NCBI GenBank assembly: GCA_030378035.1
Contig: JAUCGI010000001.1
Span: forward strand, 28,833-92,832
Direction: 5' to 3'
Source of the DNA: Desulfobacterales bacterium HSG2
GTDB lineage: Bacteria > Desulfobacterota > Desulfobacteria > Desulfobacterales > 4be13
Length of the DNA stretch: 64,000 nt
This document shows, piece by piece, positions 1 to 64,000 of this stretch (position 1 is its first letter; every line of letters starts with the position of its first letter). A model generated the notes under the pieces. The model did no database searches. It was given only the letters and a program-made list of their open reading frames with translations, and was not told the DNA's origin. Both the position numbers and the translations under genes were made by a program.

Positions 1-145
1 ACCCTACCTGTCATTCCGGGCAAAAGTGAAAAAATGGGACATTTTTTCACTTTTGACCCGGAATCCACCGCCGCCATGACGGATTCCGATTTGAAATTCT
101 GTCTTTCTGACCGGAATGACATGACGGGACGGGGTAGATCGATAA
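1..145. repeat. dispersed palindromic intergenic repeat (CATTCCGGGCA family)
   Basis: Inner arms pair a CATTCCGGGCAAAAGTGAAAAA stretch (around 13-35) with its complement ending in TGACCCGGAAT (around 63). The outer motif TGTCATTCCGG returns as CCGGAATGACATGACGGG near 111-128. The same element recurs at 30612, 33040, 50604, 54530, 54705, 55535, 55815 and 59690, each with a slightly different inner loop. It lies just upstream of the first NRPS gene and is non-coding. Confidence 0.8.
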
Positions 146-216
146 TCAGCGGATCGGAAATTTTGGGTATGACCCCTGTAGTTTCACCAGATTAATTGTA
201 AAGAAGGATAAACAAA

Positions 217-3200
217 ATGACGCAAGCTCAAGATAGTCTGAAAAAAGATGTTTTTTCAGAGTTAGGCATTATTTTCAAAAAGGCTTCGGGTATTGATATT
301 CATACTGTCGATACGCTCACAAACCTGTTTGGTCTGGGTATCGATTCGCTTATGATTGCGCGTATCGGTCTGGGTATTGAAAAGCATTTTGGAATACCGA
401 TGAAAATGAGCCAATTTTACAAAGAAAGGGATACAATAGACAAAATTGCAAGCTATATTGAGCGTAATCTGCCGCCGGACTGGACGACAAGTCTCAATAA
501 TGAAAAGGATGTCGAACATTTGAATATTGAAAGGAAAGCAGAGCCTGTTACAAAGACTCACCCGATTGCCGGATCAGAAGCCAGTGTTGAACGGATTATG
601 AACATGCAGATGGAAGCCATGTCCAGCATTATGAGCCAGCAACTGGAAGTACTGAAAACCCGCAGGCATCAGATCGGAAGCGCAGAAGCGGGCGGCATTG
701 ATGTCGGTTTGGAGACGTTTGCAGGGAAAGTCGAACATGTAACCATAGTATCAGGGAAGCCGGGATTGGAGACGTTTGCAGGGAAAGGCGATCATGTAAC
801 GACAGTATCGGGGAAGCCGGGAAATGTAAATCTGCGTGAAATGAAGTTTGACGAAGATGAACTGACAACAGAGCAGCAAATTTTTCTGGATGATTTTATC
901 AAACAATACATTGAGCGTACAAAAAAATCGAAAGCTCATGTGGACAAATTTCGTCCAGTACATACAGACTGGATAAACTCACTCGGTTTTCGGCGGAGCC
1001 TGAAAGAGATCAAATATCCTATTGTCGCTTCTCATTCGGACGGTTCAAAAATATGGGATATTGACGGAAATGAATACATTGATATTGCAATGGGATATGG
1101 CGTGGGGTTTTTGGGACATAAGCCACCGTTTGTAACAGAGGCGGTAAAAGAGCAACTCGAAAAAGGTTTTGAACTGGGATTTCAGAACCGGATGGCAGGC
1201 GAGGTGGCGGCGTTAATTTGTGAACTGACCGGAACTGAGCGTGCGGCATTCTGCAATACCGGTTCAGAAGCCGTAATGTGTGCGGTTCGTGTGGCGAGGG
1301 CAGTGACAGGGAAAAATAAAATCGTTATGTTTTCGGGTTCGTATCATGGCAATTTTGACGGCGTTCTTGCATCTCCCGGAAATGAAGGCGTGGTTCCAGT
1401 TGCTCCGGGTACCACATTCGGGATGGTTCAGGATGTGATTATTCTGAATTACGGTGTTCCTGAATCACTTAAAATTATCCAACGCCATTCTGCGGAAATT
1501 GCCGCCGTTCTTGTAGAACCGGTTCAGAGCAGACTCCCGGGATTTCAGCCGAAAGATTTTCTGCACGAACTGAGAGAGGTTACGCTGCAAAACGGAATCG
1601 CATTACTATTTGACGAGATGATAACGGGTTTCAGAATACATCCCGGCGGCGCCCAGGCATGGTTCGGGATAAAAGCGGATATTGTCACTTATGGCAAAAT
1701 CGTTGCGGGGGGCATGCCCATCGGAGTTGTTGCAGGCAAATCCGCATACATGGATATCATAGACGGAGGAATGTGGAGATTCGGAGACAACTCCCACCCC
1801 GGAGAAAAGACGATCTTTTTCGCAGGCACATTTTGCAAGCATCCTTTGACAATGGCGGCTGCAAAAGCCTCGCTGACCTATCTTCGGGATCAGGGGCCCG
1901 GTCTTCAGCAGAAAATCAATGAGCGGACATCGAATTTTATCTCTGTATTAAACGATTTCTTTGAAAAGGAGAATGTGGCTGTCAAAGCCGAGCATTTCGG
2001 CTCTTTGTTCCGTTTTGAATCATTCGGGAAATATCATCTTCATCTGCAGCCCATAGAGATGGAGATTTTCTTTAATCTGCTTATGGCAAAAGGAGTCTAT
2101 ACCTGGGAGAAACGTGTTAATGTCTTTTCCATTCGCCATACCGACGAAGATATCGAATATATCAAAGAAAAGGTGAAAGAGAGTATTCGGGAAATGCGGG
2201 ACGGAGGCTTTATGCTTGAAGCGGACAGCTCCAAAATAATACGGACATTTCCGCTCACGGAACCTCAAAAGCAACTCTGGTTTCTCACACGCCTGAACCC
2301 GAACGCCAATCCCGCGTACATTGAATCGGCGGCTGTCGAGCTTCGCGGGCCGATACAGTTGCAAAATTTTCAACACGCCGTCAGAGAGCTTGCATCAAGA
2401 CATCAGGCCCTGCGAACCGTGGTCCGTGATGAAGGCGAAAACCAGACGTATCTCCCTTCACTGGATGTGGAACTGTCCGTTATCGAATTCACCGACATGA
2501 CCGCGGAAGGACTACAGGCAGAAAAAGAAAAATGGCTGAAGAAGAACAGTCTCATGGAAATGGATCTGGAAGCCGGCCCCCCCTGCCAGTTCAGTCTAAT
2601 TAAACTGGATAAGGATCTGCATATACTTGTCATCAATCTCCATCATATTTTTATAGACGGACTTTCCGTGATGACCCTGTTTCGGGACCTGGGCTTTTTA
2701 TATTCAGCAGCATGTCGCGGCGAAACAGAGCGCCCTGAGTCTCCCCCGCAACCCGAAGATTTCATCAATTGGCAGGATGATTATTTCAAAAGCGATGAAT
2801 GTAAAAAGGATGAGACATTCTGGCTGAATCAGTTTTCAGGCGGATTCCCCATGCTTGATTTCCCCACAGATTATCCCCGCCCCGCGATCTTTTCTTTCAG
2901 GGGTGCCAGATATCATGCCAGAATTGATAAAAGCCTTTATGCGCGGGTCAGAGAAGTCGGCAGGGCGAATCAGTGTACCCCTTTTATGACGCTTCTTGCA
3001 GCTTATGCCGCGCTGATTCACAGGGTTACAGGGAGTGAGGAGATTCTGATCGGCTTCCCGACTTCAGGACGGTTTTTTGAAAACAGTGAAAATCTGGTCG
3101 GCTATTGCACACATCTGGTACCATTCAAAAGCAGCATGGATTTCAGTCAGTCTTATGAAGACTATCTTGATAAGGCGAGACAGTCTCTTCTGAATGCCTA

Positions 3201-6200
3201 TGAACACCAGAAATATCCCTTTTCCGAACTGATTCGCAAGCTTGACACAGAGATGGATGTAAGCCGGGGATCCATACTCTCTTTTGAATTCAATCTGGAT
3301 TCATTTTCAGGGTTTCCTGAAATGCATGACCTTGAAATTGCCCAGGCGAATTTGCCGCTGAGTTATGTGAAATATGATCTGAATCTTGATATCCTTGAAA
3401 TTGAGGGAGATCTTCATCTGAAATTTGAATATGCAACGGATCTGTTTTGCGAAAAGAGCATCGGGCGACTTGCTGAACAATACATGACATTGCTTGAAGG
3501 CATTGCAGATGCGCCCGTAACTCCTGTGGGCAAACTTCCTGTTTTAACCCGGGCTGCAAGACAGCAGATCATGGTTGAATGGAATGATACTGAAAAAAAG
3601 ATTCCTTCTGACCGATGCTTCCATGAGATATTTGAAGAACAGGCGGCACAGTGGCCGAACAGGATTGCGGCAATCTCAGGAACGACAGAGATTACTTACG
3701 GGGAATTGAATTCAGGAGCCAACCGTTTTGCGCAAATACTGACCGAACACGGCGTCGTGAAAGATAGTGTCGTCGCCCTGCTTGCCAAACGAAACATTGA
3801 TTTTCTGACAGCGATTCTCGCCATTTTCAAGTCCGGCGGCGCCTATATTCCCCTTGACCCGCTTCATCCTTCCCGTCGTCTGACCCAGATTGTCACGGAG
3901 AGTCAGACTGCTTTGGTGGTGGTTGCGAATATTTTAACCCCCCTGATGAATCAGGCGATTGAAAGTCTGCCAGATGAGAAACGCCCCCGAATTGTATGTT
4001 TGGAAGATATGCTTAAAGAAGAAAGGGCGAACGACAATCTCCTCCTGAGATGCGACTCTTCAAATCTTTCTTATGTGATTTATACCTCCGGTTCCACAGG
4101 TGTTCCAAAGGGTGCCATGGTTGAACACAGGGGTATGCTGAACCATCTGTATGCAAAAATCTTTGATTTGGGAATAACGAAAGAGGATATTATTGCACAG
4201 AACGCATCCCAGTGTTTTGATATTTCAGTATGGCAGTTTCTCTCCGCGCTGCTCGTCGGCGGTCGTGTTCATATTTTCAGCGATGAGACAACCCATGACC
4301 CTGTCCGACTGCTGAACAGGGTTGCAGAGAAAGGCATCACAATCCTCGAACTTGTGCCATCCATGCTCCGTATGCTGCTCGATGAGATTGAACGCGGGGA
4401 TTCACGATCCGACCTTCGCTCGCTGCGTTGGCTGGTTCCCACAGGCGAAGCGCTGCCGCCACAGTTGTGTGCCCGGTGGTTTGAATTTTATCCGAATATT
4501 CCCATGCTCAATGCCTACGGACCCACCGAATGTTCTGACGATGTCTCTCATTTTCGTATTGACAAGGCTCCCGGGCCGGAAGTGGCCAATATTCCGGTGG
4601 GGAGTCCGATAATCAACACAAAGTTGTATATTCTGGACAAAAGATCAGAGCCTCTGCCAATCGGCGCAATCGGTGAGCTGCATGTCGGCGGGATATGTGT
4701 GGGCAGGGGATATCTGAATAATCCGTTAAAAACCGGGGACGCTTTTGTCTCTGATCCTTTCAGCGATGACCCGGAAGCGCGATTGTATAAAACAGGGGAT
4801 CTGGCCCGATATTTGCCTGACGGAAATATAGAGTTTTTGGGTCGCATGGATTATCAGGTAAAGATTCGCGGTTTCCGTATTGAGCTGGGTGAAATTGAGG
4901 TGCTGCTCAACCGCCATTCATCCATCAGGGAGGCTGTTGTTGTGGTCCGGGAAGATGATCCGGGGGATCAGCGCCTTGTGGCGTATTTTGTGCCCCGGAA
5001 AGGGAAGAAAGAGGGCATTTATGAGCTGAGAAAGTATCTTAATGACAAATTGCCGGACTACATGGTGCCGGCACATCTTGTATCTCTCCCACAATTCAAA
5101 TTAACACCGAATGGAAAGATAGACAGAAAGGCTTTGCCGCGACCGGATGAGACAGAGATGTTGTCAGATTCCGAGTACGAAGCCCCTCGCAACACCGTCG
5201 AGAAAACCATTGCATATGTATGGGGCGAAGTGCTGAAAAGAAAAAAAATAGGGATTCATGACAACTACTTTGCACTTGGTGGCGATTCTATTAAAGCGAT
5301 TCAGATTGCTGCCCAGTTGAAAAAAGAACATCTCGAAATGCAAGTTGTTGATATTTTTACTTATCCAGACATTTATCAACTGGCAACCGCTGTTAAGCAG
5401 ACGGATGATAAACCAGTTCAACAGAGAAGAGTAAAAGAGTATTTCCGGAATAAGAAAAAAAGCGAACTGACTCCTTCTGACCTGACTTATAAATCTCTGA
5501 GTCCTGACGAACTGGATAATATTAAAGCAGGCATGCCGGACAAAGCGGAAATTGAAGATATTTACCCGCTATTACCAATGCATCATGGGATCCTGTTTCA
5601 TGCATTATATGAAAAAAACGCCCATGCATATTTTGTGCAACATTCCATGCGTATCCATGAAAAAACAGATGTTAACATTTTTGAAAAGAGTTGGAATGAG
5701 CTTTTAAAGCGGTATGATTCTTTAAGGTCACTATTTGTGGTGAAAGATGTTCCCGAGCCTTTGCAAATTGTCTTAAAAGAAAGGAAAGTCGATTTTTATT
5801 ATGAAGATATTAGAACAATGCCGCAATCAGAGCATGACGCCTATATTGAACAATTCAGATTAAAAGACAGAAATCGTCCCTTTGATCTCGGCAGGGATGT
5901 TCTGATCCGGGTCAGTCTGATCCAACTGGATGAATTTCTGTTTGAATTCAATTACAGCAGTCATCATGTTCTTCTTGACGGCTGGGGCAGCGGCATCATG
6001 CTTAAAGACTTTTTTCAAATATACAATGCGCTTAAAAAAGGAGAAACACCTGATTTGCCGCGTCCTGTGCCTTATAAAAATTATGTTATGTGGTTTAATT
6101 ATCAGGATATAAGCAAAGCAAAGGATTATTGGGAAAATTATTTAAAAGACTACAGTCAGTCTGCAACACTCCGGCAAAGCAATGAGCAAAACCGGACCAA

Positions 6201-6939
6201 AGGCTATTATAATAAAGAGCTGTCATTCAAACTTGACGAAGCGCTTTCCGCCCGCCTGAACAGACTGGCATCCGGCTGCCAAACGACCCTGAATACGGCA
6301 ATCCAGGTTTTATGGGGAATATTGCTTGGCAGATACAATGATACGGATGATGTGGTATTCGGAATCGTAGTATCCGGACGACCTGCGGAGGTCAAGGGGA
6401 TCGACCGCATAGTGGGTCTTTTAATAAACACGGTTCCCCTGCGAATCCGCATGAATCCTGATGAAATCATTGGCGATCTTTTGAAAAGAACCCAAAAGGA
6501 AGCTCTTAACGGTACAAAATACCATCATTATTCTTTGGCAGATATCCAGGCTGGCACTTCACTGAAAAACCGGTTAACAGACCACATCCTCGCGTTTGAA
6601 AATTATCCTTTCGAGGAAGAAGTCAATGATGAAATATCAAAAATTTCCGAAGGGATCGACAGTGTGAGGATGTTTGAACAACTACATTATGACCTGAATG
6701 TTATCGTAATCCCGGGGACCCGGATACATTTCTTGTTCAGCTATAATGGCAATGTTTATACCGAGGAATATTTGGAGAGAATCGGCGAACATATAATTAA
6801 AATAGTATCCGGTATGAACTCAGATACCAAATTATCAGATATTGAAATGCTGTCTGATAAAGAAAAAAAAGAATACGAGGCAAGGAAAAGAGAGTCGGAT
6901 CATCTGAAGGAACAGATGGTTGCGGAATTCGATATGTAA
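217..6939 (+). CDS. hybrid ACP-aminotransferase-C-A-PCP-C nonribosomal peptide synthetase
   Basis: A 2240-residue assembly-line enzyme. Domain order: acyl carrier (residues 10-85, LGIDSL, Ser44), class III PLP aminotransferase (about 245-660, Lys494 in YGKIVAGG), condensation (HHIFIDG, His809-810), adenylation (about 1135-1640, YTSGSTGVPKG from 1289), peptidyl carrier (LGGDSIKA, Ser1691) and a C-terminal condensation domain (HHVLLDGWG from 1916). The ACP-aminotransferase-C order is that of the mycosubtilin/iturin starter enzyme, where a beta-keto acyl chain is aminated before peptide extension. Here the acyl ligase and ketosynthase would be separate, probably upstream. By hand alignment the adenylation pocket reads D-I-W-E-V-T-A-D-D-K; the Glu favours a basic side chain such as diaminobutyrate. 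The start has an AAGAAGGA site. An 18-residue linker motif (GLETFAGK..HVT.VSGKP) is duplicated between ACP and aminotransferase. Confidence 0.93.
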   Translation: MTQAQDSLKKDVFSELGIIFKKASGIDIHTVDTLTNLFGLGIDSLMIARIGLGIEKHFGIPMKMSQFYKERDTIDKIASYIERNLPPDWTTSLNNEKDVEHLNIERKAEPVTKTHPIAGSEASVERIMNMQMEAMSSIMSQQLEVLKTRRHQIGSAEAGGIDVGLETFAGKVEHVTIVSGKPGLETFAGKGDHVTTVSGKPGNVNLREMKFDEDELTTEQQIFLDDFIKQYIERTKKSKAHVDKFRPVHTDWINSLGFRRSLKEIKYPIVASHSDGSKIWDIDGNEYIDIAMGYGVGFLGHKPPFVTEAVKEQLEKGFELGFQNRMAGEVAALICELTGTERAAFCNTGSEAVMCAVRVARAVTGKNKIVMFSGSYHGNFDGVLASPGNEGVVPVAPGTTFGMVQDVIILNYGVPESLKIIQRHSAEIAAVLVEPVQSRLPGFQPKDFLHELREVTLQNGIALLFDEMITGFRIHPGGAQAWFGIKADIVTYGKIVAGGMPIGVVAGKSAYMDIIDGGMWRFGDNSHPGEKTIFFAGTFCKHPLTMAAAKASLTYLRDQGPGLQQKINERTSNFISVLNDFFEKENVAVKAEHFGSLFRFESFGKYHLHLQPIEMEIFFNLLMAKGVYTWEKRVNVFSIRHTDEDIEYIKEKVKESIREMRDGGFMLEADSSKIIRTFPLTEPQKQLWFLTRLNPNANPAYIESAAVELRGPIQLQNFQHAVRELASRHQALRTVVRDEGENQTYLPSLDVELSVIEFTDMTAEGLQAEKEKWLKKNSLMEMDLEAGPPCQFSLIKLDKDLHILVINLHHIFIDGLSVMTLFRDLGFLYSAACRGETERPESPPQPEDFINWQDDYFKSDECKKDETFWLNQFSGGFPMLDFPTDYPRPAIFSFRGARYHARIDKSLYARVREVGRANQCTPFMTLLAAYAALIHRVTGSEEILIGFPTSGRFFENSENLVGYCTHLVPFKSSMDFSQSYEDYLDKARQSLLNAYEHQKYPFSELIRKLDTEMDVSRGSILSFEFNLDSFSGFPEMHDLEIAQANLPLSYVKYDLNLDILEIEGDLHLKFEYATDLFCEKSIGRLAEQYMTLLEGIADAPVTPVGKLPVLTRAARQQIMVEWNDTEKKIPSDRCFHEIFEEQAAQWPNRIAAISGTTEITYGELNSGANRFAQILTEHGVVKDSVVALLAKRNIDFLTAILAIFKSGGAYIPLDPLHPSRRLTQIVTESQTALVVVANILTPLMNQAIESLPDEKRPRIVCLEDMLKEERANDNLLLRCDSSNLSYVIYTSGSTGVPKGAMVEHRGMLNHLYAKIFDLGITKEDIIAQNASQCFDISVWQFLSALLVGGRVHIFSDETTHDPVRLLNRVAEKGITILELVPSMLRMLLDEIERGDSRSDLRSLRWLVPTGEALPPQLCARWFEFYPNIPMLNAYGPTECSDDVSHFRIDKAPGPEVANIPVGSPIINTKLYILDKRSEPLPIGAIGELHVGGICVGRGYLNNPLKTGDAFVSDPFSDDPEARLYKTGDLARYLPDGNIEFLGRMDYQVKIRGFRIELGEIEVLLNRHSSIREAVVVVREDDPGDQRLVAYFVPRKGKKEGIYELRKYLNDKLPDYMVPAHLVSLPQFKLTPNGKIDRKALPRPDETEMLSDSEYEAPRNTVEKTIAYVWGEVLKRKKIGIHDNYFALGGDSIKAIQIAAQLKKEHLEMQVVDIFTYPDIYQLATAVKQTDDKPVQQRRVKEYFRNKKKSELTPSDLTYKSLSPDELDNIKAGMPDKAEIEDIYPLLPMHHGILFHALYEKNAHAYFVQHSMRIHEKTDVNIFEKSWNELLKRYDSLRSLFVVKDVPEPLQIVLKERKVDFYYEDIRTMPQSEHDAYIEQFRLKDRNRPFDLGRDVLIRVSLIQLDEFLFEFNYSSHHVLLDGWGSGIMLKDFFQIYNALKKGETPDLPRPVPYKNYVMWFNYQDISKAKDYWENYLKDYSQSATLRQSNEQNRTKGYYNKELSFKLDEALSARLNRLASGCQTTLNTAIQVLWGILLGRYNDTDDVVFGIVVSGRPAEVKGIDRIVGLLINTVPLRIRMNPDEIIGDLLKRTQKEALNGTKYHHYSLADIQAGTSLKNRLTDHILAFENYPFEEEVNDEISKISEGIDSVRMFEQLHYDLNVIVIPGTRIHFLFSYNGNVYTEEYLERIGEHIIKIVSGMNSDTKLSDIEMLSDKEKKEYEARKRESDHLKEQMVAEFDM
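711..820 (+). repeat. in-frame 54-57 bp tandem duplication in an NRPS linker
   Basis: Two adjacent copies of a unit beginning TTGGAGACGTTTGCAGGGAAA lie between the carrier and aminotransferase domains of the first synthetase. They encode two copies of GLETFAGK..HVT.VSGKP. The copies differ at a few positions and the frame is kept, so this is a linker length change without effect on catalytic motifs. Confidence 0.85.
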
Positions 6940-7007
6940 ATATCAGTAGATCGAAAAGTTCTCGGTTAACCCAGCGGATTTCGGGTTACCGAATTTAAGA
7001 ATGTGAA

Positions 7008-7133
7008 CTTGAACTTGAATCTCCACGTTCACGCTTCAGGTTTAAGTTTAAGTTTAAGTTCAGGTTTAAGTTTAAGTTCAGGTTTAAGTTTAAGTTCAAG
7101 TTTAAGTTTAAGTTCAAGTTCAAGTTTAAGGGG
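7008..7133. repeat. low-complexity 6-bp word inverted repeat (GAACTT / AAGTTT)
   Basis: A short GAACTTGAACTTGAA arm is followed by a long run of AAGTTT and AAGTTC words, so the region can fold as one imperfect hairpin. It sits between the first NRPS and the FemAB-like gene and ends in AAGGGG, which serves as the next gene's ribosome binding site. The repeat is open in one frame and would add about 47 low-complexity residues to the next gene if translated, but the ATG at 7144 is the credible start. Confidence 0.85.
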
Positions 7134-7143
7134 AAATCTGATA

Positions 7144-8073
7144 ATGGACGTAAAAATAGATAACATACGACCTGTAAGCAACGAAGAATGGGACAATATT
7201 TGGAAAAGATCCAGCTATGTATCTTATGGAAGCTCCAGGGACTTTGCCGAAAAATGGAGCGGCTATACCGATGGAAAAGTCTGCCCCGCTGCCCATATGG
7301 TAGTTTTTTCAGATGGTAAAACTGCTCTGCTCCCTTTTTCAATCAGGAAACACGACAAAAAATATATCTTATCGCCCGCTATGAGCAATGCAGGATGGAT
7401 GTCAACGGACAATATTGCTAAAGAGCATGAGGCGCTGCTGGCCGATTACCTGACTCGGAAGATAGAAAATATATTTTGGGTGGTAAATCCGTTTCAAAAA
7501 ATCTCCGTGCTTGATAAAATCATAGCAAAAGCCGTTACCTGTGAAACACGGGTTTTGAATTTAACAGACGGTTTTGAGTTGATTTATAAAATGTGGAAAA
7601 AGGGTTCTGTTGACCGAAAGATCCGAAAAGCTCTGAAAAGCGGCGTCGAAGTGAGAATTGCATCCTGTGGAGAAGAATGGACCGAATTTTGTGAAGTAGT
7701 CTATCAGGATAGCATTAAACGGTGGGGAGATAATGCCGGAATGGTGTTTGAAATTGAAAAAATGAAAGATTTTAAGACACCTCATATCCGTTTATGGCTG
7801 GCCCTTTATCAACATAAAATCATTGCCGGCAGTGTGATCTCATATGGGAATAACGTGGTTGAGTATTGGGCCGGCGCTGCTTTGCAGGAATACTTTCCCC
7901 TTCGTCCTGTTAATCTGCTATTCTGTGAATGTATTAAGGATAGCTGTGAGAGAGGATATGCCTGGTTCGATTTTGGCCCTAGTTTAGGGATGGATGGCAC
8001 GGGCGGCGAGGGGGTATTAGCATTTAAAAAGAGTTTTGGTGCAACGGAGTTGCCTCTGTACATAAGTACCTGA
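7144..8073 (+). CDS. FemAB/BioF2-like GNAT-fold acyltransferase (peptidoglycan-bridge transferase-like)
   Basis: About 309 residues from the ATG at 7144, which has AAGGGG ten bases upstream. The C-terminal half carries features of the FemAB/BioF2-type acetyltransferase-6 family: a basic patch (DRKIRKALKSG), a central segment describing substrate access (IIAGSVISYGNNVVEYWAGA) and the closing motif GVLAFKKSFGA. Family members transfer acyl or aminoacyl groups; in peptide clusters they can tailor a free amine, but the substrate here is unknown. It lies between NRPS genes 1 and 2, with the radical SAM gene downstream. Its last two codons and stop belong to an IS630 copy. Removing the IS joins ATA to ATAAATCAAACGTGA, giving an original tail of YI-INQT. 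The catalytic core appears intact. Confidence 0.75.
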   Translation: MDVKIDNIRPVSNEEWDNIWKRSSYVSYGSSRDFAEKWSGYTDGKVCPAAHMVVFSDGKTALLPFSIRKHDKKYILSPAMSNAGWMSTDNIAKEHEALLADYLTRKIENIFWVVNPFQKISVLDKIIAKAVTCETRVLNLTDGFELIYKMWKKGSVDRKIRKALKSGVEVRIASCGEEWTEFCEVVYQDSIKRWGDNAGMVFEIEKMKDFKTPHIRLWLALYQHKIIAGSVISYGNNVVEYWAGAALQEYFPLRPVNLLFCECIKDSCERGYAWFDFGPSLGMDGTGGEGVLAFKKSFGATELPLYIST

Positions 8074-8099
8074 TCAATAATTTTGTAACATTTTTAGCC

Positions 8100-8127
8100 T
8101 TGACTTTATAAATATAAATGGTATACT
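8100..8127 (+). promoter_or_regulatory. sigma-70-type promoter of the IS630 transposase
   Basis: TTGACT at 8100-8105 and TATACT at 8122-8127 are separated by 16 bp. They lie 31 bp before the transposase ATG, which has a strong AAGGAGG site. The promoter is inside the IS and could also read outward in the direction of the radical SAM gene. Confidence 0.6.
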
Positions 8128-8157
8128 TTCGGAATAACAAAAAGGAGGTTTCCGATT

Positions 8158-9152
8158 ATGAAACATGTTTCCGGCCTTGACGAGCCTGAACTGAAAACTT
8201 TGGAATGCGCACATAGGAATCATCCCGTTGCCAGAGTTCGCAACCGTGCGCATGTGATAATCCTCAGCAGCAGAGGCTGTCAGCTCGGGCGGATAGCGGA
8301 TATCTGCGGCATGAGCCGCCAGGCGGTGTCCCGGGTGATGGAAAAATGGGAGAAAACCGGTGTCAGGGGACTGTGTGACGAGCCCCGTCCCGGCAGACCG
8401 CGTCTGCTCACCCCCGAGGATGAGGATTTCGTCCGTGAGATTGTCAGGGAGGAGCCCCGCTCGCCCGCCAAGGTTCTGGCCGCCCTCGAAGATGAGAGGG
8501 GCAGGACGGTCAGCAAGCCGACTCTCAGACGTGTGATAAGAGGGGAGCGCACATGGAAACGGATCCGCACATCCCTGAAGCCCAAACGGAACGAGGCGGA
8601 GTTCCGAGAAAAACAGGAGGAGATCAGTCACCTGGAACAGCGACGGGAAGACGGGGAAATCGGTGTCTTCTACTTTGACGGAGCCGGTTTCAACGAGACC
8701 CCGTGCATTCCGTACGCCTGGCAGCCGAAGGGCGAGTACATCGAAATCGCCCCGTCCAAGGGTCAGCGTCTCAATGTTCTCGCATTCATGGACAAGGCCA
8801 ACAACTGCACGCCCTTCGTGTTCGAATGCAGCATCAACACGGACGTCGTGATCGCCTGCCTGACAACTTCGCCGAGAAAATTGAGAAGGAAACCTTCGTC
8901 ATCATGGACAACGCGCCGATTCACAAGAGCAACAACTTTCTGGATTCCCTGCCCGAATGGGAGAAGAAGGGACTGCATGTCGTGTTTCTGTCCACATATT
9001 CTCCCGAGCTGAATCTCATAGAAATACTGTGGCGGAAAATGAAATATGAGTGGCTGCCCTTCTCAGCCTACACCTCGTTTCGGAAGCTGACGGAATGTGT
9101 TGAGGAAATTCTCATCAACTTTGGTTCTCAGTATATCATTAATTTCGCATAA
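8158..9152 (+). pseudogene. IS630-family transposase, frameshifted
   Basis: The first frame carries an N-terminal helix-turn-helix region (ADICGMSRQAVSRVMEKW) and the first catalytic Asp in FYFDGAGF. The remaining catalytic parts, IMDNAPIHKS and SPELNLIEILW, are in the -1 frame, which runs to 9152. The break is near 8868, where CTGACAAC would need one extra G to read L-D-N. No canonical slippery heptamer is visible, so a one-base deletion is more likely than programmed frameshifting, although many IS630 members do use a -1 shift. The DDE triad is otherwise complete. Confidence 0.85.
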
Positions 9153-9198
9153 TTGTTACAAAATTTTTGATCAGGTACTTAATAAATCAAACGTGAAC

Positions 9199-9404
9199 TT
9201 GATATATGGGAACGTGCAAATAGAAAAGTCCCTTATTGACATCGAATTAAATTTTACTTATAATTCTTACAAACTAGTAAAACTATAGTGCCCGAAGCCT
9301 GACGAACATGATCCGCTGACTATCGGATATGAAAGAAGATGAGTAAAATTTCCCATTTTGCTGATTACCGATAAGGAACTTTTCTATTTGCACATTCCCA
9401 TATG
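9199..9404. repeat. MITE-like element with 33-bp terminal inverted repeats
   Basis: The left arm ATATGGGAACGTGCAAATAG (from 9199) continues through AAAAGTCCCTTAT. The right arm, ending at 9404 in TTTGCACATTCCCATAT, is its complement with about two mismatches over 33 bp. The interior has no plausible gene. The size and structure fit a non-autonomous miniature transposable element. Confidence 0.75.
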
Positions 9405-9493
9405 TTAGAAAATGACTTTATTCCCGACTCACATTGCTGTATAAGATTTCGAGTCAAAGAAGTCAGCCAATTCTTTTTTGGTCAACTGAAAAG

Positions 9494-9737
9494 ATTCTGA
9501 TTATAACGGATTTAGGGGAATCTTTGAACTTGAAACTGTTCAGATTCAGATTCATGTTCATGTTAATAAATAGGCGGGCCTTGATCTTCGTTCGGGCCAA
9601 GCGGCCCGGCTCGGATTGACAAATCCAAGCCGCGTCACCGCCGGATTTGTCAACTCGACGGGAGCAGGGCGGGTGGCCGAAATGAAGATCAAGGAGGCCA
9701 ACAGAGTGACCTTCCTGAAAAGCATTATAATCAGAAA
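9494..9737. repeat. element bounded by CTGATTATAACGG-type inverted ends
   Basis: The left end CTGATTATAACGGATTTA begins at 9497 and the complementary TTATAATCAG is at 9725-9734. The left end is followed by a short GAACTT-type low-complexity stretch. The same end sequence occurs at 17391, 17578, 33009, 38532, 63391 and, inverted, at 33140 and 63523, so it marks a dispersed family. No gene is credible inside. Confidence 0.55.
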
Positions 9738-9739
9738 AG

Positions 9740-9974
9740 CATAAGTGTAAACTTAAGGAAAACCATCTTAAATCATAAGAGATTATTCCGGATAATCTCT
9801 GTTCCTGCCGCGCCCTTCGGATATCCGGCCGGTACGGGCCGAAGCCCGTGATGCCGGAACATATGAACGGAAAAGCAGTGTCTCCGGCATTTCCCCGCGT
9901 CCGGGGATGAATCGGAAAAGACACGGTTTTTTCCGATATAAATTCAGAAGATTATCCTTAAGTTTACACTTATG
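9740..9974. repeat. palindromic element with perfect 20-bp inverted ends
   Basis: CATAAGTGTAAACTTAAGGA at 9740-9759 is the exact complement of TCCTTAAGTTTACACTTATG at 9955-9974. The interior holds a further inverted stretch (GAGATTATCCGGATAATCTC-like). No coding sequence is supported. From here to 10216 the only other content is a GAGGCACGGAGAAGGCACAGAG remnant of a dispersed repeat. Confidence 0.75.
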
Positions 9975-10216
9975 ATCAGAAAAGATTTAATTTCCGTAGC
10001 ACTTTATTTGAACAGTACTGGTTCTAACAGATTTTATGGTTCTGTACAGTTTCAACCCTCAGAAACTACAGAGGCACGGAGAAGGCACAGAGAACCGCGG
10101 AGAGATTAGCGGACTCAGCGTTTGTCTATGACTCCTCTGTGTTTAAAAACGGATTCATACCACAAAATCCGTTAGAATCAGGAACAATATTGTCTGATTC
10201 TTTAAAGGAGGTAACT

Positions 10217-11878
10217 TTGACTGACTGTTTGATCATTGGACATAATGATATTCCGTTTTCTGAATATGAAAAAGCGGTAAGAAAAATGGGCTCAAAATCA
10301 GGTGCCTACAGAGATGTGGATTTAAATTTTATCAGGATTGACCAAAAGCCGTATTCATTTACCGATGTCGTTAATATCGTGTTGGAAAATGAATCCGATG
10401 ATAACGATTTTTATCCGTGTGGTATCGGTGAAGTGCTGCATCCTGCAATCGCTTATCTGGGAACGTATTTAAGCAAAAGAGGGCATCGCTTTGATTATAT
10501 AAATGATTTTAGACGTCAAAAGGAGAACCTTGCCGAAAAACTGAAAAGCAATGTGAGGGCGGTTGCCATTACCACAACGTATTATGTCTCTGTTCTGCCT
10601 GTTATTGAGATCGTCGGTTTTATAAGAGAGCATAATGATAAAGCCGTTATTATTTTAGGAGGCCCCCTTGTTTCCACGCAGATACGAAACGAAGAGCCTG
10701 GCACGGTGAATTTCTTTTTTGATACAATCGGAGCCGATATTTATGTGAACAGTTCCCAGGGTGAAGCATCTCTTGCAAAAATCATCAACGCTTTGAAGGA
10801 TAATTCATCTTTGGAACAAATTCCTAATATTTATTATAAAAAAGGATCAGCATACTCGGCCACCCATTCAGAGGTGGAAAATAACAGGTTGGCAGAGAAT
10901 ATGACAGACTGGTCTCTGTTTTACGGCAACCTGGGACAGTTCGCTTCACTCAGAACAGCGATTTCCTGCCCGTTTTCCTGTGCATTCTGCGGGTTTCCAG
11001 AACATGCAGGTGAATATCAGACGGTAAGCGCACAACTGATCGAAAAAGAGCTGGATGCAATCGCCGAAGCGGGAACGGTTAAAAGCGTCTGTTTTACAGA
11101 CGATACCTTTAATGTTCCTCCCAAACGATTTAAAAGCATCCTGGAAATATTGATTAAAAACAATTATGATTTTTCATGGAATTCCAATTTCCGGTGTCAG
11201 TTTGCAGATGATGAAACGGTCGCAATGATGAAAGAGAGCAAGTGTGAAGGGGTTTTCCTCGGGATCGAGTCCGGAAGCCAGCAAATTCTTGATAATATGA
11301 ATAAAAATGTCGAGAAAAAGTTGTATGAAAAGGGAATCCGCTTACTTAACAAATACGGAATCTTATCGCATGCAAATTTCATTATCGGTTTTCCGGGGGA
11401 AACAGAAGAGACCATCGCTGAATCCTTCCATTTTATCGAAGAATCCGAGACAACCTTTTTCAGAGCCCAATTGTGGTATTGTGAACCGATTACCCCGATA
11501 TGGAGGCAGAGAGAAAAATACGGCATAAAAGGCTCTCACTTCGAGTGGAAGCATTATAGCATGAATGCGGCTTTTGCTTCGGATATCATTGATGATTTTT
11601 TTATTAATGTCAAAAACTCTGTCTGGCTTCAACAGTATAATCTGGATTTTTTCGGTTTATGCAGGCTGATGCATCGGGGAAAAGAACCAGGGCAATTAAT
11701 AAAAATGATGCAGACCTTCAATAATCTGGTCAAAGACAAAATCAGCGGAGAAAGGGACAAAGATGTCAGTATTGAAGGACTGAAAAAACTTGATGACGTA
11801 TTTTTCAATAAAACCGAACCGGAAACACTCGCCCCGGCTGCTGAGAACAGCCCGCTGGAAGCCGGGTTCGATTTATAG
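10217..11878 (+). CDS. B12-binding-domain radical SAM enzyme, PhpK-like (putative methyltransferase)
   Basis: About 553 residues. I place the start at the TTG at 10217 because AAAGGAGG lies just upstream and the protein then opens TDCLIIGHND, the conserved opening I associate with PhpK-like proteins; an upstream GTG at 10139 has no such support. The N-terminal region has a cobalamin-binding Rossmann-like domain (about 90-210, ending near IILGGPLVS). The radical SAM core carries C-x3-C-x2-C at Cys251/255/258 (CPFSCAFC), then GIESGSQQILDNMNK and NFIIGFPGETEET. PhpK methylates phosphorus in phosphinothricin synthesis. No phosphonate gene is visible here, so methylation of an unactivated carbon or another radical modification is more likely. 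It lies in the gap between NRPS genes 1 and 2. Confidence 0.85.
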   Translation: MTDCLIIGHNDIPFSEYEKAVRKMGSKSGAYRDVDLNFIRIDQKPYSFTDVVNIVLENESDDNDFYPCGIGEVLHPAIAYLGTYLSKRGHRFDYINDFRRQKENLAEKLKSNVRAVAITTTYYVSVLPVIEIVGFIREHNDKAVIILGGPLVSTQIRNEEPGTVNFFFDTIGADIYVNSSQGEASLAKIINALKDNSSLEQIPNIYYKKGSAYSATHSEVENNRLAENMTDWSLFYGNLGQFASLRTAISCPFSCAFCGFPEHAGEYQTVSAQLIEKELDAIAEAGTVKSVCFTDDTFNVPPKRFKSILEILIKNNYDFSWNSNFRCQFADDETVAMMKESKCEGVFLGIESGSQQILDNMNKNVEKKLYEKGIRLLNKYGILSHANFIIGFPGETEETIAESFHFIEESETTFFRAQLWYCEPITPIWRQREKYGIKGSHFEWKHYSMNAAFASDIIDDFFINVKNSVWLQQYNLDFFGLCRLMHRGKEPGQLIKMMQTFNNLVKDKISGERDKDVSIEGLKKLDDVFFNKTEPETLAPAAENSPLEAGFDL

Positions 11879-11884
11879 GAGCCC

Positions 11885-11966
11885 GTGAACGTGAACGTGA
11901 ACTTGAACGTGAACTCACCCGTAAATGAATGTTAACATTCGGGTTCACGTTCACGTTCACGTTTAA
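11885..11966. repeat. low-complexity 6-bp word inverted repeat (GTGAAC / GTTCAC)
   Basis: Runs of GTGAAC words (11885-11917) are followed by a short spacer and by GTTCACGTTCACGTTCACG (11942-11961), the complementary arm. The hairpin lies between the radical SAM stop and the GAAAGGAG binding site of the second NRPS gene. Confidence 0.85.
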
Positions 11967-11980
11967 GAAAGGAGTTTTAA

Positions 11981-14900
11981 ATGTCTGAACAGAAAAAAAC
12001 ATTCTTTTGGGATATTCAGCAAAACATTGAACACAAAAATTTCTGGAAAGAAGAGTTGGCAGGAAATTTACCCCAAACCTGCCTGCCCTCAGATGCAAAG
12101 AGAGACGCGAGTGGAGAATTGAAAAACTATGAATTTGCCGTCTCAAACCTTTTGTACGCTGAGCTTGTCAAAATCAGCAAAAATTCGGATATATCCCTTT
12201 ATCTGCTTTTTATGAGCGCTCTGACCAGTTTGCTGTACAAATATACCGGTGAAAAGGAGAGTGTTATCGGTTCCCCTGTTTTTCAGCCTGCGGTTTCCGG
12301 AGAAACAAAAAATAATCTTGTTCTCATCCGCACCAGTCTTGATGGTGATCTGAGTTTCAAAGAGACACTTTTTCATATAAGAGACAAAACACTGAAGGCT
12401 TATGAACATCAGGATTATCCCTTTTCGCTTCTCATGACCGATCTTGGCGTTGCAAAGGAGTCTTGCGATTTGCCCCGCACCATCTGTCTTTTGAAAAACA
12501 TACATGATGAAACATCATTGGCAGATGTAAAAAATGACATGACTCTTTCCATAAACAAAGAGACCTCGTCAATTCATTGTGAAATCGCATACAATTCATC
12601 TTTGTGGGACGAACAAACCATTAAATGCTTTTCCGATCATTTTTTGAATCTGCTGACTTATGCTGTCAACCATACAGACGCTCCGATTCACAAGCTTGCG
12701 TTTTTATCGGATTCTGAAAAAAAAGTATTGGTTACAGAATTTAACAAAACATCGGCAAATTATCCTGAACAGGATACCGTTGTTTCTCTTTTTGAAGCCT
12801 GTGCCCAAAAAACGCCGGAAGCAACCGCTGTGATATTTGAGGACCGCCGGCTGTCTTATTACGAGTTGAACAGACGAGCAAACGAACTGGCACATTATCT
12901 GCAAACTTTGGGTACGGAACCTGATACCCCTGTCGGTATCTGCATGGAGCGTTCCATGGAACTTGTTGTAAGCATCATAGGCGTTCTCAAAGCCGGGGGT
13001 GCGTATTTGCCTTTGGATGCCGACTATCCCTGGAATCGGTTAGCTTTTATGATAGAAGATTCAAACGCGAAAATTATCGTGACACAGAAAAAGTTTGAAG
13101 AAAAGTTTTTCAAAAACAGTTCAGACGTTCAGCAAAATATTGTCTGCATAGATAAAGATTTCGGGCTTATTTCCGGCAGCACTTTGACAAATCTCGTCAA
13201 AAGTCACGGACCCCGCAACCTGGCTTATGTTATCTATACTTCCGGTTCCACAGGGCAGCCTAAAGGTGTAATGGTTCCTCACAGGGCACTTTGCAATCAC
13301 ATGTATTGGATGATATCAAGCTTTGATATGGATAAATCCGATATCGTTTTTCAAAAGACGCCTTTCAGTTTTGATGCATCTGTCTGGGAATTTTTTGCGC
13401 CGCTGCTTGTTGGCGGACAATTAGTCATAGCAAAGCCGAAAGGGCATACCGATTGTGATTATCTTGTTGAAGCGATAAAAACGTATGGTGTGACAATCAT
13501 GCAGGCGGTCCCTTCTTTGTTGCAGATGCTTTTGGAACACGGAGGATTGAGCGGGTGTCATTCTGTAAGGCATCTCTTTTGCGGAGGTGAAAAATTATCC
13601 CGTTACCTTGCTGACCGTTTTTCTAAAACGCATCATGCACAGTTGCATAATTTATACGGCCCCACCGAAGCCTGCATCGATTCATTGTTCTGGACAGTCT
13701 CTGCCGACAAATATGGGCAGGTTATTCCCATCGGGCGTCCCGTCTCCAACCTGAAAATTTATATCCTGGACAAGTATTTACAGCTTGTTCCCATTGGCGT
13801 GGCTGGTGAACTGCATATCGGCGGTCCCGGGCTTGCTGCCGGTTATATCAACCGTCCTGACCTGACAAAAGAGAAATTCATTTTAAATCCTTACAGTGAG
13901 GAGCAGGGAGAACGGCTGTACAAAACCGGCGATTTGGCACGATATCTTCCTGACGGAAACATTGAATTCCTGGGCAGAATCGATGACCAAGTCAAGATCA
14001 GGGGGTTCAGAATTGAGCCGGAAGAGATCAACCAAGTATTGTCAAAGCACCCTGAGATCGGCCAGTCGTATGTTTATGCAAATCATATCCGGGACGGGGA
14101 AAAAGAGCTTGTCGCTTATTTTGTGGAAAGATATCCCGTTGACATTTCAGAGATTCGGAGCTATCTCTCAGAAATCCTGCCAAGCTATATGGTACCGGCA
14201 TATTTTATTCCCCTGGAAAAGCTGCCATTGACGATTAATGGCAAAGTTGACAAAAAGGCTTTGCCGATCCCGTCAGGTTCCGGCTCCGTTGTCATGTCCG
14301 ATTATACCGCTCCGCAGAATGAACTTCAGGAAAAATTGGTGACAATCTGGGAATCCATTCTGATCACAGAAAGAATTGGCATACATGACAATTTTTTTGA
14401 ACTCGGAGGACACAGCATAAAAGCGATGCAACTGGCATCCAGGATTCATAAAGAAATGAAGCTTGAAATCAGTCTTGGCAACATTTTCGATTTCCCCACG
14501 ATTGCCGGCCTTGCTGCCATTTTGGGACAAAAGAACCCATCGGTTTTTGCGGACATAGCCCCCCTGCCGGAAGCTGAATATTATGCGTTGTCTTATGCAC
14601 AAAGGCGCCTGTGGCTGTCTGTTCAGAAAGAGGAGAATCTCTCTGTTTACAATATTCACGGAGCAGTTATGCTGGAGGGAGACCTGAACATTCCGGCATT
14701 TCACAGGGCCTTTGAAACAGTTATTCAACGCCATGAGTCTCTGCGAACCACATTTGTCAATGTGGGGGGAGAACCCAGACAGAAAATTCATCAGGACATC
14801 GGGTTTAAAATCGAAACATCGGACATCAGCGACGCGCCCGAAAAGGAGAGCATCATTGCAGCGCATATCAGAAAAGAAGGAGACACCCCGTTTGATCTGT

Positions 14901-15931
14901 CAGAAGGGCCTTTGCTACGGATAACGCTTTTGGAGGCAGATCCCCGCAAACATTGCCTTATCCTCGGAATGCACCATATCATCAGCGACGGCTGGTCAAT
15001 GGAGATCCTTGTAAAAGAAGCGTTCCGTCTTTATGAGACATATACGGCGGGTGAGGAGAATCCGCTGATTCCTTTGAAAATCCAGTATAAAGACTATGCG
15101 GCCTGGCATAACCAGTTATTGACAGACGAGACGGACCTCAGAGAATACTGGCATGAGAAGCTCTCAGACCCGCCGCCTGTTCTGAACACATTCAGCGATT
15201 ATCCCCGTCCTTCTGTTAAGACCTATAATGCGGACACGCTTCTCTCCGAGATAGACAAGGAACTGACAAGCGGACTGAGCAATCTGGGAAAAGAGAACAA
15301 CGCAAGCCTGTTTATGGTTCTTGTGGCTCTGGCAAAGACGTTATTTCATCGGTACACTGCCCAGGAGGATATCATCATCGGCACGGCCCTGGCAGGCCGG
15401 ACCCGTCCTGAATTGGATGACCAAGTTGGTTTTTATGTGAATCTTCTGCCGCTGCGAACCCGAATAAGCGGATCAGACACATTCAGAACGGTTCTGGAAA
15501 AAGTCAGGAAAACCACAACAGAAGCGTATGACCGCCAGTTGTATCCCTTTGACAGACTTGTTCAGGAGCTTTATCCGCAAAGGGACCCCGCCAGGTTCCC
15601 CATTTTCGATATCGTCGTCGATTTACAGGATGATGAACTCTTCAACATAAGCGCCGACAGCCTTAAAATTACGGTGATAGATAACAAACTGATGTCGAGT
15701 GAATACGACGTGGCATTTATGTTCACGGAACATCGGGACCATATCACACTCCGGTTGGAATATAATACGGACCTTTTTAAGCGAGAAAGTGTTGAAAAAA
15801 TGAGGAATCGATTTATGCGTGTTACAAAGGAAAGCCTGGAAAATCCTGATGTTGAAATTTCTGAGATTGTACTGGGTGAAATCGTTGTGCCCCGGGAGGA
15901 TGTGGAAATTTCAACCCAGTTCAATTTTTAG
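11981..15931 (+). CDS. half-C-A-PCP-C nonribosomal peptide synthetase (predicted glutamine module)
   Basis: 1316 residues. It begins with the C-terminal half of a condensation domain (residues 15-265) that lacks the HHxxxDG motif, then adenylation (about 265-775, YTSGSTGQPKG from 419), peptidyl carrier (LGGHSIKAMQ, Ser812) and a full condensation domain (LSYAQRRLW, HHIISDGW from 998, LAGRTRPELD). It ends there with no adenylation domain, so that condensation domain must act with the next protein. By hand alignment the pocket reads D-A-W-Q-F-G-L-I-D-K, a code I recall for glutamine. The condensation motifs fit the class joining two L-residues. The start has GAAAGGAG at 11967-11974. Together with gene 1 it gives a C-terminal-C/N-terminal-half-C arrangement at each protein junction. 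Confidence 0.93.
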   Translation: MSEQKKTFFWDIQQNIEHKNFWKEELAGNLPQTCLPSDAKRDASGELKNYEFAVSNLLYAELVKISKNSDISLYLLFMSALTSLLYKYTGEKESVIGSPVFQPAVSGETKNNLVLIRTSLDGDLSFKETLFHIRDKTLKAYEHQDYPFSLLMTDLGVAKESCDLPRTICLLKNIHDETSLADVKNDMTLSINKETSSIHCEIAYNSSLWDEQTIKCFSDHFLNLLTYAVNHTDAPIHKLAFLSDSEKKVLVTEFNKTSANYPEQDTVVSLFEACAQKTPEATAVIFEDRRLSYYELNRRANELAHYLQTLGTEPDTPVGICMERSMELVVSIIGVLKAGGAYLPLDADYPWNRLAFMIEDSNAKIIVTQKKFEEKFFKNSSDVQQNIVCIDKDFGLISGSTLTNLVKSHGPRNLAYVIYTSGSTGQPKGVMVPHRALCNHMYWMISSFDMDKSDIVFQKTPFSFDASVWEFFAPLLVGGQLVIAKPKGHTDCDYLVEAIKTYGVTIMQAVPSLLQMLLEHGGLSGCHSVRHLFCGGEKLSRYLADRFSKTHHAQLHNLYGPTEACIDSLFWTVSADKYGQVIPIGRPVSNLKIYILDKYLQLVPIGVAGELHIGGPGLAAGYINRPDLTKEKFILNPYSEEQGERLYKTGDLARYLPDGNIEFLGRIDDQVKIRGFRIEPEEINQVLSKHPEIGQSYVYANHIRDGEKELVAYFVERYPVDISEIRSYLSEILPSYMVPAYFIPLEKLPLTINGKVDKKALPIPSGSGSVVMSDYTAPQNELQEKLVTIWESILITERIGIHDNFFELGGHSIKAMQLASRIHKEMKLEISLGNIFDFPTIAGLAAILGQKNPSVFADIAPLPEAEYYALSYAQRRLWLSVQKEENLSVYNIHGAVMLEGDLNIPAFHRAFETVIQRHESLRTTFVNVGGEPRQKIHQDIGFKIETSDISDAPEKESIIAAHIRKEGDTPFDLSEGPLLRITLLEADPRKHCLILGMHHIISDGWSMEILVKEAFRLYETYTAGEENPLIPLKIQYKDYAAWHNQLLTDETDLREYWHEKLSDPPPVLNTFSDYPRPSVKTYNADTLLSEIDKELTSGLSNLGKENNASLFMVLVALAKTLFHRYTAQEDIIIGTALAGRTRPELDDQVGFYVNLLPLRTRISGSDTFRTVLEKVRKTTTEAYDRQLYPFDRLVQELYPQRDPARFPIFDIVVDLQDDELFNISADSLKITVIDNKLMSSEYDVAFMFTEHRDHITLRLEYNTDLFKRESVEKMRNRFMRVTKESLENPDVEISEIVLGEIVVPREDVEISTQFNF

Positions 15932-16209
15932 AAAGTCTGTCATTTACGATTCCCGCTCAGGTGAGGAGGCTGAATATCAGATAAACCTGATCTGTTCATG
16001 GGCAATATAACAGAAAACACGTTTTACCCGTTTTACCCCTCAAAACTGCAAAAGAAGAGTTGGATGAATTATAATGCACAGTAAGCATTACAAGTATGTT
16101 GAACCGATGATGTGAGCCTGTTGCTGAAGGGATTTTTGCTAAACTCGAGTCGGTCCGGGTGTCGTTTTAAGGATTGGCGAATGATTAGAAAGGGAAGGGA
16201 TTGATTCTT
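15932..16209. other. intergenic stretch without a recognisable gene
   Basis: No open reading frame with a credible start, no low-complexity word repeat and no strong hairpin is visible. It separates NRPS gene 2 from the split peptidase-like gene. Confidence 0.5.
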
Positions 16210-16362
16210 TTGATACAGGATTCACCTCATATAGAACTTGCTCTTGAAACTTCAAAGAAAAGGAAAATTCCAAACGCACAACTAAGTGAGATATCTGTAT
16301 ATGAGCTTAATCAATTTGCTGATTATGAAGAAAAATATGGAGAATCTTGTAAGCGGGCATAA
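16210..16362 (+). pseudogene. N-terminal fragment of the split peptidase-like gene completed at 21416
   Basis: From a TTG at 16210 with AAGGGA upstream, the frame reads IQDSPHIELALETSKKRK and continues to YGESCK, then leaves the gene after 16353 and stops at 16362. Positions 16242-16353 match 21304-21415 at 110 of 112 bases. In the second copy the same frame continues into the rest of the protein. The original gene was therefore most likely 16210-16353 joined to 21416-21757, and the 5 kb between is inserted or rearranged DNA. The 5' end is retained here and missing in the second copy. Confidence 0.7.
16242..16353 (+). repeat. 112-bp direct repeat, left copy
   Basis: This segment is repeated at 21304-21415 with two mismatches (C/A and G/A). 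It falls inside the split peptidase-like gene. The left copy keeps the upstream coding sequence and the right copy keeps the downstream coding sequence, so the pair brackets the 5-kb intervening segment. Confidence 0.9.
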
Positions 16363-16723
16363 TCTCGCATTTGTAACCGCTTCCGAAGCACTGAGGACCT
16401 ACTGGAAGACCGATGCGTTCAGCAAAACCGTTTTGGATAAATCTAAGCTGATTCACCGGCGTCTTAGGGAAATTGTCAGGCGATATCCCGGAACCGAATG
16501 GGATGTTCGCGGCCGCGGATTTATATGGGGAATAGATTTCGGTACTGCGGAGTTTGGTCCTCAGGTATGCGCTGAAGCCTTCAAACGGGGACTGATCATC
16601 GAAACATCGGGCAGAAATAATGTTCTGAAAATTACCCCTCCTCTGATTACAGATGAACAAGGATTGAATCGCGGACTTGACATTGTTGAAAAATGTGTGG
16701 GAAATTTGAAACTTGGAACTTGA
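16355..16723 (+). pseudogene. C-terminal remnant of a diaminobutyrate--2-oxoglutarate aminotransferase
   Basis: About 122 residues beginning GHNLAFVTASEALRTYW and containing DVRGRGFIWGIDF and NVLKITPPLITD. These are features of the C-terminal end of EctB/diaminobutyrate aminotransferase, a class III PLP enzyme of about 430 residues that makes L-2,4-diaminobutyrate from aspartate semialdehyde. The PLP-lysine half is absent. The frame is open through the 112-bp repeat to an ATG at 16286, but that N-terminus is an out-of-frame reading of the peptidase-like gene. The last codons and the TGA come from the adjoining GAAACTTG repeat. The fragment is probably inactive. Its presence beside an adenylation domain with a diaminobutyrate-like code suggests the cluster once carried its own precursor gene. 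Confidence 0.72.
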
Positions 16724-17010
16724 AATTTGAAATTTGAAATTTGAAATTTGAAATTTGAAATTTGAAATTTGAAATTTGAAATTTGAAATTTGAAATTTGA
16801 AATTTGAAACTTGAAACTTGAAACTTGAAATTTGGAACTTGAAATTTGAAATTTGAAATTTGGAACTTGAAATTTGGAACTTGAAATTTGAAACTTGGAA
16901 TTTGAAATTTGGAACTTGGAACTTGGAACTTGAAATTTGGAACTTGAAATTTGAAACTTGAAATTTGAAATTTGAAATTTGAAATTTGAAATTTGAAATT
17001 TGAAATTTGG
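16707..17010. repeat. 300-bp run of a 7-bp word (GAAATTT / GAAACTT)
   Basis: About forty copies of a 7-bp word, GAAATTT with GAAACTT and GGAACTT variants, run without interruption. Because 7 is not a multiple of 3, all three minus-strand frames are open and spell FKFQISN-like protein. These are not genes. The run starts inside the last codons of the aminotransferase remnant. Confidence 0.95.
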
Positions 17011-17065
17011 GCATCCTTCATTTGGCACTTTACACTTTTCGGCTGCCTGTTTAAGCCGGGACACC

Positions 17066-17190
17066 TTATATCAAACCACGAAAGAACACGAAAGAACACG
17101 AAAAATATTTATGTCCGCAGTTAATTCCCGTTTGCTTCGCTTATTTCGTGTGTTTCGTGGTGTGAGCTGTCACAAAAATGTCCCGTTTCA
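17066..17190. repeat. dispersed ACGAAAGACACGAAA inverted repeat, copy 1
   Basis: ACCACGAAAGAACACGAAA (from 17075) pairs with TTTCGTGTGTTTCGTGGT (ending near 17161), and is followed by CACAAAAATGTCCCG. A second copy with the same tail is at 27525-27645. Non-coding. Confidence 0.8.
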
Positions 17191-17283
17191 AGTTGCAGCC
17201 CGCTTTTCCAAACCTTCCTGTGAAAACCGGGGATGGTTAAACGCTGATTGTCAACTACTTTTCAGGGAAAATGAAGGATGCCG

Positions 17284-17671
17284 AAATTTGAAATTTGAAA
17301 TTTGAAACTTGAAACCTGAAACTTGAAACTTGAAACTTGAAACTTGAAACTTGAAGCATTGATGAACTGAAAGCAATGCTTAAAAAATTGCTGATTATAA
17401 CGGATTTCGGGGAGGCTGTTTTTTGTGTTGACAAACCCGTAAATTTCGTGTAGCAGTGGATCAGAATTCAACTTTTAGGAAGGATGTTCCCATGCTTGAA
17501 ACTTGAAACTTGATACTTGATACTTGAAACTTGAAACTTGAAGCATTGATGAACTGAAAGCAATGCTTAAAAAATTGCTGATTATAACGGATTTACTTTT
17601 TGTATTGACAAACCCGTAAATTTCGTGTAGCAGTGGATCAGAATTCAACTTTCAGGAAGGATGTTCCCATG
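17284..17671 (+). repeat. tandem duplication of a repeat-promoter-RBS cassette
   Basis: A GAAACTTG word run is followed by a unit starting TTGAAGCATTGATGAACTG at 17351 and again at 17538. Each unit carries CTGATTATAACGGATTT, a TTGACA hexamer, and AGGAAGGATGTTCCCATG. Copy 1 ends its ATG at 17494 and runs into more GAAACTTG words. Copy 2 ends its ATG at 17671 and reads into an adenylation-domain fragment. The copies differ mainly by an 11-bp indel before TTGACA. Confidence 0.85.
17605..17633 (+). promoter_or_regulatory. putative promoter TTGACA-N17-TAGCAG
   Basis: TTGACA at 17605-17610 and TAGCAG at 17628-17633 have a 17-bp gap and lie 36 bp before the ATG at 17669. The same arrangement occurs at 17428-17456 in the first cassette copy. 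The -10 hexamer is weak, so the call is tentative. Confidence 0.35.
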
Positions 17672-17812
17672 AATGAAACCGTGTCAGAATCAGCCCCGCG
17701 GCAGAATCGCACTGTCTGCTATCTGGCCAGCATGTCATTTGATGTCTTTGCAGGTGATATTCTTCGAGCCCTGACCAACGGCGGACAGATGGTTATATGT
17801 CCGTCTGACTGA
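17669..17812 (+). pseudogene. NRPS adenylation-domain fossil (A4 region)
   Basis: A 47-residue frame from the ATG at 17669 (AGGAAGG upstream) reads ...CYLASMSFDVFAGDILRAL TNGGQMVICPSD and then stops. ASMSFDVFAGD..RAL.NGG is the A4 neighbourhood of adenylation domains, where the first pocket residue lies. Nothing before or after in the expected frame continues the domain. It is best read as the residue of a deleted adenylation domain or of a longer synthetase gene. Confidence 0.6.
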
Positions 17813-17871
17813 TGCACAGACGAGGGGAGACTTCCCCGGCAAAAGAAGAGGATATGCAATGAGAAATAACC

Positions 17872-18975
17872 ATGAAAAATAAAAATGTCGATAATAATAT
17901 TGAATTTCAGGAAGGGACTGACACTTTGGGCAACCACCCCCTTGACAGCCTTTTAATCCGACCTGAAAACAGATCGGTCTTCGAAGTCATTCGCGGAATA
18001 AACCAGTCAGAACCGGGACAGCCCAAATTCATACTGGATACCGACATCCAAAGGGATTTTGCCTGGGATTGTCAGCTTCAAAGCAAACTGATTGAATCCT
18101 GCCTGATGCGCATCCCCCTTCCGGTCTTTTACTTTGCGGAGCAGGAGAATGGCAATATCGTTGTTGTTGACGGACAACAGCGGCTGACAGCATTGAAAAA
18201 CTATCTTGCCGACAAATTTGCATTACGGGGCCTGGCAAACGGCAGCCCGCTGCCGGGAAAAAAGTTCGGTGATCTGCCACCCAGATTACAAAACCGTCTG
18301 GAAGATACCCGGTTAATACTGTATCTGATAGATCACAAAGTACCGGAACAGGCCAAACTGGACATATTTGAACGGGTGAACAGCGGGCGACCGCTTGCCA
18401 GACAGCAGATGCGCAACGCACTCCACAGCGGCCCCGCAACACGCTGGCTCAGAGAACACTCGGAAAAAACATATTTTTTAAAATGCACCCGTTTCGGCAA
18501 ACGTGCTTTTTTACAGAAGAACATGCTCGACAGAGAGGCCGTGAACCGTTTCTGTGCTTTCACCCTAATGGGAACTGACAAATACGGCGGGAATATGGAT
18601 CAGTTTCTGGCGGACACACTTATCCGCATGAATGAAATGACCGGAAACGAGCTTGACAATCTCGCAAAAAAACTGGATAACAGCATGAGGAACAACTACG
18701 AAGTGTTCGGAGACAAAGCCTTTCAGATATATGAGGAAAACAGATGCAAAATCAGTCTGGCTTATTTTGATGTCCTCTCGGTTATCCTGTCTAATTATCC
18801 GTTCAGCAAAGTCAGGGAAAAAAAGAACAAAATAGCCGATGCGTTTGAAAATTTAAGAAAGAACAGGGAATTTGCCGAAAGCACGACCCTTTTCATGGTT
18901 AACGCCGATCGGACAGAGAATGTCCGAAAAAGATTCGAACTGACAAAACAGGCTGTGGATGAGGCAATGAGATGA
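17872..18975 (+). CDS. DUF262 (ParB/GmrS-like) domain protein
   Basis: 367 residues. The N-terminal third has the DUF262 signature: Q/DIQRDFAWD at about 65-72, then VVVDGQQRLTAL near 105. This DGQQR fold belongs to the ParB/Srx superfamily and occurs in GmrSD-type restriction enzymes and many defence genes, where it acts as a nucleotide-dependent nuclease or sensor. The C-terminal part is helical and unassigned; no DUF1524 HNH nuclease domain is visible, so this is not a complete GmrSD. Its stop overlaps the next gene's ATG (ATGA), so the ATPase is cotranslated. It opens a three-gene module inside the segment that splits the peptidase-like gene. Confidence 0.85.
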   Translation: MKNKNVDNNIEFQEGTDTLGNHPLDSLLIRPENRSVFEVIRGINQSEPGQPKFILDTDIQRDFAWDCQLQSKLIESCLMRIPLPVFYFAEQENGNIVVVDGQQRLTALKNYLADKFALRGLANGSPLPGKKFGDLPPRLQNRLEDTRLILYLIDHKVPEQAKLDIFERVNSGRPLARQQMRNALHSGPATRWLREHSEKTYFLKCTRFGKRAFLQKNMLDREAVNRFCAFTLMGTDKYGGNMDQFLADTLIRMNEMTGNELDNLAKKLDNSMRNNYEVFGDKAFQIYEENRCKISLAYFDVLSVILSNYPFSKVREKKNKIADAFENLRKNREFAESTTLFMVNADRTENVRKRFELTKQAVDEAMR

Positions 18976-20162
18976 TTTTAAACACTGTCATTATGGAATA
19001 TTTCAAATGTTTTGAAAAGCTGCGTCTGCCACTGAAAAATCTGACATTGCTAAGTGGCATCAACGCTTCCGGCAAATCAAGCATCTTGCAGGCACTGACT
19101 TTGCTGAATCAGACCATGTTGCATAACGAATGGAGTCAGAGCATTATCCTGAACGGCGATTCTCTCTCTTTGGGAACTGTGGTTGATGTTATTGATAAAA
19201 GCAGAGGGCGGCATCGTGTGACCATAGGTGTTGAGACCGACAGACACAGATATCTCTGGAAGGCAGTCAGTGACGACCGTCTGGCTTATTTCATCCCCTT
19301 TGAGGAGATACAGTTTTCTGACCTCAGGCTGAATGTTGAGAAAAAATGCGCTGCAACGTCTCATAATGAGATAATTCACAGGCTGGTGCCGGAATCATTT
19401 GAAATCGGCTCATCCGAGATAACAGACAAAATATACAGACTCACCTATATCTCTTCTGACAGATTACCGCCGCAGGAAACATATAAGGCGCATACTTCCG
19501 ACAGATACCGCACAGTCGGGTCAAAAGGGGAATATGCTCCCTGGTTCTTATTGAAACACGGCAGCAGGGAGGTTAATGAGAAACTGAGAATTCCCGGTGA
19601 GTCATTCAAATTGCAGAGACAGACAGAGGCATATCTGAACCGTTTTTTTCCGGGGTCGGGGTTTAAAATCGAACAGGCGGCCAGTGCGAATCAGGTGATA
19701 CTCTCCTTTCGCACGACAGAGTCAGGTGAGTATCACAGACCCCAGAATGTCGGGTACGGATTAACACATGTCATGCCCATTATAACGGCATGTCTGAACG
19801 CCGACAGAGGGGATATCATACTGATTGAAAATCCCGAATCGAATCTTCATCCGGCCGCGCAGTCAAACATGGGTCTGTTTCTGTCCCGGGTTGCCTCGGC
19901 AGGTATCCAAATCATCGCAGAGACTCACAGCGATCACATACTGAACGGCGTCCGAAGAGCTGTCAGAGATAAAAGTTCCGAACTTACAAAGGAACAGGTG
20001 GCGATTCACTTTTTTCGTCAGCGTGAGAAAGCGGAGGCTGAGAATTTGGCTCAGGTTCAGACGCTGCTAATAGACAGCGAGGGAAATTTGGATGACTGGC
20101 CGAAGGACTTCTTTGATCAGTTTGACAAAGACTCCGAATACTTTGCAGGCTGGGCGCTTTAA
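18972..20162 (+). CDS. AAA ATPase of the RecF/SMC-like class with DUF3696-type C-terminus
   Basis: 396 residues. Walker A is GINASGKSS at about 32-40; the signature region is followed by Walker B-like IILIENPESNLHPAAQS and the H-loop AETHSDHILNGVRRAV. The C-terminal part (IHFFRQ...LAQVQTLLIDSEGNLDDWPKDF) matches DUF3696. Proteins of this class are ABC-type ATPases found with nucleases in defence islands. ATGA overlap with the DUF262 gene and a 3-bp gap to the next gene indicate one transcription unit. Confidence 0.85.
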   Translation: MILNTVIMEYFKCFEKLRLPLKNLTLLSGINASGKSSILQALTLLNQTMLHNEWSQSIILNGDSLSLGTVVDVIDKSRGRHRVTIGVETDRHRYLWKAVSDDRLAYFIPFEEIQFSDLRLNVEKKCAATSHNEIIHRLVPESFEIGSSEITDKIYRLTYISSDRLPPQETYKAHTSDRYRTVGSKGEYAPWFLLKHGSREVNEKLRIPGESFKLQRQTEAYLNRFFPGSGFKIEQAASANQVILSFRTTESGEYHRPQNVGYGLTHVMPIITACLNADRGDIILIENPESNLHPAAQSNMGLFLSRVASAGIQIIAETHSDHILNGVRRAVRDKSSELTKEQVAIHFFRQREKAEAENLAQVQTLLIDSEGNLDDWPKDFFDQFDKDSEYFAGWAL

Positions 20163-20165
20163 ACA

Positions 20166-21161
20166 ATGCAATTTTATACAAATGAGCTTTCATTGGAGGG
20201 GCAGTATGAAAGTATTCAGAATTTTATAAGAGCCCTTGAGACAGTATATAAAGCCAAGAGGGAAATTCGGAATTTCGGGTACAGGCTGTTTTGCGACAGG
20301 AGATTATCACTAACAATTTGTGTGAGAACGAAAGATCGGCATTTTACTTTTGAACAGGCTGTCCTGCAAACCAAAAATAAAAATCTGATAAGAAACATCA
20401 GAGGCTGGATTGCCAAGAGCGGACCATTTTTAGAAGAAGCGGATAAATTGTCAGTTGAGGAATATTTGCAGGATGAGTTTGACAATATTGTAAGCGGAAG
20501 TTCGGTCGCTGAGGCAGCCTGGCGTACTAAAATTGGCCAGGATACCCATGTTATCAGTTTTTCACCATCAACTTACAACAAATCTCCGTTATATATTACA
20601 TGGTTCAAAAATAACGGAAAAACAGATCAACTTTCCACACAAAATTTTTGGGAAATCAAGACCCTTATAAATTATCTGAAAGGACATGCTGAAGCACCTA
20701 AAAGTTGGAATGAATTAATAAGACAATGTGAGAATAAGTATAAAAAACTCTGTTTTTCAGATGAATTAATCAACATGTTAACTCCGCATCCTTTTGTCGA
20801 TAGTATTGCCAGACGTACTATGGAATTGCTCAGAATATTAAATGAGCTTTCTGTCTCTTTTGATGAAGATGACCAACTTGGCAAACATGGCCATGAAATA
20901 ATAACAAATTATTTTCATGGTGATAATGCATTATTTTCCGATGAGTCTGATAAAAATAAGACTGAATTTAAGGAAAAGCTGACATTTATTGTACCCAAAG
21001 AATCAGATACAACAAAAAAAGAGATATCTGAAAAGAAAATATTTTGCCCCTGGCATGGAAAAATAAAACATAAACAATATCGAATACATTTCAGTTGGCC
21101 TAAGAAAAAAAAGGAACCACTTTATATTGTATATATCGGTCCTAAAATTACTAAAGAATAA
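20166..21161 (+). CDS. conserved protein of unknown function, third gene of the DUF262-AAA module
   Basis: 331 residues with no signal peptide or membrane segment. The central part is charged and helical. Near the C-terminus is a distinctive block, FCPWHGKIKHKQYRIHFSWP followed by LYIVYIGPKITK. The CPWHGK and RIHF motifs with conserved Cys, His and basic residues could form a metal or nucleic-acid site, but I do not recognise a characterised family. Upstream, GHEIITNYFHGDNALFSDES resembles the short acidic motifs of nuclease-like toxins, which is weak evidence. It starts 3 bp after the ATPase stop. Function may be the effector of the module; this is inference from position only. Confidence 0.6.
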   Translation: MQFYTNELSLEGQYESIQNFIRALETVYKAKREIRNFGYRLFCDRRLSLTICVRTKDRHFTFEQAVLQTKNKNLIRNIRGWIAKSGPFLEEADKLSVEEYLQDEFDNIVSGSSVAEAAWRTKIGQDTHVISFSPSTYNKSPLYITWFKNNGKTDQLSTQNFWEIKTLINYLKGHAEAPKSWNELIRQCENKYKKLCFSDELINMLTPHPFVDSIARRTMELLRILNELSVSFDEDDQLGKHGHEIITNYFHGDNALFSDESDKNKTEFKEKLTFIVPKESDTTKKEISEKKIFCPWHGKIKHKQYRIHFSWPKKKKEPLYIVYIGPKITKE

Positions 21162-21301
21162 TCAATTATCATGTTCAGAGGCAGACAGGAAAAGGATTTG
21201 TCTGTGGTTATTCAGTATCCATACTAAAAGGATGTGTATATACAAAACAGAACGGACCAATGTTCAGGGCCTCTTCTCTGAAAACGCCGCAGGGATAATC
21301 C

Positions 21302-21757
21302 TTTCTTGAAACTTCAAAGAAAAGGAAAATTCCAAACGCACAAATAAGTGAGATATCTGTATATGAGCTTAATCAATTTGCTGATTATGAAAAAAAATAT
21401 GGAGAATCTTGTAAGTGGTGTTCTAATCCGACGCCAATTTATAATTGTCATGGAATGACATTTGCATCTCGCAGAACCGGAATCTTTGACTCCTGGGTTA
21501 TTAACCAGATATTAAATGACGACGAATACCAGTTGATTAATCCTGAAGATGTCTTGCCCGGTGACATAATTTTGTATATTGAAAAAGCAACTGGCGATGT
21601 TGAACATTCGGGAATTGTAATCAGCCCTCCAAATGAAAACGAGTTGGGGGTTCCCAAAATTTTAAGTAAATGGGGTAAGTATTCGGAAATATTGCACTGG
21701 GCGAACCGATGCCCATATGACTTTTCCAATGCCCGTTATTATCGTGTGATGAGATGA
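21302..21757 (+). pseudogene. main body of the split peptidase-like (NlpC/P60-like) gene, 5' end missing
   Basis: The frame opens after a TAA at 21296-21298 and has no start codon until an internal ATG at 21455. The protein reads ETSKKRKIPNAQ... through ESCKWCSNPTPIYNCHGMTF, then GDIILYIEKATGDVEHSGIVI and RYYRVMR. NCHGMTF supplies a Cys and VEHSGIVI a His in the order expected for a papain-like NlpC/P60 or CHAP amidase; the assignment is by motif only. The first 112 bp (21304-21415) repeat 16242-16353. A shorter product from 21455 would lose the candidate catalytic Cys. The stop overlaps the next ATG (ATGAGATGAG). Confidence 0.6.
21304..21415 (+). repeat. 112-bp direct repeat, right copy
   Basis: Matches 16242-16353 with two mismatches. 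The right flank continues the peptidase-like gene, whereas the left flank (TAATCCTTT) does not. See the left copy. Confidence 0.9.
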
Positions 21758-22188
21758 GTATTCTGACTTCAGAAACAACTAAACGATTATCGGAGATTTA
21801 CCTAGTGGCAAATACGCCATCGTATCTTTACAGACATTTTCGCTCCGATGAGGCTGTTGAAGAACTGGCAAAAAAATATTCTCCCGATGATTTAATTAAC
21901 TTCATTTGTCAGGTTGACTCTGATGATAATCCTTCGTTGCAAAATATTGTAGCTGCTTATGCAGGTTCAGTTGCCCTTACCTTCCATGATCTCAGATCTG
22001 CGGAAGCGGTTTTAACCAATATACAAATCAACAACCTCGAATGGTTCAGCAAAGTTATCCAGATATGGAAAGATTCAAATGTATCAATCTCGATAATTAA
22101 TGTTTGTTCATATCCGAAAATTATTGAACATGAACAATTCCAAAATAACTCTTCAACTACAATTACTAATATAGGAGACATATTATGA
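21754..22188 (+). CDS. hypothetical helical protein, partner of the peptidase-like gene
   Basis: 144 residues overlapping the preceding stop by 4 bp and the next start by 4 bp. It appears alpha-helical (SDEAVEELAKKYSPDDLINFICQV, LRSAEAVLTNIQI) in the manner of short HEAT/ARM-like proteins, and has no membrane segment. I do not recognise the family. The tight overlaps indicate translational coupling in a three-gene unit with the peptidase-like gene and the DUF6941-like gene. Confidence 0.65.
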   Translation: MSILTSETTKRLSEIYLVANTPSYLYRHFRSDEAVEELAKKYSPDDLINFICQVDSDDNPSLQNIVAAYAGSVALTFHDLRSAEAVLTNIQINNLEWFSKVIQIWKDSNVSISIINVCSYPKIIEHEQFQNNSSTTITNIGDIL

Positions 22189-22592
22189 TCAGAGGAATTC
22201 TGTCAGTATGTGCGGAATCGATAGTGCGCGATGCAGCAACTAACCATGTATCTGTACTTAACATCATTGAAGAAATAAATACACCGACTTTTCCTGTCGC
22301 AATATCAAAGCTGTCGTCGTTATTTTATCTGGTCAAAGATGAGGAAGACGCAGTTGTTAATGAGTTGTCAATAAGGTTTATAATAAACGGAGAAGAAATA
22401 AACCGTTTTCCAATTCATTCGGATTTCCAGAATAAATTAAAAAGCCGTGTAATTGTGAACCTACAGGGATTGGTAATCCCGGGACCTGGCACACTCCATG
22501 CAATTCTGTTCCTTAATGATAAGGAGATAGGCTTTTGGGACATTCAGATAAATCATACAGGAACACCAAAAATCCAGACAACACAGGGATAA
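22185..22592 (+). CDS. DUF6941-like small protein
   Basis: 135 residues opening MIRGILSVCAESIVRDA and continuing NHVSVLNIIEEINTPTFPVA, a beta-rich pattern I associate with the DUF6941 family of small proteins often found in small peptidase or effector cassettes. The second half (FLNDKEIGFWDIQI) is also beta-rich. There is no signal peptide. It overlaps the preceding gene by ATGA and ends 53 bp before the third NRPS start; that NRPS may share its transcript. Confidence 0.6.
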   Translation: MIRGILSVCAESIVRDAATNHVSVLNIIEEINTPTFPVAISKLSSLFYLVKDEEDAVVNELSIRFIINGEEINRFPIHSDFQNKLKSRVIVNLQGLVIPGPGTLHAILFLNDKEIGFWDIQINHTGTPKIQTTQG

Positions 22593-22645
22593 TAATTCAG
22601 ATATTTCCCGGAGGCAGGACCTCTACTGAAAAAATGGAGAACAAA

Positions 22646-25600
22646 ATGTCAGATTTGAATATTTTATTCACAGGTAAAGAATATGCTCCTCATCTGGAGT
22701 ACTGGAGTGAAAAAGTTTCACTTTTAAGTGAGCCGTTTCAACTGAGGATCGGAAGAGGGGATCCTTTAAATGCCGGCAAAGCCATGACAGAGGCGGAGTT
22801 TGCTTTGGAACAGAGCCAGCAGGAGATCATTTCAAAAATCACTCAGGACCGGGCCCCGGAGGTCTTTGTCATCCTGGTTTCGAGCTGGTCTGTCTTACTC
22901 TCAAAATATGGTCATAATGATAAGATTGTCATTGATTCACCTCTTTTTAAAAAGGGAGAATCGGCTTGGGTCTCTGAATCCCGGGTGCCTCTGATTGAAG
23001 AGATTCATTCGGATGATACGATCAGGGAGCTGATTATAAGAACGGATAAGACCATATCACAAAGTTATAAGTATCAGAGCTTTCCGACCGATATTGTTCT
23101 CAGGCAAAGGAACGCAGATGCAGATTTGCTCAGGACCAATCTCTTTATCCGTTTTAACGAAATTCACGCGTCTTATGAAACCGCTGACGGCTATGATATC
23201 ATCCTTAACATACACCGGTCTGAGGGAACCATCAGATTGAGGGTCGCATGCAACCCGGCCATGTTTGACCAGGCCTTTATGGGGAATCTTGAGGAACATT
23301 ATAAAAATGTCATTCGGAGTTTCAAGGATACTGAGACGCGTATCAGAGATATCTCCGTATTAAGCGAACCCGAAAGGCATGAGGTTCTGACACGATTTAA
23401 TGATACAGAAACCCTTTATCCCAAGGATAAATCCCTTGTTGAGTTATTTGAAGAACAGGCGGAGAAAAACCCGAATGCTGTCGCCTTGGTCTTTAAGGAT
23501 CAGAAACTGACATACACCGAACTGAATCTCCGTGCAAACCAACTGGCCCATTATCTGAGAAAAAAGGGCGCGGGCCCCGACTCGGTCGTCGCTATTATGG
23601 AAAACCGGGGGCCCGGGATGATTATCACTATTCTTGGCGTGCTCAAAGCAGGTGCCGCGTATCTCCCCATTGATAAAAGTCCGGCGGATCGAATAACCGC
23701 CATGCTGGAGCATAGCAAGACCGATATTCTGGTGTGCCGGGAAGCGACACACCCAGATATACGTTTCTCCGGACAAGTCATATTCGCGGACCATGAAGAT
23801 ATCTCGGTTGAGGAGACCGGGAATCCCAAAAGGATAAACAGGCCCACAGACCTTGCTTATGTCATATACACTTCAGGATCAACCGGTGAACCCAAAGGAG
23901 TTCTTGCGGAACACAGAAGTGTTGTAAGACTTGTGAAAAACACCAATTATACGAATGTCAGACCGGAAGACCGTATTTTGCAGCTCTCCAACTATGCATT
24001 TGACGGGTCAACTTATGACATCTATGCCGCGCTCTTAAACGGGGCCTCTCTGTATCTTATTCCCGAGAAACTGGTTTATTCGGTGGAAGATCTCTGCGCT
24101 TATATTACGGAAAACAAGATCAATATCACCTTTATCACAACCGCTCTGTTTAACAAACTGATTGATACGGACCCCCAAGTCATCGGAAATTTTGACAAGA
24201 TATTCTTCGGAGGACAGGACGCGTCCTTAAAGCATGTCCGAAAGAGCCTTCAGTATCGTAAGAATGAGGATTCCATCGTTCATGTGTATGGCCCCACGGA
24301 AAATACCACCTTTTCGACATATTATGTGGTTAAAAAGATCAGTGAAGATCAAACCTCTGTTCCCATCGGCGCGGGCATCAGCAACACCCGGGTGTATGTT
24401 CTGGATGAGTATCTTAACCCGCTGCCCATCGGCATAGAAGGGGAACTCTGTGTGAGCGGGGATGGGATTGCCCGGGGATATCTCAACAACGATATTCTCA
24501 CAGCAGAGAAGTTTCCGGCCAACCCTTTTGTTCCGGGAGACAGGTTATACAGAACAGGGGATATCGCCAAATGGCTGCCTGACGGCAATATCGAGTTTCT
24601 GGGCAGAAGGGATAATCAGGTAAAGATAAGAGGCTTTCGCATCGAACTGGGAGAGGTTGAAAACAATCTGTTGAAACATCCGCTCATCAGACAGTGTTTT
24701 GTCATGCCAAGAGACTCCCGGGGTGGAAATAAGGAACTGATCGCTTATATTGTGGGAGCCGAGGGGGTGAGTGTCTCCGAACTCAGGGAACATCTCCTTC
24801 GCAGCCTGCCGGATTATATGGTTCCTGCCCGTTTTGTTCAGGTCCCCGGTTTGCCCCTCAGTTCCACTACCGGGAAGGTGGATAAAAAACTGCTTCCTGA
24901 TCCGGATGACTCCGAACTTGATCTCGGCACAGAATATGAGGCCCCGCGTAATGAGACCGAACAGAGACTCGCTGATATCTGGCAGGAACTGATGGGAAAA
25001 CAGCGGGTCGGAATCCGTGACAATTATTTTTCCCTGGGCGGCGATTCCATAAAGGCGATTCAGGTGACATCCCGTTTGGGGCAGGAGGGCTTCAGACTCG
25101 ACATCCGGAACATTTTTCTATATCCCACCATTGCGGAACTGGCCCCTAATGTGGTCATAGCCGAGATCGACATTGACCAGGATCCGGTGACCGGACAGGT
25201 TCCCCTGACACCTGTTCAATCCTGGTTTTTTGAGCATTTTGAACCTGCCCACAGACACCATTTTAACCAAGCCGTGATGTTTTACTCGGAGGAAGGGTTT
25301 CAGGAAGACGCGCTGTCACCAGTTTTCGGAAAGATTCAGGAACACCACGACGCCATGAGAATGCGGTATCGGACAGAGGGAGATGAGATTATTCAGGAGA
25401 ATTGCGGTACGGACTATCCTTTAAACTTTGAGATAAAGGATCTCAGGGATTCCGAACATGTCCCTGCCTCCAAGCAGGGATCACCGGTCTCCGAACTGGA
25501 ATCTTACGCGGCCAAGACTCACGCAGGCATCAGACCCGACACAGGCCCCCTGATGAAAGTGGTCTTATTTCGGATGAATGACGGGGACCGCCTCCTGATC

Positions 25601-26611
25601 GTGATTCATCATCTAATCATTGACGGGGTGTCATGGCGTATTTTATCCGAAGATATGGTCAGGGGATATGAACACTATGTGGCAGGCAAACCGATCCGTT
25701 TCCCTTCAAAGACCCACTCGTTCAAATATTGGGCAGAGCGGCTCCGGAAGTATGGTAAGCAAGAGGAATTGTTAAAGGAGGTTGCGTACTGGAAAGAACT
25801 GGAATCTGTCCGGGTCAGTCCGTTGCCGCGGGATAATCCGGGGGAGAACGCCTGTTTCAAGGATACTGAGACACAGGAATTTTCCCTGTCCCGGGAACAT
25901 ACCGGCGAGCTCCTTACCCGGGTAAATCATGCGTATCACACGGAGATTAATGATATTCTGCTGACCGCGCTGGCAAGAGCCATGAAAGTGTGGCATGGTG
26001 AAAACAGGACCCTGATCACTCTGGAAGGACACGGAAGAGAAGCGTTGGAGGGCGTTGATATCAGCAGGACCGTGGGGTGGTTTACGAGTATCTTTCCTGT
26101 GATTCTGGAACTTCCCGACTCGGACGATCATGGTTATCAGATCAAGCATATCAAAGAATCACTCAGGAAAATCCCCGGAAAGGGAATGGGGTACGGCATA
26201 TTGAAATACCTGACCCCCGAAGATCTCAGGGAAGGTCTCTCTTTTAATCTCCAACCTCAGATCAGTTTTAACTATCTGGGGCAGTTTGATGAAGACACGG
26301 GAGGGTTGTTCCGGTTAGCCGAGGAATCACCGGGAAACCCTGTCAGCCCGGAATCAGTGATTATTCACGATCTTGAAATATCCGGCATGGTCATTCGCGG
26401 GGAGTTGCAAATCTCTGTCTGTTACAACGGTGTCTGTTACAAACCTGAGACAATCGGGATGTTTGCCGCCTCTTTTAAACAGGAGTTACTGGAGATAATA
26501 AACCATTGTCTCAATATAAAAGATTCGGAGATCACCCCGAGTGATATTGATTATGAAGGACTCGACATAGATGAACTGGATGCTGTTTTGGATGGATTAA
26601 CGGAGGGTTAG
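22646..26611 (+). CDS. half-C-A-PCP-E nonribosomal peptide synthetase (predicted branched aliphatic, D-configured)
   Basis: About 1321 residues from the ATG at 22646, chosen because GGAG lies 6 bp upstream; an in-frame ATG at 22634 is the alternative. It opens with a condensation-domain C-terminal half without HHxxxDG, followed by adenylation (YTSGSTGEPKG from 408), carrier (LGGDSIKA, Ser801) and an epimerisation domain with its expected motif order: TPVQSWFFEH, HHLIIDGVSW (His988-989), EGHGREALEG, RTVGWFTSIFPV, PGKGMGYGILKYL, FNYLGQFD. The pocket reads D-G-Y-F-F-G-V-T-F-K by hand alignment, closest to isoleucine/valine codes. The protein ends about 40 residues after the E domain with no thioesterase or further condensation domain, so the product must pass to another protein or a separate release enzyme not in the window. 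Confidence 0.92.
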   Translation: MSDLNILFTGKEYAPHLEYWSEKVSLLSEPFQLRIGRGDPLNAGKAMTEAEFALEQSQQEIISKITQDRAPEVFVILVSSWSVLLSKYGHNDKIVIDSPLFKKGESAWVSESRVPLIEEIHSDDTIRELIIRTDKTISQSYKYQSFPTDIVLRQRNADADLLRTNLFIRFNEIHASYETADGYDIILNIHRSEGTIRLRVACNPAMFDQAFMGNLEEHYKNVIRSFKDTETRIRDISVLSEPERHEVLTRFNDTETLYPKDKSLVELFEEQAEKNPNAVALVFKDQKLTYTELNLRANQLAHYLRKKGAGPDSVVAIMENRGPGMIITILGVLKAGAAYLPIDKSPADRITAMLEHSKTDILVCREATHPDIRFSGQVIFADHEDISVEETGNPKRINRPTDLAYVIYTSGSTGEPKGVLAEHRSVVRLVKNTNYTNVRPEDRILQLSNYAFDGSTYDIYAALLNGASLYLIPEKLVYSVEDLCAYITENKINITFITTALFNKLIDTDPQVIGNFDKIFFGGQDASLKHVRKSLQYRKNEDSIVHVYGPTENTTFSTYYVVKKISEDQTSVPIGAGISNTRVYVLDEYLNPLPIGIEGELCVSGDGIARGYLNNDILTAEKFPANPFVPGDRLYRTGDIAKWLPDGNIEFLGRRDNQVKIRGFRIELGEVENNLLKHPLIRQCFVMPRDSRGGNKELIAYIVGAEGVSVSELREHLLRSLPDYMVPARFVQVPGLPLSSTTGKVDKKLLPDPDDSELDLGTEYEAPRNETEQRLADIWQELMGKQRVGIRDNYFSLGGDSIKAIQVTSRLGQEGFRLDIRNIFLYPTIAELAPNVVIAEIDIDQDPVTGQVPLTPVQSWFFEHFEPAHRHHFNQAVMFYSEEGFQEDALSPVFGKIQEHHDAMRMRYRTEGDEIIQENCGTDYPLNFEIKDLRDSEHVPASKQGSPVSELESYAAKTHAGIRPDTGPLMKVVLFRMNDGDRLLIVIHHLIIDGVSWRILSEDMVRGYEHYVAGKPIRFPSKTHSFKYWAERLRKYGKQEELLKEVAYWKELESVRVSPLPRDNPGENACFKDTETQEFSLSREHTGELLTRVNHAYHTEINDILLTALARAMKVWHGENRTLITLEGHGREALEGVDISRTVGWFTSIFPVILELPDSDDHGYQIKHIKESLRKIPGKGMGYGILKYLTPEDLREGLSFNLQPQISFNYLGQFDEDTGGLFRLAEESPGNPVSPESVIIHDLEISGMVIRGELQISVCYNGVCYKPETIGMFAASFKQELLEIINHCLNIKDSEITPSDIDYEGLDIDELDAVLDGLTEG

Positions 26612-26630
26612 GTACTTTGTTTATGCTTGT

Positions 26631-26660
26631 GCTGGCACGATTTGGAAAATCGTGCTACTT
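26631..26660 (+). terminator. hairpin after the third NRPS, possible terminator
   Basis: GGCACGATTT-GGAA-AATCGTGC forms a 9-bp stem with a 4-base loop, followed by TACTTTGTTTA. A TACTTTGTTTATG direct repeat flanks it on both sides. The T tract is interrupted, so termination may be weak. Confidence 0.4.
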
Positions 26661-26699
26661 TGTTTATGGTACCCGACACGTTTTAGGAGGCATTTGAGA

Positions 26700-27464
26700 A
26701 TGTTTCATCTGATAGAACAAAAAATAAAGGACAAAATTATCAAAACAGCCATTGAACTGCTTGAAGATGAATCTTTAAGACGCAGTTTATGGAATGCTGT
26801 AAAAAAAACTCCGCCGACTGATGATTATTCCACCCCGTATGCTTCATTGAGAATAAGCGACAAGCTTTTTGAAATTGCAACGTATGAAACTGCAAAATAT
26901 GTGATGGAGAATCTTATATCTTCCGCACAGGTTTTCAATTATAAAAAAGATATGCTCAGATTTTTTGCATCAGAGGCGAATCCCGACGGTCTTTTTCTTG
27001 AATTTGGTGTGGCAGAGGGATTCTCAGTAAATATAATAGCGGAAAGCATATCCGGAACAGTTCACGGGTTCGATTCCTTTCAGGGTCTGCCCGAAGACTG
27101 GGGGCCTTGTCCGTCAGGGACTTTTTCAACTAACGGAATTCTTCCCAAAGTTCGTGACAATGTACAGTTGCATGTCGGCATGTTTGAAGATACATTGCCT
27201 GAATTCATAAAACATCACAAAGAACCTGTATCATTTCTTCATATTGATTCCGATATCTACTCTGCAGCCAGAACAGTGCTGTTTACACTTCATGAGCAAA
27301 TCGTCAGCGGCACAATCATTCAGTTTGATGAGTATTTCAACTATCCTGGTTGGAAACAGCATGAATATAAGGCATTTCAGGAGTTTGTTGCGGAATTTGA
27401 TCTGAACTACAGCTATATGGGCTATAATGACAATGCCTTTGCTGTAACCGTCAGAATCATATAA
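26700..27464 (+). CDS. TylF-like class I SAM-dependent methyltransferase
   Basis: 254 residues from the ATG at 26700 with AGGAGG 9 bp upstream. The SAM-binding motif is FLEFGVAEGFSVNI, followed by VHGFDSFQGLPEDWGP and FLHIDSDIYSAARTVL, the pattern of the TylF/macrocin O-methyltransferase family (metal-dependent, His/Asp-rich acceptor site). It lies 88 bp after the third NRPS and in the same orientation. Two roles fit: O-methylation of the hydroxymalonyl unit made by the FkbH-type genes, in place of FkbG, or tailoring of the peptide. The sequence does not discriminate. Confidence 0.8.
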   Translation: MFHLIEQKIKDKIIKTAIELLEDESLRRSLWNAVKKTPPTDDYSTPYASLRISDKLFEIATYETAKYVMENLISSAQVFNYKKDMLRFFASEANPDGLFLEFGVAEGFSVNIIAESISGTVHGFDSFQGLPEDWGPCPSGTFSTNGILPKVRDNVQLHVGMFEDTLPEFIKHHKEPVSFLHIDSDIYSAARTVLFTLHEQIVSGTIIQFDEYFNYPGWKQHEYKAFQEFVAEFDLNYSYMGYNDNAFAVTVRII

Positions 27465-27524
27465 AATGCGGACGACTTAACCTTGATAAGGGACTAAACA
27501 ATAATATCTTTAAGGCTACCAATC

Positions 27525-27645
27525 TAAAGCGAGACAGCTTGTGTCAGACCACGAAAGACACGAAAAGACACGAAAAACTTACGTCCCTGTTTCCTGTTTC
27601 GTGTGTTTCGTGGTATGAATTATTACAAAAAATGTCCCGCTTTAT
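27525..27645. repeat. dispersed ACGAAAGACACGAAA inverted repeat, copy 2
   Basis: ACCACGAAAGACACGAAA at about 27548-27565 pairs with TTTCGTGTGTTTCGTGGT at 27597-27614. The tail ATTACAAAAAATGTCCCG matches copy 1 at 17066-17190. A short AAATTTC word run follows at 27679-27703, before the next gene's AGGAGA site. Confidence 0.8.
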
Positions 27646-27720
27646 GCTGATAGCCATCTTTAAAAAGGAGGTAAAGTCAAATTTCAAATTTCAAATTTCA
27701 AATTTACATAGGAGAACAAA

Positions 27721-28701
27721 ATGAGACGATTCTTTAAATACCCACTCTTTTTCTTTCTGTGTGTTATAATCGTCGTTCCTGCTTGGGCGCAAACATCAGA
27801 TCAATCCGCCCCGACAGAAACCAACGATTCCGAATCTGAAACACAGAAGAAAAAAGATCAGGATTTGGGCAGATGGTGGAAGAGAAGCCCTTTGTCTTAT
27901 GATCCCATCCCCTCACAATTTTTGTATCATTTTGAGGCGAGTTATTTCTACTCTCAGTCGGAAGGCAATTTTAACAAGGACAATCATCTGATTAACACAG
28001 GCATAACTCTGAGAAAGCAGCGGTTTACCAATATCCTTAGCTACAGTTTCGATAAGAGAAATTCGTCCAGGCCAATTTCCACAAGTGTCACAGTCAATGA
28101 GGATGGCAGTGTTTCCATCGGAGAAGCAACTTTGGATCTCAGATATTCCAAATCTCATAACCTGTCCAACCATCTCTTATACGCTCTCACAAAACGATTT
28201 TACCTGGGAGCCGGAATAGAATGGGTAAGAGATGATCTTCAAGATATTGAGAACAGATATATTTACTTTTTTGGCCCAGGCTGCCGGGTTATTAACACAT
28301 CGGAATTTTCACTGACGCTGTTCGGCGCGTATGGCTACGAAGAATTGGAATACACCGATGCTTACAATGATCTCATGGGAGGCCTGGCTTTGAAATATAA
28401 CGTCCTCGATGAATTGGATACAGGCGTTTCGAGATCCGACAATGCCTATTTTGCCATGAATACCCGATGGCAGGCAACCGATTCTCTGGAATTTTTTCAG
28501 GACGCCGGGATTGTCATAAATCTTGAAAAACAGGAGAACAGGTATATATGGCGATGGGAACTGAGCATAGGGGCTAATTATAAGATTTACAAATATTTGT
28601 ATTTAACTGCCAAGTTTGAAGAAGAATATAATAAAGACCCGGCGATTGGTGTCAGAAAGAGAGACCAGGCAACAAACATCGGAATAAAACTGGTCTTCTG
28701 A
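27721..28701 (+). CDS. outer-membrane beta-barrel protein, DUF481/YdiY-like
   Basis: 326 residues with a clear signal peptide (RRFFKYPLFFFLCVIIVVPAWAQ, cleavage after AWA). The mature part starts with an acidic low-complexity linker and continues as amphipathic beta strands with alternating aromatic residues (YHFEASYFYSQSEG, NILSYSFDKRN, RFYLGAGIEWVRDDL), ending in a strand with terminal Phe (GIKLVF), as expected for BAM-inserted barrels. Family members have unknown function. AGGAGA lies before the ATG. It is flanked by repeats on both sides, so its tie to the peptide cluster is uncertain. Confidence 0.75.
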   Translation: MRRFFKYPLFFFLCVIIVVPAWAQTSDQSAPTETNDSESETQKKKDQDLGRWWKRSPLSYDPIPSQFLYHFEASYFYSQSEGNFNKDNHLINTGITLRKQRFTNILSYSFDKRNSSRPISTSVTVNEDGSVSIGEATLDLRYSKSHNLSNHLLYALTKRFYLGAGIEWVRDDLQDIENRYIYFFGPGCRVINTSEFSLTLFGAYGYEELEYTDAYNDLMGGLALKYNVLDELDTGVSRSDNAYFAMNTRWQATDSLEFFQDAGIVINLEKQENRYIWRWELSIGANYKIYKYLYLTAKFEEEYNKDPAIGVRKRDQATNIGIKLVF

Positions 28702-28711
28702 TGCCTATTCC

Positions 28712-28846
28712 CTTGAACTTGAACTTGAACTTGAACTTGAACTTGAACTTGAACATCACCTCCTTGGCTGAAAATAAAAAAATTTGTTCACGTTCAAGTT
28801 TACGTTCACGTTCATGTTCATGTTTACATTTACGTCAAAACACAGA
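28712..28846. repeat. low-complexity 6-bp word inverted repeat (GAACTT / GTTCAC)
   Basis: Seven tandem TTGAAC words (28713-28755) are followed by a 30-bp spacer and then by GTTCACGTTCAAGTTTACGTTCACG and related words to about 28846. The right arm continues up to the ribosome binding site of the next gene. An open frame through the arm (28784) is not a credible start. Confidence 0.85.
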
Positions 28847-28861
28847 AAAAAGGAGAAAAAA

Positions 28862-30589
28862 ATGGAGAAAAATCAAAACCGATTTTCAAAGGGCCTGAAT
28901 TTTTTCTGGGTAATAATCATTACCGCCATGATGCTTTTGGGCTGCGGAGATGATGGTGAGGACGGCACGGACGGCACGGATGGCACGAACGGCGTCTGTG
29001 TTGAAAGCCCCAGGTTGAAAAGCGGACTCTTTCTGGACAGTGCGGTTCAGGGATTGTCTTATGTTTCGGGAAGCTTGTCCGGATCAACCGATCAGGACGG
29101 TCTTTATGCTTATGAGGAAGGGACAACCGTCACATTCAGAATCGGCGACATTGTAATAGGCGATAATGTGTCTGTCAAAGCCACAATGACGCCTTTGGAC
29201 CTGGTCCCGGGCGCACAGAGTTATAAAGATGCTACCGTCACCAACATTCTCAGATTCCTTCAGACAATTGATGATGACCTGAATCCGGATAACGGTATTC
29301 TGCTTCAGGAAGAGATCGGAAAAAATGAATCGCTTGATTTTACGTTGTCCCAGGAGGAGTTTGCAGATGCTGCGGAATCACTGATAGACAGAATTTTCCC
29401 GGATCAGCGGGACCTCGTCTCGGCGGAAGATGCGCAGCAGCATTTCAGACTCACACTGCTGAACATTCCGGGTTCGGATATTGATCTGGAGATGCGGCAG
29501 TTGATCAGTGAAACCGTGGAAACATACGATATCCCGGGTGCGGTAATGGTCATCGTAACACCTGACGGGCTGGAATGGACAGGAAGAAGCGGTGTCTCCG
29601 ATGTGATAAACGACACCAGTCTGACAATAAGCACCAAATTCCGCTCAGGAAGTGTCACAAAATCATTTACAGGAATGACAATTGCCCAACTGGTTCAGGA
29701 GGGCGTGCTCAGTCTTGATGATTCATTGGAAACATGGCTTCCCGGGGTCGTGCCTTCTCCGACTCCCCAAGAGGATGCGTCCGGAGAATATACCGGTTAC
29801 AATGCAAACCATATCACAATCCGCAACCTGCTGCATCATACCTCCGGTTTGTTCAGTTTCACAGACGATATGGGTTTTCTCATGTCTTACTATACCGAAC
29901 CCGAAACGCAGATGACCCCGCAGGAATTGGTGGATATTGCCGTCAGTTATTCCCCTTTGTCTTATCCTGAAAATCCGGAATTTCATTATTCAAACACGAA
30001 TTATGTGCTTCTGGGCATGATAATCGAGGAAGCAACCGGGAATTCTTGGGAATCAGAAGTCCGACGGCGTTTTACCGAACCTCTCGGACTTTACGATACG
30101 ATCGTTCCGGAAACCGGAGAAACTGTTATGCCTGACAGATATTCGCACGGATATGTTGACTTGCATGAAGACACCGGCGGCGTTATCGGCGAGGAAAATA
30201 TTCTGGTAGATTATTCTGTGCTTGATCCGTCTCTGACGTGGGCATCAGGAAATATTATCTCCACGCCGGCGGATATGGCGCAATGGATCAGGGCTGTTGC
30301 AGAAGGGGAGTTGCTCGATGCAGAGAATCAGAATATGATGATGACAGATATGTATCTTATGGAGACAGCTCCCATTGAATATGGTTACGGTATTACGGAG
30401 AACCTCTCTTACGGACTTATCGGACACAAGGGACATATTATCGGGTATGACAGCGCCATGCAGTACCACCAGGAGACCCGCACTGTCATTGCGGTAACTT
30501 CGAACAGGAATCTTCCGGGAGGAGAGAGTGTCCAAAATGTCATACTTCTTGAAGCCTTAGACATCCTCCTTGATCGGACAGACTCGTGA
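28862..30589 (+). CDS. lipoprotein serine hydrolase of the beta-lactamase class C / DD-peptidase family, paralogue 1
   Basis: 575 residues from the ATG at 28862 (GGAG upstream). The signal peptide ends in lipobox MLLGC, so the protein is lipid-anchored. A GDDGEDGTDGTDGTNG spacer follows. Residues 50-180 form an Ig-like domain (SGSTDQDGLYAYEEG, FRIGDIVIG, LNPDNGI) common in deltaproteobacterial lipoproteins. The hydrolase domain has all three active-site motifs: SxxK in SGSVTKSF, YxN in YSNTNY, HxG in GHKGH. Such enzymes cleave D-Ala peptides or small esters and amides; no substrate is indicated. It is closely similar in order and motifs to the gene at 30876. Confidence 0.85.
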   Translation: MEKNQNRFSKGLNFFWVIIITAMMLLGCGDDGEDGTDGTDGTNGVCVESPRLKSGLFLDSAVQGLSYVSGSLSGSTDQDGLYAYEEGTTVTFRIGDIVIGDNVSVKATMTPLDLVPGAQSYKDATVTNILRFLQTIDDDLNPDNGILLQEEIGKNESLDFTLSQEEFADAAESLIDRIFPDQRDLVSAEDAQQHFRLTLLNIPGSDIDLEMRQLISETVETYDIPGAVMVIVTPDGLEWTGRSGVSDVINDTSLTISTKFRSGSVTKSFTGMTIAQLVQEGVLSLDDSLETWLPGVVPSPTPQEDASGEYTGYNANHITIRNLLHHTSGLFSFTDDMGFLMSYYTEPETQMTPQELVDIAVSYSPLSYPENPEFHYSNTNYVLLGMIIEEATGNSWESEVRRRFTEPLGLYDTIVPETGETVMPDRYSHGYVDLHEDTGGVIGEENILVDYSVLDPSLTWASGNIISTPADMAQWIRAVAEGELLDAENQNMMMTDMYLMETAPIEYGYGITENLSYGLIGHKGHIIGYDSAMQYHQETRTVIAVTSNRNLPGGESVQNVILLEALDILLDRTDS

Positions 30590-30611
30590 AGACTTCCGGA
30601 TAAATAATTTC

Positions 30612-30768
30612 GGGTGTGTCCCACCTCCACCTGTCATTCCGGGCAGAACTGAAAAAATGGGACATTTTTTCAGTTCCAACCCGGAATCCACCGCCGTCGA
30701 AGTCGGAAAATGTCCGCATTTCAGTTTGACCGGAATGACATGACGGGTAGATGGGACACACCCATAAT
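30612..30768. repeat. dispersed CATTCCGGGCA palindromic repeat
   Basis: GTGTGTCCCACCTCC at 30613 and its counterpart GGGACACACCC near 30760 form the outer arms. The inner arms are CATTCCGGGCAGAACTGAAAAA and TTTTTCAGTTCCAACCCGGAAT. Structure and sequence match the element at 1-145. Confidence 0.85.
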
Positions 30769-30875
30769 TTCACTGCGTTCTCAGGCAGTTGGAGTATTGC
30801 TTTATACACCTTCCTCCCTGACGCCTTGTGAAATTTAATTATCTGAAAATCTGTAAATCATAAGGAGATAGAAAA

Positions 30876-32603
30876 ATGAAGAATAAGTCACATCATTTTC
30901 TTAAGTATTTCCGCATTATCTGCATAATAACCGCCCTAATGTTCTTTGCGTCCGGCTGCGCTGATGACGGTAAGGAGGGTGAAGCTGGCAGAGACGGAAG
31001 GGATTGCAACTGCACGGCCGATACGAGCCAGGTAAGGCAGGGTGTTTTTCTTGACAGCGCGGTTGAAGGTCTGGAATACGAGTCCGGGGATCAGTTCGGT
31101 ATCACCGACAAATACGGAAGTTTCTGGTACGAAGCCGGAAAAAGCGTCACTTTCAGAATCGGGGATATTTTGCTCGGCGAGGCATTGGCCAACACGGAAA
31201 TGACCCCGATAGATATGGTCACAGGATCTGTCACTTACAAAAATCCGACGGTCACGAATATGGTCAGATTTCTTCAGACCCTTGATGAAGACCTGAATCC
31301 GGATAACGGAATTCGTATCCCCGAAGGCGCGGGACAGGGTAAAACAATAGATTTCAATTTGGCATCAGAGGATTTTGCGTATGAAGCTGAGTACCTTGTG
31401 GATGAAATATTTTCAAACCAGAGAGACCTTGTATCCACAGAGGACGCCAGACAGCACTTCAGGCTCACATTATTATCCGTTCCAGGTTCCGAAATTGATC
31501 TGAAGCTTCACCAACTGCTGGATGAGACGATTCAGGCTCATGGTTTTCCAGGGGGGATCATGGCAATATTAACACCATCAGGGGAAGAATGGGTCAGGAC
31601 AAGCGGGGTTTCCGATATGGAAACCGGGGAGGAATTGGATCGGTATTCAAGAATACGAATCGGCAGCATCACCAAAACTTTCGCGGGAATGACTGTCGCC
31701 CAACTGGTTCAGGAAGGCAAACTGAGCATGGAAGATACGCTTGAATACTGGCTGCCCGGTGTCGTGCCTTCTCCGACTCCCCAAGAGGAGGCATCAGGAA
31801 CCTATACCGGATATAATGCAAAAAAAATAACGATTCGCCATCTGTTGCAGCATACAACCGGTTTATACAACTTTACCGGGCCTGAAGAGATGCAGTGGAA
31901 TATACTTTTTTATACGGATAGGCAGATGACCCCGAGCGAGCTTATCGATATAGCCATGGAGGGAGAACCGCTGTCCTATCCTGAAAACCCGGAATGGCAT
32001 TATTCCAATACGAACTATGTGCTCCTGGGAATGATCATTGAAAAAGTGACCGGAAATACTTATGAAGAAGAAGTTCACCGGCGTTTCATAGAACCGTTGG
32101 GACTGACTTTCACGAATGTTCCGGAAACAGGCGACCTCTCCTTTCCAGGCGAATATGCCCATGGATATTTTGACTTGCTTGAAGCGTCTGAAGGCGAAAT
32201 CGGTGCGGCAGGTTATCTTGTGGATATCAGCGAGATCGATCCGTCTCTGACATGGTCATCCGGGAATATAATTTCAACGCCTGCGGATCTGGCAAGGTGG
32301 GTTAAGGCCATAGCAGAAGGCGAGTTATTCGATGAGACGCATCAGGAAGCCCTGCTCACGGATGTGTTCAGAATGTCGGAAACTTCACCGCTCTCTTATA
32401 GTTACGGTATTGCAAGAAACGATGATTCAAATATTTTGGGCCACAGAGGACAGATTCCGGGATATGACACTGCCATGTTCTATCATTTGGGAATCAATAC
32501 CTCGATAGCTGTCACTGTGACCCAGAGGATTCCCTCTAAAACGGGAGATGCTCAGATCCTGATTCTCAATGATGCAATGAATATACTGCTTGGAACCGAT
32601 TAA
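30876..32603 (+). CDS. lipoprotein serine hydrolase of the beta-lactamase class C / DD-peptidase family, paralogue 2
   Basis: 575 residues; AAGGAGAT upstream of the ATG. Lipobox FASGC, then a glycine/aspartate-rich spacer, the same Ig-like domain (GITDKYGSFWYEAG, FRIGDILLG, LNPDNGI) and the same hydrolase motifs (SITKTF, YSNTNY, GHRGQ). It is the paralogue of the preceding gene, with large stretches identical in wording (EYWLPGVVPSPTPQEEASG versus ETWLPGVVPSPTPQEDASG). A dispersed repeat separates the two, so the duplication is either older than the repeat or was followed by its insertion. A 26-codon condensation-domain fossil follows its stop in the same frame. Confidence 0.85.
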   Translation: MKNKSHHFLKYFRIICIITALMFFASGCADDGKEGEAGRDGRDCNCTADTSQVRQGVFLDSAVEGLEYESGDQFGITDKYGSFWYEAGKSVTFRIGDILLGEALANTEMTPIDMVTGSVTYKNPTVTNMVRFLQTLDEDLNPDNGIRIPEGAGQGKTIDFNLASEDFAYEAEYLVDEIFSNQRDLVSTEDARQHFRLTLLSVPGSEIDLKLHQLLDETIQAHGFPGGIMAILTPSGEEWVRTSGVSDMETGEELDRYSRIRIGSITKTFAGMTVAQLVQEGKLSMEDTLEYWLPGVVPSPTPQEEASGTYTGYNAKKITIRHLLQHTTGLYNFTGPEEMQWNILFYTDRQMTPSELIDIAMEGEPLSYPENPEWHYSNTNYVLLGMIIEKVTGNTYEEEVHRRFIEPLGLTFTNVPETGDLSFPGEYAHGYFDLLEASEGEIGAAGYLVDISEIDPSLTWSSGNIISTPADLARWVKAIAEGELFDETHQEALLTDVFRMSETSPLSYSYGIARNDDSNILGHRGQIPGYDTAMFYHLGINTSIAVTVTQRIPSKTGDAQILILNDAMNILLGTD

Positions 32604-32684
32604 GCACCTCGGGAAGATATCATCATCGACACGGTTCTGGCAGGCCGGACTTCAAATTCAGAGTTGTGCTACAGTCATGATTGA
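32604..32684 (+). pseudogene. NRPS condensation-domain fossil
   Basis: Directly after the TAA of the hydrolase, and in the same frame, the sequence reads REDIIIDTVLAGRTSNSEL before a TGA. This matches the condensation-domain motif seen intact in NRPS gene 2 (EDIIIGTALAGRTRPEL, near 15367-15414), including long nucleotide identity (GATATCATCATCG, CTGGCAGGCCGGA). No other part of the domain is present. Confidence 0.6.
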
Positions 32685-32758
32685 TGAATTGCAGATCGTC
32701 TAGCCCGTCAGGGCTTATGAGAATAGCCCGGCAGTTTACTGCCGGGAAGGAGGTTTTT

Positions 32759-32947
32759 ATGCCTGAAATGACAATCAGCATACCGGTCAATGAGATTGCC
32801 AGAATGATTAGGGCAATGAACAAGCAGGAGGTTGAGACCCTGCTCACGCTTCTGACAGAGGAGGGTACCGAACTTCTTAAGCGTAAAAGGGAGATTGAGT
32901 CAGGAAAAGTAAGATTGCTAACCAGGGACGAAGTTTTCGATGTATAA
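32759..32947 (+). CDS. small antitoxin-like protein upstream of a broken RelE
   Basis: 62 residues (MPEMTISIPVNEIARMI...LLTRDEVFDV). The short length, predicted coiled helical middle (EVETLLTLLTEEGTELLKRKREI) and the RDEVFDV ending directly before a RelE-type start are typical of RelB/Phd-like antitoxins. The start is set by GGAAGGAGG at 32745-32753. A perfect 20-bp palindrome (32727-32746, CCCGGCAG...CTGCCGGG) abuts this site and could act as an operator or limit translation. The stop overlaps the toxin start codon. Its toxin is disrupted, so this is an orphan antitoxin. Confidence 0.65.
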   Translation: MPEMTISIPVNEIARMIRAMNKQEVETLLTLLTEEGTELLKRKREIESGKVRLLTRDEVFDV

Positions 32948-32999
32948 AGACGAATATTATCCCAAGGTAAAATTTCAAGAGGTAAAATTTGTTATCTGA
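32940..32999 (+). pseudogene. RelE-like toxin, N-terminal stub of a split gene
   Basis: The ATG at 32940 overlaps the antitoxin stop and reads MYKDEYYPKVK, then leaves the gene and stops at 32999. The continuation KDEYYPKVKKYLKKLD lies 1.1 kb downstream at 34084. Positions 32945-32968 and 34083-34106 are identical (24 bp) and bracket the intervening DNA. Confidence 0.75.
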
Positions 33000-33008
33000 T
33001 GAAAATAG

Positions 33009-33160
33009 CTGATTATAACGTCTTTTGGGGAGCAGGGTGGATTCCGGGTCAAAAATGATAAAAATCCTGCCGATTTTTATCATTTTTGCCCGGAATGACA
33101 GGGTTGGAGCCTCTGAAAACGAAGTTCCCCAAAAGGCGTTATAATCAGGAAAATAGCAGA
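33009..33160. repeat. CTGATTATAACG-bounded palindromic element
   Basis: GCTGATTATAACGTCTTTTGG (from 33009) and the complementary CCCCAAAAGGCGTTATAATCAG (ending 33150) are inverted ends. The interior is a CATTCCGGGCA-type hairpin (GGGTCAAAAATGATAAAAAT ... ATTTTTATCATTTTTGCCC). One repeat family is nested in another. The element lies at the left side of the DNA that splits relE. Confidence 0.75.
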
Positions 33161-33238
33161 ACAACGCTCAGACCGGGTAAAAGAAACTGCAAGCATATTG
33201 CCAAGCATTTAAAAGACTTTCAGGAACTGGATCCGGAC

Positions 33239-33433
33239 ATGACTTTGGATGATATTATTGATCTGGGAATTGAAATTGCAATCGATGTCAGGAATTATTT
33301 TAAGACCAAAGGCGATAACATGGCATTCGGAAAAACAGTAAAGGTCGGAGGTAAAACCGTGAATGTGAGAGCTGTTCTCAATAAGAACAGACGCCTCCGT
33401 ACTGTTTTTATCGAAAAGGAGGGATCATGCTGA
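33239..33433 (+). CDS. small hypothetical protein
   Basis: 64 residues from the ATG at 33239; the frame is open further upstream (to 33086) but that part runs through a palindromic repeat. The C-terminal part (MAFGKTVKVGGKTVNVRAVLNKNRRLRTVFIEKEG) is basic. No family recognised. It overlaps the next gene by 7 bp. Both genes lie inside the DNA that splits relE. Confidence 0.4.
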   Translation: MTLDDIIDLGIEIAIDVRNYFKTKGDNMAFGKTVKVGGKTVNVRAVLNKNRRLRTVFIEKEGSC

Positions 33434-33894
33434 AAATTACTTGGAAACTTGATAATGAAGACGGATCCGATCCGGTTGATCCGACAGGTGAATTATATCT
33501 TTCAGCAGGAGGCCCCGACTTCATTTTTGAAGAATATACCTACTTGGATAGCTGGTTTGACGCTTTGACTGACGGTTTCCTATCGGCCCGGGACGGCGTT
33601 ACCGGGATCATGGAGATATTGGAGGAGCCTGATCCCCTGAAATTCGAGCCGCTGGGACGCAAAGGTGTCAGAATCGCATACAAAGATCAGAATCTCGAAA
33701 TAAGGGACACGGATCATGCCATACTCATACTCCGAGAGTCAGTCAGGGCGTTTCTTTCGGAATTCGGGGGTGAAATTTTAAAGAACAAATTATTGATCAA
33801 ATTGAAAGATTTCAGTGAAAAAGAATCCCGATCCGTTTCTAATATTGAACCGGAAAAGAGGCCGGATATGAAATCCGAACTCAGGGTTGCGTGA
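33427..33894 (+). CDS. hypothetical protein
   Basis: 155 residues, acidic, with a beta-rich first half (LKITWKLDNEDG, ELYLSAGGPDFIFEEYTYLDSW) and a helical second half (ILILRESVRAFLSEFGGEILKNKLL). AAAAGGAGG precedes the ATG at 33427, and the preceding gene overlaps it, suggesting coupling. No recognised domain. It could be a small immunity or antitoxin protein given its acidity and context; this is a guess. Confidence 0.5.
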   Translation: MLKITWKLDNEDGSDPVDPTGELYLSAGGPDFIFEEYTYLDSWFDALTDGFLSARDGVTGIMEILEEPDPLKFEPLGRKGVRIAYKDQNLEIRDTDHAILILRESVRAFLSEFGGEILKNKLLIKLKDFSEKESRSVSNIEPEKRPDMKSELRVA

Positions 33895-34083
33895 GATGGT
33901 TATGGACCTATAAGGTGTCTGAAAAGTAATATTAACGGTGCCGAGAACGCATAAAATCATTTTTATCCCGGTTCGGGAGCCGAAATCAGCGGATCCGCTC
34001 CGTTACCATACAATATGTTGTGGTGTGGTTAAAATACAGAGTGGCATACGAGATATTTATCAGTTTTCAAACACCTTTGTACT

Positions 34084-34315
34084 AAAGACGAATATTATCC
34101 CAAGGTCAAAAAATATCTGAAAAAACTGGATGTTCGGATTCGTAAGGAGATTAAGGAAAAACATATCCTGACCATTTTGTCCGAACCGGATGTCGGGAAA
34201 GCACTTATGGGGGATTTGGCAGGAATCCGGGCAGATTTTCCTGACAGACAATTTTATGCGACTCATTGTGTTTGACGATGAAAAGGAGGTCATCACAAAA
34301 TGGATACCCGATTAA
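34084..34315 (+). pseudogene. RelE-like toxin, C-terminal part, frameshifted
   Basis: The frame continues KDEYYPKVKKYLKKLDVRIR and later DVGKALMGDLAGIRADF, a RelE/ParE-type layout, then stops at 34275. Another frame carries the expected end MRLIVFDDEKEVITKWIPD to 34315, so a frameshift lies near 34240. The gene is therefore both split and shifted. Its end overlaps the XisI-like start at 34300, and its codons there contain that gene's AAGGAGG site. Confidence 0.7.
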
Positions 34316-34635
34316 ACTCACCAGAAATAATAAAAAAAATTCTGGCAGACTTTGCAGAAACCCGCACCCGAAGCGGCGGTTCCCCGCTGAAGATTCTGTT
34401 TGATGATGAGCGAAAAAGTTACATGGTGCTTAGGATGGGTTGGCAGGGAAAGAGATACATCCACAGCGCCACCGTTCATATTGAGATTGTCGGTGACAAA
34501 ATATGGGTTCAGAATGATCATACAGAAGAGGGGATTGCCACGGACCTGCTTGAAGCCGGTATCCCCGGAGAAAATATTGTGCTCGGGTTCCGTGATCCGA
34601 AAATACGGCAGCATACAGAATTTGCTCAGGGATGA
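34300..34635 (+). CDS. XisI-like protein (fdxN element excision controlling factor family), orphan
   Basis: 111 residues. The pattern ILFDDERKSYMVLRMGWQGK, then VHIEIVGDKIWVQNDHTEEG and the ending FRDPKIRQHTEFA matches the XisI family known from cyanobacteria, where XisI works with XisH. Outside heterocyst-formers these genes are common in filamentous bacteria with many mobile elements and their role is unclear. No xisH is next to it. AAGGAGG at 34283 lies in the relE remnant. Confidence 0.8.
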   Translation: MDTRLNSPEIIKKILADFAETRTRSGGSPLKILFDDERKSYMVLRMGWQGKRYIHSATVHIEIVGDKIWVQNDHTEEGIATDLLEAGIPGENIVLGFRDPKIRQHTEFAQG

Positions 34636-34669
34636 TGCGAATTAGAAATTAAGAAGAAGGAGTTATTTT

Positions 34670-35533
34670 ATGAATATTCAAACCGTTGGCGTTATCGGAG
34701 CAGGCGTGATGGGGAGCGGGGTGGCACAAAACCTCGCACAGACAAATCACCGCGTCATACTTGTTGACATATCTGAAGCTATCCTGGAAAAGGCCAGGGG
34801 AGAGATTGCAAAGAACATTCGTTTCCAACGATTATTCGGCAAAACAGGGGCATCGGGAGAGCCGGATGAAATTCTGAAGCAGATCATATTTACGACGGAT
34901 TATTCACGGCTCGGGGATGCAGGTTTTGTTATCGAGAATGTCACTGAAAAATGGGAGTTAAAAAAGGAGGTTTACGCTCAGATTGACGGTATATGTCCGG
35001 AGGACTGCATATTCGCGTCCAATACATCGGCCATTCCGATCACCCGTATCGCATCAGCCACACAACGGCCCGCAAAAGTGATTGGTACGCATTTTATGAA
35101 CCCTGTTCCCATGAAGACCATGGTTGAGGTGATCCGGGGCTATCATACGTCCGAGGAAACCATTGAGACCACCAAAACACTGCTGGAAAGCATGGGCAAG
35201 GAATCTGTTGTTGTGAATGATTCTCCGGGCTTTGTTTCCAACCGGGTGCTGATGCTGACGATTAACGAGGCCATCTTTCTGGTTCAGGATCAGGTGGCCA
35301 GCGCGGAGGATGTGGATCAGATTTTCAAATCCTGCTTTGGCCATAAAATGGGGCCCCTTGAAACCGGGGATATGATCGGGCTGGATACCATATTGTATTC
35401 CCTTGACGTGCTGTACGAAAGCTTTAATGACAGCAAATACCGCCCCTGTCCCCTGCTGAAAAAAATGGTACACGCAGGACTGCACGGACGAAAAACCGGA
35501 GAGGGATTTTACACTTATCCGCTGGATGTTTGA
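34670..35533 (+). CDS. 3-hydroxyacyl-CoA dehydrogenase family protein, FkbK-like
   Basis: 287 residues. The N-terminal NAD-binding Rossmann motif GAGVMGSGVAQNLAQ is at residues 10-24; the catalytic-region pattern SNTSAIPITRIAS, GTHFMNPVP and NDSPGFVSNRVLML follows, and the C-terminal helical domain is complete. In context with a stand-alone ACP, an acyl-CoA dehydrogenase and FkbH, this is the FkbK-type enzyme that oxidises the glyceryl-ACP hydroxyl on the route to hydroxymalonyl-ACP. AAGAAGGAG precedes the ATG. The last codons and TGA lie in the GATGCTT repeat that follows. A primary-metabolism 3-hydroxybutyryl-CoA dehydrogenase is the alternative, made unlikely by the neighbours. Confidence 0.85.
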   Translation: MNIQTVGVIGAGVMGSGVAQNLAQTNHRVILVDISEAILEKARGEIAKNIRFQRLFGKTGASGEPDEILKQIIFTTDYSRLGDAGFVIENVTEKWELKKEVYAQIDGICPEDCIFASNTSAIPITRIASATQRPAKVIGTHFMNPVPMKTMVEVIRGYHTSEETIETTKTLLESMGKESVVVNDSPGFVSNRVLMLTINEAIFLVQDQVASAEDVDQIFKSCFGHKMGPLETGDMIGLDTILYSLDVLYESFNDSKYRPCPLLKKMVHAGLHGRKTGEGFYTYPLDV

Positions 35534-35715
35534 TGCTGGATGCCTGATGCTTGATACTTGATGCTTGATGCTTGATGCTTGATGCTTGATGCTTGATATT
35601 TGCTGTTTCACAAAACATCGAATATCGAGGCATTGAATATCAAGTATCAAGCATCGAGCATTAAGTATCAAGTATCGAGTATCAAGTATCAGGCATCCAG
35701 CATCAAGCATCAAAC
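35531..35715. repeat. low-complexity 7-bp word inverted repeat (GATGCTT / AAGCATC)
   Basis: GATGCTT words run from the FkbK-like stop codon to about 35598. A GAATATCGAGG-containing spacer is followed by ATCAAGTATCAAGCATCGAG-type words to 35715, so the two halves can fold back on each other. The repeat is open in minus-strand frames but is not a gene. Confidence 0.9.
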
Positions 35716-35730
35716 ATCAAAGGTGATATA

Positions 35731-35976
35731 ATGACGACAAACGGAACAAAGGAAAAAATCAGGTCTTTTCTAAGTAAGTATATTAAGAAGAAAGACTTGA
35801 AAGAGGAGGATGAGCTCTTCACCTCCCGTCTGGTGAATTCAATGTTTGCAATGCAACTGGTTTTGTTTATTGAGAAAGAATTCAGCTTTAAGGTGGAAAA
35901 CGAGGATCTGGATTTAAAGAATTTTAATTCAATAAACGCTATCTCTGCTTTTGTTGAGCGAAAGGCGGCCCCATGA
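35731..35976 (+). CDS. stand-alone acyl carrier protein, FkbJ-like
   Basis: 81 residues with the four-helix carrier pattern: KIRSFLSKYIKKK, EDELFTSRLVNSMFAMQLVLFIEKEFSFKV. The phosphopantetheine serine would be Ser in LVNSMFAM (residue 36); the usual Asp-Ser-Leu reads Asn-Ser-Met, as in several FkbJ-type carriers. AAAGGTGA precedes the ATG. The stop overlaps the next gene (ATGA). It would hold glyceryl and hydroxymalonyl groups during extender-unit synthesis. Confidence 0.85.
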   Translation: MTTNGTKEKIRSFLSKYIKKKDLKEEDELFTSRLVNSMFAMQLVLFIEKEFSFKVENEDLDLKNFNSINAISAFVERKAAP

Positions 35977-37109
35977 GAACTGAATTAACCCCGGAGCAGT
36001 CTGAGCAGCAGGAGGCTTTCAGGGCCTTTGCGGATGAAAAGATATCGCCTGAAGCGGACCAGTACGACCGGGACGAGAGAATTCCCGCTGAAACCCTGAA
36101 AAGACTTGCTGAAAAAGGGTATTCAGGCGCTACAATTCCCAAAGAAAACGGCGGCTCCGGCATGGACATGATCACTTATGGTCTCTTGTGCGAAGAAATC
36201 GGACGGGGCAGCGCGTCATTGTTAAGCCTGATTACGATTCAGACTATGGTCTCCCAAGCCATTTTAAAATGGGGCGATGATTCCCAGAAAGCCCAGTGGC
36301 TTCCCAAAATGGGCAAGGGAGAAATCTTATGCTCGTTTGCGCTGACCGAGCCGGAGATCGGCAGTGACGCTAAAAACGTGGGCACTTCAGCCGTTCTTTC
36401 CGACGGGACTTATCTCCTGAACGGAAGAAAGAAATGGATTTCCGGGGGCCAGATTGCGGATCTGTTTCTGATTATCGCCCAGTGTGACGGCGCGCCCGCG
36501 GCTTTTTTGGTGGAGCGGGATACCCCGGGATTTTTCACAGAACCGATTGGCGATATGATGGGATTCCGGTCAGCAATGCTGGCTGAAATTCGCATGGAAG
36601 ACTGCCGGATTCCCGAGGAGAATCTTTTGGGAAGAATCGGCTTCGGATTTTCGCATGTTGCCGGCACATCTCTCGATTTTGGCAGATACAGTGTTGCGTG
36701 GGGATGCGTGGGCTTGGCACGGGCCTGCCTGGAAGCCAGCCTTGACTATACGGAAAAACGAAAGCAGTTCGGCGTATATCTCAAGGAACATCAACTGATC
36801 CAGGGGATGATAGCGGACATGATTACAAACCTCAAAGCAGCCAGGATGCTGTGTATTCATGCAGGCCATCTGAAAGATTCCGGTGATCCATCGGTGATTA
36901 TGGAAACATCCGTGGCCAAGTATTTTGCCTCCCGAATCGCTGTGAAAGCAGCCATGGACGCGGTTCAGATCCACGGCGCGAACGGATGCAGCAGTCAATA
37001 TCCGGTTCAGAGATATATGCGGGACGCGAAAGTCATGGAGATTATTGAAGGGAGTAATCAGATACAACAAACGCTTATTGCAAAATATGGGTATCTCATA
37101 AAAGATTAA
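35973..37109 (+). CDS. acyl-CoA dehydrogenase, FkbI-like
   Basis: 378 residues, full length for the family. Visible are the FAD- and substrate-binding patterns (CSFALTEPEIGSDAKN, GRKKWISGG), the helical C-terminal domain (YTEKRKQFGVYLKEHQLIQG) and the terminal IEGSNQIQQTLIAKYG. In the FkbH-I-J-K pathway this flavoenzyme acts on the ACP-bound intermediate. ATGA overlap with the ACP gene implies coupled translation. Confidence 0.88.
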   Translation: MRTELTPEQSEQQEAFRAFADEKISPEADQYDRDERIPAETLKRLAEKGYSGATIPKENGGSGMDMITYGLLCEEIGRGSASLLSLITIQTMVSQAILKWGDDSQKAQWLPKMGKGEILCSFALTEPEIGSDAKNVGTSAVLSDGTYLLNGRKKWISGGQIADLFLIIAQCDGAPAAFLVERDTPGFFTEPIGDMMGFRSAMLAEIRMEDCRIPEENLLGRIGFGFSHVAGTSLDFGRYSVAWGCVGLARACLEASLDYTEKRKQFGVYLKEHQLIQGMIADMITNLKAARMLCIHAGHLKDSGDPSVIMETSVAKYFASRIAVKAAMDAVQIHGANGCSSQYPVQRYMRDAKVMEIIEGSNQIQQTLIAKYGYLIKD

Positions 37110-37124
37110 GGATATCCGAAAACT

Positions 37125-37465
37125 TACTCTTGCTCTTGCTCTTGCTCTTTATCTTGCTCTTGCTCTTGCTCTTTATCTTTATCTTGCTCTTGCTCTTGCT
37201 CTTTATCTTGCTCTTTATCTTTATCTTTATCTTTATCTTGCTCTTGCTCTTTATCTTTATCTTGCTCTTGCTCTTTATCTTGCTCTTGCTCTTGCTCTTG
37301 CTCTTGCTCTTTATCTTGTTCCTGCTCCCAATTAGCAAGGGCAAGATTAAGAGCAAAGATAAAGATAAAGAGCAAGATAAAGATAAAGATAAAGATAAAG
37401 ATAAAGAGCAAGAGCAAGAGAAAGAGAAAGAGAAAGAGAAAGAGAAAGAGAAAAAGAAAAAGAAA
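37125..37465. repeat. 340-bp low-complexity 6-bp word inverted repeat (CTTGCT / AGCAAG)
   Basis: The left arm (37125-37323) is a run of CTTGCT and CTTTAT words; the right arm (37342-37465) is AAAGAT, AAGAGC and AAAGAG words. The two can form a very long imperfect hairpin. All frames through it are open and would encode poly-Leu/Phe or Lys/Glu/Asp/Gln; the open frame joined to the following gene from 37130 is an artefact. The right arm supplies that gene's AGAAAGG binding site. Confidence 0.95.
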
Positions 37466-37474
37466 GGTCTGAAT

Positions 37475-38536
37475 ATGAAAGAAATTTCCACTCCTCATTC
37501 AGAAGAGGAAAGAAAAATCAAATGCGTGGTATGGGATTTGGACAACACCTTATGGAACGGGGTCCTGATAGAAGGGGATGCGGTCTCTTTAAGGGAGGAA
37601 GTGCCGAAGATTATAAATATCTTGGACAGTCGGGGGATCCTGCATTCTGTTGCCAGCAAGAATGATTACGGACAGGCCATGGAAAAGCTCCGGGAATTCG
37701 GGTTGTCCGATTATTTTCTCTATCCCCAGATTCATTGGGATTCAAAAGTCCGTTCTCTGAAAAAGATACAGAAGTCCCTTAACATCGGCATGGACGCGTT
37801 CGCTTTTGTGGATGACCAGCCATTTGAACGGGAGGAGGTGAGTTTTTCGCTTCCTGAAGTGCTTTGCATTGACGCGGCTCATGCGAACCGCCTTCCGGAT
37901 ATGCCTGAAATGAATCCCCGATTTATTACGGATGAGTCAGAGATTCGCAGGCAGATGTATCTCAGTGACATAGCGCGCAACAAAGTGGAAGATGGATACA
38001 CTGGCCCCAAGGAGGAGTTTCTGGCCACTCTGGAGATGAATTTTTCAATCAGCCCGGCGAAAGAGGAAGATTTGAAACGCGCAGAGGAGCTGACCATGCG
38101 CACACACCAACTCAATACAACCGGCTATACCTATTCATACAATGAGTTAAATGAATTCCGAAAATCCGAGGATCACATCCTTCTGGTCGCCGCCTTGGAA
38201 GACCGTTACGGAACTTACGGCAAAATCGGGCTGATGCTCATTGAACGACACGAGGGGCTGTGGCTCATAAAACTGCTGCTAATGTCCTGCCGCGTCATGT
38301 CAAGGGGAGTGGGGAACATCATGATCAATCACCTCCGCCGGGAGGCCAAAAAGCAGGGCGTCCGACTACAGGCAGAGTTGCTTCCCACAGATCGGAACCG
38401 GATGATGTATATGACATATAAGTTTGCCAATTTTAAGGAAGTTAGGACCACAGATGAGTTGGTCCTGTTTGAAAATGATTTGTCGAATATTCCGGATTTT
38501 CCCGAGTATGTGAAAATCAGAATTGAAAATTACTGA
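37475..38536 (+). CDS. FkbH-like glyceryl-ACP synthase (HAD-GNAT fusion)
   Basis: 353 residues from the ATG at 37475, with AGAAAGG about 8 bp upstream; this gives the usual FkbH length. The HAD-like domain opens CVVWDLDNTLWNGVLIEGD (nucleophile motif DLDNT), followed by SVASKNDY and FVDDQPFEREEV. The C-terminal GNAT-like part starts at TMRTHQLNTTGYTYS. FkbH-type enzymes load the D-glyceryl group of 1,3-bisphosphoglycerate onto an ACP and release phosphate, the first step to hydroxy- and methoxymalonyl-ACP. It completes the FkbK-J-I-H set. The stop TGA lies in CTGATTATAACGG, the end of a repeat element. Confidence 0.92.
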   Translation: MKEISTPHSEEERKIKCVVWDLDNTLWNGVLIEGDAVSLREEVPKIINILDSRGILHSVASKNDYGQAMEKLREFGLSDYFLYPQIHWDSKVRSLKKIQKSLNIGMDAFAFVDDQPFEREEVSFSLPEVLCIDAAHANRLPDMPEMNPRFITDESEIRRQMYLSDIARNKVEDGYTGPKEEFLATLEMNFSISPAKEEDLKRAEELTMRTHQLNTTGYTYSYNELNEFRKSEDHILLVAALEDRYGTYGKIGLMLIERHEGLWLIKLLLMSCRVMSRGVGNIMINHLRREAKKQGVRLQAELLPTDRNRMMYMTYKFANFKEVRTTDELVLFENDLSNIPDFPEYVKIRIENY

Positions 38537-38680
38537 TTATAACGGATTTAAGGATCCCGTGAACGTGAACGTGAACGTGAACTTAAACTTAAACTTAAAC
38601 TTGCACTTGCACCCGGCCTGAACGTGCTCCGGGTGCAAGTTTAAGTGCAAGTGCAAGTGCAAGTGCAAGTGCGGATCTGA
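38533..38680. repeat. CTGATTATAACGG end plus 6-bp word inverted repeat
   Basis: CTGATTATAACGGATTTAAGG at 38532 is followed by GTGAACGTGAACGTGAAC, CTTAAACTTAAACTT and GCACTTGCAC words, then the complement GTGCAAGTTTAAGTGCAAG to about 38670. Several word types are mixed in one element here. Confidence 0.85.
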
Positions 38681-38686
38681 TTTCAG

Positions 38687-38785
38687 GTTCAATATCTACA
38701 AGGATTAGCGATAAGAAAAGGATTTTATGTCTGAACAGACCGAATCCTTTTCTTATCGCTAATCCCTGTAGATAAACGTATGTAA
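38687..38785. repeat. CTACAAGGATTAGCGATAAG palindrome
   Basis: CTACAAGGATTAGCGATAAG and GAAAAGGATT (38696-38727) pair with AATCCTTTTCTTATCGCTAATC and CCTGTAG (38743-38772). A near-identical hairpin is at 50662-50745, and its shortened relative builds the tandem array at 54407-55990. Confidence 0.85.
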
Positions 38786-38890
38786 AAGATGGGACACCCC
38801 CGAACTTAAACTTAAACCCGAACCTGAGCATTCAGTTACGGGCAAGTTTGGTGGGGGTTTTAAATATTTACAGAAAGGACAAATTCTGCT

Positions 38891-40114
38891 ATGAATCAGA
38901 ATGGCATCCTAACCCGTTTACAATTGGACGGCGTAGGGCCGGCAAAACGACTCGGGTTTGACCCGGCAGACCGCCTGAATATCATTACCGGCGATAACGG
39001 CCTGGGAAAGACCTTTCTGCTGGAATGTGCATGGTTTGCGCTATCGGGTCAGTGGGCCGGATTTCCGGCTTATCCGGGGAACAACTCGGACAAAGCGGAA
39101 GTTAAGCTCACTTTTTCCATATCAGGCGAACCGGAGCGTGAGGAGATTAAGCGGGAGATTCTTTACGACCGGGAAATTCAGAACTGGCATATCCACGAAG
39201 GTTCGGGATATGACGGCTTGGCAATTTATGCCCGCTCTGACGGCTCCTTTGGGGTATGGGATCCGGTGAAGGCAAAAATACAGCGCCCCGGCGGTACAGC
39301 CCTGCCCCTGAGTCCGCTGGTCTTGTCGAACCGGCATTTGTGGAACGGCCTCGGTGAATTCATCGAAAAAGAGGGAAGGGAGCAGAAGCTCTGTAACGGT
39401 CTGTTGCAGGACTGGGTGAACTGGCAATACAGGCAGAACCCTGCATTTGACATTTTCACCCGGGTCGTCTCCCGCTTATCCTCCGTATCCGGAGAGACGC
39501 TGAAACCGGGAAAACCGGTCCGTATTCCCGGCGACACTGAAGAGATTCCCACCCTGGAATATCCTTGGGGAAATGTCCCGATTGTCCATGCGGCCGCCAG
39601 TGTGCAGCGCATCGTCGCACTGGCTTATATGATCGTCTGGGCATGGGAGGAGCATAAGATTGAAAGCCGGCACAGGGCCCCGTGCAAGAGCATGACGGTG
39701 CTTGTTGATGAAATCGAAGCCCATCTGCATCCGGGATGGCAGCGTTCGATTGTTCCGGCCCTGCTCACGGTGAACGCCTGTCTGGATCGGGAGATAAAAA
39801 TACAGTTCATCATCACAAGCCATTCCCCACTGGTTCCGGCTTCCCTGGAACCCGGGTTTGATGAGGCGCATGACAAACTCTTCCATCTGGATATTCATCG
39901 GGATGAACACGGTTCCGCACACGCGGTTCTGGAGGAACTGCCGTTTTTACGGCACGGCCGGGCAGACAACTGGCTCACGTCGGAGGCCTTCGGATTGAAA
40001 CATGCCCGTTCCCTGGAAGCGGAGATTGCCATTGAAGATGCGAAGAGGCTGCAAAACAGAGAGAAGCCGGATGCCGAGGAGGTGAAGGCGGTTCATGAGC
40101 GTCTTATGGTGTAA
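38891..40114 (+). CDS. AAA/ABC-type ATPase (RecF/PtuA-like)
   Basis: 407 residues; AGAAAGGAC upstream of the ATG. Walker A is GDNGLGKTFLLE at about 35-46, Walker B is MTVLVDEIEAHLHPGWQ, and the H-loop is FIITSHSPLVPASLE. The Q-loop and signature region are inserted by a long, poorly conserved segment. This is the OLD/PtuA-like class of ATPases that serve DNA repair or anti-phage defence, usually with a partner nuclease. The next gene overlaps it by 20 bp and carries CxxC motifs. It is unrelated to the AAA protein at 18972 beyond the ATPase fold. Confidence 0.82.
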   Translation: MNQNGILTRLQLDGVGPAKRLGFDPADRLNIITGDNGLGKTFLLECAWFALSGQWAGFPAYPGNNSDKAEVKLTFSISGEPEREEIKREILYDREIQNWHIHEGSGYDGLAIYARSDGSFGVWDPVKAKIQRPGGTALPLSPLVLSNRHLWNGLGEFIEKEGREQKLCNGLLQDWVNWQYRQNPAFDIFTRVVSRLSSVSGETLKPGKPVRIPGDTEEIPTLEYPWGNVPIVHAAASVQRIVALAYMIVWAWEEHKIESRHRAPCKSMTVLVDEIEAHLHPGWQRSIVPALLTVNACLDREIKIQFIITSHSPLVPASLEPGFDEAHDKLFHLDIHRDEHGSAHAVLEELPFLRHGRADNWLTSEAFGLKHARSLEAEIAIEDAKRLQNREKPDAEEVKAVHERLMV

Positions 40115-40475
40115 TTTCAGACTGGCCGCCAGATCAATGAATACTGAGAAAGGAAACTTTCAGGATGTTGCCGACCCGTTCACTCTGAAACCGGAATCGT
40201 TTGTCATGGAATTTCCCTCTCTGATGATCAGAAGCGGTCCCGGGCTGACGCCTTCGCGGAGAGAAAAAATTGAAGCAACGATTAATCGCTTAAAATTAAA
40301 TGAAAAAGAGAAATATATCGAGGTCCGACGAGAGTGGTTATGCGCTTACTGCGAGGGAGAGATCACCTTCTCTTTTTTGCGGAAAATGGCGCCTTTTATT
40401 GCTTACGAGCTGAAACGGCAGAACTTGGGAAAACATATCGTTTCTGTTATGAAATCAGAATGTCAGGCGTGTTGA
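40095..40475 (+). CDS. small CxxC protein coupled to the ATPase
   Basis: 126 residues overlapping the ATPase end by 20 bp; GAGGAGGTG lies about 9 bp before the ATG. It has two Cys pairs, LCAYCEGE near residue 90 and ECQAC at the extreme C-terminus, a spacing that could bind zinc. LCAYCE resembles the first zinc knuckle of HNH nucleases that partner PtuA-type ATPases (Septu PtuB), but the central His residues expected of an HNH core are not evident. It could be a degenerate or shortened partner. I do not assign a function. Confidence 0.5.
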   Translation: MSVLWCNFRLAARSMNTEKGNFQDVADPFTLKPESFVMEFPSLMIRSGPGLTPSRREKIEATINRLKLNEKEKYIEVRREWLCAYCEGEITFSFLRKMAPFIAYELKRQNLGKHIVSVMKSECQAC

Positions 40476-40502
40476 CGCTTTGAATGTCTTTTTTTTTGGC
40501 CT

Positions 40503-42128
40503 ATGGATTTAATCACATTATATAAAAAAGAATCCGAAATATCCGGACTCACCGCGCTGATCACGGCAATCATCTCAGGCGTGGCCCAGGGCGCTCTGTT
40601 GGGTATCATTGTCACGGCAGCATCGACGGCGACCCATAAGAGTCTGAATTTCAGATATTTCCTCATGTTTGCAATCACCTTTGCAATCGTTATCATTGGG
40701 AAGAGGCATGCCCTGAAGCAGGCCATGATCATTGCGGAGGAAATAGTCAAAAAAATCCGCATAAGAATCGGAGATAAAATCAGGAACACGGATCTCCTGT
40801 TTTTGGAAAACACGGGAAGAGAGGATATCTTCACCCGGATCGCTCAGGATACCAGTCAGATATCCGAAGCGGCCATCCTGATTATCAATGCCTGGCAGTC
40901 GGCCATTGTTCTGGTGTTCAGCATATTCTTTTTGGCGATGTTATCAAAACCCGCTTTTGTGATTACCCTAATCGCGATCGCGATTGCAGTGGCGCTCTAT
41001 TTGTCACATCAGAAATCAATAGCCGAGGAACTGGTTGAAACCACAAAAAAAGAAACCCGGTTCTTTGAAATGCTGAACCAGATCATTGACGGCTTCAAGG
41101 AGCTCAGGATTAATCAGAAAAAGAACGATCATCACTTCCGATACTTTGAAAAGACAGCGATCCGGGCTTCGGATCTGAAGATAAAAACCGGCTTCAAATT
41201 TATCACCCTGGTGATGTCCTCCCAGGTATTTTTTTATACCTTGCTCGGTATTATTATCTTTATCCTGCCCAGACTCGGGCATATCAGCGGGGAACTGGTG
41301 ATCCGGGTGACTGCTGTGATTCTGTTTATCATCGGCCCGGTGAATCTGATGGTTACTGCCATACCGATTTTTGCCAGGGCAAACAATGCCATAAGAAATC
41401 TCTACATTCTGGAAGAACGCCTGGATAAGGCAAGCAATAATTTCAATCCTGAGCATAAAAGCCCCATAACAAAGATCGCCAATTTTAACGAACTCAGGTT
41501 TGAATCGATCTCCTTTTCCTACACAGACAGAAACGGGACCCCGCTGTTCACGGTGGGCCCCCTTGATCTGACCATCACCAGAGGTGAAATTCTTTTTATC
41601 GTGGGGGGGAACGGAAGCGGAAAAACAACCCTGCTCAAGCTTCTGACCGGATTGTATTATCCGATTTCCGGGACTCTCGGCGTGGATGATCTGACGATCA
41701 GCACCCCTTTTTATCCGGCGTATCGGGAGTTGTTCTCAATCATTTTTAACGAATTTTATCTTTTTGACCGGTTATACGGGCTGGACACCATTGATGAGGA
41801 GAAGGTCGGAGAACTGTTGAAACTGATGATTTTGGAGAACAAAACAGAGCTTGTCGGAGACGCGTTCTCCAACATTCAGCTCTCTACCGGACAAAGGAAG
41901 AGACTTGCAATGATCGTGGCCTTGCTGGATAATAAGCAGATTTATGTATTTGATGAGTGGGCCGCGGATCAGGACCCGATTTTCAGAAAATATTTTTATG
42001 AAGTTTTGTTAAAGGATTTAAAGGCCCAGGGAAAAACAGTCATCGCTGTCAGCCATGATGACAGATATTTTCATTATGCGGACAGGGTGCTGAAGATGGA
42101 ATTTGGAAAATTTGTAGAAAGAATTTAA
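40503..42128 (+). CDS. cyclic-peptide export ABC transporter, PvdE/SyrD family
   Basis: 541 residues in the fused membrane-ATPase half-transporter layout. The N-terminal part has about six membrane helices (TALITAIISGVAQGALLGIIV, YFLMFAITFAIVIIG, AIVLVFSIFFLAML, VITLIAIAIAVALYL, and two near 245-290). The ATPase has Walker A GGNGSGKT, the LSTGQRKRLA signature, Walker B IYVFDEWAADQDP and the H-loop AVSHDD. FDEWAADQDP is typical of PvdE/SyrD exporters, which move nonribosomal peptides or their precursors across the inner membrane. It is the obvious exporter for the cluster's peptide. The start lacks a clear Shine-Dalgarno site. Only 7 bp separate it from the SPFH gene. Confidence 0.92.
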   Translation: MDLITLYKKESEISGLTALITAIISGVAQGALLGIIVTAASTATHKSLNFRYFLMFAITFAIVIIGKRHALKQAMIIAEEIVKKIRIRIGDKIRNTDLLFLENTGREDIFTRIAQDTSQISEAAILIINAWQSAIVLVFSIFFLAMLSKPAFVITLIAIAIAVALYLSHQKSIAEELVETTKKETRFFEMLNQIIDGFKELRINQKKNDHHFRYFEKTAIRASDLKIKTGFKFITLVMSSQVFFYTLLGIIIFILPRLGHISGELVIRVTAVILFIIGPVNLMVTAIPIFARANNAIRNLYILEERLDKASNNFNPEHKSPITKIANFNELRFESISFSYTDRNGTPLFTVGPLDLTITRGEILFIVGGNGSGKTTLLKLLTGLYYPISGTLGVDDLTISTPFYPAYRELFSIIFNEFYLFDRLYGLDTIDEEKVGELLKLMILENKTELVGDAFSNIQLSTGQRKRLAMIVALLDNKQIYVFDEWAADQDPIFRKYFYEVLLKDLKAQGKTVIAVSHDDRYFHYADRVLKMEFGKFVERI

Positions 42129-42135
42129 AATTAAA

Positions 42136-43164
42136 ATGGCTAAAATATATCAAAAAATAAAAGCGGCAATCAAGGATAACACATCTCTGTTCATTATTGT
42201 GATTCTTATCCATTTGTTTCTGTTTGCTTACCTGTTTAACAATATTGTTTATGTCATACGTTCAGGACAGGCCGGAGTGACATATCTGTTGTTTTTCGGC
42301 GGAACAGTGGTGGACGAGGTCCTTCCCGAAGGCATCCATTTTATTTGGCCATGGGATAAGATATATATTTATAATGTCCGGATACAGGAGACTTTCCACG
42401 AGTTTGATGTGTTAACGAAAAACGGTCTGAAGCTTCATCTGCTCATATCCGTTCGTTACCGGCCTGAATACAATCTTCTGGGAGTGCTCCATAAAAATGT
42501 CGGAAAGGATTACCTTACCAAAGTCGTGCTTCCGGAAATAGAGTCTGTATTGCGTATTATTATCGGTCAGATCGAGGCTGAGGAGGTTTATACCACAAAG
42601 ACGTCCCTGATACAGGAATCACTTAACGACGCGATTGAGCAGGTGTCCCAGCGTTTTGTCAAGGTCGATGATGTGATCATCAAACGCATCATTCTGCCTG
42701 CCAGTGTTCAGAAAACCATCCAATATAAAATGGAACAGAAACACTTGGCCGAGGCCCATCTGTTTAAAATTGAGCGGGAAAAAAGAGAGGCCGAACGGAA
42801 GCGTATCGAGTCTGAGGGGTACAGAAGATATAATGAGATATTGTCCTCATCGCTCTCGGAAGAGATATTGCATTGGAAAGGGATTGAGGCCACATTGGCC
42901 CTGTCCGAATCAGAGAACTCAAAAGTGGTGATCATCGGGGGGGGAAAGCGCGGGCTACCGATTTTCGGGAATATTGCATTTGACGAGACTTTACCTGATA
43001 ATACCGGCAAATCAGGGGCTTCTTCCGAGGAACCGGCCAAAAGGACTACAGAAGAGTCAGGTTCTGCCGAGGAACACAGCTCTGAGACAACCGATGAAGC
43101 TGTTTCTTCCGAAAAGAGCGGTCTGGCAGATTTTTTTGAAGAAAAGCTTTATTCCGAACCTTGA
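42136..43164 (+). CDS. SPFH/prohibitin-family membrane protein
   Basis: 342 residues. One membrane helix (LFIIVILIHLFLFAYLF, about 15-37) is followed by an SPFH domain (about 45-215: IRSGQAGVTYLLFFGGTVVDEVLPEGIHF, then VRIQETFHEFDVLTKNG). A charged coiled-coil segment follows (KIEREKREAERKRIESEGY, about 215-240) and then an acidic Ser/Glu-rich tail. SPFH proteins form ring or cage assemblies and organise membrane microdomains or control membrane proteases. Placement between exporter and receptor genes suggests a scaffold for them; this is inference. The stop is within the following GAACTT repeat. Confidence 0.85.
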   Translation: MAKIYQKIKAAIKDNTSLFIIVILIHLFLFAYLFNNIVYVIRSGQAGVTYLLFFGGTVVDEVLPEGIHFIWPWDKIYIYNVRIQETFHEFDVLTKNGLKLHLLISVRYRPEYNLLGVLHKNVGKDYLTKVVLPEIESVLRIIIGQIEAEEVYTTKTSLIQESLNDAIEQVSQRFVKVDDVIIKRIILPASVQKTIQYKMEQKHLAEAHLFKIEREKREAERKRIESEGYRRYNEILSSSLSEEILHWKGIEATLALSESENSKVVIIGGGKRGLPIFGNIAFDETLPDNTGKSGASSEEPAKRTTEESGSAEEHSSETTDEAVSSEKSGLADFFEEKLYSEP

Positions 43165-43248
43165 ACTTGAACGTGAACGGAACGTGAACGTGAACGTGAA
43201 CATGAACGTGACATAAACAGAAGGTTCAAGTTCACGTTCACGTTCAAG
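43162..43248. repeat. low-complexity 6-bp word inverted repeat (GAACGT / ACGTTC)
   Basis: TTGAACTTGAACGTGAACGG (from 43162, including the SPFH gene's TGA) is followed by GTGAAC words to about 43208; after a spacer, GTTCAAGTTCACGTTCACG completes the hairpin. It lies in the middle of the exporter-receptor run. Confidence 0.85.
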
Positions 43249-43258
43249 TAATCAAAAA

Positions 43259-46015
43259 ATGAGAAACCTATTTATCCTGCCATTTTTTTTGGTGTTTATA
43301 TGTTCTTCCTGTGAATATTTCGGTGAAGTGCCGGCCGAGAAAAGGGCTGAGATAGCCTCAGAATCAGAGGAAAGCGAGATTGTTATCGGCGTTGTTTCCA
43401 CGCAACTGACCCCGAACCAGTTTGTTGAAGGGATCAGTCTGGCAATAGAAGAAGCAAATACCAAAGGAGGCGTTTTAGGAAAAAAGATAGAACCCCTGTT
43501 TTATGATGATGGGAGGACCATCAAACAGGGGCGAAAGGTTGCGAGGGAACTGTCACGGAATCCGGATGTGATCGCGGTGGTGGGACATCGTTTTTCGGGC
43601 GTTGCGATCCCCATGTCCGTTATTTATGAAAAGAACGGTATCCTGTTTCTCTCCCCGGGCGCGACAAGTCCGGATTTCGGCCAGGTCGGAGGTGATCTTG
43701 TTTTCAGGAATATCCCCTCTGATCAGGAGATCGCATGGCAGATGGCCGATTTTGCCAAAGGCAGAGGGTTTAAGAAAATAGTCATTATCTATCAGAGGGG
43801 AACCATCGGCAGGGCGTTATCGGAACTCTTTCATGAGCGGGCCAAGAATCTGGGGATAAAGGTGGAGGCCACGAGATCTTATTTCAAATGGCAGAAGGAT
43901 TTCCGCTCCATGATTTTGCAACTGATGAAAGACTATGAGTTTGACGCGGTATTTTTAGCCGGCTTACTTCCTTATACGGGCGAACTGATCAAACAGGCCC
44001 GTAACATAGGGATCAATGTGCCGTTTATCGGAAGTGCCAACATGGATTCCATGGATCTCTTTTCTGTTGCGGGAGACGCGGCCGAGGGCGTGATTGTTCC
44101 GACGGTATTTAATCCGAATCACCCATCAAGGGTGACCCGGGAGTTTGTCAAAAAATTTGAATCAAAATTCGGCATGCCCCCGGATACATGGGCCGCTCAG
44201 GGGTATGACGGAATCCGCCTGCTGGTCTATGCCATGGAAGAGACCGGATCCACAGTGCCGCTTATTCTGGCTTCTGCTTTGCGGGTGCTTGAAGACTGGC
44301 ACGGGGTAACGGGGGAGTATTCTTTTACATTCCAAGGGGATATTACCGGAAAACAGATCTTTTTCAAAGAATTTCACAGGGGAAGATTCGAATTTACCGA
44401 GTCCAGATCTTTGCTGGATGAAAAGCTGGATATATTCTATGTGGTGGAGGATATTACCTTGCGGCTCCCTGTTGAAGGGATCGTTGAGACCATTGACCCC
44501 GGACTTACGCAGGATGTCAGTTCTGTGGAACTGACCGAACAATTGTTTCTGGGTCTCACCGATTTTGCGCCTGAAACTTATGAGCCTGTTCCCGAACTCG
44601 CCATAGGCTGGACCGTCAGTGATGATGGCAGGACTTACACGTTTAAGATGCGTGATGATGTGAAATGGACAGCGTTTGGGATGCGTGATGTGAAATGTAC
44701 AAACGACTGCTATGTAACGGCACATGATGTGGTATGGGCCATTCAGCGCAATATCAGACCGGAAACCAGGGCCCCCCAGGCCCAGCGTCTGTACATCCTG
44801 AAAAACGCCAGAGCCGTCAACAAGGGGAAAATCAGAGATGTTTCAGTTGTCGGTGTGCGGGCCACGGATGATTTTACGGTGGAATTCAAACTTGAACACC
44901 CAGCCGCGTATTTTCCCATGATGGCCGGTTTGGATATTTACCGGCCCCTCCCGCGAGAAGTGATTGAAAAATTCGGTGACCGATGGACCCGTGCGGGAAA
45001 CATTGTAACAAACGGGCCTTATGCCCTGGCCGCGCGTGAAAAAGGCATGGTAACGATTTTAAGAAAGAATCCGGATTACATGGATGCGGATAAGGTTTCC
45101 ATACCGGAGGTGCGTTATTACGTTATCCCGGAGAGTTCGGTGGGCCTGGCCATGTATGAGAACAACGATCTGGATATAATGGGGGGCAGTTATCTGCGGC
45201 TTCCCATGATGGCCATTTCACGAATTAAGGACAGTTCAGTTTTAACCCGGGAGTATTCAAAAGAACCCCAGTTTTGTAGTTACACTTACGGATTTAACAC
45301 CGGACGTCCGCCGGTTGACAACCCTCTTGTCCGGAAGGCCATTTCCGCGGCCATTGATCGTATGCTGCTCACGGATATGATCACTCAGGGCGGAGAGGAA
45401 CCTGCCGCGACATTCACGCGTCCCCCTGTTGTCGGTTCTGTTGATCCCGAGTCCGGTGTCGGGATTCGTTTTAATCCTGTTCAGGCAAGAAAATGGCTGG
45501 CCCAGGCCGGTTATCCCGATGGCCGGAGATTCCCGGAAGTGCTACTTATGTACAACGCATCTGAGACTCACTCAAAGATTGCACAGGCAGTTCAGGCCTC
45601 GTTGAAACATCATTTAAACATAAATATCACTCTTGATGAAAAGAGTTGGGAAGAGTATATATCTTCAATGGGTATGCCGGACACACCGCATATATTTCGC
45701 CTGGGATGGTGCGGCCCCTATCCCGATGCGAACGGGTGGCTTTATGATCTTTTTCATCCTTTTAAGTCAGCCAATTATGTGAACTGGGATGATGCGGAGT
45801 TTGCCGAGTTGCTGGACAGAGCCCTTGAACTTTCTGATCAGGAAGAGAGAAAACGGATATACAGACGGGCTGAACAGATTCTGTGCCAGGATCAAGCCGC
45901 GGTGGTTCCCCTTTATTTTGAATCCGCGCATTGTCTGGTAAAGACGCGGGTAAAAGGATGGTACCATATGGCCGTTGGGGGACAACATATCCGGGACTGG
46001 TATTTTGAGAAATAA
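43259..46015 (+). CDS. lipoprotein fusing an amino-acid-type and an OppA-type solute-binding domain
   Basis: 918 residues. The signal region LFILPFFLVFICSSCEYFG ends in a plausible lipobox cysteine. Domain 1 (about 40-390) is a type I periplasmic-binding fold of the LivJ/branched-chain amino acid class (LTPNQFVEGISLAIEEANTK, VIAVVGHRFSGVAIPMS, APTTWAAQGYDG-like). Domain 2 (about 405-910) is a family 5 extracellular solute-binding domain as in OppA/DppA (LTEQLFLGLTDFAPE, IGWTVSDDGRTYTFKMRDDVKWT, HDVVWAIQRNI, GWCGPYPDANGWLYDLF). Each is normally a separate transporter subunit; the fusion is unusual, and no permease genes accompany it. A sensory or scavenging role for a peptide is more likely than transport. 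It is 11 bp from the channel-like gene. Confidence 0.88.
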   Translation: MRNLFILPFFLVFICSSCEYFGEVPAEKRAEIASESEESEIVIGVVSTQLTPNQFVEGISLAIEEANTKGGVLGKKIEPLFYDDGRTIKQGRKVARELSRNPDVIAVVGHRFSGVAIPMSVIYEKNGILFLSPGATSPDFGQVGGDLVFRNIPSDQEIAWQMADFAKGRGFKKIVIIYQRGTIGRALSELFHERAKNLGIKVEATRSYFKWQKDFRSMILQLMKDYEFDAVFLAGLLPYTGELIKQARNIGINVPFIGSANMDSMDLFSVAGDAAEGVIVPTVFNPNHPSRVTREFVKKFESKFGMPPDTWAAQGYDGIRLLVYAMEETGSTVPLILASALRVLEDWHGVTGEYSFTFQGDITGKQIFFKEFHRGRFEFTESRSLLDEKLDIFYVVEDITLRLPVEGIVETIDPGLTQDVSSVELTEQLFLGLTDFAPETYEPVPELAIGWTVSDDGRTYTFKMRDDVKWTAFGMRDVKCTNDCYVTAHDVVWAIQRNIRPETRAPQAQRLYILKNARAVNKGKIRDVSVVGVRATDDFTVEFKLEHPAAYFPMMAGLDIYRPLPREVIEKFGDRWTRAGNIVTNGPYALAAREKGMVTILRKNPDYMDADKVSIPEVRYYVIPESSVGLAMYENNDLDIMGGSYLRLPMMAISRIKDSSVLTREYSKEPQFCSYTYGFNTGRPPVDNPLVRKAISAAIDRMLLTDMITQGGEEPAATFTRPPVVGSVDPESGVGIRFNPVQARKWLAQAGYPDGRRFPEVLLMYNASETHSKIAQAVQASLKHHLNINITLDEKSWEEYISSMGMPDTPHIFRLGWCGPYPDANGWLYDLFHPFKSANYVNWDDAEFAELLDRALELSDQEERKRIYRRAEQILCQDQAAVVPLYFESAHCLVKTRVKGWYHMAVGGQHIRDWYFEK

Positions 46016-46026
46016 TTAGGAATCTA

Positions 46027-48171
46027 ATGAAAAAGCTATTTACCATACTCTTATCAATTATGCTCATAAGCGGGCTCGTGTTTTTTTTATATCCCCAAGT
46101 GTCTCTGAAATTGAAAGAAGAACCCTACTATATTGCTGTGGCAGGACCTATGAGAGAGGCTGGCGGAGAGGCAATGCTCAGGGGCGTGGAACTGTATCTT
46201 GAGAAAGCAGGGAGAGAAGGCAGATTTGCAGGCAGAACCATAGAATTGCTTCAGAAAGATGATAAGGACCAGACGCGATTTGCTATGAAAATCGCTTCAA
46301 AGCTGCTTATGAACAAGAGGGTGCTGATTGTGCTCGGGCATTATTCCAGTCCGGCTTCCCTGGCGGCGGCTGAAAGTTACAAGGGGGTGCCTGTTATCAC
46401 CGCATCGGCCACCGCAGAAGGCCTTACCGCTTTTAATGACTGGTATTTCAGAGTGGTCCCGAATAGCCGTTTTATGGCAGATTTTATCACAACTTACCTT
46501 TATAATGTGATGGGGAAGTCATCGGTAAGTATTATATTTGATAAAGACCTTTACAGGCCTTCTCTGGCTGAAAATTTTGAAGAAGCTGCCAGGGATCTGG
46601 GAATTGAAGTTAAAAGGAAGTGGGGATTCGGCGGGGAAAGCAGATATCTGGATAACGAGTTAAGAAAGATTGTCACGGAGCTGAGAGCCGTGGAAGATCC
46701 CGGAGCGATCTTTTTCGCAACTTATGCGGAGAGCAGTGTGAGACTGATCACTTTGTTAAAATATCCGGGTACGAATTATACCATCATCGGTCCTGATTCT
46801 TATTCAGAGGAGTGGTTTATTGATACCCTGAAAGAATATCCCCTGGAGCGGGCCAGCCCCGGTTATTATTCGGACGGGATTTATGCGGTCTCCCCGTTTA
46901 TTGCGGACCTTGCCAAAAAGAAGGCCCTGGATTTCCGAAAAGAATTTATAAAGAAATATAATGAGGAACCTTCATGGGTGTCCGCGTGTTATTATGATGC
47001 CGCGCGGGTGGCAGTGGAGGCCATTGAGACATCCGATATCCGGGGGAATATAAGAAATGATCGGAGAGCGATCAGAGATTATCTGAAAACCCTGAATAAC
47101 AAAGAGGTTGCCATTCAGGGAATCACAGGGGATATTTATTTTGACGAAAAGGGCGATGTAAGTCGGCCGCTCGCCATGGGATTTTATAAAAAACAGAAGT
47201 TCCTTCCCGCATTTTTCCAATATCAGCAGCGATACACAACCGACCTTGAAGCGGAAATATATGATCCGCTGAAAATCGTGTGCGGAGAATCGGTGACCGA
47301 AACGCATGTGGTCCATACGGGTATCGATATCAATGAAATCAGCATAAGGCACTCGGAATACACCATAGATTTCTATATCTGGTTCCGCTTTCACGAAAAT
47401 TTTGATGACACAAATATTGAGTTTGCGAACTCGGTCCGCCCCATCAGATTGGAGGACCTGGTTATGGAGGAGAAAACAGGGGACATCACCACCCGGGCAT
47501 ACCATCTGCGGGCTGATTTTAAAAGTGTTTTTGATTTTTATGCGTACCCCTTTGACCGTCAGGTGCTGAAGATCAGCTTTCGCCACGCCGGCAAGCCGAG
47601 AAGCAGCGTGATTTACATCCCGGATGTTCTGGGAATGCCCGGCTCCCTGAAAGAAAGGGTTAAAAAAATAAGGACAGAAGCAAATGTGCAGTGGTATATT
47701 TATGACATGTCCTTTTATCAGGATATCAGCCGGGTACCTGATCACAGGGGGTATAAGACTGATTATTCTCAGTTCAACGGCACCATCCGGATCAAAAGAA
47801 AAGGGGTTGGTGTTATTTTCAAGTTTTTCTTCCCGATACTTGTGATGTTAGCGATTTCATATTCGATTTACTTTATACCCTTTGACCAGCCCGGGATTCA
47901 GGTATTGATTTTCCTGACCGTACTGATAACAAGCATTATTTTCCATATATTGTTTTTCCGAACCGTCGTCGGAGATTCAGCCATTAAATATGCTTTTTTT
48001 ACAATATATGCGTTATTGGCGATGGCCGGTTTCATCTCAATACCTGTCTATCACCGGAGCAGACAAGGGAAGGAAAAACCCAAGTTTCTGACCCGCATGG
48101 GAAAGATCATACATCCCTGTGTGGTTCTGATCGTCGGATCCTTATTCATATATATAACCAATAAGGGTTAA
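46027..48171 (+). CDS. periplasmic-binding-domain / pentameric ligand-gated ion channel fusion, paralogue 1
   Basis: 714 residues. A signal anchor (MKKLFTILLSIMLISGLVFFLY) is followed by a type I periplasmic-binding domain of the LivJ/receptor class (about 35-400: IAVAGPMREAGGEAMLRGVELYL, VLIVLGHYSSPASLAAAESY, ACYYDAARVAVEAIE). From about 420 the protein has a pLGIC extracellular domain: HTGIDINEISI, YTIDFYIWFRF, and a Pro-loop DFYAYPFDRQVLKISF (Pro508, Asp510, Gln512) matching FRRYPFDSQTLHI of the GLIC channel. Four membrane helices follow: M1 with the conserved Pro (FKFFFPILVMLAISYSIYF, about 597-617), M2 (QVLIFLTVLITSIIFHILF), M3 (YAFFTIYALLAMAGFISIP) and M4 (IIHPCVVLIVGSLFIYI). The layout of amino-terminal binding domain plus channel parallels eukaryotic receptor design. 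The last codons NKG-stop are part of the TAAGGGT repeat. Confidence 0.88.
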   Translation: MKKLFTILLSIMLISGLVFFLYPQVSLKLKEEPYYIAVAGPMREAGGEAMLRGVELYLEKAGREGRFAGRTIELLQKDDKDQTRFAMKIASKLLMNKRVLIVLGHYSSPASLAAAESYKGVPVITASATAEGLTAFNDWYFRVVPNSRFMADFITTYLYNVMGKSSVSIIFDKDLYRPSLAENFEEAARDLGIEVKRKWGFGGESRYLDNELRKIVTELRAVEDPGAIFFATYAESSVRLITLLKYPGTNYTIIGPDSYSEEWFIDTLKEYPLERASPGYYSDGIYAVSPFIADLAKKKALDFRKEFIKKYNEEPSWVSACYYDAARVAVEAIETSDIRGNIRNDRRAIRDYLKTLNNKEVAIQGITGDIYFDEKGDVSRPLAMGFYKKQKFLPAFFQYQQRYTTDLEAEIYDPLKIVCGESVTETHVVHTGIDINEISIRHSEYTIDFYIWFRFHENFDDTNIEFANSVRPIRLEDLVMEEKTGDITTRAYHLRADFKSVFDFYAYPFDRQVLKISFRHAGKPRSSVIYIPDVLGMPGSLKERVKKIRTEANVQWYIYDMSFYQDISRVPDHRGYKTDYSQFNGTIRIKRKGVGVIFKFFFPILVMLAISYSIYFIPFDQPGIQVLIFLTVLITSIIFHILFFRTVVGDSAIKYAFFTIYALLAMAGFISIPVYHRSRQGKEKPKFLTRMGKIIHPCVVLIVGSLFIYITNKG

Positions 48172-48386
48172 GGGGGTAAGTGTTAAGGGTTAAGTGTTAA
48201 GGGGTTAAGGGTTAAGGGTTAAGTTTTGCCTAACCTTAAACCTTGAAACTCGAACCTTGAAACTCGAAACTCGAAACTTAACCCCTTAACCCTTAACTCC
48301 TTAACTCCTTAGCCCTTAACCCTTAACCCTTATACCCCTTAACCCTTAACCCCTTAACCCTTAACCCTTATATCCCTTAGCTCCTT
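48165..48386. repeat. 7-bp word inverted repeat (TAAGGGT / ACCCTTA), telomere-like
   Basis: TAAGGGTTAAGG-type words occupy 48165-48224, a CTCGAAACTTGAAAC core follows, and TTAACCCTTAACTCC-type words run to about 48380. The plus-strand left arm holds closely spaced GGG runs (GGGGTTAAGGGTTAAGGG) that could form a G-quadruplex, and the right arm is its C-rich complement. It begins in the stop region of one channel-like gene and ends just before the next gene's start. Confidence 0.92.
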
Positions 48387-50453
48387 ATGAAAAAAACGCT
48401 GTTTAAACTGTTCCCGATCCTCTTTATCGGCGCGACTGTTATTATTTTTCTGCAAATCTGGGTTTTAAAAAAAGAGGCCATCTGTATCGCTGTCGTGGGG
48501 CCCACATCCGACGATCAGAGCATCCTGGGGAAAGCGATGCTTAAAGGGATTAATTTGTATCTTGATAAAATAAACAGAGGAGGCGGGATTAATGGCAGAA
48601 AGATAAAATTACTTATTTTTGACGACAATAATGATGAACTCGGTGCCATAAGAACGGCCTCCCGGATCGCAGATGAAAGAGAGGCCCTGCTTGTGCTCGG
48701 ACATTATTACAGCCGGACCTCTGTTGCGGCAGGAAGGATTTATAAACGGATGAGGGTTCCGGCCATCACAGCGTCTGCCACAGCAGAAAAAGTGACTTAT
48801 GGAAATGACTGCTATTTCAGAATCATACCGAGCAATGCGTTTGGAGCGAGTTTTATCGTAAATTTCGTTAACAAAAATCTCAGACAGCCCTCGGTAAACA
48901 TTGTATTCTGCAAAGATGATTATGGCCGCTCTCTTGCCGAAGATCTTAAAAAGGCGTGCCAGAGATTCGGTATTGAAGTAAAAAACAAATGGGAATTTTC
49001 CGGGAAAAATGATGAAGCGGTACGGATTGCAAGCGGGATCGAGGTCTCCGAAACGATTCTTCTGGCCATGCATGCTCCGGAAGCCGCGAAGCTCGTTGCC
49101 TTGTTAAAGGGGATGAATACGGATTATCAGATTGTGGGAGGCGATGCGCTTTCAACCGAATTGTTTCTCAGCGAACTTAAAAAATATCCCATGGAACAGT
49201 CTGTGCCGGGATATTGTTCAAACGGTATTTATGCTGTTTCTCCCTTTATGACTGGCGTAGCCAACGAAAAAGCGTATTCTTTCTCACGGGAATTTGTCAA
49301 GAGATATAATGAGAGGCCGTCATGGGTAACTGCGTGTTATTATGATGCGATACATGTTGCTGTGGAGGCGATCAGGCGGGCTGAGATTCAGGGATCAAGG
49401 GAAAATATAAGAAGTGACCGGTTAAAAGTGAGAAACGCTTTGGCAAGCTTTCACAATTCCAGTAACGCGATCATGGGGGTCACCGGAGATATCTATTTTG
49501 ACCCGGATGGTGATGCTGACAGGCCCCTTGCCATAGGCATCTATAAAGATCAGAAGCTTATTCCCGGGTTTTCGCAATATCAGATATCTGAACGCAAAGA
49601 TACTGGCGACATGTTCAAAAAGTCGCTGGACGGGGATGTGATCATTATCGGAGGGAAAATGATGAATAAGACCCGCATCGTATATGCGGGTATTTATGTT
49701 AATGAGATCAGTAATCTGGATATGGAAAACGGAACTTACACGGCAGATTTTTATCTGTGGTTCCATTATTCTGGGGCGTTTGATGACACGGGTATCGAAT
49801 TTACGAATTCGGTAAGTCCGATAATACTGAATCCGGTTTTTGATAAGGATGGTACGCGGGTCTATTATGTAAGGGCCGATTTTAAAGCGGACTTTGATTT
49901 CCGTGCGTATCCTTTTGATCAGCATAAGCTGCGTATCAGTTTCCGTCACACGAAGCTCACAAGAGACAGTCTCACATATCTTCCGGACAGAAGCGGGGTT
50001 CCTCCTTTTGTGAATGAAGAAAAGATCGGAAAAACAAGGTTTGATGCGGTCTCCGAATGGTCTTTGGGGGATATGCTGCTTTATCAGGATATCATAAGCA
50101 ATGTTTCCAGCCTGGGCAATCCCAGATTCTTCGATTCCCGGAACACGATCAGTCATTCCCGTTTCAATGCCGAGATATGTCTTAAAAGACTGACGCCGCT
50201 CAGGTCTTTTTTTCATATTTTTGTCATGATAATGACGTTATGCCTGACTCATTTCATATCTGCCAGAAGGCTGAGAATTCGTATGATGATACTGATGGCC
50301 ATACTGGTAGTGAATTTTTTTTATCATTTAAAGGTATTATTGGAATTGCCGGCCGGCTATCTGACTTTCATTGAATATGTTTTTCTTTCCACTTATATAT
50401 TGGTGACAGTGTCTGTTTTTATATCCGCGTCTAAGTATCGCTTTGATGCTTGA
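48387..50453 (+). CDS. periplasmic-binding-domain / ligand-gated ion channel fusion, paralogue 2 (M4 absent)
   Basis: 688 residues, same layout as the preceding gene. Signal anchor (LFPILFIGATVIIFLQIWVL), binding domain (about 30-400: IAVVGPTSDDQSILGKAMLKGINLYLDK, LLVLGHYYSRTSVAAGRIY, WVTACYYDAIHVAVEAIRRAE), pLGIC extracellular domain (YAGIYVNEIS, YTADFYLWFHY, Pro-loop DFRAYPFDQHKLRISF at about 505-520), then M1 (FFHIFVMIMTLCLTHFI, without the usual Pro), M2 (MMILMAILVVNFFYHLKVLLEL) and M3 (FIEYVFLSTYILVTVSVFISA). The protein ends ASKYRFDA right after M3, and those last codons and the TGA are the start of the GATGCTT repeat. The fourth helix is therefore missing, perhaps cut off when the repeat arrived. 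It may be an auxiliary or non-conducting subunit. Confidence 0.83.
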   Translation: MKKTLFKLFPILFIGATVIIFLQIWVLKKEAICIAVVGPTSDDQSILGKAMLKGINLYLDKINRGGGINGRKIKLLIFDDNNDELGAIRTASRIADEREALLVLGHYYSRTSVAAGRIYKRMRVPAITASATAEKVTYGNDCYFRIIPSNAFGASFIVNFVNKNLRQPSVNIVFCKDDYGRSLAEDLKKACQRFGIEVKNKWEFSGKNDEAVRIASGIEVSETILLAMHAPEAAKLVALLKGMNTDYQIVGGDALSTELFLSELKKYPMEQSVPGYCSNGIYAVSPFMTGVANEKAYSFSREFVKRYNERPSWVTACYYDAIHVAVEAIRRAEIQGSRENIRSDRLKVRNALASFHNSSNAIMGVTGDIYFDPDGDADRPLAIGIYKDQKLIPGFSQYQISERKDTGDMFKKSLDGDVIIIGGKMMNKTRIVYAGIYVNEISNLDMENGTYTADFYLWFHYSGAFDDTGIEFTNSVSPIILNPVFDKDGTRVYYVRADFKADFDFRAYPFDQHKLRISFRHTKLTRDSLTYLPDRSGVPPFVNEEKIGKTRFDAVSEWSLGDMLLYQDIISNVSSLGNPRFFDSRNTISHSRFNAEICLKRLTPLRSFFHIFVMIMTLCLTHFISARRLRIRMMILMAILVVNFFYHLKVLLELPAGYLTFIEYVFLSTYILVTVSVFISASKYRFDA

Positions 50454-50577
50454 TGTTTGATGCTTGATGCTTGATAGCTTGATGCTTGATAGCTTGATGC
50501 TTGATAACTTGATGCTTGATGCCTGGTGCCTGATGCCTGGTGCTTGGTGCCTGATGCTTGATGCTTGATAGCAATCC
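50440..50577. repeat. low-complexity 7-bp word repeat (GATGCTT, GATAGCTT)
   Basis: GATGCTTGATGTTTGATGCTT begins in the last codons of the channel-like gene and continues with GATAGCTT, GATAACTT and GGTGCCT variants to about 50577. Unlike other junctions there is no clear complementary arm. Confidence 0.88.
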
Positions 50578-50600
50578 CTGCTATCTCTGCCCAGAATATC

Positions 50601-50940
50601 CCTGTCATTCCGGGCAAAAATGATAAAAATCGGCAGGATTTTTGGATGTGTCCCTCCTTTTACATACGTTTATCTACAAGGATTAGCGATAAGAAAAGGA
50701 TTCGGACATGAAATCCTTTTCTTATCGCTAATCCTTGTAGATACTGAGCCGGAATGCTGTTCTCCGAAAAGCATTATGTGCCGAAGCATTTTGTCCATGA
50801 ATTGCGGGAGTATCTGAGCATAAATCTGAAATCCTTGTAGTTTTGCCGGCAATTTTTCCCGCAACTTCAAGGATTACACATAAGTAAAGGATCGGCTCTG
50901 AAAATAAATCCCATTCTTATGTGAAATCCCTGTAGTTTTT
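50601..50940. repeat. three consecutive palindromic repeats
   Basis: First, CATTCCGGGCAAAAATGATAAAAATCGGCAGG (50604-50640), a half element of the CATTCCGGGCA family. Second, ATCTACAAGGATTAGCGATAAG ... CTTATCGCTAATCCTTGTAGAT (50671-50742), a near-perfect hairpin. Third, AACTTCAAGGATTACACATAAG ... CTTATGTGAAATCCCTGTAGTT (50862-50938). No gene is credible here. Confidence 0.85.
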
Positions 50941-50942
50941 TC

Positions 50943-50971
50943 TTGACTTACCCTTTTTTTAGTGGTAGAAG
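50943..50971 (+). promoter_or_regulatory. putative promoter TTGACT-N17-TAGAAG of the exoprotein gene
   Basis: TTGACT at 50943-50948 and TAGAAG at 50966-50971 have the standard 17-bp spacing. They lie between the last hairpin and the AAGGAGG site of the gene at 51066, about 95 bp before its ATG. Confidence 0.4.
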
Positions 50972-51065
50972 ACATAGAAATTAAGTTAAATTTTGAAACC
51001 CAAAGTTTTTTATTCTGACTTTTTATCTGATGCGTCCCATCTGATAAGGTCAAAAGGAGGATGAA

Positions 51066-54000
51066 ATGAAAAAAGTTATAAAGAATGTTATGCAATCGGT
51101 AATCATCATTTTTCTGTCGGTTATCCCTGTCATGCCAGTTTGTGCTGACGGAACTCACCCTCGGGGGATCAGCTTGGACGGAAGCGTCGGGAATGCCGGA
51201 AAACTGGATCTGCCGGGTCCGAATTATGAGATTAAGCCCGAATACGGGCAGCAGGCCGGCGCGAATCTGTTCCACAGTTTTCACCGATTCAACATCCATT
51301 CTGATCAGAGCGCGACCTTCAGCGGTCCCGATTCGGTTCAGAACGTCATCAGCCGCGTTACTGGCGGGGATGCTTCATGGATTGACGGAACGCTCCGTTC
51401 CACAATTCCGGGGGCGGACATGTATCTGCTGAATCCCGCGGGCGTGATGTTCGGTCAGAATGCGGCCCTGGATCTGGGCGGTTCGTTTCATGTCAGCACC
51501 GCGGATTATCTGCGCATGGGGGAGAATGACCGGTTTTATACGGTACCCCATGTGAATGATGTCCTATCGGTGGCCGCACCCGCTGCCTTCGGGTTTTTGG
51601 ACGCTGATGTGGGCAAGATATCTGTTGAGGGTATGGGGGAGTTGACAAAAGAGGTTTGGGGGGAAGAGGAATATAAGAGCTGGGGGGATTGGAGACGTAA
51701 GAACCCTGATTTTTTCCCGGGCCTTGTGGTCCCTGAGGGGGAAAGTATTTCCATGATCGGCGGGGATGTTGAGATAAGCGGAACATATTACTACCTCGAG
51801 AGTGAAGATGCCTCATACAATGTGCCAGTGGGTTCAAGCCTCAACGCGCCCGAAGGCCGGGTGAATCTGGCAGCCCTCCGCGACGAGGGTGAGGTGAAAA
51901 TAACGGATTCCGGGTTGGATATGCCGGCAGGAGAAACAGGGGACATTACCCTGTCAGACGGATCGAGAATCACGGTAACCGGGAACGAAGATGAAGAGTT
52001 CGGGGCCGGAAGCGTCTTTATTCGCGGGGGCAGATTTGTCATGGATGGTGGGGCTGAAATTCTGTCTCAGCCAGGTCATGAGGACGGCCAGGTGATTGAT
52101 ATACAGGCAGATCACATATCATTAAAAGGTAACAGTGAGATTAATGCCAACACTTATGGAAAGGGCAATGGAACAGATATACAGATCAATGCATCGGAAG
52201 AGGTGATTATTGTTGATGGGAAGATCAGAAACAGCTCTTCTTATATAGGTGATGACCCGGGTGACGGAGGCACACTTTCCATTCAGACGAAAATTTTGGG
52301 TGTATCGGGCAATGAAGCCTGGCTTGGCGGTGAGTCGATTTCCGGCAGTGGAAGGGGAGGAGATACGACTATTCATGCATCTGAATCGGTTCATGTCTCC
52401 GATAAGGCGAGAATATCAACTTCGGCCCAAAAAGACAGTACGGGTCAGGCCGGAGATATAACGATTAATACACCGTCTCTGCTGCTCAACACCAAAGCTG
52501 TTATTGAAAGCGGTTCAATGGGTAAAGGAGAAGGCGGAAACATTGCCATCCATACAGGGAATCTCAAAGTGATGAGCGGGGGCAAGATTTCTGTTCGAAC
52601 AGAACAGACTGGCTCAGGAGGGAGCCTGGCGATATCTGGGGCTGATCCTGAAAGCCATGAGGATTTTGCAGATTCCGTCACCCTGACCGGAGCGGAGAGC
52701 GTCATTCGTGCGGATACCACCGGCAGATCTGACGCGGGGAGGATATCAATAACAGCAAGAAAGTTGTCACTGACCGAGGACGCGTCTATTGTCACCTCAA
52801 GCTCGGACAGGGGAAATGCAGGGGATATAACACTGAATCTCGAATCTCTTGATCTCAGCAAGGGGGCCTCTGTGGCTTCGGCAAGCGAATATCCTGTGGC
52901 GAATATTTACAGTATCGCGACGATCCCGGATCTGGATGGCCTGACGGATTCCGCTCAGGAAGGGGATATTGCCATTGTGGAGGATGCGGGCACAGGCAAT
53001 TATGGAACCTTTATCCGGACCGGGACCCAGGAACCGTGGATACAGATTACGGAGAAAGTCACCAGAGTCCAAGATATGGCTCCGCTGAATGATCTTATGG
53101 CCACACTGAGGATCGGGCCGGGAGAAGTCTTTATTGTGGAAGATATGGGAGACGGCACATCCGGGGCTTTTGTACATGAAAAATTAGTTGTCTGGACTCA
53201 AATCAGAAATATCTACGCTCTTTCCGATCTTGCACAACGGGACCGATTTATCTCATTGCCGGGTGATATTGCTCAGTCTGATGCTGGAGGAGGAACAGTA
53301 AGAAATTTCGTCTATACCGGGGAAGAATGGGTCGGATTTGAAAATATTTATACGGTCCCCGATCTTGCAGAGCGGGATACGCTGCCCGTACAAAAGGGAG
53401 ATGTAGCCAAAGTTGCGGACGCGGGAGATGGTGCCGCAAAAAGCTTTATCTTCGATGGCGAAGAGTGGACAGATTTTTATATGACCGGGAATGCCGGGAG
53501 AGTGACAATTGATGCCGGGGATGCGGTTACACTTGAGGATGACGCGTACCTGAGTACGGAGAACAGCGGGGGACTTGGCCCCGGAATAACGAGTCTGAAT
53601 GCGGGCAGACTGGAACTGAGCGGAAATGCGTTCATATCCTCCACAAGCGAAGCCATCGGCGACGCGGGAACCATCTCCATTCATGCGGATACAGATGTCA
53701 CCCTAAAGGATGACGCCGCCCTGACCACTGCAACGCTGGCCCAGGGCATGGGCGGGGACATCACCGTGACAGCCAAGAATCTTGAGATCAAAGACGGGGC
53801 CAGGATATCATCCGCAAGTCAGGCCGAATCCGGTGGCGGCGATGCAGGAAGCATATCCGTCCATGCCGAAGATTCCGTCAAACTCTCCGGATCCGCCGCG
53901 CTGACCAGCGAAGCAATAAGTGGCGGTGGAGGGATCATCTCGGTGAACACGGAAGACAGATTGCAACTGACAAACAGCCAGATCACCACCAGCGTCAGTC

Positions 54001-54401
54001 AGGGGGCCGGTAAAGGAGGGGACATCAACATCGGTGAGCCGCGTTTCGTCATACTGAATCAGAGCAAAATCAGTGCGAACGCCGACCAGGGAGATGGCGG
54101 AGCAATCTTCATCATCACAGACAATTACATCAAATCCGCAGAAAGCAGCGTGACCGCCACATCAAAAAGAGGGAACGACGGAACCGTCAGAATCGAAGCC
54201 CCGGACACCGACATAAGCAGCGAGCTGGTCGTGCTGCCTGAAACCTTTTTTGACGCAGCCCGCTGGTTAAAGAAACCCTGTGCCGAGAGAACAGGGGAAA
54301 AGACCAGTAGCTTTGTAATAAAAGGGCGTGACGCAGCAACCGTGACCTTTGACGGGTGGCAGCCGAGTCCGCTGATGGACACATCCGGCGGGTCTGAATA
54401 A
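51066..54401 (+). CDS. filamentous-hemagglutinin-type exoprotein, TpsA of two-partner secretion
   Basis: 1111 residues. Signal peptide (SVIIIFLSVIPVMPVCA), then a TPS secretion domain (about 35-180: GANLFHSFHRFNIHSDQSATF, NVISRVTGGDASWIDGTL, GADMYLLNPAGVMFGQNAALDLGGSFHVST). The rest is a beta-helix of short repeats (GGDITINT, VTLTGAESVI, GNAGDITLNLESL). Residues about 615-800 interrupt it with four copies of a 40-50 residue unit of the form IYTVPDLAERD....GDVAKVADAGDG..KSFIFDGEEW. The C-terminus (WLKKPCAERTGEKTSSFVIKGR) is a typical end for these exoproteins. No TpsB porin gene is in the window. AAGGAGG precedes the ATG. Confidence 0.9.
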   Translation: MKKVIKNVMQSVIIIFLSVIPVMPVCADGTHPRGISLDGSVGNAGKLDLPGPNYEIKPEYGQQAGANLFHSFHRFNIHSDQSATFSGPDSVQNVISRVTGGDASWIDGTLRSTIPGADMYLLNPAGVMFGQNAALDLGGSFHVSTADYLRMGENDRFYTVPHVNDVLSVAAPAAFGFLDADVGKISVEGMGELTKEVWGEEEYKSWGDWRRKNPDFFPGLVVPEGESISMIGGDVEISGTYYYLESEDASYNVPVGSSLNAPEGRVNLAALRDEGEVKITDSGLDMPAGETGDITLSDGSRITVTGNEDEEFGAGSVFIRGGRFVMDGGAEILSQPGHEDGQVIDIQADHISLKGNSEINANTYGKGNGTDIQINASEEVIIVDGKIRNSSSYIGDDPGDGGTLSIQTKILGVSGNEAWLGGESISGSGRGGDTTIHASESVHVSDKARISTSAQKDSTGQAGDITINTPSLLLNTKAVIESGSMGKGEGGNIAIHTGNLKVMSGGKISVRTEQTGSGGSLAISGADPESHEDFADSVTLTGAESVIRADTTGRSDAGRISITARKLSLTEDASIVTSSSDRGNAGDITLNLESLDLSKGASVASASEYPVANIYSIATIPDLDGLTDSAQEGDIAIVEDAGTGNYGTFIRTGTQEPWIQITEKVTRVQDMAPLNDLMATLRIGPGEVFIVEDMGDGTSGAFVHEKLVVWTQIRNIYALSDLAQRDRFISLPGDIAQSDAGGGTVRNFVYTGEEWVGFENIYTVPDLAERDTLPVQKGDVAKVADAGDGAAKSFIFDGEEWTDFYMTGNAGRVTIDAGDAVTLEDDAYLSTENSGGLGPGITSLNAGRLELSGNAFISSTSEAIGDAGTISIHADTDVTLKDDAALTTATLAQGMGGDITVTAKNLEIKDGARISSASQAESGGGDAGSISVHAEDSVKLSGSAALTSEAISGGGGIISVNTEDRLQLTNSQITTSVSQGAGKGGDINIGEPRFVILNQSKISANADQGDGGAIFIITDNYIKSAESSVTATSKRGNDGTVRIEAPDTDISSELVVLPETFFDAARWLKKPCAERTGEKTSSFVIKGRDAATVTFDGWQPSPLMDTSGGSE

Positions 54402-54406
54402 ATCAT

Positions 54407-55990
54407 CTGCTACAAGGATTGTGTATGTATCATCCACAAGGATTGTGGTTAAGAAACTTCCATGAAAACAAATTTTCACCCCGATGATGGAAATGTATTT
54501 TCATGGTAACAGGATTGCCCGCCTCCGCCTGTCATTCCGGGCAAAACTGAAAAAAAAGGGACTTTTTTTTCAGTTTTGACCCGGAATCCACTGTTGCCGG
54601 GTCCGAACAAATCCTCTTCTTATGTGCAATCCTTAGTAGTTGTCACGCCTGGGACAGCCCACAACTACAAGGATTGCACATAAGAACAGGATTGCCCACC
54701 TCCGCCTGTCATTCCGGGCAAAACTGAAAAAAAAGGGACTTTTTTTTTCAGTTTTGACCCGGAATCCACTGTTGCCGGAGTCCGAACAAATCCTCTTCTT
54801 ATGTGAAATCCTTGTAGTTGTCACGCCTGGGACTGCCCACAACTACAAGGATTGCACATAAGGACAGGATTGGCACGGGAGGTCCGAACAAATCCTCTTC
54901 TTATGTGAAATCCTTGTAGTTGCCACGCCTGGAACTGCCCACAACTACAAGGATTGCACATAAGAACAGGATTGTGATTGCCCGCAACTACAAGGATTGC
55001 ACATAAGAACAGGATTGGCACGGGAGGCCCGAACAAATCCTCTTCTTATGTGAAATCCTTGTAGTTGTCACGCCTGGGACTGCCCACAACTACAAGGATT
55101 GCACATAAGAACAGGATTGCCACGGGAGGTCCGAACAAATCCTCTTCTTATGTGAAATCCTTGTAGTTGTCACGCCTGGGACTGCCCGCAACTACAAGGA
55201 TTGCACATAAGAACAGGATTGGCACGGGAGGTCTGAACAAATCCTCTTCTTATGTGAAATCCTTGTAGTTGTCACGCCTGGGACTGCCCACAACTACAAG
55301 GATTGCACATAAGAACAGGATTGGCACGGGAGGTCCGAACAAATCCTCTTCTTATGTGAAATCCTTGTAGTTGTCACGCCTGGGACAGCCCACAACTACA
55401 AGGATTGCACATAAGAACGGGATTGGCACGGGAGGTCCGAACAAATCCTCTTCTTATGTGAAATCCTTGTAGTTGTCACGCCTGGGACTGCCCACAACTA
55501 CAAGGATTGCACATAAGAACAGGATTGCCCGCCTCCGCCTGTCATTCCGGGCAAAACTGAAAAAAAAAGGACTTTTTTTTTCAGTTTTGACCCGGAATCC
55601 ACTGTTGTCGGGTCCGAACAAATCCTCTTCTTATGTGCAATCCTTAGTAGTTGTCACGCCTGGGACAGCCCACAACTACAGGGATTGCACATAAGAACAG
55701 GATTGCCACGAGAGGTCCGAACAAATCCTCTTCTTATGTGAAATCCTTGTAGTTGTCACGGCTGGGACTGCCAGAAACTACAAGGATTGCACATAAGAAC
55801 AGGATTGCCCGCCTCCGCCTGTCATTCCGGGCAAAACTGAAAAAAAAGGGACTTTTTTTCAGTTTTGACCCGGAATCCACTGTTGCCGGAGTCCGAACAA
55901 ATCCTCTTCTTATGTGAAATCCTTGTAGTTGTCACGCCTGTGATTGCCCCGCAACTACAGAAAATGTCCGCCTTTCAATTTTAACCGGAA
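54407..55990. repeat. tandem array of 102-bp palindromic units with interspersed CATTCCGGGCA elements
   Basis: The unit is AACTACAAGGATTGCACATAAG-AACAGGATTG, a GCACGGGAGGTCCGAA loop, CAAATCCTCTTCTTATGTG-AAATCCTTGTAGTT and a GTCACGCCTGGGACTGCC spacer. The two arms are complements of about 33 bp. The loop motif recurs at 55017, 55119, 55221, 55323 and 55425, exactly 102 bp apart, with further units on either side. Four CATTCCGGGCA hairpins (54533, 54706, 55540, 55820) are inserted in the array at the same point of the unit. There are no unique spacers, so this is not CRISPR. No gene is credible in the array. Confidence 0.93.
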
Positions 55991-56218
55991 TGACATGATG
56001 GGACACACTCAAAAAAAATTCTATTCTTATGTGTAGTTTTTTAGTTAGAAAAAGCTGCACATTGTGTAATATAAGACTAAGGAGGATGTGCATTTTTGAT
56101 AGGGAACTGCATACAATGCAGCCGTTGTTCAGTGGGGTGGTGGATTTCGCTTCGCTTCACCCACCTTACAGGAATGCGGGATAATTTTTTTAATTTTACA
56201 CAAAATGAAGGAGAGGTA

Positions 56219-59200
56219 ATGATGAAAACACAAACAAAGGTATGTATTATGGCCGCAGTCTTTCTGATCTGTGGTTCGTTTCTGACTGGTTCATCTGCGT
56301 TTGCCATCCAGGTTAGCGGGACGGTAATTCTTGAGGACAGTGGCGATCCTATGGTGGGAGCGGATATCTCCGCCAAGAACGAGCGATCTACCGAGGTTAC
56401 AGACACAACGGTTGATAATGGAGGTTTCACGCTCGTGATCGAGAGTGAGGGGATATGGGAGATCAAGGTCAGCCCGCCTTCGGATAACGAGACGTATAGT
56501 GGATATAATCAAGGCGAACTCGTTAAACTGGATATCAAAGACTTGAATAAGAATATAACATTGCCCGAATCCATAAAAATGAGGCGCGTCAAAGAGATCC
56601 GGGGATTTGTGATCATTCCGGAAGACTCTGGCCCTCCGGATGGAGGCGATCCGCCAAATCCGGATGAAGGCGATCCGCCAGATCAGCCGTTGGGTGAATA
56701 TGTGGCGGATGTATTAGTAACAGCCTATACCGACGACCATGGCACTCGTATTGAGAAACGTACAAACGAAAACGGGGAGTACATTCTGCCCGATGTGTTT
56801 GAGGGAAACTGGACCATCTATGCGGATGCCACATTTACTGAGAATTACAAAGAGTATGGCCAATCGGAACGGGTGAAAGTAACGGTCGGAATGGGTGAAG
56901 TAACGCCAGCTCAGCCGTTGGAACTCCATAAATGTCACAAGCGGATATTTGGCTCGGTGACATTTAACGGAGAGAGTCTTCCCGATATCGAGGTCCACGC
57001 GAACGATTGGCATATAGAGGATGGCACCAGGGTTGTCCATACTGACTCGAACGGTGCTTTTGAGATATGGGTACCGCTGGGAAGGTGGGAGATCAGAGTC
57101 CCACAGGTTGAAAATGTCCAATGGTTCAGCCCGGAGCCGATGGAGGCGGAATTTGAGCCGACCCCTGAAAGTGAAGAAGAGAGACAGATTTCCATCGCTC
57201 TTCAGCCTGTGGGAACTGAAGAGAGCTATGGCGGCTATCTGAAAGGCCAAGTCGTGAAAGGATCCGACAGCACACTGCTGACCTCGGACGGAGATATCAA
57301 TGAATACGTCCGCATTAAGGCAGTCAGCCCGGAAAGCGGTTTTTCCCGATCCGTCAATCTGAAATCGGACGGCACTTTCATCTTTCCCCTTCCAGTGGGT
57401 CTTTATAAAGTCACTATATGGTTAGACAAGAATCAATACGGCGATTACGGCATTCCCCCTCCCATGCTTGTTCGGATGGATTCGGGAGAGACTGAAGAGG
57501 ATATGGGGGATATTGTTTTAAAGGAGAGAAATCTGAGCGTCCAGGGTCAGGTTACGGACGGTACGGATGTTGAGGAAAACGGTATTTCCGGTATCCGTGT
57601 GGAAGCTTGGGGTCCCGATCAGAGGGATCGGTTTTTTGCTGAGACGGATGTGTTCGGGAATTACACGATTAATCTGCCGGCCGGGAAGTGGCATATCCGG
57701 CCAATCATTCCCGGCAGACGGACGGATCTCTTCCGTGAGGTAAATCTGGCTGAAGGCGTCGAAGGAGAGGATATTGACTTTGTGGTGACGGACGCGGACA
57801 ATGTGATCAGCGGAACTGTTAAAGACCAGAGCAGAAACATCCTGACAGACGTGAAGGCCAGGGCGTATGCCCGTCTTAAAGGCAGCCCCAGACCCGTGAG
57901 CGAGGCATGGGTGGAAAACGGCACGTTCACTCTGAATGTCCCTGCCGGCACCTTCTATGTGGGGCTGCGGCTCGCACCGGATAGTGAGTACGCGTTTGCT
58001 GAAGAGAATGAAAGGGTTCCCACCCAGGATACTGAGATATTCACCCTGACATCCGACAGAGTGGTAATCAGCGGACAGTTTCTGGATTCGGCCGATGATA
58101 GCCCGGTGACTGGTATTGAGGGCCGTGTTTTTGTAACACCTGTCAATGAAAGAGCCTCTTGGCATGGTGTTGATATTAATACAGAAGACGGTTCCTATAA
58201 TTTGTCTGTGCCGGCAGGCACATGGAATATGGGGTATGACCTGAAGACGGATCAGTATCTGCCTCATCCGGAGCAGCCGATTCAGGTTGAGGTCGCTTCC
58301 GAAGGAACCACCAAAAAAGACATTACTCTCACGGAGTTAAGCAGTACGGTCAAAGGGCAGGTGGTGGGCCCGGATGGGAATTCCATGTCCGATGTGCAGG
58401 TATGGGTCCGCCAATTCCGTACAGGCGAAACAGGGCAGAGTATTTTTACATCTTCCGTATTCACGGATGCTGATGGAAAATTTGAGATAACTGTACCCGC
58501 GTCTTCTGCAACGAGAACCTCAAAGGGAACTTCTAAAGATTACAATGAATATTACGCCTGTTTATATACCGCGATAGATGAGTGCGGCGAGGATGACTAC
58601 TATTGTCTTGTAGATGCGGAGGTAGAGTGTCAACAGGAGCTTTACAAAAGATATTCGCCAAGAGCTGATGAGGATGTGATCCTGACCCTGCGCAAGGCCG
58701 ATACCTATGTGGAGGGAACGGTCTTAAAATCCGACGGTCAGACTGTGGAAGGCGCCTTTGTCTCCGCACACAGCAAAGACGGCCAGAGCACCAGCGGCTA
58801 TACCAAAAGCGATGGAACATATCAGCTCGATGCGGCCAAGGCAGAGACTTTCTGGGTAGCAAGGGCCTGGTATAAAGAGGTGGGTGATGATGCGTATTAC
58901 CGCAGTGACTTCGTAACCACCACCTCATCCAGCGCCGATGAAACCATCACCATGCTGGACCTGACCCTCCCCGCGGAAGCCAGCGGCAAACTGCCGACAT
59001 CGGAAACCGATGATTTCCTACTGGAAGATGGCTGGATAGCGACCCTGTCCGACGGAACCGAGATACAGATCCCCGCGGACGGGATACGCACCGAAGAGAC
59101 TGACTTGACCGTTGTGATTGCTCCCCAGATCGAGCTGCCTGAAAGCTCGAAAAACCGAATTATCGGTTACGGCTACACCATGACCCTCTATGAAAAAGAT

Positions 59201-59644
59201 ACAGGTGTGGAGATCCTTGATGACTTTGTCGAAGAGGCGAAGATCTGCATATATTACGATGAGTTGGAAGACCAGTTGACCCTGTTGGAAGTGACCGTAG
59301 CGGATATCCGGGCAGCCTATTTTATGACCGAATCGAATTCCTGGCAGACGCTCGGCAGCTACACCCTTGACGAAGAGAATAAAAAGATCTGTTTTGAGAC
59401 CGATCACTTCTCAGATTGGGCCTTGATAGCCGTAATCTCCGAAGAACCGTCACCCGGAGACATAAACAACAGCACCGCAGTTGACTTGGCCGATGCGATA
59501 CTGGCCCTGCAAGTCTGCACAGAGTCTCCCATAACCTCAACCATTTACGCAGCCGCAGACGTAAACGATGACAAGAAGATCGGGCTGGCAGAGGTGATTT
59601 ACATCCTTCAGAAACTTGTTGTCAATACCGGAACTCATAGATGA
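56219..59644 (+). CDS. secreted multi-domain protein with carboxypeptidase-regulatory-like repeats and dockerin-like tail
   Basis: 1141 residues from the ATG at 56219 (GGAGAGG upstream). Signal peptide (KVCIMAAVFLICGSFLTGSSAFA). The body is at least eight CarboxypepD_reg/CNA-B-like beta-sandwich domains of about 90-100 residues, each with the pattern V.G.V.......P..GV.V.......G....T.T..DGSY.L.VP.GTW (for example DGTFIFPLPVGLY, DGSYNLSVPAGTWNMGY). A Pro/Asp-rich linker (PEDSGPPDGGDPPNPDEGD) lies near residue 140. The last 60 residues have two EF-like calcium motifs, GDINNSTAVDLADAILAL and ADVNDDKKIGLAEVIYIL, matching a type I dockerin. The window shows no cohesin. It is probably a surface or extracellular adhesin. 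Confidence 0.87.
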   Translation: MMKTQTKVCIMAAVFLICGSFLTGSSAFAIQVSGTVILEDSGDPMVGADISAKNERSTEVTDTTVDNGGFTLVIESEGIWEIKVSPPSDNETYSGYNQGELVKLDIKDLNKNITLPESIKMRRVKEIRGFVIIPEDSGPPDGGDPPNPDEGDPPDQPLGEYVADVLVTAYTDDHGTRIEKRTNENGEYILPDVFEGNWTIYADATFTENYKEYGQSERVKVTVGMGEVTPAQPLELHKCHKRIFGSVTFNGESLPDIEVHANDWHIEDGTRVVHTDSNGAFEIWVPLGRWEIRVPQVENVQWFSPEPMEAEFEPTPESEEERQISIALQPVGTEESYGGYLKGQVVKGSDSTLLTSDGDINEYVRIKAVSPESGFSRSVNLKSDGTFIFPLPVGLYKVTIWLDKNQYGDYGIPPPMLVRMDSGETEEDMGDIVLKERNLSVQGQVTDGTDVEENGISGIRVEAWGPDQRDRFFAETDVFGNYTINLPAGKWHIRPIIPGRRTDLFREVNLAEGVEGEDIDFVVTDADNVISGTVKDQSRNILTDVKARAYARLKGSPRPVSEAWVENGTFTLNVPAGTFYVGLRLAPDSEYAFAEENERVPTQDTEIFTLTSDRVVISGQFLDSADDSPVTGIEGRVFVTPVNERASWHGVDINTEDGSYNLSVPAGTWNMGYDLKTDQYLPHPEQPIQVEVASEGTTKKDITLTELSSTVKGQVVGPDGNSMSDVQVWVRQFRTGETGQSIFTSSVFTDADGKFEITVPASSATRTSKGTSKDYNEYYACLYTAIDECGEDDYYCLVDAEVECQQELYKRYSPRADEDVILTLRKADTYVEGTVLKSDGQTVEGAFVSAHSKDGQSTSGYTKSDGTYQLDAAKAETFWVARAWYKEVGDDAYYRSDFVTTTSSSADETITMLDLTLPAEASGKLPTSETDDFLLEDGWIATLSDGTEIQIPADGIRTEETDLTVVIAPQIELPESSKNRIIGYGYTMTLYEKDTGVEILDDFVEEAKICIYYDELEDQLTLLEVTVADIRAAYFMTESNSWQTLGSYTLDEENKKICFETDHFSDWALIAVISEEPSPGDINNSTAVDLADAILALQVCTESPITSTIYAAADVNDDKKIGLAEVIYILQKLVVNTGTHR

Positions 59645-59679
59645 GATATCCCTGAATTTTCAAATACTTTTACCAAATA

Positions 59680-60076
59680 ACACCACGCCATTCCGGGCAG
59701 AACGGCAGGGCCGTCAGATCACGCATTGGTCAGAAAGGGACGCATTGGTTAAAGTTCAGGCCGGCCCCTGTCATTCTGCCCGGAATGACAGCGTGTTTTT
59801 GCGGCCGACATATTTGCAGAGCACGCATAATCCTTTCTTACCCACAATCCGTGTAGATTCACGTTGGGCAGCGTGTTTTTGTAAGGGAGAGTGGATTCCG
59901 GGTCAGAATGGCAGGGCCGGCTCGTGCTCTGACAAAGGTGTGCTCTTCCAACCAAGGTGTGCTCTGACGGCCCTGCCATTCTGCCCGGAATGACAGCGTG
60001 TTTTTGCAGCGTGTTTTTGCGGCCGACATATTTGCAGAGCACGCATAATCCTTTCTTATCCACAATCCGTGTAGCC
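59680..60076. repeat. mixed palindromic and direct repeats
   Basis: CATTCCGGGCAGAACGGCAGGG (59690) and CCTGCCATTCTGCCCGGAATG (59970-59990) belong to the CATTCCGGGCA family. A segment TTTTTGCGGCCGACATATTTG ... CCACAATCCGTGTAG occurs twice (about 59795-59854 and 60003-60073). The second copy forms the 3' end of the minus-strand TIR gene. Confidence 0.85.
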
Positions 60077-62002
60077 ACACTCCAGAACCTGCCGTCCCAC
60101 CACCCGAAACACCTCACATCGCCAGACAAGCCGTTTCCCGTCATCGCTTTGCTTAATAAGGTCCCTCCAATATAACCGCCTTAACAGGGGATCAAAAATG
60201 TAGGGCCGAACATCCCCCACCTCATTCTGTTCAAACAACCGGCAAAGTCTCTGCCGGACAGCGGTGTCCCGAATAAAAGACATAAACAGTTGCCAGACAA
60301 AAGGCGTCTGGATCAGTGCCTCCTTGCAGGTATCCGGATCAGAGCATGCATTCCGATGATAAAAATCCAAGCACTGTTGCAGCAACCCGGGATGTCCGCC
60401 ACTGATATGCAGCAGTTCCCCAACTCTTCTCTCACTCAGGACCTGCCCCGGGCACCGGTGTTCCCACATACAATGAACATCGCCCGCGGTCAGTTCTGGC
60501 CATTCACACACCTCGGCCGAATTCGGGAAAGAGAGTGTGCCGACAAAGAACAGATCAGCCAGCCTTTCCCCGCCGCAGAGCAGAAACCGGAGATTCGGAC
60601 AGCGTTCGCCGAGGCTGCGAAAAGCTCCGGCAATATCCCTGAGTCCCTCATCACAACTGTTTTCAAAACCGCTCACCATAATAAGCAACGGTTCTCCCCG
60701 ATCCTTCAATCTCTCTTCAAAATCGCTCACAAACCCGGCGGAACTTGTCACAGACTCGGAAAAACCGCATTGCCTGCCCAGAACGGAAAAATAATCCTCC
60801 TTATGTGAACGAGGGCTGTACGGCAGAACAAGGCGAATAAGATTCTCCTCATGAAACCGTTTTCCGGCCTGTTCCGAAAGAGATGATTTCACAGCGCTTT
60901 GCCCCCTGTCCCCCTGAGCCAGAAGCAGAACCGCCTGTTTTGTGTGAAACAGTTCAAACAGTTCCTCAGCAAAAGAGATTTCTATCTGATTCGGCTGCTC
61001 TTCCGTCAGCTCGGGAGGCATGATCAGCTCACCTCTGAAAGCCGCATCGGGACCGGGGTGTCTCTCTTCCATGGCGCAGATCAGATGGCAGAATGCTTTG
61101 CGATAGGTCTCCGGATTTCGGAAATCCAGCCACCGGACATCTCTGAGAAAGGGAAAGTCGGGAACGCCCTTTCCCAAAGTCACCGGAATAATGGCAAAAT
61201 CAGGATTCTCGCTCTGCTGAACCGTCATCCGGTTGTATGTTTCCCTGACCCATCCGGACTCAATACTCTTTGCAGTGACAACCAGAATCCCCTTTCGGGA
61301 CTCTTTTAATCCCCGGCAGAGTTCATCCGCAATGCTTTCGGCAGGTGCCAGTTCCCGGATGTCAAGAAAGACGCGGTATCCCTGATCTTCCAGATTCCGG
61401 ACCAAAACTTCCACCCAGGGCACACACTCGCTGTTGTGGCTGATAAAGATATCCCGGAGTTTGCCGCTCTGATTTGGGAGACTGCCGCTTCTGACAGCCT
61501 CAGGCAGTCTGATCTCGGAATCCCTTATATCATAGAAATCAGGAGCAAACTCCGCCATCTGGCGGACCGTGTTCGGAGAGACCCATAGAATACAGGGAAC
61601 CGGAAAAGCCCGGACCAGATCATCCCGCTCCACATTGATCCGGGTGATCAGGGGGGCCGGCCGCAAACCCGGGCCCGCGGTCCGATCTTTTTCTGACGAG
61701 GAGCGGATAACCGGCCGGGTGTGTTCTTCCAGATGAGACAAACTGATCACCCGGGGACCTGATTCCGGGACATGTTTCCGTATGTCCCGGGCGATTCCCC
61801 TTGCCCCCGCATGAGCAGGCAGGTCCTTTCCCTCAATGGCAATCAGTTTTATTCCCCGCTGTGACAGATCAGATGCCAGACGGTCACGCCACCGGGTCTG
61901 CAAGTCATCATTTCCGCTTTGGACAATCAGGAGCGAAAATCCGATGTCCGTTTCCAGAGCAAAATGCAGCAGGGTCCGATAAGTTTTATCTTCAGGATTC
62001 AT
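60056..62002 (-). CDS. TIR-domain protein with ATPase-like C-terminal region
   Basis: 648 residues. The N-terminal 170 residues hold a Rossmann-like segment (FSLLIVQSGNDDLQTRW, PCILWVSPNTVRQMA). Residues 181-310 are a TIR domain: RDIFISHNSECVPWVEVLVRNL, GYRVFLDIRELAPAESIADEL, GILVVTAKSIESGWVRETYNRM. In the last motif the Glu four residues after Trp is the position of the NAD-cleaving glutamate in bacterial TIR effectors. The C-terminal half resembles a STAND/AAA_16-type NTPase remnant (QAVLLLAQGDRGQSAVKSSL, LIMVSGFENSCDEG, LLHISGGHPGLLQQCLDFY) with a poor Walker A. The ATG overlaps the upstream ATPase stop by 11 bp. The last five residues and the stop come from a CACGGATTGTGG repeat. Confidence 0.83.
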   Translation of the reverse strand: MNPEDKTYRTLLHFALETDIGFSLLIVQSGNDDLQTRWRDRLASDLSQRGIKLIAIEGKDLPAHAGARGIARDIRKHVPESGPRVISLSHLEEHTRPVIRSSSEKDRTAGPGLRPAPLITRINVERDDLVRAFPVPCILWVSPNTVRQMAEFAPDFYDIRDSEIRLPEAVRSGSLPNQSGKLRDIFISHNSECVPWVEVLVRNLEDQGYRVFLDIRELAPAESIADELCRGLKESRKGILVVTAKSIESGWVRETYNRMTVQQSENPDFAIIPVTLGKGVPDFPFLRDVRWLDFRNPETYRKAFCHLICAMEERHPGPDAAFRGELIMPPELTEEQPNQIEISFAEELFELFHTKQAVLLLAQGDRGQSAVKSSLSEQAGKRFHEENLIRLVLPYSPRSHKEDYFSVLGRQCGFSESVTSSAGFVSDFEERLKDRGEPLLIMVSGFENSCDEGLRDIAGAFRSLGERCPNLRFLLCGGERLADLFFVGTLSFPNSAEVCEWPELTAGDVHCMWEHRCPGQVLSERRVGELLHISGGHPGLLQQCLDFYHRNACSDPDTCKEALIQTPFVWQLFMSFIRDTAVRQRLCRLFEQNEVGDVRPYIFDPLLRRLYWRDLIKQSDDGKRLVWRCEVFRVVGRQVLECGYTDCG

Positions 62003-63335
62003 TGAACCGCCTTAATATTTCCTGATCATTGAATATGTCCGAGGAATAGATCAGGGGATGGACATCCGCCCACTTCTCCCCGTTGTATTCCAGCGCAAAC
62101 CGGTAAAACAACTGCCGCGCGCTCTCCGGGCTGTGGTCAGCCCTTTTGGACCGGTTGATTTCGTGCAACACAGGCAAATCATCAAAGCGCAGCGGGTTCA
62201 TAAATTCATTGCGAACCTCATGAATCCCCTTTTTCACATCATCCATGGCGATCGGATGTTCCCATGCCTCTTCCGCGGCCTTTAACAGCAGATGCATCAG
62301 CTCCCGCAGAGAACCGCCGCTGGCGAGAACCAGTTCCTTCATGCAGGCATACCGCTCATCAGGCTCCCCTGCAAACACCTTGTCCTCTTCCACACGGGCC
62401 TTGATCACATCAACAAGCCGGTCCACTCCATCCTGCCAGCATGTATCCCACGCCTGTTCCTTTTTCCTGATTTTCGGCATGGGCATAACCAGGGGCGGAA
62501 AGTTGAATTCGGAGAGCGGCTCGCCCTGGGGGTTGTATATCAGGCCCAGGGGGACAGTGATGATGATGTGAACATTCAGTTGCTCAAAGAGATCCGACCA
62601 CTTGCTGAACGCGTTCTCCATGACTTCGGGGGGATGCCGGTCCAGATTATCCACGATCAGCACCAGTTCGGATATCATCCCTGATTTCTCCAGCAGTCCC
62701 CGGATGCGGTCAAAAAATTCGTTCATTCGGTGGATCAGTTCTGTCGGCTTTCTTTTGAGCCTGTGCCGGATCTCTTTGACAGACTTATGCCCTCCGGTAA
62801 TGCGCCCGGTCAGATTGATTAGAAGTTTCAGCAGACCGGGCACGGAAAATCCGGCTTCGGCCACGCTCCTGACTTCGATGCCGCTCTCATAGCTCTCCTG
62901 CTCTGTCCAGGTTTCGCTGGCAAACCAGTTTTCAACGGACCGGAACATGTCGTCGTCAACCTCGACACGCCGGCAGACGTCTTCCAGAGTCATCGTCACG
63001 AGATAGAGCATCAGATCCGGATAATCCAGATCATAGACGGCCAAGTCGGAATAAGCCTGTTTATAAACAAAGAAAGATTCATCCTTCATCTCCTCCATAA
63101 AGGCAAACAGCTCGGTGGTCTTGCCGTTTCCACGATGACCCGCATAGCTGATATGGACGGATTTCCGATTCGGATCGTCAGGGTCAATGTATAAGGATCG
63201 TCTGAGTTTCTCCCGGATATCATCTCCCCGTATGTCATCGAGAGCCACATATCTGGGGTCACCGGCTTCAAGGTGAAGCGGCTTGGCAACCCGCCTGACC
63301 TGCTTGGGATTCTCCGCTTTTTTAAAAGGCTGCAT
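61992..63335 (-). CDS. P-loop ATPase coupled to the TIR protein
   Basis: 447 residues; GGAAAGGAC lies before the ATG. Walker A is SYAGHRGNGKTTELFAF at about 67-83, Walker B is ELVLIVDNLDRHPPEV near 240, followed by IHIIITVPLGLIYNP as sensor 1 and a winged-helix-like tail (LASGGSLRELMHLLLKAAE). This is an AAA_16/KAP-like NTPase. With the overlapping TIR gene it forms a two-gene unit of the form seen in anti-phage systems, where an ATPase senses infection and the TIR domain depletes NAD. The pairing is seen; the function is inferred. Confidence 0.8.
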   Translation of the reverse strand: MQPFKKAENPKQVRRVAKPLHLEAGDPRYVALDDIRGDDIREKLRRSLYIDPDDPNRKSVHISYAGHRGNGKTTELFAFMEEMKDESFFVYKQAYSDLAVYDLDYPDLMLYLVTMTLEDVCRRVEVDDDMFRSVENWFASETWTEQESYESGIEVRSVAEAGFSVPGLLKLLINLTGRITGGHKSVKEIRHRLKRKPTELIHRMNEFFDRIRGLLEKSGMISELVLIVDNLDRHPPEVMENAFSKWSDLFEQLNVHIIITVPLGLIYNPQGEPLSEFNFPPLVMPMPKIRKKEQAWDTCWQDGVDRLVDVIKARVEEDKVFAGEPDERYACMKELVLASGGSLRELMHLLLKAAEEAWEHPIAMDDVKKGIHEVRNEFMNPLRFDDLPVLHEINRSKRADHSPESARQLFYRFALEYNGEKWADVHPLIYSSDIFNDQEILRRFNES

Positions 63336-63389
63336 TTTTGATGTCCTTTCCTGTTTCGGTTTATGTTTACTGAGGTTAAAGGATTATGC

Positions 63390-63541
63390 TGATTATAACG
63401 GATTTAGGACGTGCTCGTAAACTTGAACTTGAACTTGAACCTGGACTTAAACGTGAATCCTGACGTGAACATTCATTTATGATCACGTCTGAGTTCAAGT
63501 TTAAGTTCAAGTTCAAGGCTCCCTAAATCCGTTATAATCAG
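63390..63541. repeat. complete CTGATTATAACGG-bounded low-complexity element
   Basis: CTGATTATAACGGATTTAGG at 63391 is mirrored exactly by CCTAAATCCGTTATAATCAG ending at 63541. Inside are GAACTTGAACTTGAACCTGG words, a central GTGAACATTCATTTATGATC spacer and the complementary GTTCAAGTTTAAGTTCAAG arm. It is the best-preserved example of a word hairpin enclosed by the shared ends. A copy of AATCCTTTCTTACCCACAATCC with CGTGTAG follows at 63589. Confidence 0.9.
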
Positions 63542-63621
63542 GGATTATGGATAAGAAAGAGACCTTTCAAATGCCTGATGAAGCTCAAATAATCCTTTCT
63601 TACCCACAATCCGTGTAGAAT

Positions 63622-64000
63622 TCACCCCGACGCCTCCCTCCGCTTCTTCAGCCGCTCACTCAGAGTGGACTGTGTGGTGCCCAGCAATTTGGCTGCGAGT
63701 ATCTGCTTCCCCCCGCTCCGTCTCATAGCCTCGTCTATGAGCATGTGTGCCACCTGTTTCAGCGTGGGCAGCTTTTTCATGTGATCAAACGGCGAAATGT
63801 CCTCATTTTCCTGCATCTCTGTTATGTAAGTCTCGATGATATCCGGGGAGAGCCTCCCGCTTCTGTTCCGGACCACTGTGTCAGCGATCAGCGACTTCAA
63901 CTCCCTGACATTTCCCGGAAAGGGACAGGTCTCCAGCAAAGCGGTGAATGCCGCGGGCACTTCCGGCACCTCTTTTTTCACTTTGCGGCAGGCCTCCCTG
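63622..64000 (-). CDS. sigma-54-dependent transcriptional activator, C-terminal part (runs off the window)
   Basis: At least 126 residues of the 3' end are in the window; the start lies beyond position 64000. CPFPGNVRELKSLIADTVVR is the end of the sigma-54-interacting AAA+ domain, and the last 45 residues (AHMLIDEAMRRSGGKQILAAKLLGTTQSTLSERLKKRR) are a Fis-type helix-turn-helix. Such activators drive sigma-54 promoters and usually respond to an N-terminal sensor domain, not visible here. Whether it controls nearby genes cannot be told. Confidence 0.85.
   Translation of the reverse strand, partial: REACRKVKKEVPEVPAAFTALLETCPFPGNVRELKSLIADTVVRNRSGRLSPDIIETYITEMQENEDISPFDHMKKLPTLKQVAHMLIDEAMRRSGGKQILAAKLLGTTQSTLSERLKKRREASG

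Follow-up and report, generated by a model that had tools for sequence, protein, structure and literature searches.

A dispersed REP/MITE-like palindrome family forms a tandem array in Desulfobacterales bacterium HSG2 and provides insertion hotspots

Desulfobacterales bacterium HSG2 carries, between two co-oriented genes for cell-surface proteins, a tandem array of palindromes that is a member of a dispersed REP/MITE-like family (hereafter A), the copies of which are insertion hotspots. The array probably represents tandem amplification of one dispersed non-coding A element, and it has multiplied recently. This reading draws on the A family itself, its covarying stems, its sharp ends without target duplication and its bias towards intergenic sites, together with the near-identity of the array units, the junctions shared by a second palindrome (B) nested in them, and insertions at fixed points. 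Movement by a transposase of the RAYT (TnpA-REP, Y1) type, as originally proposed, is unsupported. The A family, its spread and the strength of its association with a small element (C) are new here; a literature search with the A end sequence returned unrelated papers only, and the papers searched held no description of the family. The window, meaning the whole stretch of 64,000 nucleotides analysed, is part of a 117-kb contig (C107) of a 5.6-Mb draft genome that comprises 288 contigs and is 72.6% complete. Repeats can be misassembled in such a draft, though the array is interior to its contig.

The original prediction of 102-bp palindromic units in tandem, with a hairpin in place of some loops, proved accurate in its outline. 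Left and right arms of a 77-bp palindrome alternate, 11 of each (right, AAATCCTCTTCTTATGTGMAATCCTTGTAGTT; left, AACTACAAGGATTGCACATAAGAACAGGATTG), with right arms starting at 54606, 54785, 54887, 55032, 55134, 55236, 55338, 55440, 55617, 55720 and 55896 and the spacing exactly 102 bp from 55032 to 55440. Within the array 258 different 20-mers are repeated, up to 11 times, and none are repeated in three shuffles. The hairpin CATTCCGGGCA replaces the 15-nt loop exactly four times (54533, 54710, 55543 and 55823), and units containing B are about 178 bp long rather than 102 bp. An 86-nt A unit is computed to fold into one long hairpin (-30.2 kcal/mol, z = -12). One junction is an extra 43-bp half unit, and two components had been overlooked: an element D and half of a B palindrome at the right end (Table 1). 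An Rfam search of the window at gathering thresholds matched no family. As judged from its sequence, the downstream gene likely has its true start near 56220, with a signal peptide.

Table 1. Positions of the array, its components, related elements and flanking genes in the window.
Feature	Position	Strand	Basis or remark
Isolated A element, N5 = AGCGA	38696..38771	+	same family as array
Isolated A element, N5 = AGCGA	50674..50740	+	same family as array
Diverged A element	50860..50940	+	sequence comparison
Upstream gene, TPS-secretion-domain (filamentous haemagglutinin-like) protein	51066..54401	+	Pfam PF05860, E = 1.6e-31
First, variant A left arm CCACAAGGATTGTGGTTAAG	54434..54453	+	one mismatch to CTACANGGATT-N5-TAAG consensus
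Element D, AAACTTCCATGAAAAC...TTTTCATGGTAA	54454..54509	+	sits after TAAG of first A arm
B1, core of palindrome B in A loop	54517..54600	+	downstream unit type as B3
A tandem array	54606..55959	+	11 right and 11 left arms; most units 102 bp, 97-100% identical
B2, core of palindrome B in A loop	54694..54778	+	downstream junction type as B4
Extra half unit, duplicated 43-bp A left arm	54966..55008	+	one junction of array
B3, core of palindrome B in A loop	55527..55611	+	downstream unit type as B1
B4, core of palindrome B in A loop	55807..55889	+	downstream junction type as B2
B right half, GAAAATGTCC...GGGACACACTC	55960..56010	+	joined to truncated A left arm; compared with full-length B copies
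Downstream gene, CarboxypepD_reg repeat protein	56096..59644	+	Pfam PF13620, E = 4.1e-39

Other features of the window lie apart from the array. Three adjacent genes (17872-21161, + strand) match PADLOC NsnA, NsnB and NsnC (E about 1e-98 to 1e-103) and probably constitute a complete Nsn-type anti-phage system. At 60056-63335 (- strand) a gene for a 648-aa TIR-domain protein overlaps a 447-aa gene that has no Pfam or PADLOC match, a possible two-gene defence operon. A large NRPS gene at 217-6939 (+ strand) encodes Condensation, AMP-binding, Aminotran_3 (aminotransferase) and PP-binding domains. Many 6- and 7-base tandem repeats (GAAATTT, CTTGCT, TAAGGGT/CTTAACC) lie between genes or at their edges, at 16701-17009, 37123-37466, 48162-48387 and other sites.

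Family A has the consensus CTACARGGATT-N5-TAAG...loop...CTTA-N5'-AATCCYTGTAG over about 56-80 bp, and its arms of about 30 bp make up terminal inverted repeats. The single relatives reported earlier from the window are real: complete palindromes that differ in a stem segment lie at 38687 and 50662, a diverged copy at 50862, and half copies at 59825, 60045 and 63589. Genome-wide, the A unit has 156 matches among the matches listed, many of them the two arms of one palindrome cross-matching, and arms occur singly, as palindromes or in other short arrays. A pattern search found about 124 arms in this genome and 62, 92, 10 and 6 in four sister genera, and the reversed pattern, used as a control, gave zero matches. 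A strict two-arm pattern that leaves the inner five bases and the loop free finds complete palindromes in 10 genomes out of a draw of 291 from the class, counting this one (9 of 290 others; control zero). All listed relatives with complete palindromes belong to the same family or the same order. The closest relatives in the comparison, Desulfonema magnum 4be13 among them, number four and are of this family. Further afield, the strict pattern matches one copy in Ca. Marithrix and one in a Flavobacteriaceae MAG, both first named by an earlier pattern. These two copies have N5 and loop features in common, which raises the possibility that the one in the MAG was binned in error. Among the giant sulfur bacteria, Ca. 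Thiomargarita nelsonii contains unclassified palindromic repeats and two described MITEs, the ends of which carry direct repeats or TATA (PMC4853749).

Stems of A covary. In the alignment 94.6% of cells are paired and 45 are double-changed, against 16.8 in shuffles; the covariation score was reached by 0 of 500 shuffles, and all slid alignments were far worse. Arm-to-arm identity in N5 is 3.93 of 5 positions, compared with 2.21 when partners are shuffled across all elements (0 of 2000) and 3.61 when they are shuffled within genomes (16 of 2000 reach it), the latter difference being only slight. The covariation is thus mostly a between-genome effect: the inner five bases vary among genomes while pairing is mostly kept. 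In one genome (G195) four exact copies are listed with inner five bases that all differ, complementary in two and not in two; A elements there (L205-L207) are 56-57 bp long, with the loop almost absent.

Isolated copies have sharp ends of the form NN-CTACA...TGTAG-N'N', and their flanks are unrelated. No direct repeat of 3 bp or more rises above shuffles at 54 elements, and a 2-bp AT signal at the ends fits symmetric ends, with AA/TT and CG/CG in other subfamilies. By crude open-frame calls, most sampled loci lie outside open frames, and the neighbouring genes are tandem at 35, convergent at 12 and divergent at 12.

Palindrome B is dispersed as well, with 206 matches in the genome among those listed, many of them in arrays; at full length it measures about 145 bp, its ends being GGGTGTGTCCCA...TGGGACACACCC. 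The junctions do not bear out a reading of its four occurrences in A loops as independent insertions. At all four the junctions with A are nearly the same and the inner stem is A8/T8, which sets them apart from the best other B copies; B copies elsewhere in the genome are at most 95% identical to the array pieces (93% for the best others). By downstream junction and A unit the inserts fall into two pairs, B1/B3 and B2/B4. Near-identical junctions with two types of downstream unit suggest a single event that was then amplified, and the four are most likely descendants of one insertion or recombination. One capture of B followed by block duplication is the simplest reading of these sequences. 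One clean insertion does not account for the interleaving of A and B, in which the left part of B is in the loops and the right part at the array end.

Other elements do enter A at fixed points; these lie in the stem and at the terminus, not in the loop. The earlier suggestion that palindromes are entered at a fixed place thus holds in part: small palindromic elements enter A at many loci, but the site is in the stem. The clearest case is element C (GCTCCCC...CTTTCAGGTCAGTTCTTNCCTGAAAG...GTTTTCTTAGTAG), a small element that was searched for by its own sequence, so its sites are unbiased by the search for A. Nearly all copies with a complete left end follow [GC]ATAA, right flanks are arbitrary and there is no duplication; most copies have a subterminal hairpin, CTTTCAGG...CCTGAAAG, as read from the sequence. 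A fixed 5' target without target duplication is the habit of IS200/IS605 elements. Of 18 clear cases counted by hand, 11 have C inside an A arm, where it follows CATAA or GATAA, and these are spread over eight contigs and several A subtypes; a script that merged identical copies and applied a stricter arm test gave 9 of 19. The abundance of [GC]ATAA predicts about 0.06 such cases, with copies taken as independent and only the five-base target considered. A longer preferred target, or the copying of A and C as a composite, would lower this enrichment. Some cases might indeed be composites copied together, although the eight contigs and several N5 types argue against this and for repeated insertion events. 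The position in A (CATAA|G) carries the target sequence, which explains the fixed stem site at least in part, rather than the loop. Insertion can do without a hairpin, since other C copies occupy plain GATAA sites. Three of the C copies, at L128, L132 and L133, follow AACTGATAA, which at L128 is a run of GATAACT repeats, reminiscent of the TAACTGA repeats of Beggiatoaceae.

Which family does C come from? It is similar to the PATEs, palindrome-associated elements derived from IS200/IS605 (PMC4853749), in being small and non-coding, with a subterminal hairpin, a fixed 5' target and no duplication. It departs from them in that C ends were not found on any TnpA or TnpB gene, and therefore the parentage of C is assigned by habit only. 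Three TnpB-like loci in this draft genome were considered as parents and lack C ends; one of them resembles an IS607-type pair by inspection. In D. magnum a D-type element follows TAAG in at least seven A arms (L146, L147, L149, L150, L152, L154 and L160); these loci were found through A, and so no enrichment is claimed. In both D. magnum and this genome, IS630-like insertion sequences with HTH and DDE_3 domains, or their remnants, break A at the TA of its end and are flanked by TA on either side. REPs are known targets of IS3, IS110, IS4, IS256 and IS5 family elements (Tobes and Pareja, 2006; PMC1525189), and A is comparable in being invaded by mobile elements time and again at a single position. 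It differs in its guests, a tiny non-coding IS200/IS605-like element and an IS630-like insertion sequence, which use different fixed points.

The history of the array could then be as follows. A would have spread by means of a trans-acting enzyme and without target duplication; no enzyme that moves A was identified. In a genome that abounds in mosaic palindromes, repeats and hairpins may have promoted replication slippage or unequal recombination to give the 102-bp array. One loop may have taken up a piece of B a single time, after which B multiplied along with the units and block duplications produced the B1/B3 and B2/B4 pairs. A arms also serve as landing sites for the IS200/IS605-like C after CATAA and for IS630-like insertion sequences at the terminal TA. 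A wider proposal is that A, throughout the order, draws in small elements that move by way of single-stranded DNA, that hairpins guide insertion and so give rise to mosaic nesting, and that A has a novel mover that causes no duplication; this is offered tentatively, as an idea with perhaps a quarter of the weight in its favour. If it is true, C, and the D-type element in Desulfonema, would be captured at one nucleotide far beyond what a short target predicts.

Two of the alternatives concern what moves A. It might be a MITE derived from a DDE or IS110-type insertion sequence that is yet to be discovered and has A-like terminal repeats, a reading that accounts for the long terminal inverted repeats, the sharp ends and the dispersal across genera and to Ca. 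Marithrix; the near-loopless G195 copies also resemble joined terminal inverted repeats. Such an origin is nonetheless unlikely, given the lack of target duplication of 3 bp or more and that pairs of A arms 3-4 kb apart in D. magnum have no recognised transposase between them by inspection; long A-bounded elements bearing a transposase were sought in that genome and none were recognised.

Less probable still is that A or B is a true REP of a RAYT-type Y1 transposase, which placed B into extruded A loops. REPs and BIMEs with their RAYTs (Nunvar et al., 2010; PMC2817692), and REPINs (PMC3116915), are like A in being short intergenic palindromes of high copy number, in clustered mosaics, with genome-specific stems in which pairing is preserved. 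GTAG at the stem end and the lack of target duplication also fit, and a search of 40 genomes of relatives found Y1 genes in 35, sister genera included. By definition, however, a REP set has a flanking rayt gene with two inverted REP copies and a GT(A/G)G head adjoining the palindrome (PMC2817692). A is numerous, intergenic and clustered, but it does not flank the Y1 genes read in sister genera and has no head outside the palindrome: CTAC/GTAG is paired within the stem in 24 of 24 aligned elements. In this genome no Y1_Tnp match passes threshold in the 72.6%-complete draft; the best (E about 0.19-0.2) lies inside a 1160-aa frame. None was found in G014, another draft, which has seven A elements. 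The absence is weak evidence in so incomplete a genome, and the flanks of relatives provide a stronger test: around 17 Y1 loci in four sister genera there are no A or B arrays, and many of these loci sit among other, unrelated palindrome arrays, for example GTCCCGTAGGGAC with CCCGGCAATTCATTGCCGGG. The apparent single event behind the four B inserts also counts against repeated insertion into loops. As far as these tests go, the Y1 enzymes observed within its family do not have A as their REP. The mover could still be a Y1 enzyme that is encoded in the quarter of the genome left unsequenced or that works from a distance.

Some of the sister-genus Y1 loci are of interest in themselves. Those at L092, L093, L094, L099 and L103, which belong to D. 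magnum and a sister genus, are RAYT-like and lie in dense arrays of the GTCCCGTAGGGAC/CCCGGCAATTCATTGCCGGG type. These are REP-like arrays in Desulfobacterota, to be compared with the proposal that RAYTs arose after the gammaproteobacteria branched off (PMC2817692, 2010).

Selection for a platform, whether for nucleoid or topoisomerase binding, as a transcription barrier or as an mRNA stabiliser, is an improbable reason for the array, at a level slightly below that of a RAYT. Covarying stems, very stable hairpins and the site between co-oriented genes speak for it. Against it, sampled A copies are found between genes of every relative orientation (tandem, convergent and divergent), A and B arrays occur at many unrelated loci, and no terminator-like site was found inside the array. 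An array of terminators was ruled out on the last of these grounds and because A copies also lie between divergent genes. The host effect of an amplified A element is likely that of near-neutral clutter in a safe intergenic site, with the array possibly damping read-through from the upstream gene. Integron attC sites were dropped as a candidate, A ends in other genomes being without GTT/AAC boxes. A CRISPR-like array, suggested by several loci at which the spacing is regular (about 64-102 bp), has next to no chance of being correct and was ruled out, as there are no unique spacers and the stretches between arms are near-identical, the units being tandem duplicates.

Taken with its relatives, the array reveals a palindrome family common to Desulfobacterota genera and a filamentous sulfur oxidiser. 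Four nested copies of B need not mean four insertions, which corrects a reading to that effect. A, hit at the same nucleotide on eight contigs, is a natural data set for a wider question: do hairpins steer single-strand transposition?
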